Below are positions 1-41,245 of a stretch of 41,245 nucleotides of DNA, piece by piece (the first letter of the stretch is position 1; every line of letters begins with the position of its first letter). The translations under genes and the position numbers were made by a program. The stretch is from a virus: positions 1 to 41,245 of the IMG/VR virus record IMGVR_UViG_3300034375_003792; one strand, written 5' to 3'. Under the pieces are notes generated by a model that searched no databases, was not told where the DNA came from, and saw nothing but the letters and a program-made list of their open reading frames with translations.

Positions 1-1
1 C

Positions 2-1273
2 AACCAGACTAAAGTAGAAATGAACTACGTGATATCTGCGCCGCGCATGTACAAAGGTCGTATTGAAAGTTTGGTAAGCAAGTGTATTGGTTTTGCAGAT
101 ATGATACAAATTACACACTTAAAGATACAACAAGTATTAGCTCGTATGGTGCCAGATGGTGTGTTTGTAGATGTAGATGGTTTAGCTGAAGTGGATTTAG
201 GTAATGGAACTACATACAATCCACAAGAAGCATTAAACATGTATTTTCAAACTGGTAGTATAGTTGGTAGATCTAAGACTGTAGATGGTGATATGAATCC
301 AGGTAAAGTGCCTATTCAAGAATTACAATCATCTTCTGGTATAAATAAAATACAAGCTTTAACTAATACGTATCAATATTATTTACAAATGATACGCGAT
401 GTGACCGGGCTAAATGAAGCTAGAGATGGTAGTCAACCAGCTAAAGACTCGTTAGTAGGTTTACAAAAACTAGCTGCAGCTGCATCAAATACAGCTACAA
501 AGCATATACTACAGTCTCTTATGTATTTGACTGTTAGATCTTGTGAAAATATTAGCTTAAGAATAAATGATATGTTAAATTATCCTTTAACTAAAGCTGC
601 TTTATTAAACTCTATAAACTCATTTAATGTAGCTACTTTAAATGAAATACAAGATTTAAGTATGCATGAGTTTGGTATATTTTTAGAGTTAGAGCCAGAA
701 GAAGAACAAAAACAAGTATTAGAAAAAAATATTCAAATAGCTTTACAAGCTGGTCAAATAGGTTTAGAAGACGCTATTGATATTAGACAAATAACAAATA
801 TAAAACTTGCTAATCAATATCTTAAGCTAAGTCAAAAAAGAAAAAGAGAAAGAGATCAGCAAGCGCAACAAGCTAATATACAAGCTCAAGCTCAAGCTAA
901 TGCTCAATCAGCTGAGCAAGCTGCTTTAGCTGAATTACAAAAGCAACAAGCTTTAACTCAAGAAAAAGTAAATTTAGAGCAAGCTAAATCTCAGTTTGAA
1001 ATACAGCGTATGCAAACAGAAGCTTCAATTAAAAAACAATTGATGGCCGAAGAGTTTAACTATAACATACAGCTTGCACAAGCTAAAGCTGGTGTAGAGA
1101 AAGAAAAAGAAAAAGAAATTGAAGATCGTAAAGATGAGCGTGCTAGAATTATAGGTACGCAACAATCTGAAATGATATCGCAAAGACAAAATGATGAATT
1201 ACCAAAAAACTTTGAGTCAGCTGGTAATGATGCACTTGGAGGATTTGGACTAGAGCAGTTTGAACCTCGGTAA
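2..1273 (+). CDS. Portal protein (head-tail connector), C-terminal part, truncated by window edge
   Basis: This is the dodecameric portal of the capsid vertex, through which DNA enters and leaves. The frame is open to the window edge (first complete codon at 2), so the N-terminus is missing and the Met at 20 is probably internal. Recognisable portal text includes SAPRMYKGRIESLV and MVPDGVF near the start and TGLNEARDGS about 130 residues in. The last 140 residues or so are Gln/Ala/Glu-rich coiled coil. It is followed by a scaffold-like gene and the major capsid gene, the usual podovirus order. The resemblance to crAss-like and marine podovirus portals is from memory. Portal identity is fairly secure from sequence and position together. 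Confidence 0.85.
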   Translation, partial: NQTKVEMNYVISAPRMYKGRIESLVSKCIGFADMIQITHLKIQQVLARMVPDGVFVDVDGLAEVDLGNGTTYNPQEALNMYFQTGSIVGRSKTVDGDMNPGKVPIQELQSSSGINKIQALTNTYQYYLQMIRDVTGLNEARDGSQPAKDSLVGLQKLAAAASNTATKHILQSLMYLTVRSCENISLRINDMLNYPLTKAALLNSINSFNVATLNEIQDLSMHEFGIFLELEPEEEQKQVLEKNIQIALQAGQIGLEDAIDIRQITNIKLANQYLKLSQKRKRERDQQAQQANIQAQAQANAQSAEQAALAELQKQQALTQEKVNLEQAKSQFEIQRMQTEASIKKQLMAEEFNYNIQLAQAKAGVEKEKEKEIEDRKDERARIIGTQQSEMISQRQNDELPKNFESAGNDALGGFGLEQFEPR

Positions 1274-1277
1274 AAAA

Positions 1278-1304
1278 CTTTTAATTATCTAATTATATTA
1301 TATT
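1278..1304 (+). promoter_or_regulatory. AT-rich leader, near-identical copy of the leader at 4027-4053
   Basis: The 27 bases directly before the scaffold ATG match the 27 bases before the ATG at 4054 at 24 positions with no gap, and both are followed by ATGGCA. The shared core is CTTTTAATTAT(C/T)TAATT. There is no Shine-Dalgarno sequence. It may be a translation-initiation leader or a promoter segment; the sequence alone does not decide which. Confidence 0.5.
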
Positions 1305-2534
1305 ATGGCAGAAGAAAATGCAACCCAAGAGGTTAAAAATGAAGGCGAGTTTTCTTTAAAAGGTAAGAAAACTAAACCTAAAAACTTAGGTAAAACCACA
1401 ACAGAACCTGTTAAAGTAGATTTATCTAAACTTGAGAAAAAAGAAACTCAAGATCAAAATGTAGTTAAAATAGATTTAACAGAAAAAAAAGAACAAGATG
1501 CCGTTCAAGCACAAGAGACAAATGATAGCGATGTTATTGTCGAAGAACCAAAAGACAGTAGCGACAGCGAAGGAGTGGTTGAAGAAATACGGACCACCGA
1601 AGAAAAAGTAGAATCTCCTTTAACTTTGATCGAAGAAAATCCGGTTGAAACAAAGGTAGAAGAGCAAAAACAAGTTGTTGAAGAAACAAAAGAAGTTCAG
1701 CAGCCAGCAAAACAACTACCTGAAAATATTGAAAAGCTAGTTTCATTTATGGAAGAAACTGGTGGTACAGTCGAAGATTATGTTCGATTAAATGCAGATT
1801 ACTCCAATGTAGATAACAATACATTGATTAGAGAATATTATAAACAAACTCGTCCGCACTTAGATTATGAAGATATAAATCTATTATTAGAAGATTATTC
1901 ATATGACGAAGAGCTAGACGAAGAAAAAGATATACGCAAAAAGAAAATAGCGTATAAAGAAGAAGTTGGAAAAGCCAAAAACTTTTTAGAGGGATTGAAA
2001 GATAAATATTACGATGAGATCAAGTTGAGACCAGGCGTAAATCAAGACCAACAAAAAGCTATGGATTTTTTCAATAGATATAACGAAGAGCAGAAAAGTG
2101 TAAAGCAAATGCATGAAGATTTTGTTAGTCGTACTAAAAGTTTTTTAACTGATGATTTCAAAGGTTTTGATTTCAATGTTGGAGACAAAAAATTTAGATA
2201 CGGAGTTAAAAATCCACCGCAGATAGCTAATGATCAAGCTGATATTACTAATTTTATTGGGACGTTCCTAGATAAAGAAAATAAAATATCAGATCTTTCA
2301 GGTTATCATAAAGCTTTATATGCCGCTAGAAATGCTGATACTATTGCTAGTCATTTTTATGAACAAGGAAAAGCTGATGCTGTTAAAGATGTTATGGCTA
2401 AATCGAAAAACATATCGACAGATGCTAGACCTACAGTTTCAGGTGATGTTTACGTAAAAGGATTTAAAGTAAAAGCTGTTAGTGGCGCTGATTCTTCAAG
2501 GCTTAAAATAAAAACAAAAAGATTTAATAAATAA
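1305..2534 (+). CDS. Putative capsid scaffolding protein
   Basis: This 409-residue protein lies between portal and major capsid protein, where podoviruses encode the scaffold that guides procapsid assembly. The first 140 residues or so are low-complexity, rich in Glu, Lys, Val and Thr and probably disordered. A helical, strongly charged middle follows (about 140-280), and the end is basic (KIKTKRFNK), as in scaffolds whose C-terminus docks on the capsid shell. No enzymatic motif is seen. The call rests on position and composition rather than a recognised domain. The start is preceded by the repeated AT-rich leader with no Shine-Dalgarno. Confidence 0.6.
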   Translation: MAEENATQEVKNEGEFSLKGKKTKPKNLGKTTTEPVKVDLSKLEKKETQDQNVVKIDLTEKKEQDAVQAQETNDSDVIVEEPKDSSDSEGVVEEIRTTEEKVESPLTLIEENPVETKVEEQKQVVEETKEVQQPAKQLPENIEKLVSFMEETGGTVEDYVRLNADYSNVDNNTLIREYYKQTRPHLDYEDINLLLEDYSYDEELDEEKDIRKKKIAYKEEVGKAKNFLEGLKDKYYDEIKLRPGVNQDQQKAMDFFNRYNEEQKSVKQMHEDFVSRTKSFLTDDFKGFDFNVGDKKFRYGVKNPPQIANDQADITNFIGTFLDKENKISDLSGYHKALYAARNADTIASHFYEQGKADAVKDVMAKSKNISTDARPTVSGDVYVKGFKVKAVSGADSSRLKIKTKRFNK

Positions 2535-2545
2535 AAATTTAAAAA

Positions 2546-3988
2546 ATGGCTTTAATACCACAATTTGGAAAGATAGTTCCAACTCAAAAGCAAGAAGCTT
2601 TACAGTCGAACTATCTACAATGGACAGATGCAGCTGCCGCTGATTTCGTCGATTTCTCTCAACAGTATCTCCCTGAGATCTATGAGCAAGAAGTAGAGCG
2701 ATATGGCAACAGAACGCTATCTGGCTTTTTACGTATGGTCGGAGCAGAAATGCCTATGACTTCTGATCAAGTTATTTGGTCTGAACAAAACCGACTACAC
2801 ATTGCATATGACAACTGTACTACTCCTACTAACTTAACTATCAACGTTAACCCTACTGCAGCTGCGGATATTTTCAACGTAATTTCTCCACGAGCTACTG
2901 TAGTTGTTATGGATGATTTTGGAGCTGAAGTAAAATGTTTAGTTACAGATTCTAACACAGGAACTGGTATCATTACCGTTGCTCCTTATACAGCTGCTAA
3001 CCTTACTGCTGCTGGTCTTGTTGGAAACGTAAAAGTATTTGTTTACGGTTCTGAATTTAGAAAAGGATCAACTACACCTAACTACGACGCTGCTACAAGT
3101 ACAACTGATGGGCTTGTAAGTGTTGACCCTGTGTTACAACAATATTCTAACCTACCTATTATCATTAGAAGCAAGTATACTGTTAACGGTTCTGACACAG
3201 CTCAGATCGGTTGGGTAGAAGTTGCTACTGAAGATGGTACTTCTGGATATCTATGGTATCTAAAAGCTGAGTCTGAAACAAGACTACGTTTTGAAGATTA
3301 CTTAGAAATGTCAGTTGTTGAAGGTGAACTTGCTGCTGCTGGTTCAGCTGCGGCTGGTGTTGCTGGAACTAAAGGTACACAAGGTCTTTTTGCTGCTATT
3401 CAAGAGCGTGGAAACGTTCAAACTGGATTTACTGCAGCTACAGGTCTTGGTGACTTTGATGATATTCTACGTAACCTAGATACTCAAGGAGCTATTGAAG
3501 AAAACATGCTTTTCTTAAACCGTGATACTTCATTGGATTTTGATGATATGCTTTCTTTGATTTCAACTGGAGCTGAAGGTGGTACTGCTTTTGGATTGTT
3601 TGAAAATTCAGAAGATATGGCACTTAATCTTGGTTTCTCAGGATTCCGCAGAGGTTCTTATGACTTCTACAAAACTGATTGGAAATACTTGAACGACGCT
3701 TCAACGCGTGGTGGACAGACTGGACCTGCTTCAATTGAAGGAGTTCTTATTCCTGCAGGTACTTCAACAGTATATGATCAAATCCTAGGTACGAACATTC
3801 GTCGTCCATTCCTTCACGTACGTTACCGAGCTTCTCAAGCTGATGACAGACGTATGAAGTCTTGGTTGACTGGTTCTGTTGGCGGAGCATTTACAAGTGA
3901 TCTTGATGCTATGGAAGTTAACTTCCTATCAGAAAGATGTCTTGTTGTGCAAGGTGCTAACAACTTTGTTCTATTCCAAGGAGCATAA
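2546..3988 (+). CDS. Major capsid protein
   Basis: This 480-residue protein forms the capsid shell. It begins MALIPQFGKIVPTQKQEA and ends with the segment SERCLVVQGANNFVLFQGA, both of which resemble major capsid proteins of environmental crAss-like or marine podoviruses from memory. The middle (about 85-230) is beta-rich with many Thr/Ala/Asn, and about 255-275 is Ala/Gly-rich. Its codon use differs from its neighbours, with many AAC, TTC, TAC and CGT codons where flanking genes prefer AAT, TTT, TAT and AGA, as expected for the most highly translated gene of a phage. A strong UUCG hairpin follows directly, which would isolate or cap its transcript. Confidence 0.85.
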   Translation: MALIPQFGKIVPTQKQEALQSNYLQWTDAAAADFVDFSQQYLPEIYEQEVERYGNRTLSGFLRMVGAEMPMTSDQVIWSEQNRLHIAYDNCTTPTNLTINVNPTAAADIFNVISPRATVVVMDDFGAEVKCLVTDSNTGTGIITVAPYTAANLTAAGLVGNVKVFVYGSEFRKGSTTPNYDAATSTTDGLVSVDPVLQQYSNLPIIIRSKYTVNGSDTAQIGWVEVATEDGTSGYLWYLKAESETRLRFEDYLEMSVVEGELAAAGSAAAGVAGTKGTQGLFAAIQERGNVQTGFTAATGLGDFDDILRNLDTQGAIEENMLFLNRDTSLDFDDMLSLISTGAEGGTAFGLFENSEDMALNLGFSGFRRGSYDFYKTDWKYLNDASTRGGQTGPASIEGVLIPAGTSTVYDQILGTNIRRPFLHVRYRASQADDRRMKSWLTGSVGGAFTSDLDAMEVNFLSERCLVVQGANNFVLFQGA

Positions 3989-3996
3989 TTGTTCAT

Positions 3997-4034
3997 AAGG
4001 TTATGGGCGCTTCGGCGCCCTATAGCCTTTTAAT
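3997..4034 (+). terminator. Hairpin with UUCG tetraloop after major capsid gene
   Basis: The arm AAGGTTATGGGCGC pairs with GCGCCC-T-ATAGCCTT around a TTCG loop. This gives about 14 pairs with one bulged T and one G·T pair, followed by TTTTAATTATTTAA. It is a plausible rho-independent or partial terminator, or an mRNA 3'-end stabiliser, after the most expressed gene. The T-tract is short, so read-through is likely. Confidence 0.7.
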
Positions 4035-4053
4035 TATTTAATTTTATTATATC
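4027..4053 (+). promoter_or_regulatory. AT-rich leader, second copy
   Basis: This is the second copy of the 27-base leader seen at 1278-1304 (24 of 27 identical). It begins within the tail of the hairpin after the capsid gene and runs to the ATG at 4054. The equal spacing to the ATG in both copies argues for a role at initiation. There is no Shine-Dalgarno. Confidence 0.5.
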
Positions 4054-4875
4054 ATGGCAAAAAAAGAAACAAAAGAGGTGGAAGTTAACGAACCAGAAGT
4101 TGTAGTTGCACCACCAAAAAAAGTAAAAATACAAAAGTCAGATTCTTGGGAAACTAAGGACAGAACTTATATATTAAGAGGACCTCATACTCCACTTACT
4201 TTAACTATTCCAGCAAAACATACCCGCAAACACGCGTTGTTATTTTTTGATGGTAAAACAAATCAACAAAGAGAACTACGATACGCTACTAACATGAGCA
4301 GTCCTTTTGTTGATGAACAAAAAGGGGAGGTAACTTTAGGTCATATAACATTTAAAGACGGAACGTTAAATGTTCCAAAAGAAAATATAGGTTTACAAAA
4401 ACTATTATCTTTGTATCACCCTTTAAAAGATAAAAAGTATACAGAGTTTATACCACAGCAAATAGCTGAAGATGAATTAAGTGCTTTAGAAATTGAAATT
4501 GAAGCATTAAATTTAGCTAAAGATATTGATATTGATCATGCTGAAGCTGTATTAAGAGTAGAAAAAGGTAATTCAGTAGGTAACATGTCTTCTAAAGAAA
4601 TTAAAAGAGACTTGCTACTTATGGCTAAAAGAAATCCTGATTTATTTTTAAACTTAGTTAAAGATGAAAATATTCAATTAAGAAACTTTGGTATTAATGC
4701 TTGTGAAAACAGAATTATATATTTATCTGGCGATCAAAGAACATTTCACTGGGGATCTAATGATAGAAAATTAATGACAGTTCCTTTTGATGAAAATCCT
4801 TACTCAGCACTAGCCGCTTGGTTTAAAACTGACGAAGGTGTAGAAGTTTATAAATCTATAGAAAAAAGATTATAA
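4054..4875 (+). CDS. Head-associated protein of unknown function
   Basis: This 273-residue protein lies between the major capsid protein and the connector proteins, so it is probably a virion or assembly protein. Residues 1-25 are charged and probably disordered. Residues 35-115 look like a small beta-rich domain (TYILRGPHTPLTLTIP, then a DGK turn), and 140-273 is mainly helical. No catalytic motif is seen. A homolog of unknown function appears in this position in other marine phages, from memory. The gene is bracketed by two strong hairpins (3997-4034 and 4888-4920), so its mRNA may be processed or expressed separately. Function is not assigned. Confidence 0.75.
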   Translation: MAKKETKEVEVNEPEVVVAPPKKVKIQKSDSWETKDRTYILRGPHTPLTLTIPAKHTRKHALLFFDGKTNQQRELRYATNMSSPFVDEQKGEVTLGHITFKDGTLNVPKENIGLQKLLSLYHPLKDKKYTEFIPQQIAEDELSALEIEIEALNLAKDIDIDHAEAVLRVEKGNSVGNMSSKEIKRDLLLMAKRNPDLFLNLVKDENIQLRNFGINACENRIIYLSGDQRTFHWGSNDRKLMTVPFDENPYSALAAWFKTDEGVEVYKSIEKRL

Positions 4876-4887
4876 ACAAGTGATAAT

Positions 4888-4920
4888 AGTATAGGGCTCG
4901 TTCACTCGGGCCCTTATACT
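4888..4920 (+). other. RNA hairpin (13 bp, bulged U) between head genes
   Basis: The arm AGTATAGGGCTCG pairs with CGGGCCC-T-TATACT around the loop TTCACT. This gives 13 pairs including one T·G, with one bulged T. On the + strand it is followed by A-rich sequence, not T's, so it is not a standard terminator. It may be an mRNA-processing or stability element. It shares the GGGC stem and bulged-T design with the hairpin at 3997. Confidence 0.65.
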
Positions 4921-4934
4921 TAAAAAAAATATAA

Positions 4935-5675
4935 ATGGCAATAAACGTAAATACTGTTTACACTACAGTGTTAGCTATACTTAATAAAGAACAGCGTGGT
5001 TATTTAACACCTGATGAATTTAATAAGTTAGCAACGCAGGTTCAATTAGATGTTTTTGAAAATTACTTTGAAGATATGAACCAACAATTACGTGTTCCTC
5101 AAACAGATAATGAATACGCCAATAGACAAAAAAATGTAGATAATCTTATATCTATATTTAAAACAATAGGCGCCACTACTTATGACGGCGCGGGTGGTTA
5201 TTTTTTAGCGCCATCAGATGTACATAGAATAGGTACAGTTATATATAAAAGCGAAAAAGAGTTACAGCGATTAGATCGAAATGATTTTCTACATGTAAAC
5301 TTATCTCCACTAACTAAACCCACAGAGCAATTTCCTGTTTATCTTTATGAGCAAGCGACCCAAGGTACTGGCGGAGCTGACACTGGTCAACCTCATATAT
5401 ATGTATATCCTACATCTATAAATAATGCTAACGATATAACAGTTTCTTATATTAGAAAACCAGCAGACGTAGTCTGGGGTTTTAGTGTTAATCCTACTTT
5501 GAACAATTATGTTTATAATGCAGCTTCTTCTGTTCAATTTGAATTAGATAATACAGAGCAAGTTGAGGTTATTATAAGAATACTAGCATACGCTGGAGTA
5601 ATTATAAGAGACCCACAAATTGTACAAGTGGCTCAACAAGCTATTCAAGCTGAAGAAGTAAATTCAAAAAGTTAA
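4935..5675 (+). CDS. Putative connector/ring (neck) protein
   Basis: This 246-residue protein begins MAINVNTVYTTVLAILNKEQRGYLTPDEF, a start I associate with neck proteins of marine and crAss-like podoviruses (motif GYLTPdEFNkLA…Q…FE.YF). It is mixed alpha/beta with no enzyme motif. It lies just before another connector protein, with only 3 bases between the stop and the next ATG, so the two are probably translated together. The likely role is a ring between portal and tail. It could instead be a head completion protein; the family is recognised by pattern only. Confidence 0.6.
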   Translation: MAINVNTVYTTVLAILNKEQRGYLTPDEFNKLATQVQLDVFENYFEDMNQQLRVPQTDNEYANRQKNVDNLISIFKTIGATTYDGAGGYFLAPSDVHRIGTVIYKSEKELQRLDRNDFLHVNLSPLTKPTEQFPVYLYEQATQGTGGADTGQPHIYVYPTSINNANDITVSYIRKPADVVWGFSVNPTLNNYVYNAASSVQFELDNTEQVEVIIRILAYAGVIIRDPQIVQVAQQAIQAEEVNSKS

Positions 5676-5678
5676 TAA

Positions 5679-6890
5679 ATGTCATTACTAACAGAAAACA
5701 ATCGGCAATATTACGAAGGCGCGCAAGGCTTTAGAGGTAATGGAGTTTTAGTAGATTTTACAACTACGTTTAACACCGATTTAATATTTGGTTCAGCATC
5801 ACCATCTGATGTAGATTATCAAAAAAATAATTTTAAACTATACACTAGCACGACTGGCGTTCCAGGTAGTTGGTCCGAAACTACAACTGGATATTCTGTT
5901 AGTGGTAATGTAATTACATTTACAGCTCCACCAGCAACTGGATTATATATTGTTGTGCAACTTAAAAAGCTAGATGGTGGCAACTATGGTAGCACTACAG
6001 CTGACAAAGCTTATGGTGATACTGTTGAAAAAAATTATGGTTCATATGCCTACACAAAACTAGAAGATATTGTAAATAACTTTTTGTTAGCTTACGTAGG
6101 ACCTGGTAAACTTATACAAGACGTTAAAAGAACAGATGTTATATTTCATGCTAAACGTGCTATGCAAGAGTTTAGTTATGATACACTTAAAAGTATAAAC
6201 TCTCAAGAGTTAACTATACCACATAGCTTGAGTGTAGTTTTACCTCAAGACTTTGTAAACTATGTTAACCTATATTGGGTTGATAATCAAGGCGCTCAGC
6301 ATATAATTATGCCGGCTAACAACTTAACTAGTAATCCGTCTGAGTTACCTTTACAAGGATCTAATGGAGTTCCGGTTCAAGATAACTTTAACGAAAACAT
6401 AGATACTACTTCTATTATAGAAGAAAGATGGAGAACTAATTTTCTTAAAAATGAAGATCAAGATATATTAGATAGTTCTGTATATGGTTGGGAGTATTAT
6501 TATGGTTGGCCTGAGTTTGGTTATGGTCAATTATATGGTCTTGATCCTCAATACTCTAATGCTAACGGTTATTTTACAATAAATAATAGAGAGGGAAAAA
6601 TATCTTTTTCATCTAACTTAGTAGATAAAATTATTATATTTGAATATATATCTGATGGCTTATCTACAGATGTAGAAACAAGAGTTCCTAAGCTAGCCGA
6701 AGAAGCTATGTACGCTTATATTAGTCACGCTGTAATTGCCACTAGAATAAATCAACCTGAATATTTAGTTCAAAGATTAAAGCGAGAAGCTAGCGCTAAA
6801 CTTAGAAATGCTAAAATACGTTTATCAAATATAAAATTAAACGAAATAGTTCAAGTTATGCGTGGTAAATCTAAATGGATAAAACACTAA
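5679..6890 (+). CDS. Putative head-tail adaptor / tail tubular ring protein
   Basis: This 403-residue protein has two parts. Residues 1-110 form a beta-rich, Thr/Gly-rich domain that recalls the small beta domain at the N-terminus of podovirus tail proteins (…YSVSGNVITFTAPPATGLY). Residues 110-403 form the conserved connector part, with KLEDIVNNFL, VIFHAKRAMQEFSYD and LPQDFVNYVNLYW, which I associate with P22 gp4-like/tail tubular proteins of crAss-like and marine phages. The C-terminus is basic and helical (RLKREASAKLRNAK). It lies between another ring protein and the stabilisation protein, as expected for the tail neck. Confidence 0.65.
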   Translation: MSLLTENNRQYYEGAQGFRGNGVLVDFTTTFNTDLIFGSASPSDVDYQKNNFKLYTSTTGVPGSWSETTTGYSVSGNVITFTAPPATGLYIVVQLKKLDGGNYGSTTADKAYGDTVEKNYGSYAYTKLEDIVNNFLLAYVGPGKLIQDVKRTDVIFHAKRAMQEFSYDTLKSINSQELTIPHSLSVVLPQDFVNYVNLYWVDNQGAQHIIMPANNLTSNPSELPLQGSNGVPVQDNFNENIDTTSIIEERWRTNFLKNEDQDILDSSVYGWEYYYGWPEFGYGQLYGLDPQYSNANGYFTINNREGKISFSSNLVDKIIIFEYISDGLSTDVETRVPKLAEEAMYAYISHAVIATRINQPEYLVQRLKREASAKLRNAKIRLSNIKLNEIVQVMRGKSKWIKH

Positions 6891-6896
6891 AATTAA

Positions 6897-9800
6897 ATGG
6901 CTGAAGTTAAAAACGCTTTCATCAAATCTAAAATGAATAAGGACCTAGATTCTAGGCTTATTCCAAGTGGTGAATATAGAGATGCTCAAAATGCTCAGAT
7001 TAGTAGATCTGAAGGAGATGATGTTGGAGCTTTAGAAAACGTTTTAGGTAATGAAGTTGCTGGTAAAGATGCTATTAATTTAGGCGCTGAATTTGAAGCT
7101 GGTGAAAGTTATGCTGATGATTTAACTTGTATAGGTTATTTTTCTGATGAATCAACTAATTGTATATATGTATTTTTAACAGATGGAGTTTCGCAAGATT
7201 TAACTTATGACAAAGATGCTCATAATTTTATATACAAATATCAAGTAGGAAGCCCTGCGCCTGTTAAATTAGTTGAAGGTGCTTTTTTAAATTTTTCTAA
7301 ATATTATCCTATACATGGCGTTAATTTATTAGAAGGACTTTTATTTTTTACTGACAACAGAAATCAGCCAAGAAAAATAAATGTAAACTTAGCTAATCCA
7401 GAAAGTCTTCCTACGCCTACATATTATACGAATGAAGATCAAATATCTGTAGCTAAGTATAATCCTTACGAACCTATACAATTATTTGAAGAAATTACAG
7501 CTGCAAGAGTAGCTGACAACTCATTGCTAACAGCTGCAGAGGGTGAGTATGATACTACAATGCGAGATGTTGTAAGTAAGTTTTATCCAGACGGAGGTAC
7601 AGCTCAAGTTACAGCCACTGCAACAGGAACTGTTTTTAGTATTACAGATCCTATATTAGAGTTTTTTCCAAAAGAACAAGGTACCGGACTTTCTAATAAT
7701 GAACCTCAAGCAGGTATGACTTTAGGAAAAATACTTGCTTCAAATCCAAGTGGTCCAATAGAAGATACAGGCGTTTTAGTTGATAGCTACAGTACGAACC
7801 AGCTAACAGTAAGCGGTTCAATTACTCTAGCGCTAAACGATATTCTAGTATTTAACTTTAATCCTTATTACGATAATGCTTATGCTGGTGATTCTAGATT
7901 TTTAGAAGATAAGTTTGTAAGGTTTAGTTATAGATTTAAATTTGATGATGGCGAATATTCTATATACGCGCCGTTTACTCAACCATGTTTTATTCCAAAG
8001 CAAGACGGTTATTTTTTAAATAACTCAGAATTTTTAGGTGATCAGCAAAGTACGTTTGGATCTACTATAGTTTCGTTTATGGAAAATAAAGTAAACGAAA
8101 TAAAACTTATTATTCCATTACCTTCTACAGGTACTAACTTGCGAGATGAGTTCAAAATAACAGAAGTAGATATACTATTTAAAGAGTCAGATGGTTTAGC
8201 TGTACAAGTTGCAGAAACTATAACTGTGTCAGATGTCGCTACTAGCGCGGGTAGTAATGATTATTACGAATACACTTATATAAATAAAAAACCATATAAA
8301 ACTTTACCAGAGAGTGGTTTAATTAGAGTGTATGATAAAATACCGGTAAGAGCATTATCACAAGAAATTATAAGCAATAGAGTTGTTTATGGTAACTTTC
8401 AAGATAAACACACTCCTCCAGCTTCATTAGATTATTATGTAGCTGTAGGAGACAAAGAACCTTTTAACGATAACATATTGACTGCTAAAGTTGATGGCGC
8501 AGCAGGACCTACTACAGATTTTAATTTAAAAGATATAGACCCTACCACTTCTGTCCCTTATAAAGGAGCTATTGTTTCTGGGTTAAGTGTAGTTAGCCCT
8601 TGCTTTGTTGATAGTTACACTGGTACGACTGTAACATTTACAACAAATCAAACTTTACCAAACGACGAAGTTCTTACGTTTACTCCACCAAACGACATTG
8701 TTAACTACACAAGTGAAATAGAATATCCAAGTAGTTCTGTAAAAACAAATAGAACTTATCAAGTTGGTGTTGTTTTGTCTGATAAGTTTGGTAGACAATC
8801 AAGTGTTATATTGTCAAACAACAAAGATGTTATAACCGTAAATGATATATCTTATTCTGGTGAAACTATATATTCAGCATATCCAAGTGAGAGTAATTTA
8901 GAAAACGACATACAAGAGTGGCCAGGTAATTCACTTAAAGTTTCTTTTAACGCAATAATTGATAGCTTAAAAACATCTGATAATGTTACAATACCTGGGA
9001 TGTATAATGGAGATCCTAATGACGATGGTTATAACCCACTTGGTTGGTATTCGTTTAAAATAGTTGTTAAACAACAAGAGCAAGAATATTATAATGTATA
9101 CACTGCGGGCGCTATAAAAGGTCTTCCTTTTGGTGGTTCTAGTGCAGATTTTAATACTTCATTTGTTACTTTAATTAATGATAATATCAATAAAGTTCCT
9201 AGAGATTTAGAAGCTGTTGGTCCACAAGATAAAACTTTTAGAAGTAGTGTTCGATTATTTGGTAGAGTTATGAATACAGAAGCCCCTTTTAGTAACACTG
9301 GTAACGAGCAATACCCAATAGATCCAGCCCAACCAGGTTCAATTCTTGCTTTTAGAAGTTCATTTACAACAAACACTATAGAGGATTTATTTGATTTATT
9401 TGATGTAGCAGACTATTCAGGATCACCAGGTAACGATCCTATTACTAGTCCTAAAAACCCATATTATCCTTTTTTCAAATCAGATTCAAATCCTTTTGTA
9501 GGTGAAATAATAACATCTCAAATAGCATCTGAACAATTTGGAGTTGAAAATATACCTAATGGCCAAAATAATTATACTAAAGTAGAAAATTTAGCTATAT
9601 TTGAAACAGCACCTGTTGTTTCAAGATTAGAGTTATTTTATGAAACATCTACATCTGGTTTAATATCAGATCTAAATGTAGCTATTAATAACTCTGAGGG
9701 AGTATTTACTGCTTTTATAGATAGATTTCTTGATAATTCTTTTCAAGAAGATTTGAAAGAAAACGAAAGTATGCTTGCTGGTAATTTTGAAATTGTTGAC

Positions 9801-10949
9801 GCATTAGGTATTGAATATGATTTAGCAAACTTTACAGTTGATGTTACAATGCCTTTAGTTGTTAATGGTAATGGCTTGAAAGTTGTAGATCCTTTAGATG
9901 TTTCAGTTGATCCTTATTTTGAGCTATTTGAAAATTTACCTACAAATCCAGGTGAATATAATATTAGAGTAAAACTTCCTTTTACTGATAACGTTTATGT
10001 TGGTTCTAACTTTAATGAATATAATTTTACATTTACATTTGAAGTTACAGTTACTGAAATATCAACAGGTAATTCAACTACATCAACTATAAATAAACAA
10101 TCTACACTAGTAAACTTAGATCCTGAGTTATTTAATAATGGCGCAACACCTCCAGAGCCACCAAATGCTACTAAAACATTAGACCCTCAAGAGGCTAATA
10201 TACCTAATCTTTTTTTAGAAACATTGTATGCTAAAAATTCAGCTTATACTAAAACTACATATACTGGGCCTAATACTTATAAAGATTTAACTTATCAAAT
10301 AGTGAGTGCTACAAACTCTAGTTTGCAATCAGTAATAGAAAAGTTTACATTAACAAACCAAGTAGAAAACACAACAACAGGTTTTAACACTATTGATCTT
10401 GAAACTAATAACGCTTATGGCCCAACAGGTCAGAGTCAATTTGTAACACCTGATACTTATGAGATTCTTGTTCAAGTGGCGGATGGTGGTAGCTCTATAG
10501 CTACAATAGAATATACAGTTTTGTTTGGTACTGTACCTGTTAGTTTCCAAACTGTTGATGTAGAAGATTCTTCTGGAGGTACAATTGGCGGTCTTTTTGA
10601 TATACCTTTAATTTTAGTAAATGATCAAACTGATGTCAATAAAAATGGGTATTATCTTTACAAAGATCAAGGTGGTTGGAATAATACTGGTTTTGGTACT
10701 CCTTTAGAAACTACTGTTAGCTCGGGAGTAATAGATTTAGATTTTACTAATTCCGCTAACAATATTGGTGGTACTGTTACTTGTAATAACGTTCCTCCGA
10801 ATAACACTCCTGCTACATGGATTAAAGCAGGAACTATAAGTGGATTAATAAGTCTATTAAATACATGTTCACAATTATCTGCTACAGTTAGTAACTTACA
10901 AGTTACTGGTACATTTCCTGGGTCTAGTTACAAGTGGAATATAGTGTAA
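6897..10949 (+). CDS. Large tail stabilisation / tail tube-hub protein
   Basis: This 1,350-residue virion protein has an N-terminal signature (MNKDLDSRLIPSGEYRDAQN, then a stretch ending VGALENVLGN, within residues 14-51) characteristic, from memory, of the stabilisation protein of crAss-like and marine Bacteroidota podophages. The remainder is beta-rich with many Asn/Thr/Ser/Pro. Residues 950-1250 look like inserted or appended beta-sandwich (Ig-like) domains. No catalytic motif is seen. It probably forms the tail barrel after the adaptor ring and may carry host-contact loops in the C-terminal third. The following gene appears to be a second protein of the same type. Confidence 0.7.
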   Translation: MAEVKNAFIKSKMNKDLDSRLIPSGEYRDAQNAQISRSEGDDVGALENVLGNEVAGKDAINLGAEFEAGESYADDLTCIGYFSDESTNCIYVFLTDGVSQDLTYDKDAHNFIYKYQVGSPAPVKLVEGAFLNFSKYYPIHGVNLLEGLLFFTDNRNQPRKINVNLANPESLPTPTYYTNEDQISVAKYNPYEPIQLFEEITAARVADNSLLTAAEGEYDTTMRDVVSKFYPDGGTAQVTATATGTVFSITDPILEFFPKEQGTGLSNNEPQAGMTLGKILASNPSGPIEDTGVLVDSYSTNQLTVSGSITLALNDILVFNFNPYYDNAYAGDSRFLEDKFVRFSYRFKFDDGEYSIYAPFTQPCFIPKQDGYFLNNSEFLGDQQSTFGSTIVSFMENKVNEIKLIIPLPSTGTNLRDEFKITEVDILFKESDGLAVQVAETITVSDVATSAGSNDYYEYTYINKKPYKTLPESGLIRVYDKIPVRALSQEIISNRVVYGNFQDKHTPPASLDYYVAVGDKEPFNDNILTAKVDGAAGPTTDFNLKDIDPTTSVPYKGAIVSGLSVVSPCFVDSYTGTTVTFTTNQTLPNDEVLTFTPPNDIVNYTSEIEYPSSSVKTNRTYQVGVVLSDKFGRQSSVILSNNKDVITVNDISYSGETIYSAYPSESNLENDIQEWPGNSLKVSFNAIIDSLKTSDNVTIPGMYNGDPNDDGYNPLGWYSFKIVVKQQEQEYYNVYTAGAIKGLPFGGSSADFNTSFVTLINDNINKVPRDLEAVGPQDKTFRSSVRLFGRVMNTEAPFSNTGNEQYPIDPAQPGSILAFRSSFTTNTIEDLFDLFDVADYSGSPGNDPITSPKNPYYPFFKSDSNPFVGEIITSQIASEQFGVENIPNGQNNYTKVENLAIFETAPVVSRLELFYETSTSGLISDLNVAINNSEGVFTAFIDRFLDNSFQEDLKENESMLAGNFEIVDALGIEYDLANFTVDVTMPLVVNGNGLKVVDPLDVSVDPYFELFENLPTNPGEYNIRVKLPFTDNVYVGSNFNEYNFTFTFEVTVTEISTGNSTTSTINKQSTLVNLDPELFNNGATPPEPPNATKTLDPQEANIPNLFLETLYAKNSAYTKTTYTGPNTYKDLTYQIVSATNSSLQSVIEKFTLTNQVENTTTGFNTIDLETNNAYGPTGQSQFVTPDTYEILVQVADGGSSIATIEYTVLFGTVPVSFQTVDVEDSSGGTIGGLFDIPLILVNDQTDVNKNGYYLYKDQGGWNNTGFGTPLETTVSSGVIDLDFTNSANNIGGTVTCNNVPPNNTPATWIKAGTISGLISLLNTCSQLSATVSNLQVTGTFPGSSYKWNIV

Positions 10950-10975
10950 TAAATAAAATAAATAAGTAATTATAA

Positions 10976-12526
10976 ATGGGTGCGATAGTCGAAGTTAAGT
11001 TTTTTAACTCATTTCTTTTGAAGAAGATGAATGCTACTGGACAGGTTTCTCCTAGCCCTCAATCAGTTAATGCGCCTGCTTATGATGGTTCTAGAGGTAT
11101 ACCTCAACAAATAGGTGGTTACAGTAGAATATCAAACGCAGGTATGGGTTATGATGTAAACACTTGTTGGGTTGTAGAAGAAGCTAGAATACGAGGTGGT
11201 TATAATAATACTAATGTTGATTATGGTGTTAGAGCTTATATTGTTGAAGAAGAAATAAATGGATATAGAAAAAACAATTCACTTATATATTCAGGAATAT
11301 TTAATTCACGAACAGGTATAAACCAAACAAATGTATTTTCAGTAGGTGAAGATATAACTAAATCTGTAGACCCTGCTAAAGGCTCAATACAAAAACTATA
11401 TGCTGAAGATACTAACTTAATTATATTCCAAGAAAATAAAGTTAATAGAGCGTTAATAGATAAAGATGCTATATATACAGCGGAAGGTGGCGGTGTTCCT
11501 GTCAGCCAGCTTAATTTAGTAATAGGTCAAATAGTTCCTTACGCTGGAGAGTTTGGTATAAGTGAAGACCCAAGAAGCTTTGCTGTTTATGGTTATAGAA
11601 AATATTTTACAGATAAAAGACGTAATGTAGTTTTAAGATTATCTAGAGATGGTATTACTGAGATATCTAACTACGGTATGCGAGATTATTTTAGAGATCA
11701 GTTTAATAGTATAGACGAAGGCGACAACAAAGGAGTAATACTAGGCGGCTGGGACATGCATAATAAACAATATGTAGTTTCAACTCAACCGCCCACACAA
11801 TCAACAACTTTAGCTTATAACACCTTATCTTTTGATGAAAGTGTTTTAGGTTGGCCAAGTTTCTTTTCTTACAGACCTGATTTAATTTTTAGTTTACGTA
11901 ACAATTTTTATACCGCTAAAGGTAATAAAATATACGAACATTACAATGGGTCAGTTAATAGAGGTAATTTTTATGGTGATGATAATAATACTTCTATATC
12001 ATTTGTATTTAATCCAAACCCTAGTTTGTCTAAAAACTTTAAAACTATAGGATATGAAGGATCAAATGGTTTTGAAATAACTAATTTTACATCAGATCAA
12101 ACAGGTGAAGATCTCGTTAATTCTACATATCAATTTACACGAGATGTTTCTATTGATGTTAAAAGTTATCAACAAGGAGAATATGCTTTTGATTCAAGTG
12201 GTAATGTTATAGCAAGAGCAGATTACGCTTTACCACCTCCAAATGGTTTTGGAACAGCTAATCCGCCAGTGCCTAGATACCATGCTGGTTTTGATAGAAA
12301 AGAAAATAAATACGTAGCATACATAGTTAATGATAGTGCTGCTACACCTGGTGAGGTACGGTTTGGTTCTCAAATGACAGGTATAAAAGGATTTTTCTCT
12401 TTAGTAACTATATCAACAGACATGGTTATAGATCAAACGACTAAACAAGCTACATCAGGTACTAATATAGGTGGACTAAAAGAACTATACGCTGTATCAT
12501 CTAATTATGTAGAATCATCATATTAA
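10976..12526 (+). CDS. Second tail stabilisation / tail protein
   Basis: This 516-residue beta-rich protein contains conserved text such as VSQLNLVIGQIVPYAGEFG and YGYRKYFTDKRRNVVLRLS followed by DGITEISNYGM and RDYF, which I associate with the C-terminal half of stabilisation proteins in related phages. It may therefore be the distal part of a protein that is a single chain elsewhere. It starts 26 bases after the previous stop, with no frameshift or shared frame visible, so the split looks genuine. It is probably part of the tail tube or tip. No enzyme motif is seen. Confidence 0.65.
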   Translation: MGAIVEVKFFNSFLLKKMNATGQVSPSPQSVNAPAYDGSRGIPQQIGGYSRISNAGMGYDVNTCWVVEEARIRGGYNNTNVDYGVRAYIVEEEINGYRKNNSLIYSGIFNSRTGINQTNVFSVGEDITKSVDPAKGSIQKLYAEDTNLIIFQENKVNRALIDKDAIYTAEGGGVPVSQLNLVIGQIVPYAGEFGISEDPRSFAVYGYRKYFTDKRRNVVLRLSRDGITEISNYGMRDYFRDQFNSIDEGDNKGVILGGWDMHNKQYVVSTQPPTQSTTLAYNTLSFDESVLGWPSFFSYRPDLIFSLRNNFYTAKGNKIYEHYNGSVNRGNFYGDDNNTSISFVFNPNPSLSKNFKTIGYEGSNGFEITNFTSDQTGEDLVNSTYQFTRDVSIDVKSYQQGEYAFDSSGNVIARADYALPPPNGFGTANPPVPRYHAGFDRKENKYVAYIVNDSAATPGEVRFGSQMTGIKGFFSLVTISTDMVIDQTTKQATSGTNIGGLKELYAVSSNYVESSY

Positions 12527-12530
12527 AATT

Positions 12531-13274
12531 ATGGAACAAATATTAGAACAACTACAAATATTATTTTTCGGTGATCCATCGCTAGGTTTAAGTTATGGAC
12601 TTGCACCTTTAGCTATAGCTGGAATAGTGCAAGCTGCTGGTAGTGTTGTTACAGGTATCATGGGCAATGCTTCAGCTAGACGTAAGCAAAGAGAAGCTGC
12701 AGCTAAAGCAGGTAGATTACAAAGTAAACTAAATGATTTAGAAAGAAATAGACAAGCTATTATAAATCCTTACGATCAAGTAGAAGATCTTTCTACTATG
12801 ATTACAAATCCATATGATAATCTTGGTGTTGCTACTCAAGCGGCTGAAATGCAAGCTGAGCAAGCTGATATATCTTTAGCTAATACATTAGACGCTATAA
12901 GATCTACAGGAGCCAGCGCAGGTGGCGCAACAGCTTTAGCTCAAGCAGCTTTACAAAGTAAAAAAGGTGTATCTGCTAGTATTGAACAGCAAGAAGCTCA
13001 AAACGAAAAATTAAAAGCTCAAGGTGAAATGCAAGAAATGCAAGCTCGTATGGCTGAAGCTCAGCGATTACAACAAGCTGGTGTGCAAGGAAGTATATTT
13101 GAATTCCAAGCTAGAGAGCAAAGAGAAACAGCTCAACTAGATAGAATATCAGCAGAGTTAGCAGGAGCTGAAGCTCAACAAGCTCAAGCTCAGGCGGATA
13201 GAACTGGAATACTAACAGGTGCTATCGGAGGTGTTACAGCAGGTATAGGAAATATAGCAGGTGCGGGAAAATGA
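12531..13274 (+). CDS. Internal virion protein, membrane-active, Ala/Gln-rich coiled coil
   Basis: This 247-residue protein has a hydrophobic segment at about 20-45 (GLAPLAIAGIVQAAGSVVTG), a long Ala/Gln/Glu coiled coil (46-225) and a Gly-rich hydrophobic end (GILTGAIGGVTAGIG). This layout matches T7 gp14-like internal virion proteins that are ejected and help form the trans-envelope channel. That role is inferred from design and position just before the giant protein, not from a diagnostic motif. Its stop overlaps the next ATG (ATGA), suggesting translational coupling. Confidence 0.65.
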   Translation: MEQILEQLQILFFGDPSLGLSYGLAPLAIAGIVQAAGSVVTGIMGNASARRKQREAAAKAGRLQSKLNDLERNRQAIINPYDQVEDLSTMITNPYDNLGVATQAAEMQAEQADISLANTLDAIRSTGASAGGATALAQAALQSKKGVSASIEQQEAQNEKLKAQGEMQEMQARMAEAQRLQQAGVQGSIFEFQAREQRETAQLDRISAELAGAEAQQAQAQADRTGILTGAIGGVTAGIGNIAGAGK

Positions 13275-13411
13275 AGGCAACGCCAATAAGCCCAACACCG
13301 TTAACACAAACACAACAAAATCAAGTTATAGGTGGGTTTATACCAGGTTATTCACTCATGAATACTCCTAGTGATATAATACCCACAAATATAATGAATC
13401 CAACAAGATAA
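13271..13411 (+). CDS. Small Pro/Thr-rich protein, 46 residues
   Basis: This short ORF starts in an ATGA overlap with the internal virion protein and ends 2 bases before the next ATG, exactly filling the space between two virion genes. The product begins MKATPISPTPLTQTQQNQ and has no recognised domain. It is probably a minor virion peptide or linker. Tight packing is the main evidence that it is a gene. Confidence 0.55.
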   Translation: MKATPISPTPLTQTQQNQVIGGFIPGYSLMNTPSDIIPTNIMNPTR

Positions 13412-13413
13412 TA

Positions 13414-14811
13414 ATGAGTTATAGAAACCCAAAACAATTTATCGACACACAAACTGGTCAGCATTATAGAAATCTTATTAAGAGCGTAACTAAAACTGGT
13501 GATGATTTAGCTAAACGTATTGTAGCTCGTAATGCAGAAGTTGCTGAGCGTAACAATAAGATTATTAGTGATGCAGATAAAAAAGAACAAGCTATACTTC
13601 AACAGTTTGGTAATGTAACTGCAGGTAATCCAGCGTTTAATTACGGGGAAGGTTTTGCAAGATATATCGATGAATACAGTGATTTAAATATAGCTGTTAA
13701 TACTGGAACAAGTCAAAATCCACAAGCAGCTAGACAACGCATGGCTGAAATAGAAAGTCTTCCAGTTATGGCTAGACAAGGTTTAGAAGGTTTAATTGAA
13801 ATGACAGATAACTTTATAGAGAAAGCTAATAATAGAGGTCGAATGGGTGGGTTGGATTTACCTGGTGTAGAGACAGAAGATTTAAAATCTTTTTTAATAC
13901 TTGCAGATCAATTAAAAGGTAGTAGATCTTTTGAAGTTGTTGAAGAAAATGGTAAGTTAGTACCTGCGTATAGTTTAGGTGATAGGATGTGGACTTATAC
14001 TCAAATAGAAAATTATCTAAACAATGATATAGCTGGCGGTGCTTTCAATGTCATTCCAGATGAAACAGAAAGTTTTACTAAAGCAGCTGAATTAGCAATG
14101 ATTCCAGATCCGCAGAATCCTGAAAATAAAATACTAGATCCTAAATATTACGAAAATGAAGATGAAGTAGAAGGTAAACCTGACAGTAAAGGTAATAGAG
14201 TTTTTTATAGACCGCTTGATATTAATGCGCTTAAAAAAGCACCAATAGGTCAAATGCTTAAAGCTGATGGCAGCTCTATGACTAATGCTGATAAAATATC
14301 TTTTTGGAATAATATATTATCTACAGAAGATAACTGGGCTTATGGAGAACCTTTAAGTAGTACGCAATTAAAAGATTTTGAAGAAGCTTACATAGAGTAT
14401 GGATTAAGAAATTACTTACGTCAAGAAAACGATGCAAGAATTGTAGAACCTCCTAAGCCAGAAGAAGTAGAAGCACCTAAAACTTCAGAACTAAAGCTAG
14501 AAGCTTTTGAAGAACTTATAGATACAAAAGGAGGTAAAGAAAAAATTTACAGGGCTTTTGTTACAGGACCTGGCGCTAATGTAGCTGATCAAATAAGCCT
14601 TATGCTACAAGACTTAGCTATACCAAACGAAGTGTTACAAGTTCAAGATAATGAAGGTAACGTAGATCAAGATCTTATAAGAATAGATGTTGCTGGAAGA
14701 GAAGGTAAAATAGATATAGATATTACTAAACCAGATATGGCTGTTGCTAAGTTGAAGTACGCCATATCAGGTGACTATAGTCATGTAAGAGAACTTCAAA
14801 AACAAAATTAA
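13414..14811 (+). CDS. Virion-associated protein of unknown function
   Basis: This 465-residue protein is mostly helical and acidic, beginning MSYRNPKQFIDTQTGQHYRN. It has a helical N-terminal half, a Pro/Glu linker near 348-356 (EPPKPEEVEAPK) and a small alpha/beta C-terminal domain. It lies between the gp14-like protein and the giant multidomain protein, the slot for internal or ejected core proteins such as T7 gp15. That comparison is positional only; no lytic or binding motif is seen. The next gene starts 5 bases downstream. Confidence 0.6.
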   Translation: MSYRNPKQFIDTQTGQHYRNLIKSVTKTGDDLAKRIVARNAEVAERNNKIISDADKKEQAILQQFGNVTAGNPAFNYGEGFARYIDEYSDLNIAVNTGTSQNPQAARQRMAEIESLPVMARQGLEGLIEMTDNFIEKANNRGRMGGLDLPGVETEDLKSFLILADQLKGSRSFEVVEENGKLVPAYSLGDRMWTYTQIENYLNNDIAGGAFNVIPDETESFTKAAELAMIPDPQNPENKILDPKYYENEDEVEGKPDSKGNRVFYRPLDINALKKAPIGQMLKADGSSMTNADKISFWNNILSTEDNWAYGEPLSSTQLKDFEEAYIEYGLRNYLRQENDARIVEPPKPEEVEAPKTSELKLEAFEELIDTKGGKEKIYRAFVTGPGANVADQISLMLQDLAIPNEVLQVQDNEGNVDQDLIRIDVAGREGKIDIDITKPDMAVAKLKYAISGDYSHVRELQKQN

Positions 14812-14816
14812 ATATT

Positions 14817-17800
14817 ATGTTTAAATATAAATTAGGCGAAGATATTTTCAATGTTCCAGCTGAAGAGGTAGATATCTTTGAAGCTGAAACTCCTGATGCT
14901 GTCAGAATTACAGACGAAATAACAGATCCAGAAGAGGGAAAGACAAACGGTGTTGCGGAAGAGGGTGCAACTGTAACACCGACAACCGGGCAAGCACCCG
15001 AGATAATAGACGACACTGGAGCTCCGGAAGTTACGGGCTTCAAGCCGGTAGAATCTTCATTGGGATCAAAGTGGACTGATAACTTTGTAGAGTTAGAAGG
15101 AGTACAATTTGATGATGGAGCTATAGGTTTAGGTGCTGTTGAGCTAGAAGGCGTTACTGTTACCGCTGATCAATATAAGAAAGTAGAACAAGATATAGAA
15201 AACGAAGGCGCTAAACAAGTTGAAGAACAAGTTATAGCTATGAGCCCTGGCGACATTAGCGGTTTAGTGAAGTTTTTATCAGATAAAGGTAATGATCTTT
15301 TTGGTAAACCTGAAAAAGCTGAAGATATAAGTACAACAGCTAGTCTGTATGGTACAACTGTAAATTCGTTAGTTCAATTAAGTGGCGTAGATGATAGGGC
15401 TAATTACGTTTTGTCTGCGTTTACTAATCAAATACCTGATGATGTTTTTTTAAATATATTAGGTGAAGACGCGGGCAGAAGAGCTATACAAGCTAATAGA
15501 GATTATTTTAAAAGAACAAACGAACAGTACGATTATATTAATAGTTTAAATTTACCTACACTGGGATTTACAGACATAGGTAAAAAAGAAGGATTATCTA
15601 AAGTAGGTACTGGCTTGGCGGCTACGCTTAACGGTATATCTTCTTTTGCTACTTCAGCGGCTACGTCTGTTGCTACAGGTGGTGTTGGTCTTGCTACGGA
15701 TATAGGTGCTAACGCTATAAAAAGTTTTAACGACACTAAAGCTCAGTCGTTAGGGTTAACATCTGAAGAGCTGTTTGCTTCTGGTCAAGGCGAAGTATTA
15801 ATACCTAGTTCTATAGCAGTTTTGCAATTTGGCTTAGAAAGACTTGGTATAAAAAAAGTAGGTGAGTATTTTAATAAATTACCAGCTGGTAAAACTAAAG
15901 GTTTATTTTCTATGTTAAACGTAGGAAACGCAGAAGCTATACCTGAATACCTGCAAGGTGGTTTAGATATATTTAATGAAGGACTTGCTCAAGGTTTAAA
16001 CGCTGAAGATGCTAGTGAAAAAGTTTTAGATTATTTAACTTCACCTGATGGTATTGAAAACTATCTTCAAGGTTTAGTTGGTGGTTCTGGTATAGCTGGA
16101 ATAGGTTCTGCTGCAAGAAAACTTAGAACTAATAAAGATAACGAAGCTATATCTAAAATTATTAGAGATCTTAATGATTTAGAGAATAGTAAGTTTAGAA
16201 AAAATTTAACAGCTGAAGATATAGCTGGTATAAATACAGCTCAAGAGGAACTTAGATTTAATTTAACACAAATTATAGATAAAAGCAATGCTCTAGCTGG
16301 AACTTTATCTGATGCCCAAATAGAAGAGCTAAATGCTAATTCTGATTTTTTAACAAGCTCTGCGGATAGAATAAACGAAATAGAAGCGTCTGATGAGTTT
16401 ACGCAGAAAGATAAAGAAGTTTTATTACAAACTATAGAACAACAAAGAAAAGTAGCATCTCAAAACATATTTGATATACGCAGTGAAGCTGAAAAGTTTT
16501 ATAGTAATTTGTTTAATGTAAGAGCTGCTGCTGAAAAAAGAGACGATGTTAAAGTTCTTGACTTTGCTAACGCTAACGAAATACAAACATACTTAAATGA
16601 TAATCCTGATCTTGTGGCTGAAGGTGGTAGGGTAGCTGCTTCTGGCGAACAAGGATTTTTTATACCTGGTGCTGGAGATAGTCCTGGTACCATTATAATT
16701 AACAGAGAAAAATCTTTAGATGAAAAAGCTGTTAATGTAGCTAGACATGAATTTTTACACTATGTGCTAGACAGTACTTTAAAAAATAATCCTGCTGCTG
16801 CTATAAATCTAGGTAACGCATTATTAAAAGAGCTAGATAAAATTGATGTAAACAAAATAAAGGATAGCAACTTTAAAAAGCGAATGGAGCTCTACAAAGA
16901 TGAGAAAGTAGAGATCCAAATGGAAGAAGCTTTAACTTTGTTTTCAGACGCTTTAGCTACAGGCGATATACAATTAAATGAAGATATATCAACTATGCTT
17001 GGTGATAGATTTCGTAGGGTTTTAGGTAGAGTCGGCGTCAAAGTAAAATTCAATAAAGGTAGCGATGTAGTTAATTTTGTAAAAGACTTTAATAAAAGTT
17101 TAGAAAAAGGCGTACTAACAAAAGCTCAACAAGCCGTAACTGAAAAGGGTGCAGAAGGCGAGTTAATACCGCAAGCAGAGCAACAAGCTGACGAGCAAAT
17201 AATTAAAGAGTCTAGATCTGAAGAAGCGTCACAACGTGTTCAAGAAATATATAATCAGCAAGGCACAGCTGGAGCTTTTGAAATTATAGAACAGTTTAAA
17301 CCTATTACAAGTAAATTAGTTGAGCGTAGATCTGAAGCTCCTGGGTTTGATAGACAATTACTTACTGATGAAATAGAAACAGGTCAGCGCGGTATAATAG
17401 ATTTAATTAGCGAATATGATCCTGAGTCAAGTGTACCGCTAGCGGCTTATATAAATAAGTTTTTACCAGCTAGAGCTATTGAAGCTTCTAATAGAGTTTT
17501 AGGTGAAGAGTTTACTGCAGATGTTACAGAAGCTAGAGGCGTTGTAGCAGAAGAAGCAGATGTTGAAGTTGCAGAGCAACCTAAGGGGCCAAGAAAACCT
17601 ACTGAAACAACTAGGTTTAGCGATACAGTGTTAACTAACTTAGGCGTAGAAAATAAAGCTGAAGCTGAAAAACAAATATCAGATGCTACTAACAAAGCGT
17701 TTGAAGGTCAAGACGTTACAAGATTTGGTCAAACTAAAAATGTACCAGCTGCTGTTGCGGAAATATATGGTAAGATGTTTGGTGTAAACCCAGAAACTAT

Positions 17801-20800
17801 ATATGATAAAAAACGAAACTACTCTAAAAAAGATGCTGAAGGTTTAACACGTATAAAGCAATACTTAATAGACAATGCTACTAGCGACTTTGCTAGACTG
17901 CCGAAAACTAAAGATGACTTTGGTAAAGCTACGTTTATACCTAACAATGTAATGAACGCTTTATATACAGATGGTGAGTTAACTGGTACACTAAAAGATT
18001 ATTTAGATCTTATTAGAGAAAAACCTGTTAAACCTATTTACAGAGATAGAGTAGGTCAAACTATACGAGGTTTATTTAATACTAGCATTAGAAACCGTAT
18101 GGTTGAAGATCTTATACCTAGTAAACCTGAAAGAGCTAGAGCTGGAGTTAAGTTTGCTAAATCAGAAGCTAAACCTAAGGTAAGACAAAACAGGTTTGAG
18201 GTTAGCGGTAAAAATGGTATTGTTATAATGAGAGACAATGCTGAGCAATTTGCTAAAGCTAACAATGTAACAATAGAGTTTGAAGGTGAAACAATAACTG
18301 CTAAAAATTTAGATTCAAATAATCCTAAACACAGAGCTTACATTCAACAACAAATAGAGACTGAGTTGTGGAAGTATTTTCCTATAGAAGCTTTAGACGG
18401 ATCTACAGTAGTTGATTACAGTTCTAAACAAGATAGAGGTTTTTATTTTACAAAAGAAGAATGGGCTGAGATATCTAAACGTGCAAAGGCAAACAAAGCT
18501 AATTGGTTAGCTAGAGGTAATAAGCTTTTATTTAATGACAAAGGTATTAAGGTAGCTAAAGCAGTTAAAGCTCCGCCAAAAAATAAAGAATATTATAGTT
18601 CTGACAAGTTTAAAGCAAAGTTAAAAGACTGGAAAGCTGGTGTTAAAGATATACTAGATGGTGGTGCTAATGCTATAAAGGCAGATCCTAGTATGTACTT
18701 ACCTATATACGCTATATTTTCCACACAGTCTCAGTCTTCTTCTCATTTAGTTAGAAATATGTCAGTAGAGCGTGGAGCTTCTGAAGCTTTTATAAACGCC
18801 ACAAAGTCCACGCCGACAGTTAAAGAGCATGTTGAACCTTCTAACGAAATGGCTCCGCTTATGTATGAAGCTATGCTATTTGACGAAGTTGATGTTTTAA
18901 TACCTGTAGTTGATTTAATTTATTATCAACTAGGTATAACTAAAACACAAGACGATAAAACGCTTGACGTGTCTGGTATGTATGGAGATCCTTACAACTA
19001 CAAAACAACTCAAACAGACGAGTTTAATGAAGCGTTGAGAGAATATTTTAAGACAGGTGATGTAAATAAAATACTATCTCCACTCATTAGATATTTTAAT
19101 CCACAAGTAAACAACAATACTAGTGAAGATAATATACCTGGTTTTAATAGTAACACATTAATATTTGAAGGTAAAACAGTTGCTGAAATATACACAAAAC
19201 AACTAACTAAGTCTGAACAAAACAATGATAATTTATTTTATCAAAACGAATTAACTTATCAAGTTTTAAAAGGTGATATAACACAACAACAAGCTATTGA
19301 AAGATTAAACGAGTTTACTAAAATAAAAACTTTAGTAAAAGCATCTAAGTCTAATGATGGTAAACTACCGCCTGGTATTAGATTAGAAGACCCTAAAACT
19401 TTTGATAAGTTTGATATGGCTAACACTGTTGCTAGACGGATGTTCCCTAAGCAAGCTAATTCTGATGCGGTTAAGTCAGGTAGGTTAACGGCTTACGAAG
19501 CTTTAGATCCTGATCAAAAGTTTATAGTAATGCAAGAAGTACCAGGCTCTCCTATAGTAAAGCAAACTATAGATTTAATGGCTACTTCAGATGAAGCTAT
19601 TAAATTTTCACGTAATGCAGATGCACCTAATAAAGGTATAAGCGTATGGGACTTTGATGACACACTTGCTACTACTAAATCTAATGTATTATACACTATG
19701 CCTGACGGAACTGAAGGTACACTAACAGCTGAACAGTTTGCTAAACAAGGTGAGCAGCTTTTAGAAGAAGGTGCTGTGTTTGATTTTAGTGAGTTTGAAA
19801 AAGTTACTAAAGGAGCTAAAGGCCCTATGTTTGAAAAGGCAGTAGCTCGTAATAGAAAGTTTGGTAATGATAACGTGTTTATTCTTACGGCTAGAACACA
19901 AGCGGCTGCAGAACCTATACACCAGTTTTTAAAAGCAATAGGTCTAGATATACCACTTAGAAATATTGTAGGGTTAGGTAACAGTACACCTGAAGCTAAG
20001 GCGCGTTGGGTTGTAGGTAAAGCTGCAGAAGGTTATAATGATTTTTACTTTGCAGATGATGCTTATAAAAATGTTAAAGCAGTACAAGATGCTCTTAGTG
20101 TACTAGACGTTAAATCAAAAGTAAGACAAGCGTATGTTAAATACAGTAAGTCAGAAGCGTTAGATAAAGGATTTAACGATATATTAGAACAAACAACTGG
20201 TATTGCATCGGAAAAAGAATACAAGAAAGTTAAAGCAGAAGTAGCTGGCGCGTCGCGCGGTAGAGTGTTTAGAGGTATACCATACTCAGCTCAAGATTTT
20301 GTAGGATTATTATACGAAACGCTAAGCAAAGGTAAACTTGGTGACTCACAAATGGCTTGGTACAAAGAACATTTAATAAAACCGTACGCTAGAGCAATGA
20401 ATGATATTGACAACGCTAGACTTAGCGCTATGCAAGACTACAGAGCTCTTAAAAAACAATTAGGATTTGTACCTAAAAACTTACGTAAAAAATTACCAGG
20501 TGAACCTTTCACAAGAGAACAAGCTGTACGTGTTTATATTTGGAATAAATTAGGTTATGATGTACCTGGTATTAGCAAGCAGGATTTAAAAGAATTAAGT
20601 GAGTATGTAGCTGATAACGCTGATTTACAGGTATTTGCTGATCAAGTTATTGCTATACAAAAAGGTGAGTATGCTAAACCAAAAGAAGGTTGGCCAGCTG
20701 GCACAATAACAACTGATATACAGGAGAGTATAAATACAGGTGTTAGAGCCAAATACTTACAACAGTGGCAAGACAATGTAGATGTTATATTCTCTGAAAA

Positions 20801-22166
20801 GAATATGAATAAACTTGAAGCTGCATATGGTAAACCATACCGTAAAGCTATGGAAAATATGCTACAACGTATGAAGACAGGTCGTAACAGAACATTTTCT
20901 GACGATAGCTTAACAGGTAGATTCACAGACTGGTTACAAGGTAGTATTGGTACTATTATGTTCTTTAACACTAGATCAGCATTGCTACAGACAATATCAG
21001 CTGTAAACTTTATAAACTTTACAGACAACAATCCTATTGCCGCAGCAAAAGCTTTTGCAAATCAAAAACAATACTGGTCAGACTTTATGACTCTTGCTAA
21101 TTCTGACTTTTTAAAAGCTCGTAGATCAGGTTTAAGATTTAATGTAACTGAAGCTGACATTGCTAACATGGCAAAAGAAGGTGGGCCAAGAGCTGTAGTA
21201 AATAAATTATTACAATTAGGTTTTGCACCTACACAAATAGCAGATAGTTTTGCTATTGCTTCTGGAGGTGCTACGTTTTATAGAAACAGAATAAAATCCT
21301 TAATGAAACAAGGAATGTCTCAAGCTGAAGCTGAAACAAAAGCATTTGAAGATTTTAGAGAAAATGCTGAAGAGTCTCAGCAGTCATCAAGACCAGATCG
21401 TATATCAATGCAGCAAGCTGGACCGCTCGGTCGATTAATATTAGCGTTTGCTAACACGCCTGCTCAGTACGCTAGGCTTACGGATAAAGCTATACGTGAT
21501 CTTAAAAATAACAGAGGTGATGCAAAAACAAATATAAGTAAAATTATATATTATACAACAGTGCAGAACCTTATATTCAACGCTATACAACAAGCTATAT
21601 TTGCTATGGCGTTTGATGACGAAGAACCAGAAGATGAAGAAAAGAAAGATAAGTATATTAGTATCGCTAATGGTATGGCTGACTCGTTATTACGTGGAAC
21701 AGGTTTTGCTGGCGCGGCTGTATCTGTGGGTAAAAACGCGATCATACGAATCTTCGACGAAATGGAAAAGAAACAACCTAAGCTTGAAAAAGTAGGTTAT
21801 GAATTAACTAAAATATCACCACCGATATCTGCTAAATTATCAAGAATAAACCAAGCAGCAAGATCATATCAATGGGATAAAGACGAAATGATTAATGGCG
21901 GGTGGGGATTAGATAATCCAGCTTACTTAGCGGCAGGTAATGTAGTATCAGCTCTTACAAATGTACCTATAGATAGAGGTATAAAGAAAGCAAATAATAT
22001 AGTTAGATCTACAGAAAGCGATCTTGAACTATGGGAAAGATTAGCCTTGCTTGGTGGTTGGCAAGACTGGGAAATAGGGTTAGATGAAGAAACAAAACAA
22101 AATAAACCACAACCTAGAAAAACTAAAAGAAAAGTAGTTAAAAAACGTAAAGTTATAAAAAAATGA
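14817..22166 (+). CDS. Giant multidomain (polyvalent-type) virion protein with metallopeptidase-like, sigma-like and HAD phosphatase domains
   Basis: This 2,449-residue protein is the largest in the window. In order: an acidic N-terminus; a Gly/Ala-rich hydrophobic stretch at about 265-300; coiled coil at 440-600; a zinc-metallopeptidase-like core with RHEFLH (HExxH at 644-648) and a possible third ligand at E703/E704; a short segment resembling sigma-70 region 2 (GIIDLISEYDPESSVPLAAY, 859-878); a HAD hydrolase domain with motif I DFDDT (1612-1616), ILTAR (1689-1693) and FADDA (1745-1749); and a long helical C-terminus with a hydrophobic segment near 2245-2265 and a Lys/Arg-rich tail. Such chains match phage polyvalent proteins, thought to be packaged and ejected to protect or reprogram the infected cell, and fill the T7 gp16 position. 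The HAD call is firm, the peptidase likely, the sigma segment tentative. Confidence 0.8.
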   Translation: MFKYKLGEDIFNVPAEEVDIFEAETPDAVRITDEITDPEEGKTNGVAEEGATVTPTTGQAPEIIDDTGAPEVTGFKPVESSLGSKWTDNFVELEGVQFDDGAIGLGAVELEGVTVTADQYKKVEQDIENEGAKQVEEQVIAMSPGDISGLVKFLSDKGNDLFGKPEKAEDISTTASLYGTTVNSLVQLSGVDDRANYVLSAFTNQIPDDVFLNILGEDAGRRAIQANRDYFKRTNEQYDYINSLNLPTLGFTDIGKKEGLSKVGTGLAATLNGISSFATSAATSVATGGVGLATDIGANAIKSFNDTKAQSLGLTSEELFASGQGEVLIPSSIAVLQFGLERLGIKKVGEYFNKLPAGKTKGLFSMLNVGNAEAIPEYLQGGLDIFNEGLAQGLNAEDASEKVLDYLTSPDGIENYLQGLVGGSGIAGIGSAARKLRTNKDNEAISKIIRDLNDLENSKFRKNLTAEDIAGINTAQEELRFNLTQIIDKSNALAGTLSDAQIEELNANSDFLTSSADRINEIEASDEFTQKDKEVLLQTIEQQRKVASQNIFDIRSEAEKFYSNLFNVRAAAEKRDDVKVLDFANANEIQTYLNDNPDLVAEGGRVAASGEQGFFIPGAGDSPGTIIINREKSLDEKAVNVARHEFLHYVLDSTLKNNPAAAINLGNALLKELDKIDVNKIKDSNFKKRMELYKDEKVEIQMEEALTLFSDALATGDIQLNEDISTMLGDRFRRVLGRVGVKVKFNKGSDVVNFVKDFNKSLEKGVLTKAQQAVTEKGAEGELIPQAEQQADEQIIKESRSEEASQRVQEIYNQQGTAGAFEIIEQFKPITSKLVERRSEAPGFDRQLLTDEIETGQRGIIDLISEYDPESSVPLAAYINKFLPARAIEASNRVLGEEFTADVTEARGVVAEEADVEVAEQPKGPRKPTETTRFSDTVLTNLGVENKAEAEKQISDATNKAFEGQDVTRFGQTKNVPAAVAEIYGKMFGVNPETIYDKKRNYSKKDAEGLTRIKQYLIDNATSDFARLPKTKDDFGKATFIPNNVMNALYTDGELTGTLKDYLDLIREKPVKPIYRDRVGQTIRGLFNTSIRNRMVEDLIPSKPERARAGVKFAKSEAKPKVRQNRFEVSGKNGIVIMRDNAEQFAKANNVTIEFEGETITAKNLDSNNPKHRAYIQQQIETELWKYFPIEALDGSTVVDYSSKQDRGFYFTKEEWAEISKRAKANKANWLARGNKLLFNDKGIKVAKAVKAPPKNKEYYSSDKFKAKLKDWKAGVKDILDGGANAIKADPSMYLPIYAIFSTQSQSSSHLVRNMSVERGASEAFINATKSTPTVKEHVEPSNEMAPLMYEAMLFDEVDVLIPVVDLIYYQLGITKTQDDKTLDVSGMYGDPYNYKTTQTDEFNEALREYFKTGDVNKILSPLIRYFNPQVNNNTSEDNIPGFNSNTLIFEGKTVAEIYTKQLTKSEQNNDNLFYQNELTYQVLKGDITQQQAIERLNEFTKIKTLVKASKSNDGKLPPGIRLEDPKTFDKFDMANTVARRMFPKQANSDAVKSGRLTAYEALDPDQKFIVMQEVPGSPIVKQTIDLMATSDEAIKFSRNADAPNKGISVWDFDDTLATTKSNVLYTMPDGTEGTLTAEQFAKQGEQLLEEGAVFDFSEFEKVTKGAKGPMFEKAVARNRKFGNDNVFILTARTQAAAEPIHQFLKAIGLDIPLRNIVGLGNSTPEAKARWVVGKAAEGYNDFYFADDAYKNVKAVQDALSVLDVKSKVRQAYVKYSKSEALDKGFNDILEQTTGIASEKEYKKVKAEVAGASRGRVFRGIPYSAQDFVGLLYETLSKGKLGDSQMAWYKEHLIKPYARAMNDIDNARLSAMQDYRALKKQLGFVPKNLRKKLPGEPFTREQAVRVYIWNKLGYDVPGISKQDLKELSEYVADNADLQVFADQVIAIQKGEYAKPKEGWPAGTITTDIQESINTGVRAKYLQQWQDNVDVIFSEKNMNKLEAAYGKPYRKAMENMLQRMKTGRNRTFSDDSLTGRFTDWLQGSIGTIMFFNTRSALLQTISAVNFINFTDNNPIAAAKAFANQKQYWSDFMTLANSDFLKARRSGLRFNVTEADIANMAKEGGPRAVVNKLLQLGFAPTQIADSFAIASGGATFYRNRIKSLMKQGMSQAEAETKAFEDFRENAEESQQSSRPDRISMQQAGPLGRLILAFANTPAQYARLTDKAIRDLKNNRGDAKTNISKIIYYTTVQNLIFNAIQQAIFAMAFDDEEPEDEEKKDKYISIANGMADSLLRGTGFAGAAVSVGKNAIIRIFDEMEKKQPKLEKVGYELTKISPPISAKLSRINQAARSYQWDKDEMINGGWGLDNPAYLAAGNVVSALTNVPIDRGIKKANNIVRSTESDLELWERLALLGGWQDWEIGLDEETKQNKPQPRKTKRKVVKKRKVIKK

Positions 22167-23335
22167 AAAAACTTATATTGTTTTTAAGTATATTATTGTT
22201 TTCAATAAATACTAATGGTCAGTTTTTTAAATCATTATATGATGACTTCGTCAAGTACGGAACTGTGTATGCTGCAGGTAATGTAAGCAATGCTAAGCTA
22301 GAGCAACCAAAGTATTTTGTTAGAACAAATCCAGATAATTTATATGACATACCACTTGTTGTAGATCAAACTACATATCATGATTACAACTACAGGTTTG
22401 GTGTTGGTATACGTAAATTAGCAAGGTTTGGCTACGAAAGTCGACCAAACTTTTACAATGGTACAGAAAACAATGTAGGCTTATCTGCACCTACAGCTGC
22501 GGTAAAAGGATTAGAATATTTATTGCATTGGGAAAAACAAAGAGTTGATGGTAATGAGTTTGATAACAAACGTTTATTTGTAAGACATACAGGTAATTAT
22601 CATATAGCTAAATACGAAACAAGAGAATCAGGTAATGTTGGCTTTGAATATACTTCTGGTGAAGTAAGAGCTAGATTACCTATAGGTAAAAAGCTTAGCA
22701 TATCTGCAGGTATTATATATCGTACACATCAAAAAGCGTACGGCTACAACCCTATCGAAATATGGTTAAATGAAATGGATGCTGATGGTAATGCATTGCA
22801 TCCTTGGTGGACTTTAGGTTATGAGTATGGATTTGTAGATGAACTTACTGAGTACAATAATTTAATTACAGGACAACAATTTTATAACTACGTTTGGAAA
22901 AATTCTCAAGGCGATATAATAGCTTACACTGATCAACAGTTTAGAGACCAAGTGTTTGGTGGATTAATGAATAGATTTAATCAAGAAGCTTGGGCTGAAC
23001 TAGATCCTTTTGCTGAGATAGCTCCTATAATGGGATTTGATTTTTATCATTATAGAAATAACTTCTGGTTACATGCTTATGGCAATTGGATTATGCCACA
23101 CCACAGCTACGTAAAAGGAAATGAAGATTTTAGTTATTTACATCGTAATAGCTGGGGTAAAGGCGGTCACAACGATTTACTTGCTGGTGAACAATGGGAC
23201 GATTATCAAGCAGGTTTAATGTTTGGTTGGAAAATAACTAAGTCAATTGGTGTATTTATAGAAGGTGAATATACAAAATTTTGGGACTCAGAAATATTTA
23301 ACTCTAACTTTGGAATTAATATAACATTTAGATAA
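22163..23335 (+). CDS. Exported outer-membrane-like protein with signal peptide
   Basis: This 390-residue protein has a signal peptide, MKKLILFLSILLFSINTNG, followed by Q, a cleavage context common in Bacteroidota. The mature part is rich in aromatic residues and alternating strands (for example SISAGIIYRTH and KSIGVFIEGEYTKFW) and ends GINITFR, similar to the terminal strand of outer-membrane beta-barrels. A phage-encoded surface protein could block receptors (superinfection exclusion) or alter the envelope; this is inference. It overlaps the giant gene by ATGA and lies in the late operon before the lysis genes. It could alternatively be a secreted virion component. Confidence 0.65.
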   Translation: MKKLILFLSILLFSINTNGQFFKSLYDDFVKYGTVYAAGNVSNAKLEQPKYFVRTNPDNLYDIPLVVDQTTYHDYNYRFGVGIRKLARFGYESRPNFYNGTENNVGLSAPTAAVKGLEYLLHWEKQRVDGNEFDNKRLFVRHTGNYHIAKYETRESGNVGFEYTSGEVRARLPIGKKLSISAGIIYRTHQKAYGYNPIEIWLNEMDADGNALHPWWTLGYEYGFVDELTEYNNLITGQQFYNYVWKNSQGDIIAYTDQQFRDQVFGGLMNRFNQEAWAELDPFAEIAPIMGFDFYHYRNNFWLHAYGNWIMPHHSYVKGNEDFSYLHRNSWGKGGHNDLLAGEQWDDYQAGLMFGWKITKSIGVFIEGEYTKFWDSEIFNSNFGINITFR

Positions 23336-23619
23336 TGGCACAGCAAATAGGAGAAAACACTAAGGTAACTCTTGATCTGAAGACAATAGGTATAATTATA
23401 GGTTTTACTATATCACTAGCTACAACGTATTTTACTTTGAAGTCTGATATAGCTCTCGCTAAGGAGCTTCCTGAGCCGGTAATTTCAAGAACAGAATATG
23501 ATTTGAAAGATGAACTTGTGCGCCAAACAATAATGGACACGCAGGAAGATGTTGACAAAATACTTGAAGAGTTAGAAAAAATAGATAGCCGTTTATACGA
23601 AATAAGAAGAAATCAATGA
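23335..23619 (+). CDS. Single-span membrane protein with coiled coil (holin- or spanin-like)
   Basis: This 94-residue protein has one hydrophobic span at about 17-36 (KTIGIIIGFTISLATTYF) and then an acidic/basic coiled coil to the end. The layout fits an inner-membrane spanin subunit or class III holin-type protein, supported by position in the lysis region. No family motif decides between these. The start is in a TAATG overlap with the previous gene, and its end overlaps the next start (ATGA). Confidence 0.55.
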   Translation: MAQQIGENTKVTLDLKTIGIIIGFTISLATTYFTLKSDIALAKELPEPVISRTEYDLKDELVRQTIMDTQEDVDKILEELEKIDSRLYEIRRNQ

Positions 23620-24026
23620 GAACTTTAATACTACTTTTATTCAGCGTGTTAGCTCACGCACAGTCAGATGTGCCAGAAAAATATTGGATCGACGATAGTA
23701 ATTTTGAAGATACAATAGGTGATGATAATGCTTTTGGTGATGACAATAGTGAAACTATTGTTGTAGAATTTTGGGCAAAGTTTAACGAAGCTAATTGTTT
23801 TAATGAGTGGAAACAAATAAAAGATGCATCATATTATAGAGTTGATATATCAAAAGCGCCACAAGCTAAAAAGAAGTATAGGGTTCGAATGGTACCTACT
23901 GTTCTTGTTTTTAAGTCTGGTAGTATGGAAAAAATATTTAAAGCCGGTCTTGACCTTACGCTTCCTGTGGGGTTGGCTGAAATACAAGAAGCAATAAACG
24001 AAATTAATTTAGCATCTAATTTTTAA
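23616..24026 (+). CDS. Secreted thioredoxin-fold protein lacking the CxxC motif
   Basis: This 136-residue protein has a signal peptide MRTLILLLFSVLAHA followed by Q, so the product acts in the periplasm or at the envelope. The mature region has thioredoxin-fold landmarks: strand VVEFWAKF (49-56), strand YRVDIS (74-79) and the cis-proline loop MVPT (92-95) followed by VLVFKSG. The active-site Cys pair is absent. Only C61 is present, in NEANCF, where WCGPC would be expected. It is therefore unlikely to be an ordinary dithiol oxidoreductase; a binding or monothiol role is possible. An acidic low-complexity stretch (30-46) precedes the fold. Confidence 0.6.
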   Translation: MRTLILLLFSVLAHAQSDVPEKYWIDDSNFEDTIGDDNAFGDDNSETIVVEFWAKFNEANCFNEWKQIKDASYYRVDISKAPQAKKKYRVRMVPTVLVFKSGSMEKIFKAGLDLTLPVGLAEIQEAINEINLASNF

Positions 24027-24028
24027 TT

Positions 24029-24169
24029 ATGGGAAAAATAAGTCCAGCTTGTAAAGCTGCAGCAAAAAAGAAGTTTGAAGTATGGCCTAGCGCTTACGCC
24101 TCTGGTTGGGGTGTACGTTGTACTAAGGCTGGTGGCCCAGGTAAAATGGGTAAGAATAAAAAGAAGTAA
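24029..24169 (+). CDS. Small basic DUF5872-like protein, 46 residues
   Basis: This short ORF fills the gap between neighbours, starting 2 bases after one stop and sharing TAATG with the next start. The product, MGKISPACKAAAKKKFEVW then PSAYASGWGVRC, contains the K-F-x-V-W-P-S-A-Y-A-S-G pattern that I associate with DUF5872-type sequences in phages and large viruses. It has two Cys and is strongly basic at the end. Function is unknown; it may bind nucleic acid. Confidence 0.6.
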   Translation: MGKISPACKAAAKKKFEVWPSAYASGWGVRCTKAGGPGKMGKNKKK

Positions 24170-24582
24170 TGAGAGATCCAAACAAAAGCCCATTAGCTCA
24201 TTGCTACGCTAGTGTACTGCATAGCCCTGAAACAAACAAGATAAGATCTTACACAGCTAAAGTTGCTGGTAGTGGTACAGGTAATGACGTTGCTTATAAA
24301 AAAGCAGAACAACTTAGAACATCACCACTTGAAAAGAAAAGTAAAGTAAAAGGTGGAGGTACTAGTAAAGTATGTTTACCTGCTGCTAAAGTAAGATCAA
24401 TGAGCGCGGCTGAAAAGAAAAAAGTAATTGCAGCTAAAAAGTCTGCAGCTGCAAAAGGTAAATATAAAAGATCTAGCAAGTCAAACGTGAAAGGTGCTCG
24501 TAAAAAAGGAGCAACATTACGTGACTGGTTTGAAAAAGAAAATTGGATTAACGTAGCAACAGGAGAGCCATGCGGAAAATAA
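24169..24582 (+). CDS. Basic Lys/Ala-rich protein with DUF5872-like C-terminus
   Basis: This 137-residue protein is Lys/Ala/Ser-rich (KKKVIAAKKSAAAKGKYK near 82-99) and ends with RDWFEKENWINVATGEPCGK, close to the WF..E.WV.V…PCG motif of DUF5872-like proteins. A second conserved segment is VCLPAAKVRSMSAAEKKK. The preceding 46-residue gene looks like another fragment of the same family, so together they may be a split version. Function is unknown. The strong positive charge suggests DNA or RNA binding; this is inference. The 3' end overlaps the next small ORF. Confidence 0.6.
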   Translation: MRDPNKSPLAHCYASVLHSPETNKIRSYTAKVAGSGTGNDVAYKKAEQLRTSPLEKKSKVKGGGTSKVCLPAAKVRSMSAAEKKKVIAAKKSAAAKGKYKRSSKSNVKGARKKGATLRDWFEKENWINVATGEPCGK

Positions 24583-24647
24583 TTGATAATCTACAAGCAG
24601 CTTGGAATAGCTTGCTATATAAGTTAATGTTTAAAAATTATAAGTAA
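24570..24647 (+). CDS. Tiny protein, 25 residues
   Basis: This ORF of 26 codons overlaps the previous stop by 13 bases and shares TAATG with the endolysin start. The product begins MRKIIDNLQAAWNSLLYK, an amphipathic basic helix. No family is recognised. The evidence is packing only: without it there would be a 64-base gap in an otherwise gap-free operon. It could act as a coupling leader for the endolysin. Confidence 0.4.
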   Translation: MRKIIDNLQAAWNSLLYKLMFKNYK

Positions 24648-25000
24648 TGAAGTATTTTGAATATGAAGAGTTTGATTCGCCTGATATACAAGGTAGCGGG
24701 CAGATGATGAGTAAAGAGATGCTTAGTAAGCTAGATATGATACGCGAAGAGTATGGCAAACCTATACATGTTAACTCTGGTTATCGTACTGAAGCTCATA
24801 ACGAAAAGGTTGGAGGAAAACCTGCGTCATCTCATTTAAAAGGTTTAGCTGTAGATATAGCTTGCAGCGAGAGTAGAGAAAGGTTTAATCTTATTGAATT
24901 ATTTTTAAAGTACGGTATAAATAGAATTGGTATTGCTAAGAATTTTATACACATAGATATTGACACGGACAAAGCTCCAAATGTTATTTGGACTTATTAA
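24647..25000 (+). CDS. Endolysin, peptidase M15 family
   Basis: This 117-residue protein has the zinc peptidase M15A pattern: SGYR (44-47), H63 in SSH, D70 in GLAVDI, and H102 in IHID. These give the HxxxxxxD and late His ligands of D-Ala-D-Ala carboxypeptidase/L-alanyl-D-Glu endopeptidase folds. It probably cleaves the peptide cross-links of peptidoglycan to lyse the host. There is no signal peptide, so a holin is needed, and a two-span holin-like gene follows 9 bases downstream. Confidence 0.85.
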   Translation: MKYFEYEEFDSPDIQGSGQMMSKEMLSKLDMIREEYGKPIHVNSGYRTEAHNEKVGGKPASSHLKGLAVDIACSESRERFNLIELFLKYGINRIGIAKNFIHIDIDTDKAPNVIWTY

Positions 25001-25009
25001 ATAATAAAT

Positions 25010-25366
25010 ATGTTTGGAAATAAAGAGCTAAGAGGATATATAGGCGCAGCAACGGTATTTGCTATGGTAATGGGATTGTTATTGTTTCTAGCTTTTAAAG
25101 AAATACCAGAAACAAATAACGATATATTTAAAGTGATTGTGGGTATGCTCGTCGGTAGTTTATCAGTCGTCATATACACTTTTATAGGTAAGAATCCTGA
25201 AGAGTTGGAATCACTTAAAGCTAAAAACGAAGCATTAGAAGATAAAGTAGCTGGTATGGTTATTGAAAAGGATAAGCTTGAAAAGTTACTGCGTGATACG
25301 CAAACTGAAGTAATTGATAAGCTTGCTGTATCAGGTAAGAATTTTAAATTCGAAGTTAAGAAATAA
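25010..25366 (+). CDS. Holin-like two-span membrane protein
   Basis: This 118-residue protein has two hydrophobic spans at about 10-29 (YIGAATVFAMVMGLLLFLAF) and 40-60 (FKVIVGMLVGSLSVVIYTFI). A charged coiled coil (66-107) and a basic tail follow. This layout, just after the endolysin and at the end of the late operon before the terminator, fits a holin that permeabilises the inner membrane. Family membership is inferred from topology and position, not a signature motif. Confidence 0.7.
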   Translation: MFGNKELRGYIGAATVFAMVMGLLLFLAFKEIPETNNDIFKVIVGMLVGSLSVVIYTFIGKNPEELESLKAKNEALEDKVAGMVIEKDKLEKLLRDTQTEVIDKLAVSGKNFKFEVKK

Positions 25367-25416
25367 CAGGATTAAAATAAAACGGGCGTACCATACCCGA
25401 AGATCCTGTAACCAAG

Positions 25417-25449
25417 AAGGGGAAGTCGCAAGACCTCCCCTTTTTTTTT
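25417..25449 (+). terminator. Rho-independent terminator ending the late operon
   Basis: The arm AAGGGGAAGTC pairs with GACCTCCCCTT (one mismatch) around a GCAA tetraloop, followed by a run of seven further T's. It lies 50 bases after the holin stop and abuts the 3' end of the convergent nrdA gene. The T-run is on the + strand only, so it mainly stops late transcription before it enters the early genes from behind. Confidence 0.9.
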
Positions 25450-27214
25450 ATCCGTCACAAGCCAGACAGTCTGGGTCCATAGCGCTAGCTGCTATGTCAC
25501 CGCGCAACACTGACTCGGTGCGCATGTAGTACAGCGTCTTAATACCTTTTTTCCACGCATCCATATGAACTTGATTAATCCATTTTGGCGTAGCTTCAGA
25601 AGGAAAAGCTAAGTTTAAACTTACAGCTTGATCAATATACTGTTGACGTATGCCAGCTTGATTAACAAGCTCTAATTGATTTATTTCTTTAAATGTTTTG
25701 AATACATCTTTAACTTTATCAAAGCCTGTTAGATCTAATGTATCATGCTCAGAAAGACGTACTAGCTTACCATTTACATAACCAAAATCATCTAGCTCTT
25801 TAATATCTTGTATGCTACCTCCGTCTTCTAGAATTTTATCCCACGTTTCTTTATTATTTATACTTGCTTTGCGTAGTACTTTTTCTAGTTCTTTGTTCTT
25901 CCTAATGAACGTACCCTTCGCACTTTGTTCAGTGAAAACATTAGCGGCCCAAGGCTCAATGCCAGGACTAACATTACCGGCAAGCTTACTATTAGACACA
26001 GTAGGAGCAACAGCCCTAAGATGAGTGTTACGAAAGCCAGTGCCACGACACCAAAGAGGTTCACCGTAAACCTCAGCCAATGCTCTTGATGCTCGTTCAG
26101 ATTCAATTTTAATTTGGCTAAATATACGTCTTGTCTGGAACTGAGCTTGTAATCCTTCAAAGGGTATACCGTTTTGTTGCAAGTACGTATGCCAACCAAG
26201 GACTCCCAAGCCAAGTGCTCTGCCTTTCTCAGCAGATCTAACAGAGTTTCCAAAACCTTTAAGCCCTTTAGCTTTCTGAATAAACTCCTCCAACACTCCA
26301 TCAAGAAACCATATAGCATCGTATATAAGGTTTGTATTTTTCCACTCTTCATATTTAGTAACATTTAAACTACTCAAGCAACATACAAAACTATGTGACT
26401 CATCTGTATGCAATACAATTTCACTGCATATGTTAGTCATATGTACTTTTAAAGCGTTGTCTTTGTAAGCTGCTGGATTTGCTTTGTTAGTGTTTCCTTT
26501 AAACAATATATACGGCTCTCCAGTTGACTTTCGTTTTCTAAGTAATTTACTCCATCTACTTCTAGCTTCAGCATCTCCTTGTTCAAGACGACGCATAAAC
26601 TTATCACCAACAACTGCGCATTGATGTAGGTTAAGCGATTGTCTGTTGACATCGCCTTTAGGTTCTCGTATTTCAAGCCACTCTTCAAAATCGTCGTGCT
26701 CAATGTTGATATTAACGCTTGCAGCTCCGCGTCTAACTGATCCTTGATTTGTAGCAAGTATTGTTGAATCGTATATCTTGCAGAAGGGTACGACTCCGTC
26801 TGATGTTCCATTGCCTGTTATTGTTGCGCCGGCGGGTCTAATCATATTGATACCAATGCCAACTCCGCCGCCATGCTTTGCGAGTAACATCATCTCTAAG
26901 TTTTTAGTACCAATATCGTGTATACTATCACCGACATCAATACCAAAACAACTAATAGGTAAACCACGATCAGTGCCTGTATTAGATAATACTGGCGAAG
27001 CTAAGCACAACCAGCCTTTCCATATATAATCAAAGAAAGTGTCTGTTAGTTCTGGTTTATACAAACGTCTAGCAATTGTACTAGCTACACGCATGTATGC
27101 ATCACGTGGTGATTCCCATGGTAATAAGTAACCTCCTGCTATAGTTTTTTTATATACATCAGTGTCACCCCAAGCAGGATAGTCGACACCTTTTTTCCAA
27201 TCGTTATTCCACAT
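25448..27214 (-). CDS. nrdA: Ribonucleotide reductase class I, alpha subunit
   Basis: This 588-residue catalytic subunit reduces NDPs to dNDPs. Visible residues: C89 (GLPISCF) and C278/C279 as the redox pair region, the radical site N261-x-C263-x-E265 (NICSEI), the tandem tyrosines Y562-Y563 (TLYYMRTES) of the radical path, and the C-terminal C583-x-x-C586 that passes electrons from thioredoxin or glutaredoxin. It starts directly in the catalytic barrel and lacks the N-terminal ATP-cone, so dATP shut-off by that domain is absent. It lies downstream of nrdB in the same operon, with two small genes between. Its start overlaps the previous stop by one base. Confidence 0.93.
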   Translation of the reverse strand: MWNNDWKKGVDYPAWGDTDVYKKTIAGGYLLPWESPRDAYMRVASTIARRLYKPELTDTFFDYIWKGWLCLASPVLSNTGTDRGLPISCFGIDVGDSIHDIGTKNLEMMLLAKHGGGVGIGINMIRPAGATITGNGTSDGVVPFCKIYDSTILATNQGSVRRGAASVNINIEHDDFEEWLEIREPKGDVNRQSLNLHQCAVVGDKFMRRLEQGDAEARSRWSKLLRKRKSTGEPYILFKGNTNKANPAAYKDNALKVHMTNICSEIVLHTDESHSFVCCLSSLNVTKYEEWKNTNLIYDAIWFLDGVLEEFIQKAKGLKGFGNSVRSAEKGRALGLGVLGWHTYLQQNGIPFEGLQAQFQTRRIFSQIKIESERASRALAEVYGEPLWCRGTGFRNTHLRAVAPTVSNSKLAGNVSPGIEPWAANVFTEQSAKGTFIRKNKELEKVLRKASINNKETWDKILEDGGSIQDIKELDDFGYVNGKLVRLSEHDTLDLTGFDKVKDVFKTFKEINQLELVNQAGIRQQYIDQAVSLNLAFPSEATPKWINQVHMDAWKKGIKTLYYMRTESVLRGDIAASAMDPDCLACDG

Positions 27215-27492
27215 TATTCAAAAAATAGTAGCGCGTACGCTATCATTACATTTAAGTTTACTATTACTAAGTTCCATTGCTTTGCTACCCAAACTTGTGG
27301 TGTGCAAAACAAACCAGCTAAAAAATATATTACTATACCTGGTGTATCAGGTAACATATGGGGAGCTGTTACAAAAAAACCGGTCCCCATATATCCTAAT
27401 CTATTAGCTAGTCTTTCCGTCGGCGTCAGACGGCGTTCCAGTACTAGGCTCTTCAGCCACTTTCTCTTTAATCTGTTCGATAGCCTGCTCAT
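27214..27492 (-). CDS. Small membrane protein of unknown function between nrdB and nrdA
   Basis: This 92-residue protein has a basic N-terminus and two hydrophobic spans (about 50-63, PGIVIYFLAGLF, and 73-91, WNLVIVNLNVMIAYALLFF). The segment LGYMGTGFFVTAPH…WVAKQWNLVIVN looks conserved in marine phages from memory. The first 34 residues overlap the upstream gene by 89 bases, and an internal start at M35 (27,390) would remove that overlap. The longer form is given because LTPTERLANRLGYMG looks continuous. Function unknown. Confidence 0.6.
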   Translation of the reverse strand: MSRLSNRLKRKWLKSLVLERRLTPTERLANRLGYMGTGFFVTAPHMLPDTPGIVIYFLAGLFCTPQVWVAKQWNLVIVNLNVMIAYALLFFE

Positions 27493-27631
27493 AGTCTGGC
27501 ATTAATTTTAAAGTTTCATGTGTACCATAAGATAAAGTTTTTAAAGCAGATACTTCTTGAAGCAACAGCTCAACTAATCTACCAAGAGACTCTATCTTTT
27601 TTTGCATTTCAATTAATTTACTTTCTTTCAT
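27404..27631 (-). CDS. Small coiled-coil protein of unknown function
   Basis: This 75-residue protein starts MKESKLIEMQKKIESLGRLV. Residues 1-35 form a heptad-type coiled coil and the rest is acidic with a flexible Ser/Thr/Pro/Asp tail. It lies between nrdB and nrdA and overlaps the next gene. No family is assigned. The charged helical pattern and typical codon use suggest it is translated; it may be a small oligomeric regulator or accessory protein. Confidence 0.55.
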   Translation of the reverse strand: MKESKLIEMQKKIESLGRLVELLLQEVSALKTLSYGTHETLKLMPDYEQAIEQIKEKVAEEPSTGTPSDADGKTS

Positions 27632-27675
27632 TTCTTAATTTTAGATCGTCCCACATTTCATCTTCCGACATAAGA

Positions 27676-28635
27676 CTACCAAATGTCTTCGAAGTCTTCA
27701 CCTTCATTAGCCTTTGAGTAATCAGTTGGCCGAATAGCAAAGAAATCTGTATGAGTATGACCGCCGGTAAGATGATAAAACCAATCAAGGTTATCAGCCG
27801 CTTTAGTATCGATATCGAAGAAGGCAAGATATCCAAGTTCTTGTAATTTTTCATTTGCTCTTTTTCTAATAAATTGTTTAAGGTCGTATGCTTTTAAATT
27901 CTCAATGTCACCCATCTCAAACATCTTGTCAATATACTTTTCTTCTAAGTCTACCATTGTTTTAGCAGCTTCGACTATATCTTCTTGACAATTTTCTAGC
28001 AAACTAGGTGTTTCTTTACACATATCGCGGAAAAGTTTACAGCCCATCTTACTATGCAATGACTCATCACGCACACTCCATTTCATTTGTTGACCTATAC
28101 CTTTCAGTAAATTTCTTAACTGGAAACTATAGAGAACAGCAAATGCAGAGTATAAGCTAACCCCTTCAGCAAAAGCACTAAAGACAGCAAGAGAGCGGCC
28201 AATCCCGACAGGATCGGTACCGCTATAACTAACCAGATTGTCAAACCTTCCAGCAGTCGCCGGCTCGTGTAAAAAAGCTTCATAATTTTCTAATCCTAAT
28301 GTTTCATTTAAATAACTATACGCAACAGCATGTATTGTTTCTTGCGAACCAAACATCATTGCCATCTGCTGTATCTCATGCTTAGGAAACCATGAGACAA
28401 CTTTCTGTGTCCAGTAGTCTGATACCGCACACTCTGTTTGGGCGAAACCGAGTAATATGTTTCCGACCAAGTTCTTCTCTTTATCATTTAATTTTTCTTT
28501 CCAATCTTTAATGTCACCCTGCATAGGTATTTCAGTATGTAACCAAAATGCCTGAGCTTGTTTTAACCAACCTTCAGTATAATAATCAGGGTACTCAAAT
28601 GGCTTGTACGCTACGCGCTCATCAAATAACCCCAT
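27676..28635 (-). CDS. nrdB: Ribonucleotide reductase class I, beta (radical) subunit
   Basis: This 319-residue subunit carries the metal cofactor that starts the radical. Probable ligands: E68 (AQTECAVSD), E99 and H102 (QETIH), E157 (AFAEGVS), E191 and H194 (DESLH). A tyrosine at Y106, four residues after H102, matches the radical Tyr122 of E. coli NrdB, so it looks like a tyrosyl-radical enzyme and not a metal-free or Phe variant. The first ligand is Glu instead of E. coli Asp84, as in many phage homologs. Length is close to short NrdB forms. It pairs with the downstream nrdA. Confidence 0.93.
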   Translation of the reverse strand: MGLFDERVAYKPFEYPDYYTEGWLKQAQAFWLHTEIPMQGDIKDWKEKLNDKEKNLVGNILLGFAQTECAVSDYWTQKVVSWFPKHEIQQMAMMFGSQETIHAVAYSYLNETLGLENYEAFLHEPATAGRFDNLVSYSGTDPVGIGRSLAVFSAFAEGVSLYSAFAVLYSFQLRNLLKGIGQQMKWSVRDESLHSKMGCKLFRDMCKETPSLLENCQEDIVEAAKTMVDLEEKYIDKMFEMGDIENLKAYDLKQFIRKRANEKLQELGYLAFFDIDTKAADNLDWFYHLTGGHTHTDFFAIRPTDYSKANEGEDFEDIW

Positions 28636-28796
28636 TACTTAAACACTTCATATGCCACATCTATAAATGGCAGGTAAAATACATATGCTGTTTGTTTAGG
28701 TTCTTCGTATGTTCTCATACCGAATAATATACCTGGGTAAAACCCAAATGACAATGACCAGGTTTTACCGACCTTGTCCCCTGTATTGTTTGACAT
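28635..28796 (-). CDS. Small conserved phage protein, 53 residues
   Basis: Its stop overlaps the nrdB start by one base. The start chosen is MSNNTGDKVGK, because upstream in-frame sequence is better explained by the overlapping gene at 28765-28899. The product contains TWSLSFGFYPGILFGMRTY and YVFYLPFIDVA, a pattern I associate with small unannotated proteins of marine phages. It is aromatic and moderately hydrophobic, possibly membrane-peripheral. Function unknown. Confidence 0.65.
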   Translation of the reverse strand: MSNNTGDKVGKTWSLSFGFYPGILFGMRTYEEPKQTAYVFYLPFIDVAYEVFK

Positions 28797-28899
28797 AATT
28801 TTTACTTTGTTTATTGTTACTGTTTTTTGTTTTAGCGTGAACACCTGGTCTACGCACTTTCGATTTTTCTTTATATGCAAATAAATTTAATTTAGCCAT
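28765..28899 (-). CDS. Small very basic protein, 44 residues
   Basis: It starts MAKLNLFAYKEKSKVRRPGV and ends KNYVKQYRGQGR. The RRPGVHAK…SKNYVK.YRGQGR pattern matches a small protein seen, from memory, in many marine phage genomes. It carries about 14 Lys/Arg, so it may bind nucleic acid. It overlaps the following gene by 32 bases and the preceding gene's stop by 8 bases, consistent with coupled translation. Confidence 0.65.
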   Translation of the reverse strand: MAKLNLFAYKEKSKVRRPGVHAKTKNSNNKQSKNYVKQYRGQGR

Positions 28900-29065
28900 A
28901 CACTTTTATATTATGTTTATCGTGTTGTTCAACTAGATCTTTGTATTTTAAAAAACCACGTTGATTAACTGACCATTTAATAAACTTATCGATCTGTCTC
29001 TCTGCATACTTACGTCTTGCTACTTCCTTTGCTTTTCTAGGATTAGCTGTATTGTTCTGTCGCAT
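28892..29065 (-). CDS. Small basic protein, 57 residues
   Basis: This ORF covers the otherwise empty space between the nuclease gene and the basic 44-residue gene, overlapping both (46 and 8 bases). The product begins MRQNNTANPRKAKEVARRKY and continues with an amphipathic helical region (AERQIDKFIKWSVNQRGFLK). No family is recognised. Coding status rests on packing, composition and the neat stop/start overlap. Confidence 0.5.
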   Translation of the reverse strand: MRQNNTANPRKAKEVARRKYAERQIDKFIKWSVNQRGFLKYKDLVEQHDKHNIKVYG

Positions 29066-29496
29066 TCAGCTTGGTTTTGTGGTTTATATAATACAGTGTC
29101 TGGAAACTGCTGTGTTACTAATAACTTAAATAACTTCCATCGCATCGGAAAAGATTCATTGGCTCTACCTTTTGTTTCAATAATAAATCCATCACCAATA
29201 AAATCAGGTGTGTACTTAATAGGTAGTATACGTTTAGCGCCTCTGTTTTTATAATCACCTTTACCGTTCGCTTGACGAGCATAACACTCGTTTGGAAAAT
29301 GAAAGCCGTTCATCAGTACAAATGTTTCACCTTCGTACTTAGCTCTGATCTTTGCTTTTTTCAAAGCCATATACATATATCGCTCAAGACCTGAGGCAAA
29401 GTTGATACCGTCATATGATATCTTCTTTGCCTGTACTGGCCCTCGTTTCTTACGCTTATACTTCTTGCGTATCATAATGTAATCCTTCGTTACCAT
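29020..29496 (-). CDS. Endonuclease I-like (PD-(D/E)xK) Holliday-junction nuclease
   Basis: This 158-residue protein has E38 (GLERYMY), then D98 (YTPDFIGDG) and E107-x-K109 (IIETKGRANES). The E…PD…ExK set is the metal site of T7 endonuclease I-like and DUF1064-type nucleases. T7 gp3 resolves branched DNA before packaging and helps degrade host DNA; the same role is inferred here. The N-terminus is very basic (RKKYKRKKRG). A start at M8 (29,475) is also possible and would shorten the overlap with the preceding gene. Confidence 0.75.
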   Translation of the reverse strand: MVTKDYIMIRKKYKRKKRGPVQAKKISYDGINFASGLERYMYMALKKAKIRAKYEGETFVLMNGFHFPNECYARQANGKGDYKNRGAKRILPIKYTPDFIGDGFIIETKGRANESFPMRWKLFKLLVTQQFPDTVLYKPQNQAECDRTIQLILEKQRK

Positions 29497-29752
29497 TTTG
29501 ACCTATGATATCCATGCGGCGTAACATTGCCTCTTCGATCTCATCAGTCAAGCAGCGACGCGCTGCTTCGATATAAAGTAACGCATCCATTATTTCTTCT
29601 TGAACATCAACTAAGAAACGATCTAGATCTTTAACTTGACCTTCAATTTCTTGCATCATTGTAGCACCATATTTTTCTTGGCCTATAATACTACGTTCGT
29701 CCATCTTCCTTAGTACGGCCTGTACTATCTTGTCTTTGGTTTTAATCTGCAT
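29456..29752 (-). CDS. MazG-like/small pyrophosphohydrolase-like protein
   Basis: This 98-residue protein has the pattern ERSIIGQEKYGATM followed by a helix QEEIMDALLYIEAARR. The EE..DA..Y.E helix is like the metal-binding helix of all-alpha NTP pyrophosphohydrolases, and the first part matches small phage proteins often annotated near that superfamily. Catalysis is not certain because the first ExxE pair is weak. It directly follows a gene with a clear MazG-like domain, which supports a nucleotide-pool role. Confidence 0.55.
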   Translation of the reverse strand: MQIKTKDKIVQAVLRKMDERSIIGQEKYGATMMQEIEGQVKDLDRFLVDVQEEIMDALLYIEAARRCLTDEIEEAMLRRMDIIGQNGNEGLHYDTQEV

Positions 29753-30500
29753 CTTTCACAAATGTTCCGTTTACCATAGCTCCAGTTCTATTACTGATCT
29801 CATCGTAAGCACTGCTGATACAATGCTCAACGTCAAACCCACCGAGATGGGAAAGGTTTGTGAGTACAACAATACAATCGCCAATGGCATCAACAAACTC
29901 ATCTTTATCGTCTTTAAGAATTGCTTTTCCGAGTTCTCCGACTTCTTCCATAAGTTTAACAAATTGCGTTTTAGTATCTCCACTATCATATATACCTCGT
30001 TTATCAGCCCAGTCACGAATACTATCAAAGACAGTTGCGCCTGTAACTTCTGTAGCTGGTTCAGCTATAAAAGCTTCATGATAAGCCTTGTTATAAATGT
30101 AACATCTCTCGGAATTGTACATAGACGTCTTTGCATTGTGTACAATCCATGGTATTGTAGTTGAATTGATTTCGAATTTACCGTGTAGAGTTTCCCAGCT
30201 GAGCCCAATGTTATCCATCAGATGCCCTTTAAGTTTGTTAGCTGGACACGGAAAGGTTGACGTTTGTTCAGTAGCGTTTATATTCATATTCTTAAATAAA
30301 TTTTTATATAATTTTCTGTCGACCTTATAGCCATAAGACTTTTGAAGTTCTATTTCGCGGTCTGATATAAAATCTATATCGTCTGACTGCTCAAGAACTT
30401 CATACTCTCCCTCCTTATAGCCTTGCATAAGGGTTACTCGGGTATTAAGATTACGTGTAACACCTATCTTTTTACCTGGTATGTGGTATAAATAGTACAT
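29742..30500 (-). CDS. GIY-YIG-like nuclease domain fused to MazG-like NTP pyrophosphohydrolase
   Basis: This 252-residue protein has two domains. Residues 1-65 (YYLYHIPGKKIGVTRNLNTRV, with R16/R21 and E49/E51) resemble a compact GIY-YIG nuclease core with KIG in place of YIG. After a linker, residues 155-245 carry a MazG-like all-alpha fold with EEVGE (185-189) and E201-x-x-D204 in EFVDAIGDC, the metal-binding ExxE…ExxD pattern of enzymes that hydrolyse NTPs to NMP and pyrophosphate. A linked nuclease and nucleotide-pool enzyme is unusual. The MazG half is firm and the GIY-YIG half probable. Confidence 0.7.
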   Translation of the reverse strand: MYYLYHIPGKKIGVTRNLNTRVTLMQGYKEGEYEVLEQSDDIDFISDREIELQKSYGYKVDRKLYKNLFKNMNINATEQTSTFPCPANKLKGHLMDNIGLSWETLHGKFEINSTTIPWIVHNAKTSMYNSERCYIYNKAYHEAFIAEPATEVTGATVFDSIRDWADKRGIYDSGDTKTQFVKLMEEVGELGKAILKDDKDEFVDAIGDCIVVLTNLSHLGGFDVEHCISSAYDEISNRTGAMVNGTFVKDAD

Positions 30501-30505
30501 TTAAA

Positions 30506-31147
30506 TTAAATTTTATCGTTATATAAATGTAAGTTGTGTGCATGATGGTAGTATGTACCAACAGGCAAATTTAATCTCTCTGCAACCATTTCTTGCAACG
30601 ACGCAAACTGATATTGATCGTTACAAAAACCGTACCAGAGATCATTAGAACGCATATAGACAGACATATACAGCTTGCTTTGTACTATTGTAAACTGTAC
30701 CGCATATGTGCACGGTGTATCATAAGCATACTGATGTATTGTTTTACCATCGTATATACTTATAGCTGCTTGTCTTGTTTTAGGATCCTGCTTTAATATG
30801 TTAATAACATTTTCAAGCTGATCGTTTCTTCTCCACTGATAACCATAGTTAGAGTTGACTTCACCATTTTCATCTGCCATACGTTTCCATATAGCAGGTA
30901 TCTTACCATACAACTCACCTAGAGTTTCAATTCTAGGATCACCAGATAAGTACCAAGACCACTCTGCGGCTGCGTACTCTTCGTTCCAATTACGTTCTTT
31001 ATTTGTAATTACTTTGTTAGTTGGGTTTTCTATTGTAAACCCTATATTAAATAAAGCTTTGGTACCTGCAAACTCAATACCATTTGTAATGATTTCGTTG
31101 TGCATATACTCATAAGCTTCATTTGCTGTCTCGAAAGTATTTCTCAT
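30506..31147 (-). CDS. Thymidylate synthase-family protein, probably dCMP-specific (hydroxymethylase- or methylase-like)
   Basis: With MRNTF as start the protein has 213 residues, and its key sites fall at E. coli ThyA numbering: catalytic C146 (DTPCTYAVQF), R166-S167 and D169 (RSNDLWYG), H207 and Y209 (HLYND). Position 177 is Asp where ThyA has Asn (GFCNDQYQF). Asn to Asp here is known to favour dCMP over dUMP, and T4 dCMP hydroxymethylase has Asp at the same place. It may therefore make 5-hydroxymethyl-dCMP or 5-methyl-dCMP. The protein stops soon after Y209 and lacks the C-terminal segment that closes over folate in ThyA. An upstream Met at 31,168 is possible but deep inside the preceding gene. 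Confidence 0.75.
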   Translation of the reverse strand: MRNTFETANEAYEYMHNEIITNGIEFAGTKALFNIGFTIENPTNKVITNKERNWNEEYAAAEWSWYLSGDPRIETLGELYGKIPAIWKRMADENGEVNSNYGYQWRRNDQLENVINILKQDPKTRQAAISIYDGKTIHQYAYDTPCTYAVQFTIVQSKLYMSVYMRSNDLWYGFCNDQYQFASLQEMVAERLNLPVGTYYHHAHNLHLYNDKI

Positions 31148-31391
31148 AATAATATCTATAATATTCATAGATCTTCTCCCATATCATATCTTTAATATAG
31201 ACATGAGGCGATCGGTTTGTTTTACCATTTATAGTTATATCGATATACCAAGCGCCAGGCTCTTTAGCAAAAGGCGCTATCTTTATACCATTATTAACAC
31301 ACCAATTCATAGCCTTGTGATCAAGTTCTGTAGTTTCATATGTACCCATACTCCACTCAGACTTTCTTTTAGGCTTCCAGTGTGGAGGCAT
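31119..31391 (-). CDS. Conserved phage protein of unknown function, 90 residues
   Basis: It starts MPPHWKPKRKSEWSMGTYET and contains NGIKIAPFAKEPGAWYIDI followed by TINGKTNRSPHVYIK and an aromatic basic helix (IWEKIYEYYRYYYEKY). The pattern looks conserved in marine phages from memory. It lies between the primase-helicase and the ThyA-family gene and overlaps both, so it is probably co-translated with them. No catalytic motif is seen. Confidence 0.65.
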   Translation of the reverse strand: MPPHWKPKRKSEWSMGTYETTELDHKAMNWCVNNGIKIAPFAKEPGAWYIDITINGKTNRSPHVYIKDMIWEKIYEYYRYYYEKYFRDSK

Positions 31392-33103
31392 TACTCCCAG
31401 GGCATTTTCTCATCTTCGGCCATACCAGGCAAAACATGAGGAATAAAACGACCTGATTTATGTTCCCATTTAAAATGTGCTTCAGCTCCGTTTTCACCTA
31501 AGTTTTGAAACTTTACTTTCAATACTTTAGCTTTAACAGTTTTAGCATCATAGTCTCTGTGTACTAGTATACCGTGGTAACTAGCATCGTACCATTCACC
31601 ACCACCTTTAATGTTGTACATAGTTGGCTCTTCAATTTTGCCATTACTATCTTTGTACATTTTAGTTGGGTGAGCTACAATAAATGTAAGCACATCATAC
31701 TTCTTACAAAACATTTCTATCTTAGTTAGATACTCCATTGTGTACCTGTTTACATCTTCTGTTTTGCAATCAATGTCTCTGATCTTATTAAATGGATCAA
31801 TGACTAAGCATTTAATACCTTTACGTTTAACAAGCTCAGCACCTTTACGTAGCACTGATTCAAGACTATACTTATCCATGTCAATAAAAAAGTAATTATC
31901 ATTAACATGTTCCGATACCTCATTCCACTTAGCACCACCAATATCTGCACGTGTAGGCATATCACCCCACGTCTTGCGCATTAGTTTATGGGCATGTAAA
32001 TAAGTTGGCGCATTTTCTGGACTAGCAAACGCTGTTTTCCAACCATAGTTCGCGTTATACCCAACGACCATTTGATCGACGAAATCACTTTTACCGGAAC
32101 TAGGAATACCAGTAACAGTAATAAACTGACCAGTGTAAGTTGAAAAGATGTCATCAAAATTCGGAAGGCCGATCTGGTAACCGGGTTTGAAGCCATTTTT
32201 AACGAAGTCAGTAACTTCGTCCTCAATGTCTTTGAAAGTTGTGACGTTTTCAAGGGGTACCGGTCGGGCTTTTGTAATACGCTCTGCCAGTTTTTCTTTT
32301 CCATACTTTAATAAATATTCATTAGCGTCTTTACAGTCTTCGAAGGTTACTAAGAAACATACTTCAGCGCCGAGCCTACGTATAAGCTCTTGCTGTAGCA
32401 TTTGACCAGCGTCATCTTGATCAACTGCAAGTATTACTTTTTCTTTATCTTCAAAGTAATCAATACAATTGTCTAGATAATCTAGGTTGTTGTTTGTTAG
32501 CGTTGCTCCGTTAGGAACTGATATAGCATTTTTAACACCAGCTTCGTGTAAAGCTAACACATCCATTTCACCTTCAGTGATTATACACGTGTCATAACCT
32601 ACAATACTGTTGATATTATAAAATACTTTTTCAGCACCCTTATATAGCTTAAAGTTTTTGCGACCATCTCTGTATTTAACATTGATTAGTTGGTCACCCA
32701 TTAAATAATTAAACCATATAGTATTTTCAGTCTTACCTGTCTGTGGCATATACTCAGGACCCTCACCGACCCGAAGATCGGTAAGAGTTTTCTGAGATAT
32801 ACCTCGTGTCTCAAACCATTGTACAACTTTGCTGTTAAGCTTTTTAGTTGGCTTCTGGTCTGGTCTTACGTACTCTTTTTCACTAGCACCTTTACGTTGG
32901 TAAGTGTGCAGCTGAAATGATGTACTACAGTTGTGACAGGTACCGAGACCCCGTTCCCAATCATACGAAGCACACTGTGCTTTCTGGTTTTTGGGTTGCC
33001 TATCGTGCGAACATAAAGGGCATATACCCTGTGTCTTGCCTTCTTTTAGGCCATATTGATTGAACTCATCAATCAAAAATCCATTGATCTCTACTGTCTG
33101 CAT
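31391..33103 (-). CDS. T7 gp4-like DNA primase-helicase (Twinkle family)
   Basis: This 570-residue bifunctional replication protein has an N-terminal zinc ribbon (C28, C31, C44 with C56/C59: CPLC and CHNC), a toprim domain with TEGEMD (176-181) and AVDQDDAG (226-233), and a RecA-like helicase with Walker A GIPSSGKS (332-339) and Walker B CLVIDPFN. The helicase half unwinds DNA as a hexamer at the fork while the primase half makes RNA primers. All catalytic motifs appear intact, so it is probably active in both roles. An SSB-like gene lies just upstream (5-base gap). Confidence 0.93.
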   Translation of the reverse strand: MQTVEINGFLIDEFNQYGLKEGKTQGICPLCSHDRQPKNQKAQCASYDWERGLGTCHNCSTSFQLHTYQRKGASEKEYVRPDQKPTKKLNSKVVQWFETRGISQKTLTDLRVGEGPEYMPQTGKTENTIWFNYLMGDQLINVKYRDGRKNFKLYKGAEKVFYNINSIVGYDTCIITEGEMDVLALHEAGVKNAISVPNGATLTNNNLDYLDNCIDYFEDKEKVILAVDQDDAGQMLQQELIRRLGAEVCFLVTFEDCKDANEYLLKYGKEKLAERITKARPVPLENVTTFKDIEDEVTDFVKNGFKPGYQIGLPNFDDIFSTYTGQFITVTGIPSSGKSDFVDQMVVGYNANYGWKTAFASPENAPTYLHAHKLMRKTWGDMPTRADIGGAKWNEVSEHVNDNYFFIDMDKYSLESVLRKGAELVKRKGIKCLVIDPFNKIRDIDCKTEDVNRYTMEYLTKIEMFCKKYDVLTFIVAHPTKMYKDSNGKIEEPTMYNIKGGGEWYDASYHGILVHRDYDAKTVKAKVLKVKFQNLGENGAEAHFKWEHKSGRFIPHVLPGMAEDEKMPWE

Positions 33104-33107
33104 TTAA

Positions 33108-33422
33108 TTAAAATGGTAAGTCATCGTCGGCCTGTGTGACCGCAGCTTGTTGTACAGGTGCAGGCCCACCATCTCGAGGCGCAGCCGCTACGTTGTCTCC
33201 GTTTGTCCATACTACTTTTACATTACCTAAGTAAACCTTATCTTGTTTAGCGTCACGCTCGTCTTTAGACTGTTGTACAGTCACTGGACCATTGTTGCCG
33301 AACTGATCTGGCTCATCATTAATTGTAATAGTAATAGGTAAGTATTTACCTTTTTTACCTTCGATAATTTTATCTTTAGGTATTTTAGTAAGGTCAATAC
33401 TTGTTGCTAAAATACTAGCCAT
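33108..33422 (-). CDS. Single-stranded DNA-binding protein (SSB-like)
   Basis: This 104-residue protein has a probable small OB-type beta domain at residues 1-75 and a flexible Ala/Gln/Pro linker. It ends in the acidic tip QADDDLPF, nearly identical to the DDDIPF tail by which bacterial SSBs recruit partner proteins. It lies next to the primase-helicase and the recombination genes, as expected. The domain itself is short for an SSB, so assignment leans on the tail and context. It may recruit host repair proteins through the tail. Confidence 0.7.
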   Translation of the reverse strand: MASILATSIDLTKIPKDKIIEGKKGKYLPITITINDEPDQFGNNGPVTVQQSKDERDAKQDKVYLGNVKVVWTNGDNVAAAPRDGGPAPVQQAAVTQADDDLPF

Positions 33423-33601
33423 TACACATAAGAATTTAACTGATTAAACATACGCTGCAACTGATCTTTAGTCGCGTTAGAATTACGACGTATATTGTCT
33501 ACAGCTTTAACATGGTTCTGGTTCGCGTAAAAGTTATTTACATTAGTTTCAATACCTGATACTGAACATACTTTAGTTTGAGTTTTTCTTGCTCTTGCCA
33601 T
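33422..33601 (-). CDS. Small conserved basic protein, 59 residues
   Basis: The start is MARARKTQTKVCSVSG; upstream in-frame sequence overlaps the exonuclease gene and is not needed. The body has the pattern C-S-V-S-G…FY.NQNH.KAVDN.RR, which I recognise in small marine phage proteins next to replication genes. With one Cys and one His it is not a complete zinc finger. The last part is a basic helix (KDQLQRMFNQL). It shares one base with the SSB start. Function unknown, possibly DNA binding. Confidence 0.6.
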   Translation of the reverse strand: MARARKTQTKVCSVSGIETNVNNFYANQNHVKAVDNIRRNSNATKDQLQRMFNQLNSYV

Positions 33602-33611
33602 ATTAATTGGT

Positions 33612-34343
33612 TTAAAGGGTTTTATTAATAAAATATTGTGAAGGATCAAAACCTTCTTGCTTATAAAATAAATCATAAGCATCGTTTGCTCGTGCAACTT
33701 TATCAGAGCCACGCTCATAAAAGTCTGTTGAGCAATCAAATAATCCGATCTGATGTGTCTCTTTATCTATAACAATAAATAACATTTCATAACCGAATAG
33801 TTTACTATATATGTATGCTTGACTATCGTAGTTGTACATACGCGCACTATTTTGAAACTTGTTTATGTTTGCGGTAGTCTTTAAATCAATCACCAGTTTT
33901 TCATCGTGATTAACTATATCAGCTTTACCTTTCCACATATTGTTTCCGAGCTGTGCTACTCCAGGCACTTCATACTCTACGTTTTCTCCACGTATAAGAC
34001 CTTCGCAAACTTCGTTGCCTAACATTTTATCTGTCATTAATTCGATCTTATCTACTTCATGTTGTAATAAACATAGCTCGCCGCCTGATATCTCTTTGTA
34101 AGCCTTTGTGTTCCTAGTTGATGATTCAACTACCTTATACTTTTTCAGTTTATCTGGTTCAAGTATTGCAGTGTGAAAATATCCACCAACTAAGAACGCT
34201 GCTGAAGGCTTCGAAGGTTGACCATATGCGAGAGGATTATTTAGAAGAGCTGATATGTCGCTATTACTAAGATAACGTCTACCAAACTCTCCGTAATAAT
34301 CTTCATCATTGCGCAGTTTGTTTAATATTTGTTTTTGTTCCAT
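33612..34343 (-). CDS. PD-(D/E)xK exonuclease (RecB/RecE-like)
   Basis: This 243-residue protein has LSNSDISALLNNPLAY (25-40), H57 in VGGYFHTAILEPDK, D142 (GKADIV), D153-x-K155 (VIDLKTT) and the QxxxY motif (Q175…Y179). This is the full catalytic set of RecB-like/exodeoxyribonuclease VIII-like nucleases, which resect double-stranded ends. It overlaps the ERF annealing gene, and an exonuclease plus a single-strand annealing protein is a standard phage recombination pair. It could also process replication concatemers. Confidence 0.82.
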   Translation of the reverse strand: MEQKQILNKLRNDEDYYGEFGRRYLSNSDISALLNNPLAYGQPSKPSAAFLVGGYFHTAILEPDKLKKYKVVESSTRNTKAYKEISGGELCLLQHEVDKIELMTDKMLGNEVCEGLIRGENVEYEVPGVAQLGNNMWKGKADIVNHDEKLVIDLKTTANINKFQNSARMYNYDSQAYIYSKLFGYEMLFIVIDKETHQIGLFDCSTDFYERGSDKVARANDAYDLFYKQEGFDPSQYFINKTL

Positions 34344-34881
34344 GAACTTCTGCTTGTTTTAATTTAGCCAACGCTTCAGGACTTACTTTGTACTTTTTAG
34401 TTATAGCAGTTATGTCACCGCCTGACTTTAAGTATTCAGTAGCCTTGGTAAACGCTTGCGTGTTTACTGACAATGATGGTTTAACGGTTGTGGTTGATTT
34501 ACCGTGGTCGTTGGTTGCATCGCTGTCTTGGGTGTCGTCGATAAGAAATAAATTACCTAATGCATACTTCTTACCGTAACTTGAAGCTGACCCATATCGT
34601 TGAGGCATTTGCATACCTTTCTGTTCAAGATCAACACCAACAACTGCAGTAGCAGTTACAGTGTCAGTCCCGTCAGTTATAGTAGCTGTGCTTTGTAACA
34701 CTGCCGTATCAACTAACTCTTCGTTAATTGTAACAGTAACACCTAACTCCTTAACAAAGGGTTTAATAGCTTCGAGAATGTCTTCGGCTGATCTAAAGTA
34801 GTATTTGCCGAATGAATTAAATCTAGATTTTTTAGATTTAAATTTAGTTTGTATTGTAGCTAACTTTTCGTTTAACGTCAT
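34306..34881 (-). CDS. erf: ERF-family single-strand annealing protein
   Basis: This 191-residue protein shows the ERF pattern: KYYFRSAEDILEAIKPFVKE (26-45), a beta core, then QRYGSASSYGKKYALGNLF (94-112) and an acidic tail DDTQDSDA. ERF proteins anneal complementary single strands for recombination and genome circularisation. The C-terminus (about 140-180) resembles a small helical DNA-binding unit. It overlaps the exonuclease gene by 38 bases, so the two are probably made together. A Bacteroidota-type -7 box lies 38 bases upstream of the ATG. Confidence 0.82.
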   Translation of the reverse strand: MTLNEKLATIQTKFKSKKSRFNSFGKYYFRSAEDILEAIKPFVKELGVTVTINEELVDTAVLQSTATITDGTDTVTATAVVGVDLEQKGMQMPQRYGSASSYGKKYALGNLFLIDDTQDSDATNDHGKSTTTVKPSLSVNTQAFTKATEYLKSGGDITAITKKYKVSPEALAKLKQAEVHGTKTNIKQTAQ

Positions 34882-34918
34882 AAAGTTTTGGTATTTGGTA
34901 TACTTATATAATTACACA

Positions 34919-34926
34919 CAAATATA
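34919..34926 (-). promoter_or_regulatory. Putative Bacteroidota-type promoter (-7 box TATATTTG)
   Basis: The intergenic gap before erf contains TATATTTG on the minus strand, a full match to the TAnnTTTG -7 consensus of Bacteroidota housekeeping sigma factors. It is 38 bases before the erf ATG, in one of the few real gaps of the early region. No convincing -33 TTG/TTTG is seen. It would drive the erf, exonuclease, SSB and primase genes. Confidence 0.4.
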
Positions 34927-34944
34927 CTGTTTTACATCACTAAC

Positions 34945-35700
34945 TTACAGATAATCAATCACTTGCGAGTGATCAACATTGTCAATTAATTTCTGTACAG
35001 CTTGCTTTTTTAGCTCGCTTACACGTACATAATTACTGACACCATCTATATTTAATTTAGCCGCGATTTGTTTAGCTGTATGCTTATCGCAGTCAAGTCC
35101 GTAGCTTAACCTTAAAACCTCGTATTCTTTTTCAGTAAGATGTTTTAACAGTAAGCTTTTCAAATAGCTATTTAACAAAGCTATATTATATGGCTCTGAT
35201 TTATCTGCTATTTGATGTATCATTTGCTCACCTTCATCATTAGCCGGTTGAGCATCTATAGATAAAAACATAGAATTAAAAAACATTTCAACCATCTTTT
35301 TATCTTTAGGGTTTTTACGTATCTCATTAATTTTATGTTCTGGTATACGTATGTCACCTCTGTGCATATCTATGCGGCGTCTGATACCGCCTTTAATACG
35401 TTTACTAAAAAACGATTTTAAAGTTTTTTCTATGTCTTCAGAATCATGTAGCACGGTCCAGTCAAGTTTGTCAACTGCTTTCACTAAAGACTCACTACCG
35501 ATTTGTATTAGATCGTTTATAGTAAGAACACCTGAAGCTTGTTGGCTAGTTGAAAACTTACGTGCTAAATTTTCAACTAATGGTAAAAATTTAACTACAA
35601 GTTCGTTACGACCATATTTTTCATATGATTTTACTACAGGCATAGATCTTTTTAAATCTTCTTTATACCTAATATAGTTTTGTACATTGTACTTTCTCAT
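34945..35700 (-). CDS. Phage-encoded sigma-70 family sigma factor
   Basis: This 251-residue protein has a region 2-like segment at 33-112: ELVVKFLPLVENLARKFS, DLIQIGSESLVKAVDKLDW and FFSKRIKGGIRRRID, covering core binding and -10 recognition. IRIPEH at 117-122 recalls the start of region 3. Residues 185-238 are region 4-like: KHLTEKEYEVLRLSYGLD followed by an HTH (TAKQIAAKLNIDGVSNYVRV). It should redirect host RNA polymerase to phage promoters, probably middle or late ones. No phage RNA polymerase is visible, which makes this factor a leading candidate for late-gene control. Confidence 0.85.
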   Translation of the reverse strand: MRKYNVQNYIRYKEDLKRSMPVVKSYEKYGRNELVVKFLPLVENLARKFSTSQQASGVLTINDLIQIGSESLVKAVDKLDWTVLHDSEDIEKTLKSFFSKRIKGGIRRRIDMHRGDIRIPEHKINEIRKNPKDKKMVEMFFNSMFLSIDAQPANDEGEQMIHQIADKSEPYNIALLNSYLKSLLLKHLTEKEYEVLRLSYGLDCDKHTAKQIAAKLNIDGVSNYVRVSELKKQAVQKLIDNVDHSQVIDYL

Positions 35701-35852
35701 ACTAGTTCTTCTATTACACCGATTACTTCGCTGCTAATTAGAACCCAAGCTGCTAACTCTATGTCAATAAATAAAAAGCAATAGCCTCCTACTCTTATAA
35801 CACTCTTTGTCATGCTAGCCCAGAAATGTTTGTCTGCGTCTGGATATTTCAT
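35697..35852 (-). CDS. Small hydrophobic protein, 51 residues
   Basis: This short ORF fills the gap upstream of the sigma gene, with ATGA overlaps at both ends. The product begins MKYPDADKHFWASMTKSVIR, then a hydrophobic stretch (VGGYCFLFIDIELAAWVLIS) and VIGVIEELV at the end. It looks like a one-span membrane protein. A pattern ending in SE.xGIVEEL occurs in small proteins of other marine phages, from memory. Function unknown. Confidence 0.6.
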   Translation of the reverse strand: MKYPDADKHFWASMTKSVIRVGGYCFLFIDIELAAWVLISSEVIGVIEELV

Positions 35853-36469
35853 AGTTGTGAATTTAAAAGTTCTTTTTCTTTCTTTAGTTCTTGTGTCATG
35901 TTTCTATAAATAGTACGAGCTGAACAATTAAAATAACTTGCTAGTTTTTTAACAGTTATAGTTTGTTTCATCTCGTTTAATGCTAGCATAGCATCATAGA
36001 TATCATCTGCAGCTACAGCTTTAGATCTACCTATGATACTACCTACAATACTTAGTTTTTCACTTACCTCAAGCCCACACGTATCGTTAAATATAACTTT
36101 ACGCAACTTGTTTTTTGGCGGATATTCTAAGTCATACATGCTAACATCATAAATAATGTTCTTAAACAATTGCTCTGATACATTAAATGTAATAAAGCCA
36201 TTAGATTTATTTACTATGTGTCTTGCAATATACTCAAACTTATCTTGATCAAGCTGAGGATTTAAATACCACAATACAAGCAAATGCCATTTAAGAGATT
36301 TATAAGTTGTAATTTTAGCTCTAGTTCTAAACAACTCGTAACACTCGTGTGTACCGTTATGATACACCACGCCCCAGTCGTATACTTCATCTGGCTTATC
36401 CGTTATTGGATCTCGCCTGTATACGATGCGGTTGTTGATTAGTAACTTTAAGTTTCTGTCTTGTGACAT
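35849..36469 (-). CDS. HTH-containing phage regulator or replication-associated protein
   Basis: This 206-residue protein has a C-terminal helix-turn-helix at about 170-195 (TVKKLASYFNCSARTIYRNM), where KKLASYF and ARTIYRNM would be the turn-flanking and recognition helices. The N-terminal 150 residues have no recognised domain but are conserved-looking (HLLVLWYLNPQLDQDKF). It lies two genes upstream of the sigma factor, so a transcription role is plausible; a replication-origin role cannot be excluded. Confidence 0.6.
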   Translation of the reverse strand: MSQDRNLKLLINNRIVYRRDPITDKPDEVYDWGVVYHNGTHECYELFRTRAKITTYKSLKWHLLVLWYLNPQLDQDKFEYIARHIVNKSNGFITFNVSEQLFKNIIYDVSMYDLEYPPKNKLRKVIFNDTCGLEVSEKLSIVGSIIGRSKAVAADDIYDAMLALNEMKQTITVKKLASYFNCSARTIYRNMTQELKKEKELLNSQL

Positions 36470-36476
36470 TAGCCTA

Positions 36477-36599
36477 TTACTCCTTATTATTAGGGGCTGT
36501 TGTCACAGCCTCTTCAGGTTTTAAAGTACACACAATTATGTGTTCTTTTAAAAATTCTTCTTCTCTTAATTTAGTAAATAACTCTTTTGTTTTTCCCAT
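36477..36599 (-). CDS. Small protein, 40 residues
   Basis: This ORF starts MGKTKELFTKLREEEFLKEH and ends TTAPNNKE, with a charged amphipathic helix first. It sits in the 171-base gap between two larger genes and ends just before the next start (8 bases). No family is recognised. It is more convincing than the overlapping 28-codon ORF in the same gap because of its central position and better composition. Confidence 0.5.
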   Translation of the reverse strand: MGKTKELFTKLREEEFLKEHIIVCTLKPEEAVTTAPNNKE

Positions 36600-36640
36600 T
36601 ATCTTTAGGTTTTTGTTTCTTTTTCTGAAAACTTTTGATC

Positions 36641-37141
36641 TTATGCGCTATATTCATATAGTTTACGGTGATCATGTGGTCGTACAATGATTTGCTCATT
36701 TTTGTTTGCTACTTTATATTTATCTTGTTCATAATAGTTCCAATAGGCAGTTATGCTACATCCGGGTACTTTGTACTCGTCAGGCATACATTGCGGTGGT
36801 TCTGTAAACACCACAGATTCGATACCATCAGGACAAAAGCGTAATGCATCTTTGCATTTATCTATTGACATATGTACTTTGCCATAGCGTTTTGTATACT
36901 CTTGCCCTAATGCTATCATGTGCTCGTATAACCAATAATAGTTTGGTCTGCTTTCTCTAGCCCATATCGTTGACGGATGGTTTAGATGCGCCTGCCTATA
37001 TGGCACATCGTCAGGATTACCATACACGTGATGAGCTGTGCAAAGCATTTGAGCGGATTCCAATATCATCTTTACTTTATGCTTGTCATAAAAATAACTA
37101 GCAGCTTTGTAAGGATCTCGATCTAGATAAAATATATTCAT
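36641..37141 (-). CDS. Conserved phage protein with DKHKVKM/NHPSTIWAR signature, unknown function
   Basis: This 166-residue protein contains DKHKVKMILESAQMLCTAHH (19-38), HLNHPSTIWARESRPNYYWLY (52-72), TKRYGKVH and FTEPPQCMPDEYK. These segments define a family I recognise as widespread in phages and mostly unannotated. The many conserved His, Cys, Arg and Trp suggest an enzyme or nucleic-acid-binding protein, but I see no known catalytic motif. It lies in the replication region two genes downstream of ligase, so a DNA-related role is possible. Confidence 0.7.
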   Translation of the reverse strand: MNIFYLDRDPYKAASYFYDKHKVKMILESAQMLCTAHHVYGNPDDVPYRQAHLNHPSTIWARESRPNYYWLYEHMIALGQEYTKRYGKVHMSIDKCKDALRFCPDGIESVVFTEPPQCMPDEYKVPGCSITAYWNYYEQDKYKVANKNEQIIVRPHDHRKLYEYSA

Positions 37142-37224
37142 TCGTATAATTTATCCAACAAGATATTAGCTACTTCTTCGCTAATCATATTTTCAGCATA
37201 AAGCTTCCATATTAATTTACTCAT
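37138..37224 (-). CDS. Tiny protein, 28 residues
   Basis: It starts MSKLIWKLYAENMISEEVAN and ends ILLDKLYE. It overlaps the ligase stop by 8 bases at its start and the next ATG by 4 bases at its end, so it exactly bridges two genes. The same short helix, with ISEEVANILL, is familiar from related phages. It could be a translation-coupling peptide or a small binding protein. Confidence 0.55.
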   Translation of the reverse strand: MSKLIWKLYAENMISEEVANILLDKLYE

Positions 37225-38080
37225 AATCTCGAATACATTTAAACAACGGGTGACGATAGTTACCTGCTTTAGTTCGTTCGAAATAAGTAAATGTAGCACG
37301 TTTACCAATATAGTCGTGTACATTATCTAGTATATTTGCTAGATCTTTGTAGTTGTAACCTTTACCTGGTGGACAACCGAACTCAATACCGTTGTCGTCC
37401 ATCATAAAGAACTTGCCAAGTGTGCCAGTACGTTTACCTTTGCCAGCTTCATAACCTACAATTGTGGCTTCATCATCGCTGAAGTCTTTGAATTTTTGTA
37501 AGTTGTAGCTACGTTTTTGCTCATAAGCACCGTTAAGTCTTAGTATAGAGCCTTCGTAACCTTGCTTTAAAAAACCATCATAATGCATATTAGCAGCTTC
37601 TTCATACTTGTTAACTAAGTGAGTTTCAACAGGTATAACTACATTTGACCATAAATCTTTGTTTGACCTTAGCCACGTGATTCTTGCTTCATAACCAATA
37701 AACGGAATAATGTAGTCATACACGTGGTATTGTATTATATTTGCTGCGTTTCGGCGGTCCTCGTCAGTCGGTTTTTGTTTTCTGACTAACGATATGATTT
37801 GCTCAAAATCGTCTCTTAGATCATGATTATACAACTCACCGTCTAGTACAACATCTGGGTTTGCACTAAAAAAATCACGCAAGCTTTTTAATATGTGTTT
37901 TAAGTTTTTAAACTCTTTGCCTGTACGTGAATAAGCTCTGATAACATCAGCGTTAACTGTATCATCAAATTCTCTACGTATTAAACAACGCACGCCGTCA
38001 AGCTTAGGTTGTATAAATACAGGCTCGGTAAAGTCAATTTTTTGATCATTAACTTTATGAGCCAACATAGGTTTTATCAT
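37217..38080 (-). CDS. ATP-dependent DNA ligase
   Basis: This 287-residue protein has the nucleotidyltransferase motifs: adenylated lysine K26 in QPKLDGVR (motif I), E82 in VVLDGELY (motif III), YEGSIL (175-180, motif IV) and LQKFKD (194-199, motif V). A short OB-fold remains at the C-terminus (GKRTGTLGKFFM…FTYFER). It is a compact phage ligase that joins Okazaki fragments and nicks. It directly follows a small UVR-like protein, with a four-base overlap (ATGA). Confidence 0.93.
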   Translation of the reverse strand: MIKPMLAHKVNDQKIDFTEPVFIQPKLDGVRCLIRREFDDTVNADVIRAYSRTGKEFKNLKHILKSLRDFFSANPDVVLDGELYNHDLRDDFEQIISLVRKQKPTDEDRRNAANIIQYHVYDYIIPFIGYEARITWLRSNKDLWSNVVIPVETHLVNKYEEAANMHYDGFLKQGYEGSILRLNGAYEQKRSYNLQKFKDFSDDEATIVGYEAGKGKRTGTLGKFFMMDDNGIEFGCPPGKGYNYKDLANILDNVHDYIGKRATFTYFERTKAGNYRHPLFKCIRDYE

Positions 38081-38322
38081 AATTTTCTTATTATATTTTC
38101 TAATTTACTAATTTTATTCTTGATTATAGCTGCTTTCTCGTACTCTTCAGTATCTTCATACTGTGACATTAGCGTCATAAGTCTAGCTATTTCAGCTACA
38201 ATCATTTGTTCGTCTGTAGCAGCAGGCAAAGCAGATACTTCAAACTCATCAGAGTTAAACATCTTATCAACAATAGCATCTGCTACCTTTTCTGCTAAAT
38301 AATCTAGTTCTTTTTTAGTCAT
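38077..38322 (-). CDS. Small helical protein with UVR-like motif
   Basis: This 81-residue protein ends in EYEKAAIIKNKISKLENIIRKL, which matches the UVR motif pattern (EyEkAa.iRdkI..Le) that mediates protein contacts in UvrB, UvrC, ClpC and McsA. The N-terminal part (YLAEKVADAIVDKMFNSDEF) is another helix. It overlaps the ligase start by 4 bases. It might tether ligase or a repair or Clp protein; that is inference. Confidence 0.6.
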   Translation of the reverse strand: MTKKELDYLAEKVADAIVDKMFNSDEFEVSALPAATDEQMIVAEIARLMTLMSQYEDTEEYEKAAIIKNKISKLENIIRKL

Positions 38323-38849
38323 TACATACTATTTTTTAGTATATCTATTATTTTATTTGCGTTTGCATACGAAAGATTTACTTTAAGTGACTCACTATTC
38401 TCGTCATATCTAGTTTCATTGTTAGCGAAATCAGTATAATCCATAGGCTCATCTTGATTCATATATCTTGATATTACTTTTTCAGGTGTTAGTACAAATA
38501 CATTTTCACTGTTGTACTGGTCGTAACAACTAATCCATATATCTTTTTTACCTGACCAAATAATATAAGTATATTGATGGTCAATAGACTCTGGCGACGG
38601 ATATAAGTAGCAACTGTCATAGTACATATCGCGAACTAGCTTAGCTGCCATTGCGCTACCATCTATTCTACCGTTAGTATGTACCCAATTAGCTAACTGT
38701 ACACCTTGCCACTCAGGATAACCATCATGATGTAAATACATATTTACATAGCTGTGGCTAATAAAATGAACTGGATTGTCTGCAAAACCAAGAGCATATT
38801 TTTCAGCATGCTCTCGATCAACAACCATTGTTAAGTTTCTTGTTGCCAT
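38322..38849 (-). CDS. Conserved phage protein beginning ATRNLTMVV, unknown function
   Basis: This 175-residue protein starts MATRNLTMVVDREHAEKYAL and has YLHHDGYPEWQG (38-49), which resembles the GTRNLT…QWDGYP..QG proteins common in phages and bacteria but not characterised. The remainder is acidic and aromatic with no enzyme motif. It is close-packed with neighbours on both sides. Function unknown. Confidence 0.7.
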   Translation of the reverse strand: MATRNLTMVVDREHAEKYALGFADNPVHFISHSYVNMYLHHDGYPEWQGVQLANWVHTNGRIDGSAMAAKLVRDMYYDSCYLYPSPESIDHQYTYIIWSGKKDIWISCYDQYNSENVFVLTPEKVISRYMNQDEPMDYTDFANNETRYDENSESLKVNLSYANANKIIDILKNSM

Positions 38850-38850
38850 A

Positions 38851-38985
38851 TTATTTAAATTTAGCTGCGACTTCTTTTATTTGTCTTATGTCTACTGAAG
38901 TAAGTCCGGGTGTTTTACCTGCATACATGTGTAGCACATGGTGAACAAATATGCAATCGCTTTCTGTTAGTTTAATTGTCTTCAT
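38851..38985 (-). CDS. Small protein, 44 residues
   Basis: This ORF fills the gap between the TRNLT protein and the next gene: its start overlaps the upstream stop, and its own stop falls 2 bases before the downstream ATG. The product begins MKTIKLTESDCIFVHHVLHM and ends with a helix (SVDIRQIKEVAAKF). No domain is recognised. Overlaps and composition support it as a gene. Confidence 0.55.
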   Translation of the reverse strand: MKTIKLTESDCIFVHHVLHMYAGKTPGLTSVDIRQIKEVAAKFK

Positions 38986-39176
38986 AACCCTGATTTATGT
39001 AAGAAGTAATTATATACTTCGGGTATATGTTTCTTGTAGTAAGGTTGTTCTTGAGCAACCCAACGTTTAAGGCTTTGCTTATCCATGAATGGAGCGCACA
39101 TATCGAATATAGGTTCTATGTCATCGATGAAGTCACCGACTGTCCAACCTTCCCATATATGTTTATCTCTATTCAT
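38982..39176 (-). CDS. Conserved small phage protein (IWEGWTVGDFI)
   Basis: This 64-residue protein starts MNRDKHIWEGWTVGDFIDDI and ends QPYYKKHIPEVYNYFLHKSG. IWEGWTVGDFI and QPYYKK.IPEV are recognised in other phages as a small family with no known role. It overlaps both neighbours by 4 to 8 bases, so it is probably translated in series with them. Confidence 0.7.
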   Translation of the reverse strand: MNRDKHIWEGWTVGDFIDDIEPIFDMCAPFMDKQSLKRWVAQEQPYYKKHIPEVYNYFLHKSGL

Positions 39177-39363
39177 TTTCTTCTATAATTCGTTGGATTT
39201 CATCTTCGTTGTCTACAATAACCTGTCCTAGCTCTAAAAAATCTCTAAGAGCTAAAAGTTCGTAGTCACTTAAATCATTTGTTTCGCCATATTCAATAGC
39301 GTTTAAACAATCGTTCATGTCTTTTACCGTGTTTTCGAAACGGCAATAACTCATGTTAGGCAT
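39169..39363 (-). CDS. Conserved small phage protein (MSYCRFENT)
   Basis: This 64-residue acidic protein starts MPNMSYCRFENTVKDMNDCL. The MSYCRFENT…DL.DC motif is frequent in small phage proteins of unknown role. The alternative start at M4 would remove only three residues. The remainder is a helical acidic tail. It is the first gene downstream of the tRNA-like element at 39385-39478. Confidence 0.7.
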   Translation of the reverse strand: MPNMSYCRFENTVKDMNDCLNAIEYGETNDLSDYELLALRDFLELGQVIVDNEDEIQRIIEENE

Positions 39364-39384
39364 AATAATTAATTTTAAAGTTAG

Positions 39385-39478
39385 AAGACGTGATAGGAAT
39401 CGAACCTATATCACTGTGCCAAGTAAACATCTTGCCAAAGCTCAGAATACAAAGCAACAGCCCAACCATTTCACGCCT
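39385..39478 (-). tRNA. tRNA-like gene, type II size, isotype unresolved
   Basis: The 94-base element has a 7-bp acceptor stem (AGGCGTG with CACGTCT, one G·T) and a T arm ATAGG-TTCGATT-CCTAT. The middle is atypical. It can form a CAAG/CTTG stem with loop ATGTTTA (Asn-like GTT after T33). It can alternatively form a weaker GCTT/GAGC stem, with CAAG/CTTG then being a long variable arm. A regular D arm is not visible. It shares GGCGTGAAATGG at its 5' end with the element at 41076-41149. The T arm and acceptor make a tRNA-derived RNA likely; amino-acid identity is not assigned. Confidence 0.55.
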
Positions 39479-39487
39479 AGTTAGACA

Positions 39488-39736
39488 CTAATCTAATAGT
39501 GTCATGTACGCTTTAGGATTCGCTGATCTAAACCAGTCAAGTCCTTTACGTGTAATATCATAATGTCCAGTCATTTGACTACCCATAATTAAGTCATACA
39601 TCGCAACTTCGTTGGGTGATAGCATAGCTGACTCGCCTGATAAAGGGTTAGTCACTGTTTCCCATTGCGTGTATGTAGCGCCATCATACCATTTTGGTAA
39701 TGGTTTTTGGCCTGTATCATTATTCTTCCCACTCAT
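39488..39736 (-). CDS. Small phage protein of unknown function, 82 residues
   Basis: The start chosen is MSGKNNDTGQKPLPKWYDGA, since the four upstream in-frame residues are only extra overlap. It contains a Gly/Pro-rich first part, then LSGESAMLSPNEVAMYDLI and YDITRKGLDWFRSANP, a helical segment that may be a small winged-helix-like unit. This is tentative. It overlaps the preceding acidic gene by 17 bases and lies just upstream of the tRNA-like gene. Confidence 0.6.
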   Translation of the reverse strand: MSGKNNDTGQKPLPKWYDGATYTQWETVTNPLSGESAMLSPNEVAMYDLIMGSQMTGHYDITRKGLDWFRSANPKAYMTLLD

Positions 39737-40169
39737 ATCCGTCATCAATTAGCTTTTCAATTAGCTCTTGTCTTTTGTCATTGTAGTACTCTTCGTACAC
39801 ATTTAGTACAACATCTTCAAACTCGTAGTTATCATCGTTGAGTTCTTGAAAGTAAATAACCATACCATCTGTCATAGCGTCTTGCATTTTTTCAAGCCAA
39901 TCGCTTTCATAATAGTATACGTCTTCATTAATTGAAGGATGTTTGTCGTCATCTGTAGCGATCCATACTTCATAACCATCAGATGTTGTTTCTGTATAGA
40001 ACATCATCTCCGGGTTTTTATTCCAACCATCTGTAATTTCAAAGTCAAAATGGTCTTTAGTACGCTCAAGCATAACAGCAAAGCTAGTATCTTCAGCTAC
40101 AGTGACATTGTCTTCTGCAAGTAATTGCTGCACAAGCTCTTCGTCTAGTTTTAATTTATTATCTGTCAT
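39720..40169 (-). CDS. Acidic protein of unknown function
   Basis: This 149-residue protein is very acidic, rich in Asp/Glu/Tyr (YYYESDWLEKMQDAM; DDNYEFEDVVLNVYEEYYN). Such composition is typical of DNA-mimic proteins that inhibit host nucleases or nucleoid proteins, but also of many ordinary phage proteins, so no function is claimed. It sits in the early region where anti-host proteins are usual. It overlaps its neighbours by 11 and 17 bases. Confidence 0.65.
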   Translation of the reverse strand: MTDNKLKLDEELVQQLLAEDNVTVAEDTSFAVMLERTKDHFDFEITDGWNKNPEMMFYTETTSDGYEVWIATDDDKHPSINEDVYYYESDWLEKMQDAMTDGMVIYFQELNDDNYEFEDVVLNVYEEYYNDKRQELIEKLIDDGYEWEE

Positions 40170-40509
40170 TGTTATTCCATTTAAAATAGTTCTTCATTAT
40201 ATACTTTAGAATATATTTTAGTCTAGATTCTTCGTTGTATATCATAATACGCTTTTTGCTTTTTGTTTCATAAAGCTTACCGTCCCATCCAACTGCCTTA
40301 TAATCAACGCTATACGTCTTGTTTATTTGGTATATTGAGTGGCAATTTCTGTCTATACGAACATAACCTCTTTTGTAAGAATAAAATCTCACTGGTTTTC
40401 TTCGTATTTTAAACGGTGTTTCAAAAGCTCTTGTGCCATTAGCCTTCTGCCGCGAAGTCGTAATTTCGTTGATACCCAAGGATTTCATCAACGTAACTGT
40501 GTTTTCCAT
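40159..40509 (-). CDS. Basic protein of unknown function
   Basis: This 116-residue protein contains KANGTRAFETPFKIRRK, FYSYKRGYVRID, YQINKTY and a basic aromatic end. Similar PKANG..AFETPF…GYVR…YQINKTY proteins occur in other marine phages, from memory. The start at M8 (MKSLGIN, 40,488) is a fair alternative and reduces the 71-base overlap with the upstream gene. Function unknown. Confidence 0.6.
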   Translation of the reverse strand: MENTVTLMKSLGINEITTSRQKANGTRAFETPFKIRRKPVRFYSYKRGYVRIDRNCHSIYQINKTYSVDYKAVGWDGKLYETKSKKRIMIYNEESRLKYILKYIMKNYFKWNNNDR

Positions 40510-40714
40510 AATCTTTTTCTATTAAAGTTGCTATATAATTCCATGCATCGAAGTCTCTTAGTTGAGAATCCAATGTAGCTTGTAATTGCTCTTCGTCAAA
40601 TACACTTGACACTTTGCCTTCTAGTTGAAGTCTAGTTTGAGCCATTTCGATAGATAACTGATGCATATTTGCAAAAGCTTTATCGTGTGCTTGTAATTTA
40701 GTTGAATCAGTCAT
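40439..40714 (-). CDS. Helical protein of unknown function, 91 residues
   Basis: The start chosen is MTDSTKLQAHDKAFANMHQL; upstream in-frame sequence overlaps the next gene and looks non-coding. It is mainly helical, with Gln/Glu-rich stretches (EEQLQATLDSQLRDFDAW), and ends RNYDFAAEG. MTMTDS, two codons earlier, is an equal alternative. It overlaps the preceding gene by 8 bases. No family is recognised. Confidence 0.6.
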   Translation of the reverse strand: MTDSTKLQAHDKAFANMHQLSIEMAQTRLQLEGKVSSVFDEEQLQATLDSQLRDFDAWNYIATLIEKDYGKHSYVDEILGYQRNYDFAAEG

Positions 40715-40958
40715 TGTCATCAAATATATGCTCGCACCATAATAGATCATAGATGTCAAGATTGTATAACTTTGTGTCAGAAAACGTATGCAATGAGCGT
40801 ACATCGCCAATTGTTAAGTCACTGACAAACTTAGTTTTGTCTAGTTTAGCAAATAAACTGCGTACTGCTGCAGAGTATTTACGGTCATTAGACTCAAGCT
40901 TTGCTTTGATATCTGGTTTAAGCCGTTGTTTAAGTGTTTTAATTTTAGTCATAATCAT
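40707..40958 (-). CDS. Small helical protein of unknown function, 83 residues
   Basis: It starts MIMTKIKTLKQRLKPDIKAK, and M3 is an equally good start. It contains a basic N-terminal helix, then TIGDVRSLHTFSDTKLYNLD and an acidic end DDND. Similar KTLK.RLKP… starts occur in other phage early proteins, from memory. Its 3' end overlaps the next gene by 8 bases, so translation is probably coupled. Confidence 0.6.
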   Translation of the reverse strand: MIMTKIKTLKQRLKPDIKAKLESNDRKYSAAVRSLFAKLDKTKFVSDLTIGDVRSLHTFSDTKLYNLDIYDLLWCEHIFDDND

Positions 40959-40963
40959 ATATA

Positions 40964-41065
40964 TTATCCATTAGATAATGTATTTTGTTTGTAATATAGT
41001 GGTGACCAACCTGTGAGCAATGTCTTAAGCTTCTCACGATGGATGCAGCGTGTGACTAATTCCAT
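40964..41065 (-). CDS. Possible tiny protein, 33 residues
   Basis: This ORF lies between the tRNA-like element and the 83-residue gene: MELVTRCIHREKLKTLLTGW then SPLYYKQNTLSNG. It fills most of an otherwise unexplained 117-base gap, with 5 bases to the next start. No family is recognised and the length alone is weak evidence. The space could instead be leader or promoter sequence for the early operon. Confidence 0.35.
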   Translation of the reverse strand: MELVTRCIHREKLKTLLTGWSPLYYKQNTLSNG

Positions 41066-41075
41066 CAGTCTGTAG

Positions 41076-41149
41076 TGGACGTGGCAGGAATCGAACCTGC
41101 GTGATCAAGTGGACGTTAACTTATCCCTTGAGCTATCCATTTCACGCCC
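41076..41149 (-). tRNA. tRNA-like gene, 74 bases, isotype unresolved
   Basis: The acceptor stem GGGCGTG pairs with CACGTCC (one G·T), with discriminator A. The T arm is GCAGG-TTCGATT-CCTGC, and length is normal for a type I tRNA. The D and anticodon regions are unusual. AAATGG follows the acceptor stem, and the best central fold is TCAAG/CTTGA extended by GGA/TCC with a bulged A, leaving a 10-base loop. A weaker TAAGT/ACTTG fold leaves an 8-base loop with ACG. The same GGCGTGAAATGG start occurs in the element at 39385. ACGTCCACT appears twice, in the anticodon region and at the 3' end. A tRNA-derived RNA is likely; a functional anticodon is not proven. Confidence 0.55.
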
Positions 41150-41245
41150 TTATGAGAGACACCAGTTATGGACAGGTAGTTAACTAGTATTGTCATTTAT
41201 CCATACTTTCTGTTTTGTAATTAAGGGCCCGCGTCAGCGGTCTCT

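Follow-up and report, generated by a model that had tools for sequence, protein, structure and literature searches.

Giant ejected proteins are common and, to our knowledge, mostly lack an explanation. Among the closest described systems are the polyvalent proteins (Iyer et al., 2017, PMC5512222), which combine several unrelated enzymatic domains, including a zincin MPTase, are encoded beside a portal-terminase packaging module and are presumed to be packaged and injected, all of which resembles the giant protein described here. Autoproteolytic release by the MPTase has been proposed for them (PMC5512222). N4 gp50, likewise huge and cysteine-free, is ejected with two cysteine-free partners and displays a C-terminally located HExxH domain, after which comes a large helical one (PMC12633501). 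The lack of cysteine in N4-like virion polymerases was reported previously and attributed to the need for tail passage (PMC3915230). In crAss001, gp47 is a cargo protein which was detected in the virion by mass spectrometry (PMC10172136). Finally, T7 gp16 is, like the present giant, the cysteine-free last and largest member of three consecutive ejected core proteins (with gp14 and gp15).

The window, i.e. the whole stretch of 41,245 nucleotides analysed here, is a 41-kb record of an uncultured marine virus in IMG/VR. Its late genes find counterparts, in the same order, in the Flavobacterium elemo phages, Cellulophaga phages phi38:1 and phi18:3, Maribacter phage Panino and a spring-water podovirus, and the late module resembles that of Elemovirus, Pervagoviridae and Pachyviridae phages. 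Portal and capsid genes are located upstream of the giant gene, and in related phages a terminase gene precedes the portal gene. A muzzle-type tail protein is encoded at 10976–12526 (plus strand), with matches to PF25729 (crAss_MUZ_C, 1.6e-8) and, by blastp, to crAss001 gp44 (2.5e-5). Based on the matching late-gene order and the crAss-type muzzle C-terminus, the phage is assigned as short-tailed, with a crAss-type muzzle, and as no relative of T7; judged by kinship, its host is probably a member of the Flavobacteriia. The T7-like setting given in the preliminary description was abandoned, as the late module matches flavobacterial podoviruses with a crAss-type muzzle. The muzzle itself seems to be divided between two ORFs (6897–10949 and 10976–12526, both on the plus strand), each of which matches part of phrog_14478 and part of the giant structural proteins that related phages have in one piece.

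The minus-strand genes of the window (25448–40509) encode both subunits of ribonucleotide reductase, thymidylate synthase, a Toprim primase-helicase, DNA ligase, an exonuclease, a resolvase and a sigma factor; the searches made detected neither a DNA nor an RNA polymerase among them. The stand-alone sigma factor (251 residues, 34945–35700, minus strand) matches PF04545 (5e-6), PF04542 (8e-4) and phrog_351 (5e-20), and a sigma factor is present in 14 of 20 records of relatives, the present phage included. The RNA polymerase families PF00940 and PF00623, which do not cover crAss-type polymerases, were absent from 20 genomes including the present one, and the positive control of the PF00940 search was found in T7 and N4. 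Since a sigma factor is encoded and no RNA polymerase was seen, the phages of this group probably depend on the host polymerase. On the plus strand, a 390-residue protein is encoded at 22163–23335, in a 4-base overlap with the giant gene. Its start resembles a signal peptide (MKKLILFLSILLFSINTNGQ), its end (NFGINITFR) is typical for outer-membrane barrels, and it matched no family. It is possibly a phage-encoded outer-membrane protein, for instance for superinfection exclusion.

The giant protein is encoded by a single uninterrupted ORF at 14817–22166 of the plus strand, on which all its parts are numbered below. It is one chain of 2,449 residues without any cysteine, and the coordinates reported earlier were found to be accurate. 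The giant gene is the last of the late module, and related phages likewise end their late module with a giant-protein gene, the position being equal to that of phi18:3 gp123, phi38:1 gp101, elemo gp18 and crAss001 gp47. In phi18:3, gp123, gp120 and gp121 were annotated from MS/MS proteomics. A profile of the C-terminal module matched gp074 of Tenacibaculum phage Gundel_1 (2.6e-12), which in turn matched phi18:3 gp123 (4e-14), and the zincin region matched elemo gp18 (9e-11); the MS/MS link to the giant passes through distant homologues. Two partners are encoded upstream. The nearer one, a cysteine-free probable ejection protein of 465 residues (13414–14811, plus strand), stands in the place of phi18:3 gp121. 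The other, of 247 residues (12531–13274, plus strand), is also cysteine-free, displays a hydrophobic N-terminal stretch and matches Gundel gp072 (5e-5), itself homologous to phi18:3 gp120; by position it is T7 gp14-like.

The depletion of cysteine extends across the family. None is present in 98 of 114 complete homologues of the giant. The giant itself should contain about 28 cysteines at the rate of the downstream genes and about 7 at that of the other structural genes of the window. At the homologous positions of relatives, the gene just upstream is cysteine-free in 80 of 81 cases and the preceding one in 70 of 71, while the other late genes contain 2.05 and the minus-strand genes 15.97 cysteines per 1000 residues. 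The ejected trio (12531–22166 in the window, and about 80 relatives) is in practice devoid of cysteine. Among known ejected proteins, cysteine is similarly missing from T7 gp15 and gp16, N4 gp50, gp51 and gp52, and crAss001 gp46; crAss001 gp47 has one and gp45 two, and T7 gp6.7 and gp14 one each. Gene position, the homology chain to a virion protein detected by MS/MS and cysteine depletion all speak for the earlier proposal of an ejected virion protein. From this sequence evidence, the giant is very likely an ejected multi-enzyme protein.

The protein family occurs in hundreds of uncultured marine phages and contigs, IMG/VR containing for the C-terminal module at least 366 relatives and for the HAD module at least 514. 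No full-length protein was found in cultured phages, and whole-protein tblastn against 50,697 phage records gave no match. Relatives in bacterial and archaeal MAG contigs (Aliivibrio, Woesearchaeota and others) were judged to be binning contamination. Whole-protein searches against Pfam, NCBIfam, PHROG and PDB yielded nothing useful; an NCBIfam match to UPF0181/YoaH (0.0056) was judged to be due to chance. The motifs announced by the preliminary description are all present, namely HEFLH (644–648), EE (703–704), DFDDT (1612–1616), ILTAR (1689–1693) and FADDA (1745–1749), and they are conserved far above chance level. Both catalytic sets being conserved, the description as a polyvalent-type chain that combines a HAD phosphatase domain with a metallopeptidase-type site was supported.

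In 64 complete homologues the module order is zincin, sigma-like domain, HAD and C-terminal module; the remaining complete homologues miss single modules with the order unchanged. The N-terminal part (residues 1–561, 14817–16499) is variable and divergent in homologues. It contains the previously noticed Gly/Ala stretch (residues 274–292), and no segment of the protein reaches transmembrane level. The membrane-like tail once proposed found no support: the best 19-residue hydropathy is 1.38 for the whole protein and 1.09 for the C-terminal part, which reaches 1.6 in only 3 of 115 homologues. A conserved 'EHxxP' module (approximate limits 18684–19316, residues ~1290–1500), to which no function was assigned, is folded in the AF2 model, and its E1337-H1338 pair (E797/H798 of the alignment) is nearly invariant in 88 aligned homologues. 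The C-terminal module (residues 1780–2449, 20154–22163) is all-alpha in the AF2 model with a basic end (KRKVVKKRKVIKK), in agreement with the long helical C-terminus described before. Together with HAD it is the most conserved part of the giant and has relatives in IMG/VR. No named LPD domain was matched by Pfam in the chain, and the helical module may represent an undescribed LPD domain. In four homologues (L121, L118, L123, L175), about 500 or more additional residues are inserted between HAD and the C-terminal module, flanked in L121, L118 and L123 by further (K/R)YSK motifs.

The zincin-like metallopeptidase domain comprises residues 562–829 (16500–17303), modelled by AF2 with pLDDT mostly around 90. 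It carries the zinc-binding and catalytic motif HEFLH (residues 644–648, 16746–16760) and E704 (16926–16928) as predicted third zinc ligand. In the iterated family alignment E645, H648 and E704 are kept in 118 of 118 sequences and H644 in 113. Of the zinc site predicted earlier as H644/H648/E703-E704, the residues H644, H648 and E704 were upheld, while E703 turned out to be variable (E in 79/118). Identity in the protease region falls to ~16–30% among homologues, and in a 76-member alignment reaching down to 16% identity, H644, E645, H648 and E704 are the sole invariant columns. Pfam matches were weak (Peptidase_M78 in 14 of 76 members, best 0.0015; SprT and ATLF in two each), the recurrent one, Peptidase_M78, being of zincin type. 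The structural check of residues 600–750 gave a divided answer. The AF2 model is confident and places HExxH and E704 in helices; Foldseek recovered no peptidase or PDB zincin. The query was the large multidomain AF2 model of 1,057 residues (541–1597), with no significant hit in PDB and two significant viral hits, both to proteins of uncultured viruses. A zincin-domain profile gave no relevant match among PDB sequences either. The zincin fold is supported by motif and topology, without a structural match. In five homologues (L058, L025, L053, L054, L055) HExxH is replaced by EELFH, and since glutamate takes the place of the first zinc ligand, their protease may be inactive. In the present giant, the invariant site suggests that the zincin is probably an active protease. 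That it acts mainly on the giant itself is conceivable, at slightly less than even odds.

The stretch 840–910, proposed for checking, revealed a domain overlooked by the preliminary description. Residues 822–918 (17280–17570) are similar to region 2 of sigma-70 factors. A 43-sequence profile searched against all PDB sequences matched 8b3z (2e-5), 8vjl (1.1e-3) and SigI1 and RpoS (both 0.03), and most of its 33 hits are sigma factors aligned at region 2. A second profile, built mainly from divergent members and without the close relatives of the window, also ranked 8b3z first (8e-5); some members are common to both profiles and both derive from one iterative search, which makes them not fully independent. 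The Pfam family Sigma70_r2 matched 9 of the 41 members of the second profile, at best with 0.0013. The match is confined to the core-binding subregions 2.1–2.2, with ungapped agreement over a DEIETGxxGIxxxIxxYDP...Y pattern. As the longer alignment (815–1115) weakens the match to 0.057, the assignment is limited to region 2. The tryptophan pair of region 2.3 (the promoter-melting aromatics) is missing, YINKFL replacing YATWWI, and no Sigma70_r4 was detected in the giant chain. For both reasons the domain, as read from its sequence, cannot be a full sigma factor. It did not match the phage's own sigma factor. In most homologues it directly follows the zincin, and no packaged sigma-like domain was found in the open-access literature searched. 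Since these phages probably depend on the host polymerase, a packaged module gripping that polymerase would have a plausible use. Whether the domain does bind RNA polymerase is close to an even question, with the balance slightly on the negative side.

The HAD phosphatase domain (residues ~1606–1772, 19632–20132) has a predicted pocket which is intact as anticipated, motifs I (DxDDT), II (LTAR), III (K1728) and IV (DD) being invariant or nearly so. D1612 and D1614 are conserved in ~106 of 107 sequences, T1691 in 108/108, K1728 in 107/107, and D1747 and D1748 in 108/108. The fold check of 1595–1780 was equally positive. High-probability Foldseek hits (0.92–0.99) are mostly HAD phosphatases, such as PH1952, phosphoserine phosphatase, Ceg4 and nitrophenyl phosphatases, with E-values of ~0.1–0.3 owing to the large size of the model. 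Single members match DUF2608 (2.2e-5) and HAD (0.0031). Neither a domain profile against PDB sequences nor a comparison with the 'polynucleotide kinase' gp61 of crAss001 gave a relevant match. A reading of motif I as a crAss-type polymerase motif was ruled out by motifs II–IV and the fold hits. The sole PHROG lead, phrog_415 'polynucleotide kinase' (41 of 54 members), fits the idea of DNA- or RNA-end dephosphorylation without proving it. From its conserved pocket, the domain can be expected with good confidence to be active as a phosphatase; nucleic-acid ends or nucleotides are tentatively suggested as its substrates. HAD is missing in about one quarter of the homologues, where the flanking modules then adjoin, and it is for this reason an exchangeable, accessory module. 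A single-base frameshift in a poly-A run breaks the ORF of homologue L007 within HAD and is probably due to a sequencing error.

A short motif, (V/I)K(F/Y)SK(S/T/A), also overlooked previously, is concentrated at the junctions between modules. The giant displays it as VKFAKS (residues 1112–1115, 18150–18161; KFSK in relatives), as IKFSR just before HAD (1596–1599, 19602–19613) and as VKYSKS just after HAD (1775–1778, 20139–20150). All three copies lie in or beside low-confidence, probably disordered AF2 stretches, with pLDDT below 50 at two of them (model residues 570–597 for the first and, in part, 179–183 for the last). In 114 giants the pattern [IVL][KRQ][FY]S[KR] was matched 104 times, against 7.4 in shuffles, and [KR][FY]S[KR] occurs 4.6 times per 10,000 residues in giants against 0.65 in other ORFs. 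The density per 10,000 residues, which partly reflects inheritance at homologous positions, amounts to 94 just before HAD, 110 just after HAD and 82 at the HAD-less junction. Elsewhere it is low: the N-terminal part has 0.4, the C-terminal module 1.6 and the zincin 2.5, and the value for the HAD and sigma cores is 0. There are 55 distinct contexts, with V/I preferred before and S/T/A after the motif. It may be a candidate cleavage site for the giant's own protease; that cleavage takes place there is nevertheless doubtful. Three of the five homologues with E for H644 retain the motif, so that its link to an active protease is not a strict one. Elemo gp18 contains the zincin and lacks a KFSK site. 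No cleavage-site motif was found in PMC5512222. A FLSR sequence at ~720 of P1 DdrB, near the reported processing size, was set aside, relaxed matches being common.

As a whole, these data are best explained by a three-protein ejection set with a multi-enzyme cargo, to which we give a probability of about 0.7. A podovirus of the crAss-muzzle type would eject three cargo proteins free of cysteine, the giant being the largest. Packaged in the virion, the giant would pass through the tail and across the periplasm in a largely unfolded state, before or together with the DNA, and would refold in the cell into a multi-enzyme tool. The variable N-terminal and helical C-terminal parts would serve packaging, channel formation or DNA passage. 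The zincin (H644, E645, H648, E704) would cut between the modules, at flexible junctions of the VKFSKS type. The sigma region 2-like module would take hold of the host RNA polymerase core immediately, since the phages encode a sigma factor and no recognisable polymerase. The HAD module would strip phosphates from nucleic-acid ends or nucleotides. In this scheme we infer the ejection of the present protein, its self-cleavage, its binding to RNA polymerase and the substrate of its phosphatase. A fuller version, with a toolkit that divides itself by proteolysis at the VKFSKS junctions into exchangeable modules inside the host and a sigma-2-like clamp that seizes the polymerase before any phage gene expression, is improbable; in it, the clamp would stand in for the packaged polymerase of N4 and crAss-like phages.

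Other readings share the ejection and differ in the role of the protease. The zincin could be an effector acting on a host protein, as also proposed for MPTase domains (PMC5512222), with the KFSK motifs being linkers left by domain shuffling. The loose coupling between motif and intact protease is in line with this, and so is the HAD cassette, found between two motif copies in some homologues and missing there in others, as a recombination joint would lead one to expect. The preferred motif flanks in 55 unrelated contexts and at other mid-protein junctions, however, point to a recognised site more than to a DNA joint, and we consider this reading possible and the less probable one. Alternatively, the zincin could process the giant during head assembly, before ejection, so that only fragments are packaged. 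Junction motifs situated between modules would suit such processing, and for P1 DdrB, which is processed to ~76 kDa, Iyer et al. prefer autoproteolysis ahead of packaging (PMC5512222). N4 vRNAP, however, with its HExxH domain, was reported to be packaged uncleaved (PMC5512222), and as the entire chain and not one part of it is free of cysteine, the whole giant is suggested to cross the envelope. Processing in the head is rather unlikely on this balance.

The sigma-like stretch could also represent a chance helical resemblance, or a structural helix bundle, with no link to RNA polymerase. Single sequences barely match Sigma70_r2, the longer profile is weaker, the sigma hits obtained with the AF2 model are no more than weak and the promoter-melting aromatics are missing. 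Both profiles nevertheless rank a sigma factor first, the second one without close relatives of the window, and most of their further hits are sigma factors aligned at the same region, which leaves a fortuitous resemblance on the unlikely side. An ordinary structural or channel protein with decayed enzyme domains would agree with T7 gp16-type internal core proteins, which are mainly channel formers (PMC8954989). It is hardly credible, as more than 100 divergent homologues have kept the catalytic residues unchanged.

The giant stands for a protein family of marine phages in which very probably ejected chains carry intact enzyme sites. The cysteine-free signature could identify the ejected set of podoviruses from sequence alone. 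A sigma-2-like domain carried in the virion might give early control of host RNA polymerase by a new route, and the junction motif is a candidate for what the proteases of polyvalent proteins recognise, their targets having been in question since 2017.

Compared with known systems, the giant holds a position analogous to that of T7 gp16, with no significant sequence match and with a different lineage and tail type; crAss001 gp47 corresponds more closely. Like the giant, PhicrAss001 gp47 is encoded by the third gene after the muzzle, has ~2,300–2,400 residues, HExxH and one or no cysteine. It differs in giving no match to the giant-family profiles and in being annotated as RNA polymerase-associated (PMC10172136). 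N4 gp50 contains a T7-like polymerase core, in place of which the giant has the sigma-2-like and HAD modules and no polymerase. The 'structural protein' giants of flavobacterial podoviruses (phi18:3 gp123, phi38:1 gp101, Gundel_1 gp074 and elemo gp18) share the gene position. Direct homology was obtained with gp074 (C-terminal module) and gp18 (zincin), and indirect homology, via these two, with gp123 and gp101; all four lack HAD and have only parts in common with the giant. With zincin, sigma-2-like and HAD domains, the chain contains at least two distinct effector or enzymatic domains, as polyvalent proteins do, and the portal-terminase packaging module is found as well (portal and capsid upstream, terminase in related phages); unlike them, it has no curated Pfam domain match. 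The terms 'haloacid', 'phosphatase' and 'sigma' do not occur in the text of PMC5512222, which leaves the HAD and sigma-2-like modules unmentioned there. The giant belongs to a known kind, that of zincin-bearing ejected polyvalent proteins (Iyer et al., 2017; N4 vRNAP; crAss001 gp47), and its HAD and sigma-2-like modules are the new elements when measured against the text of that paper.
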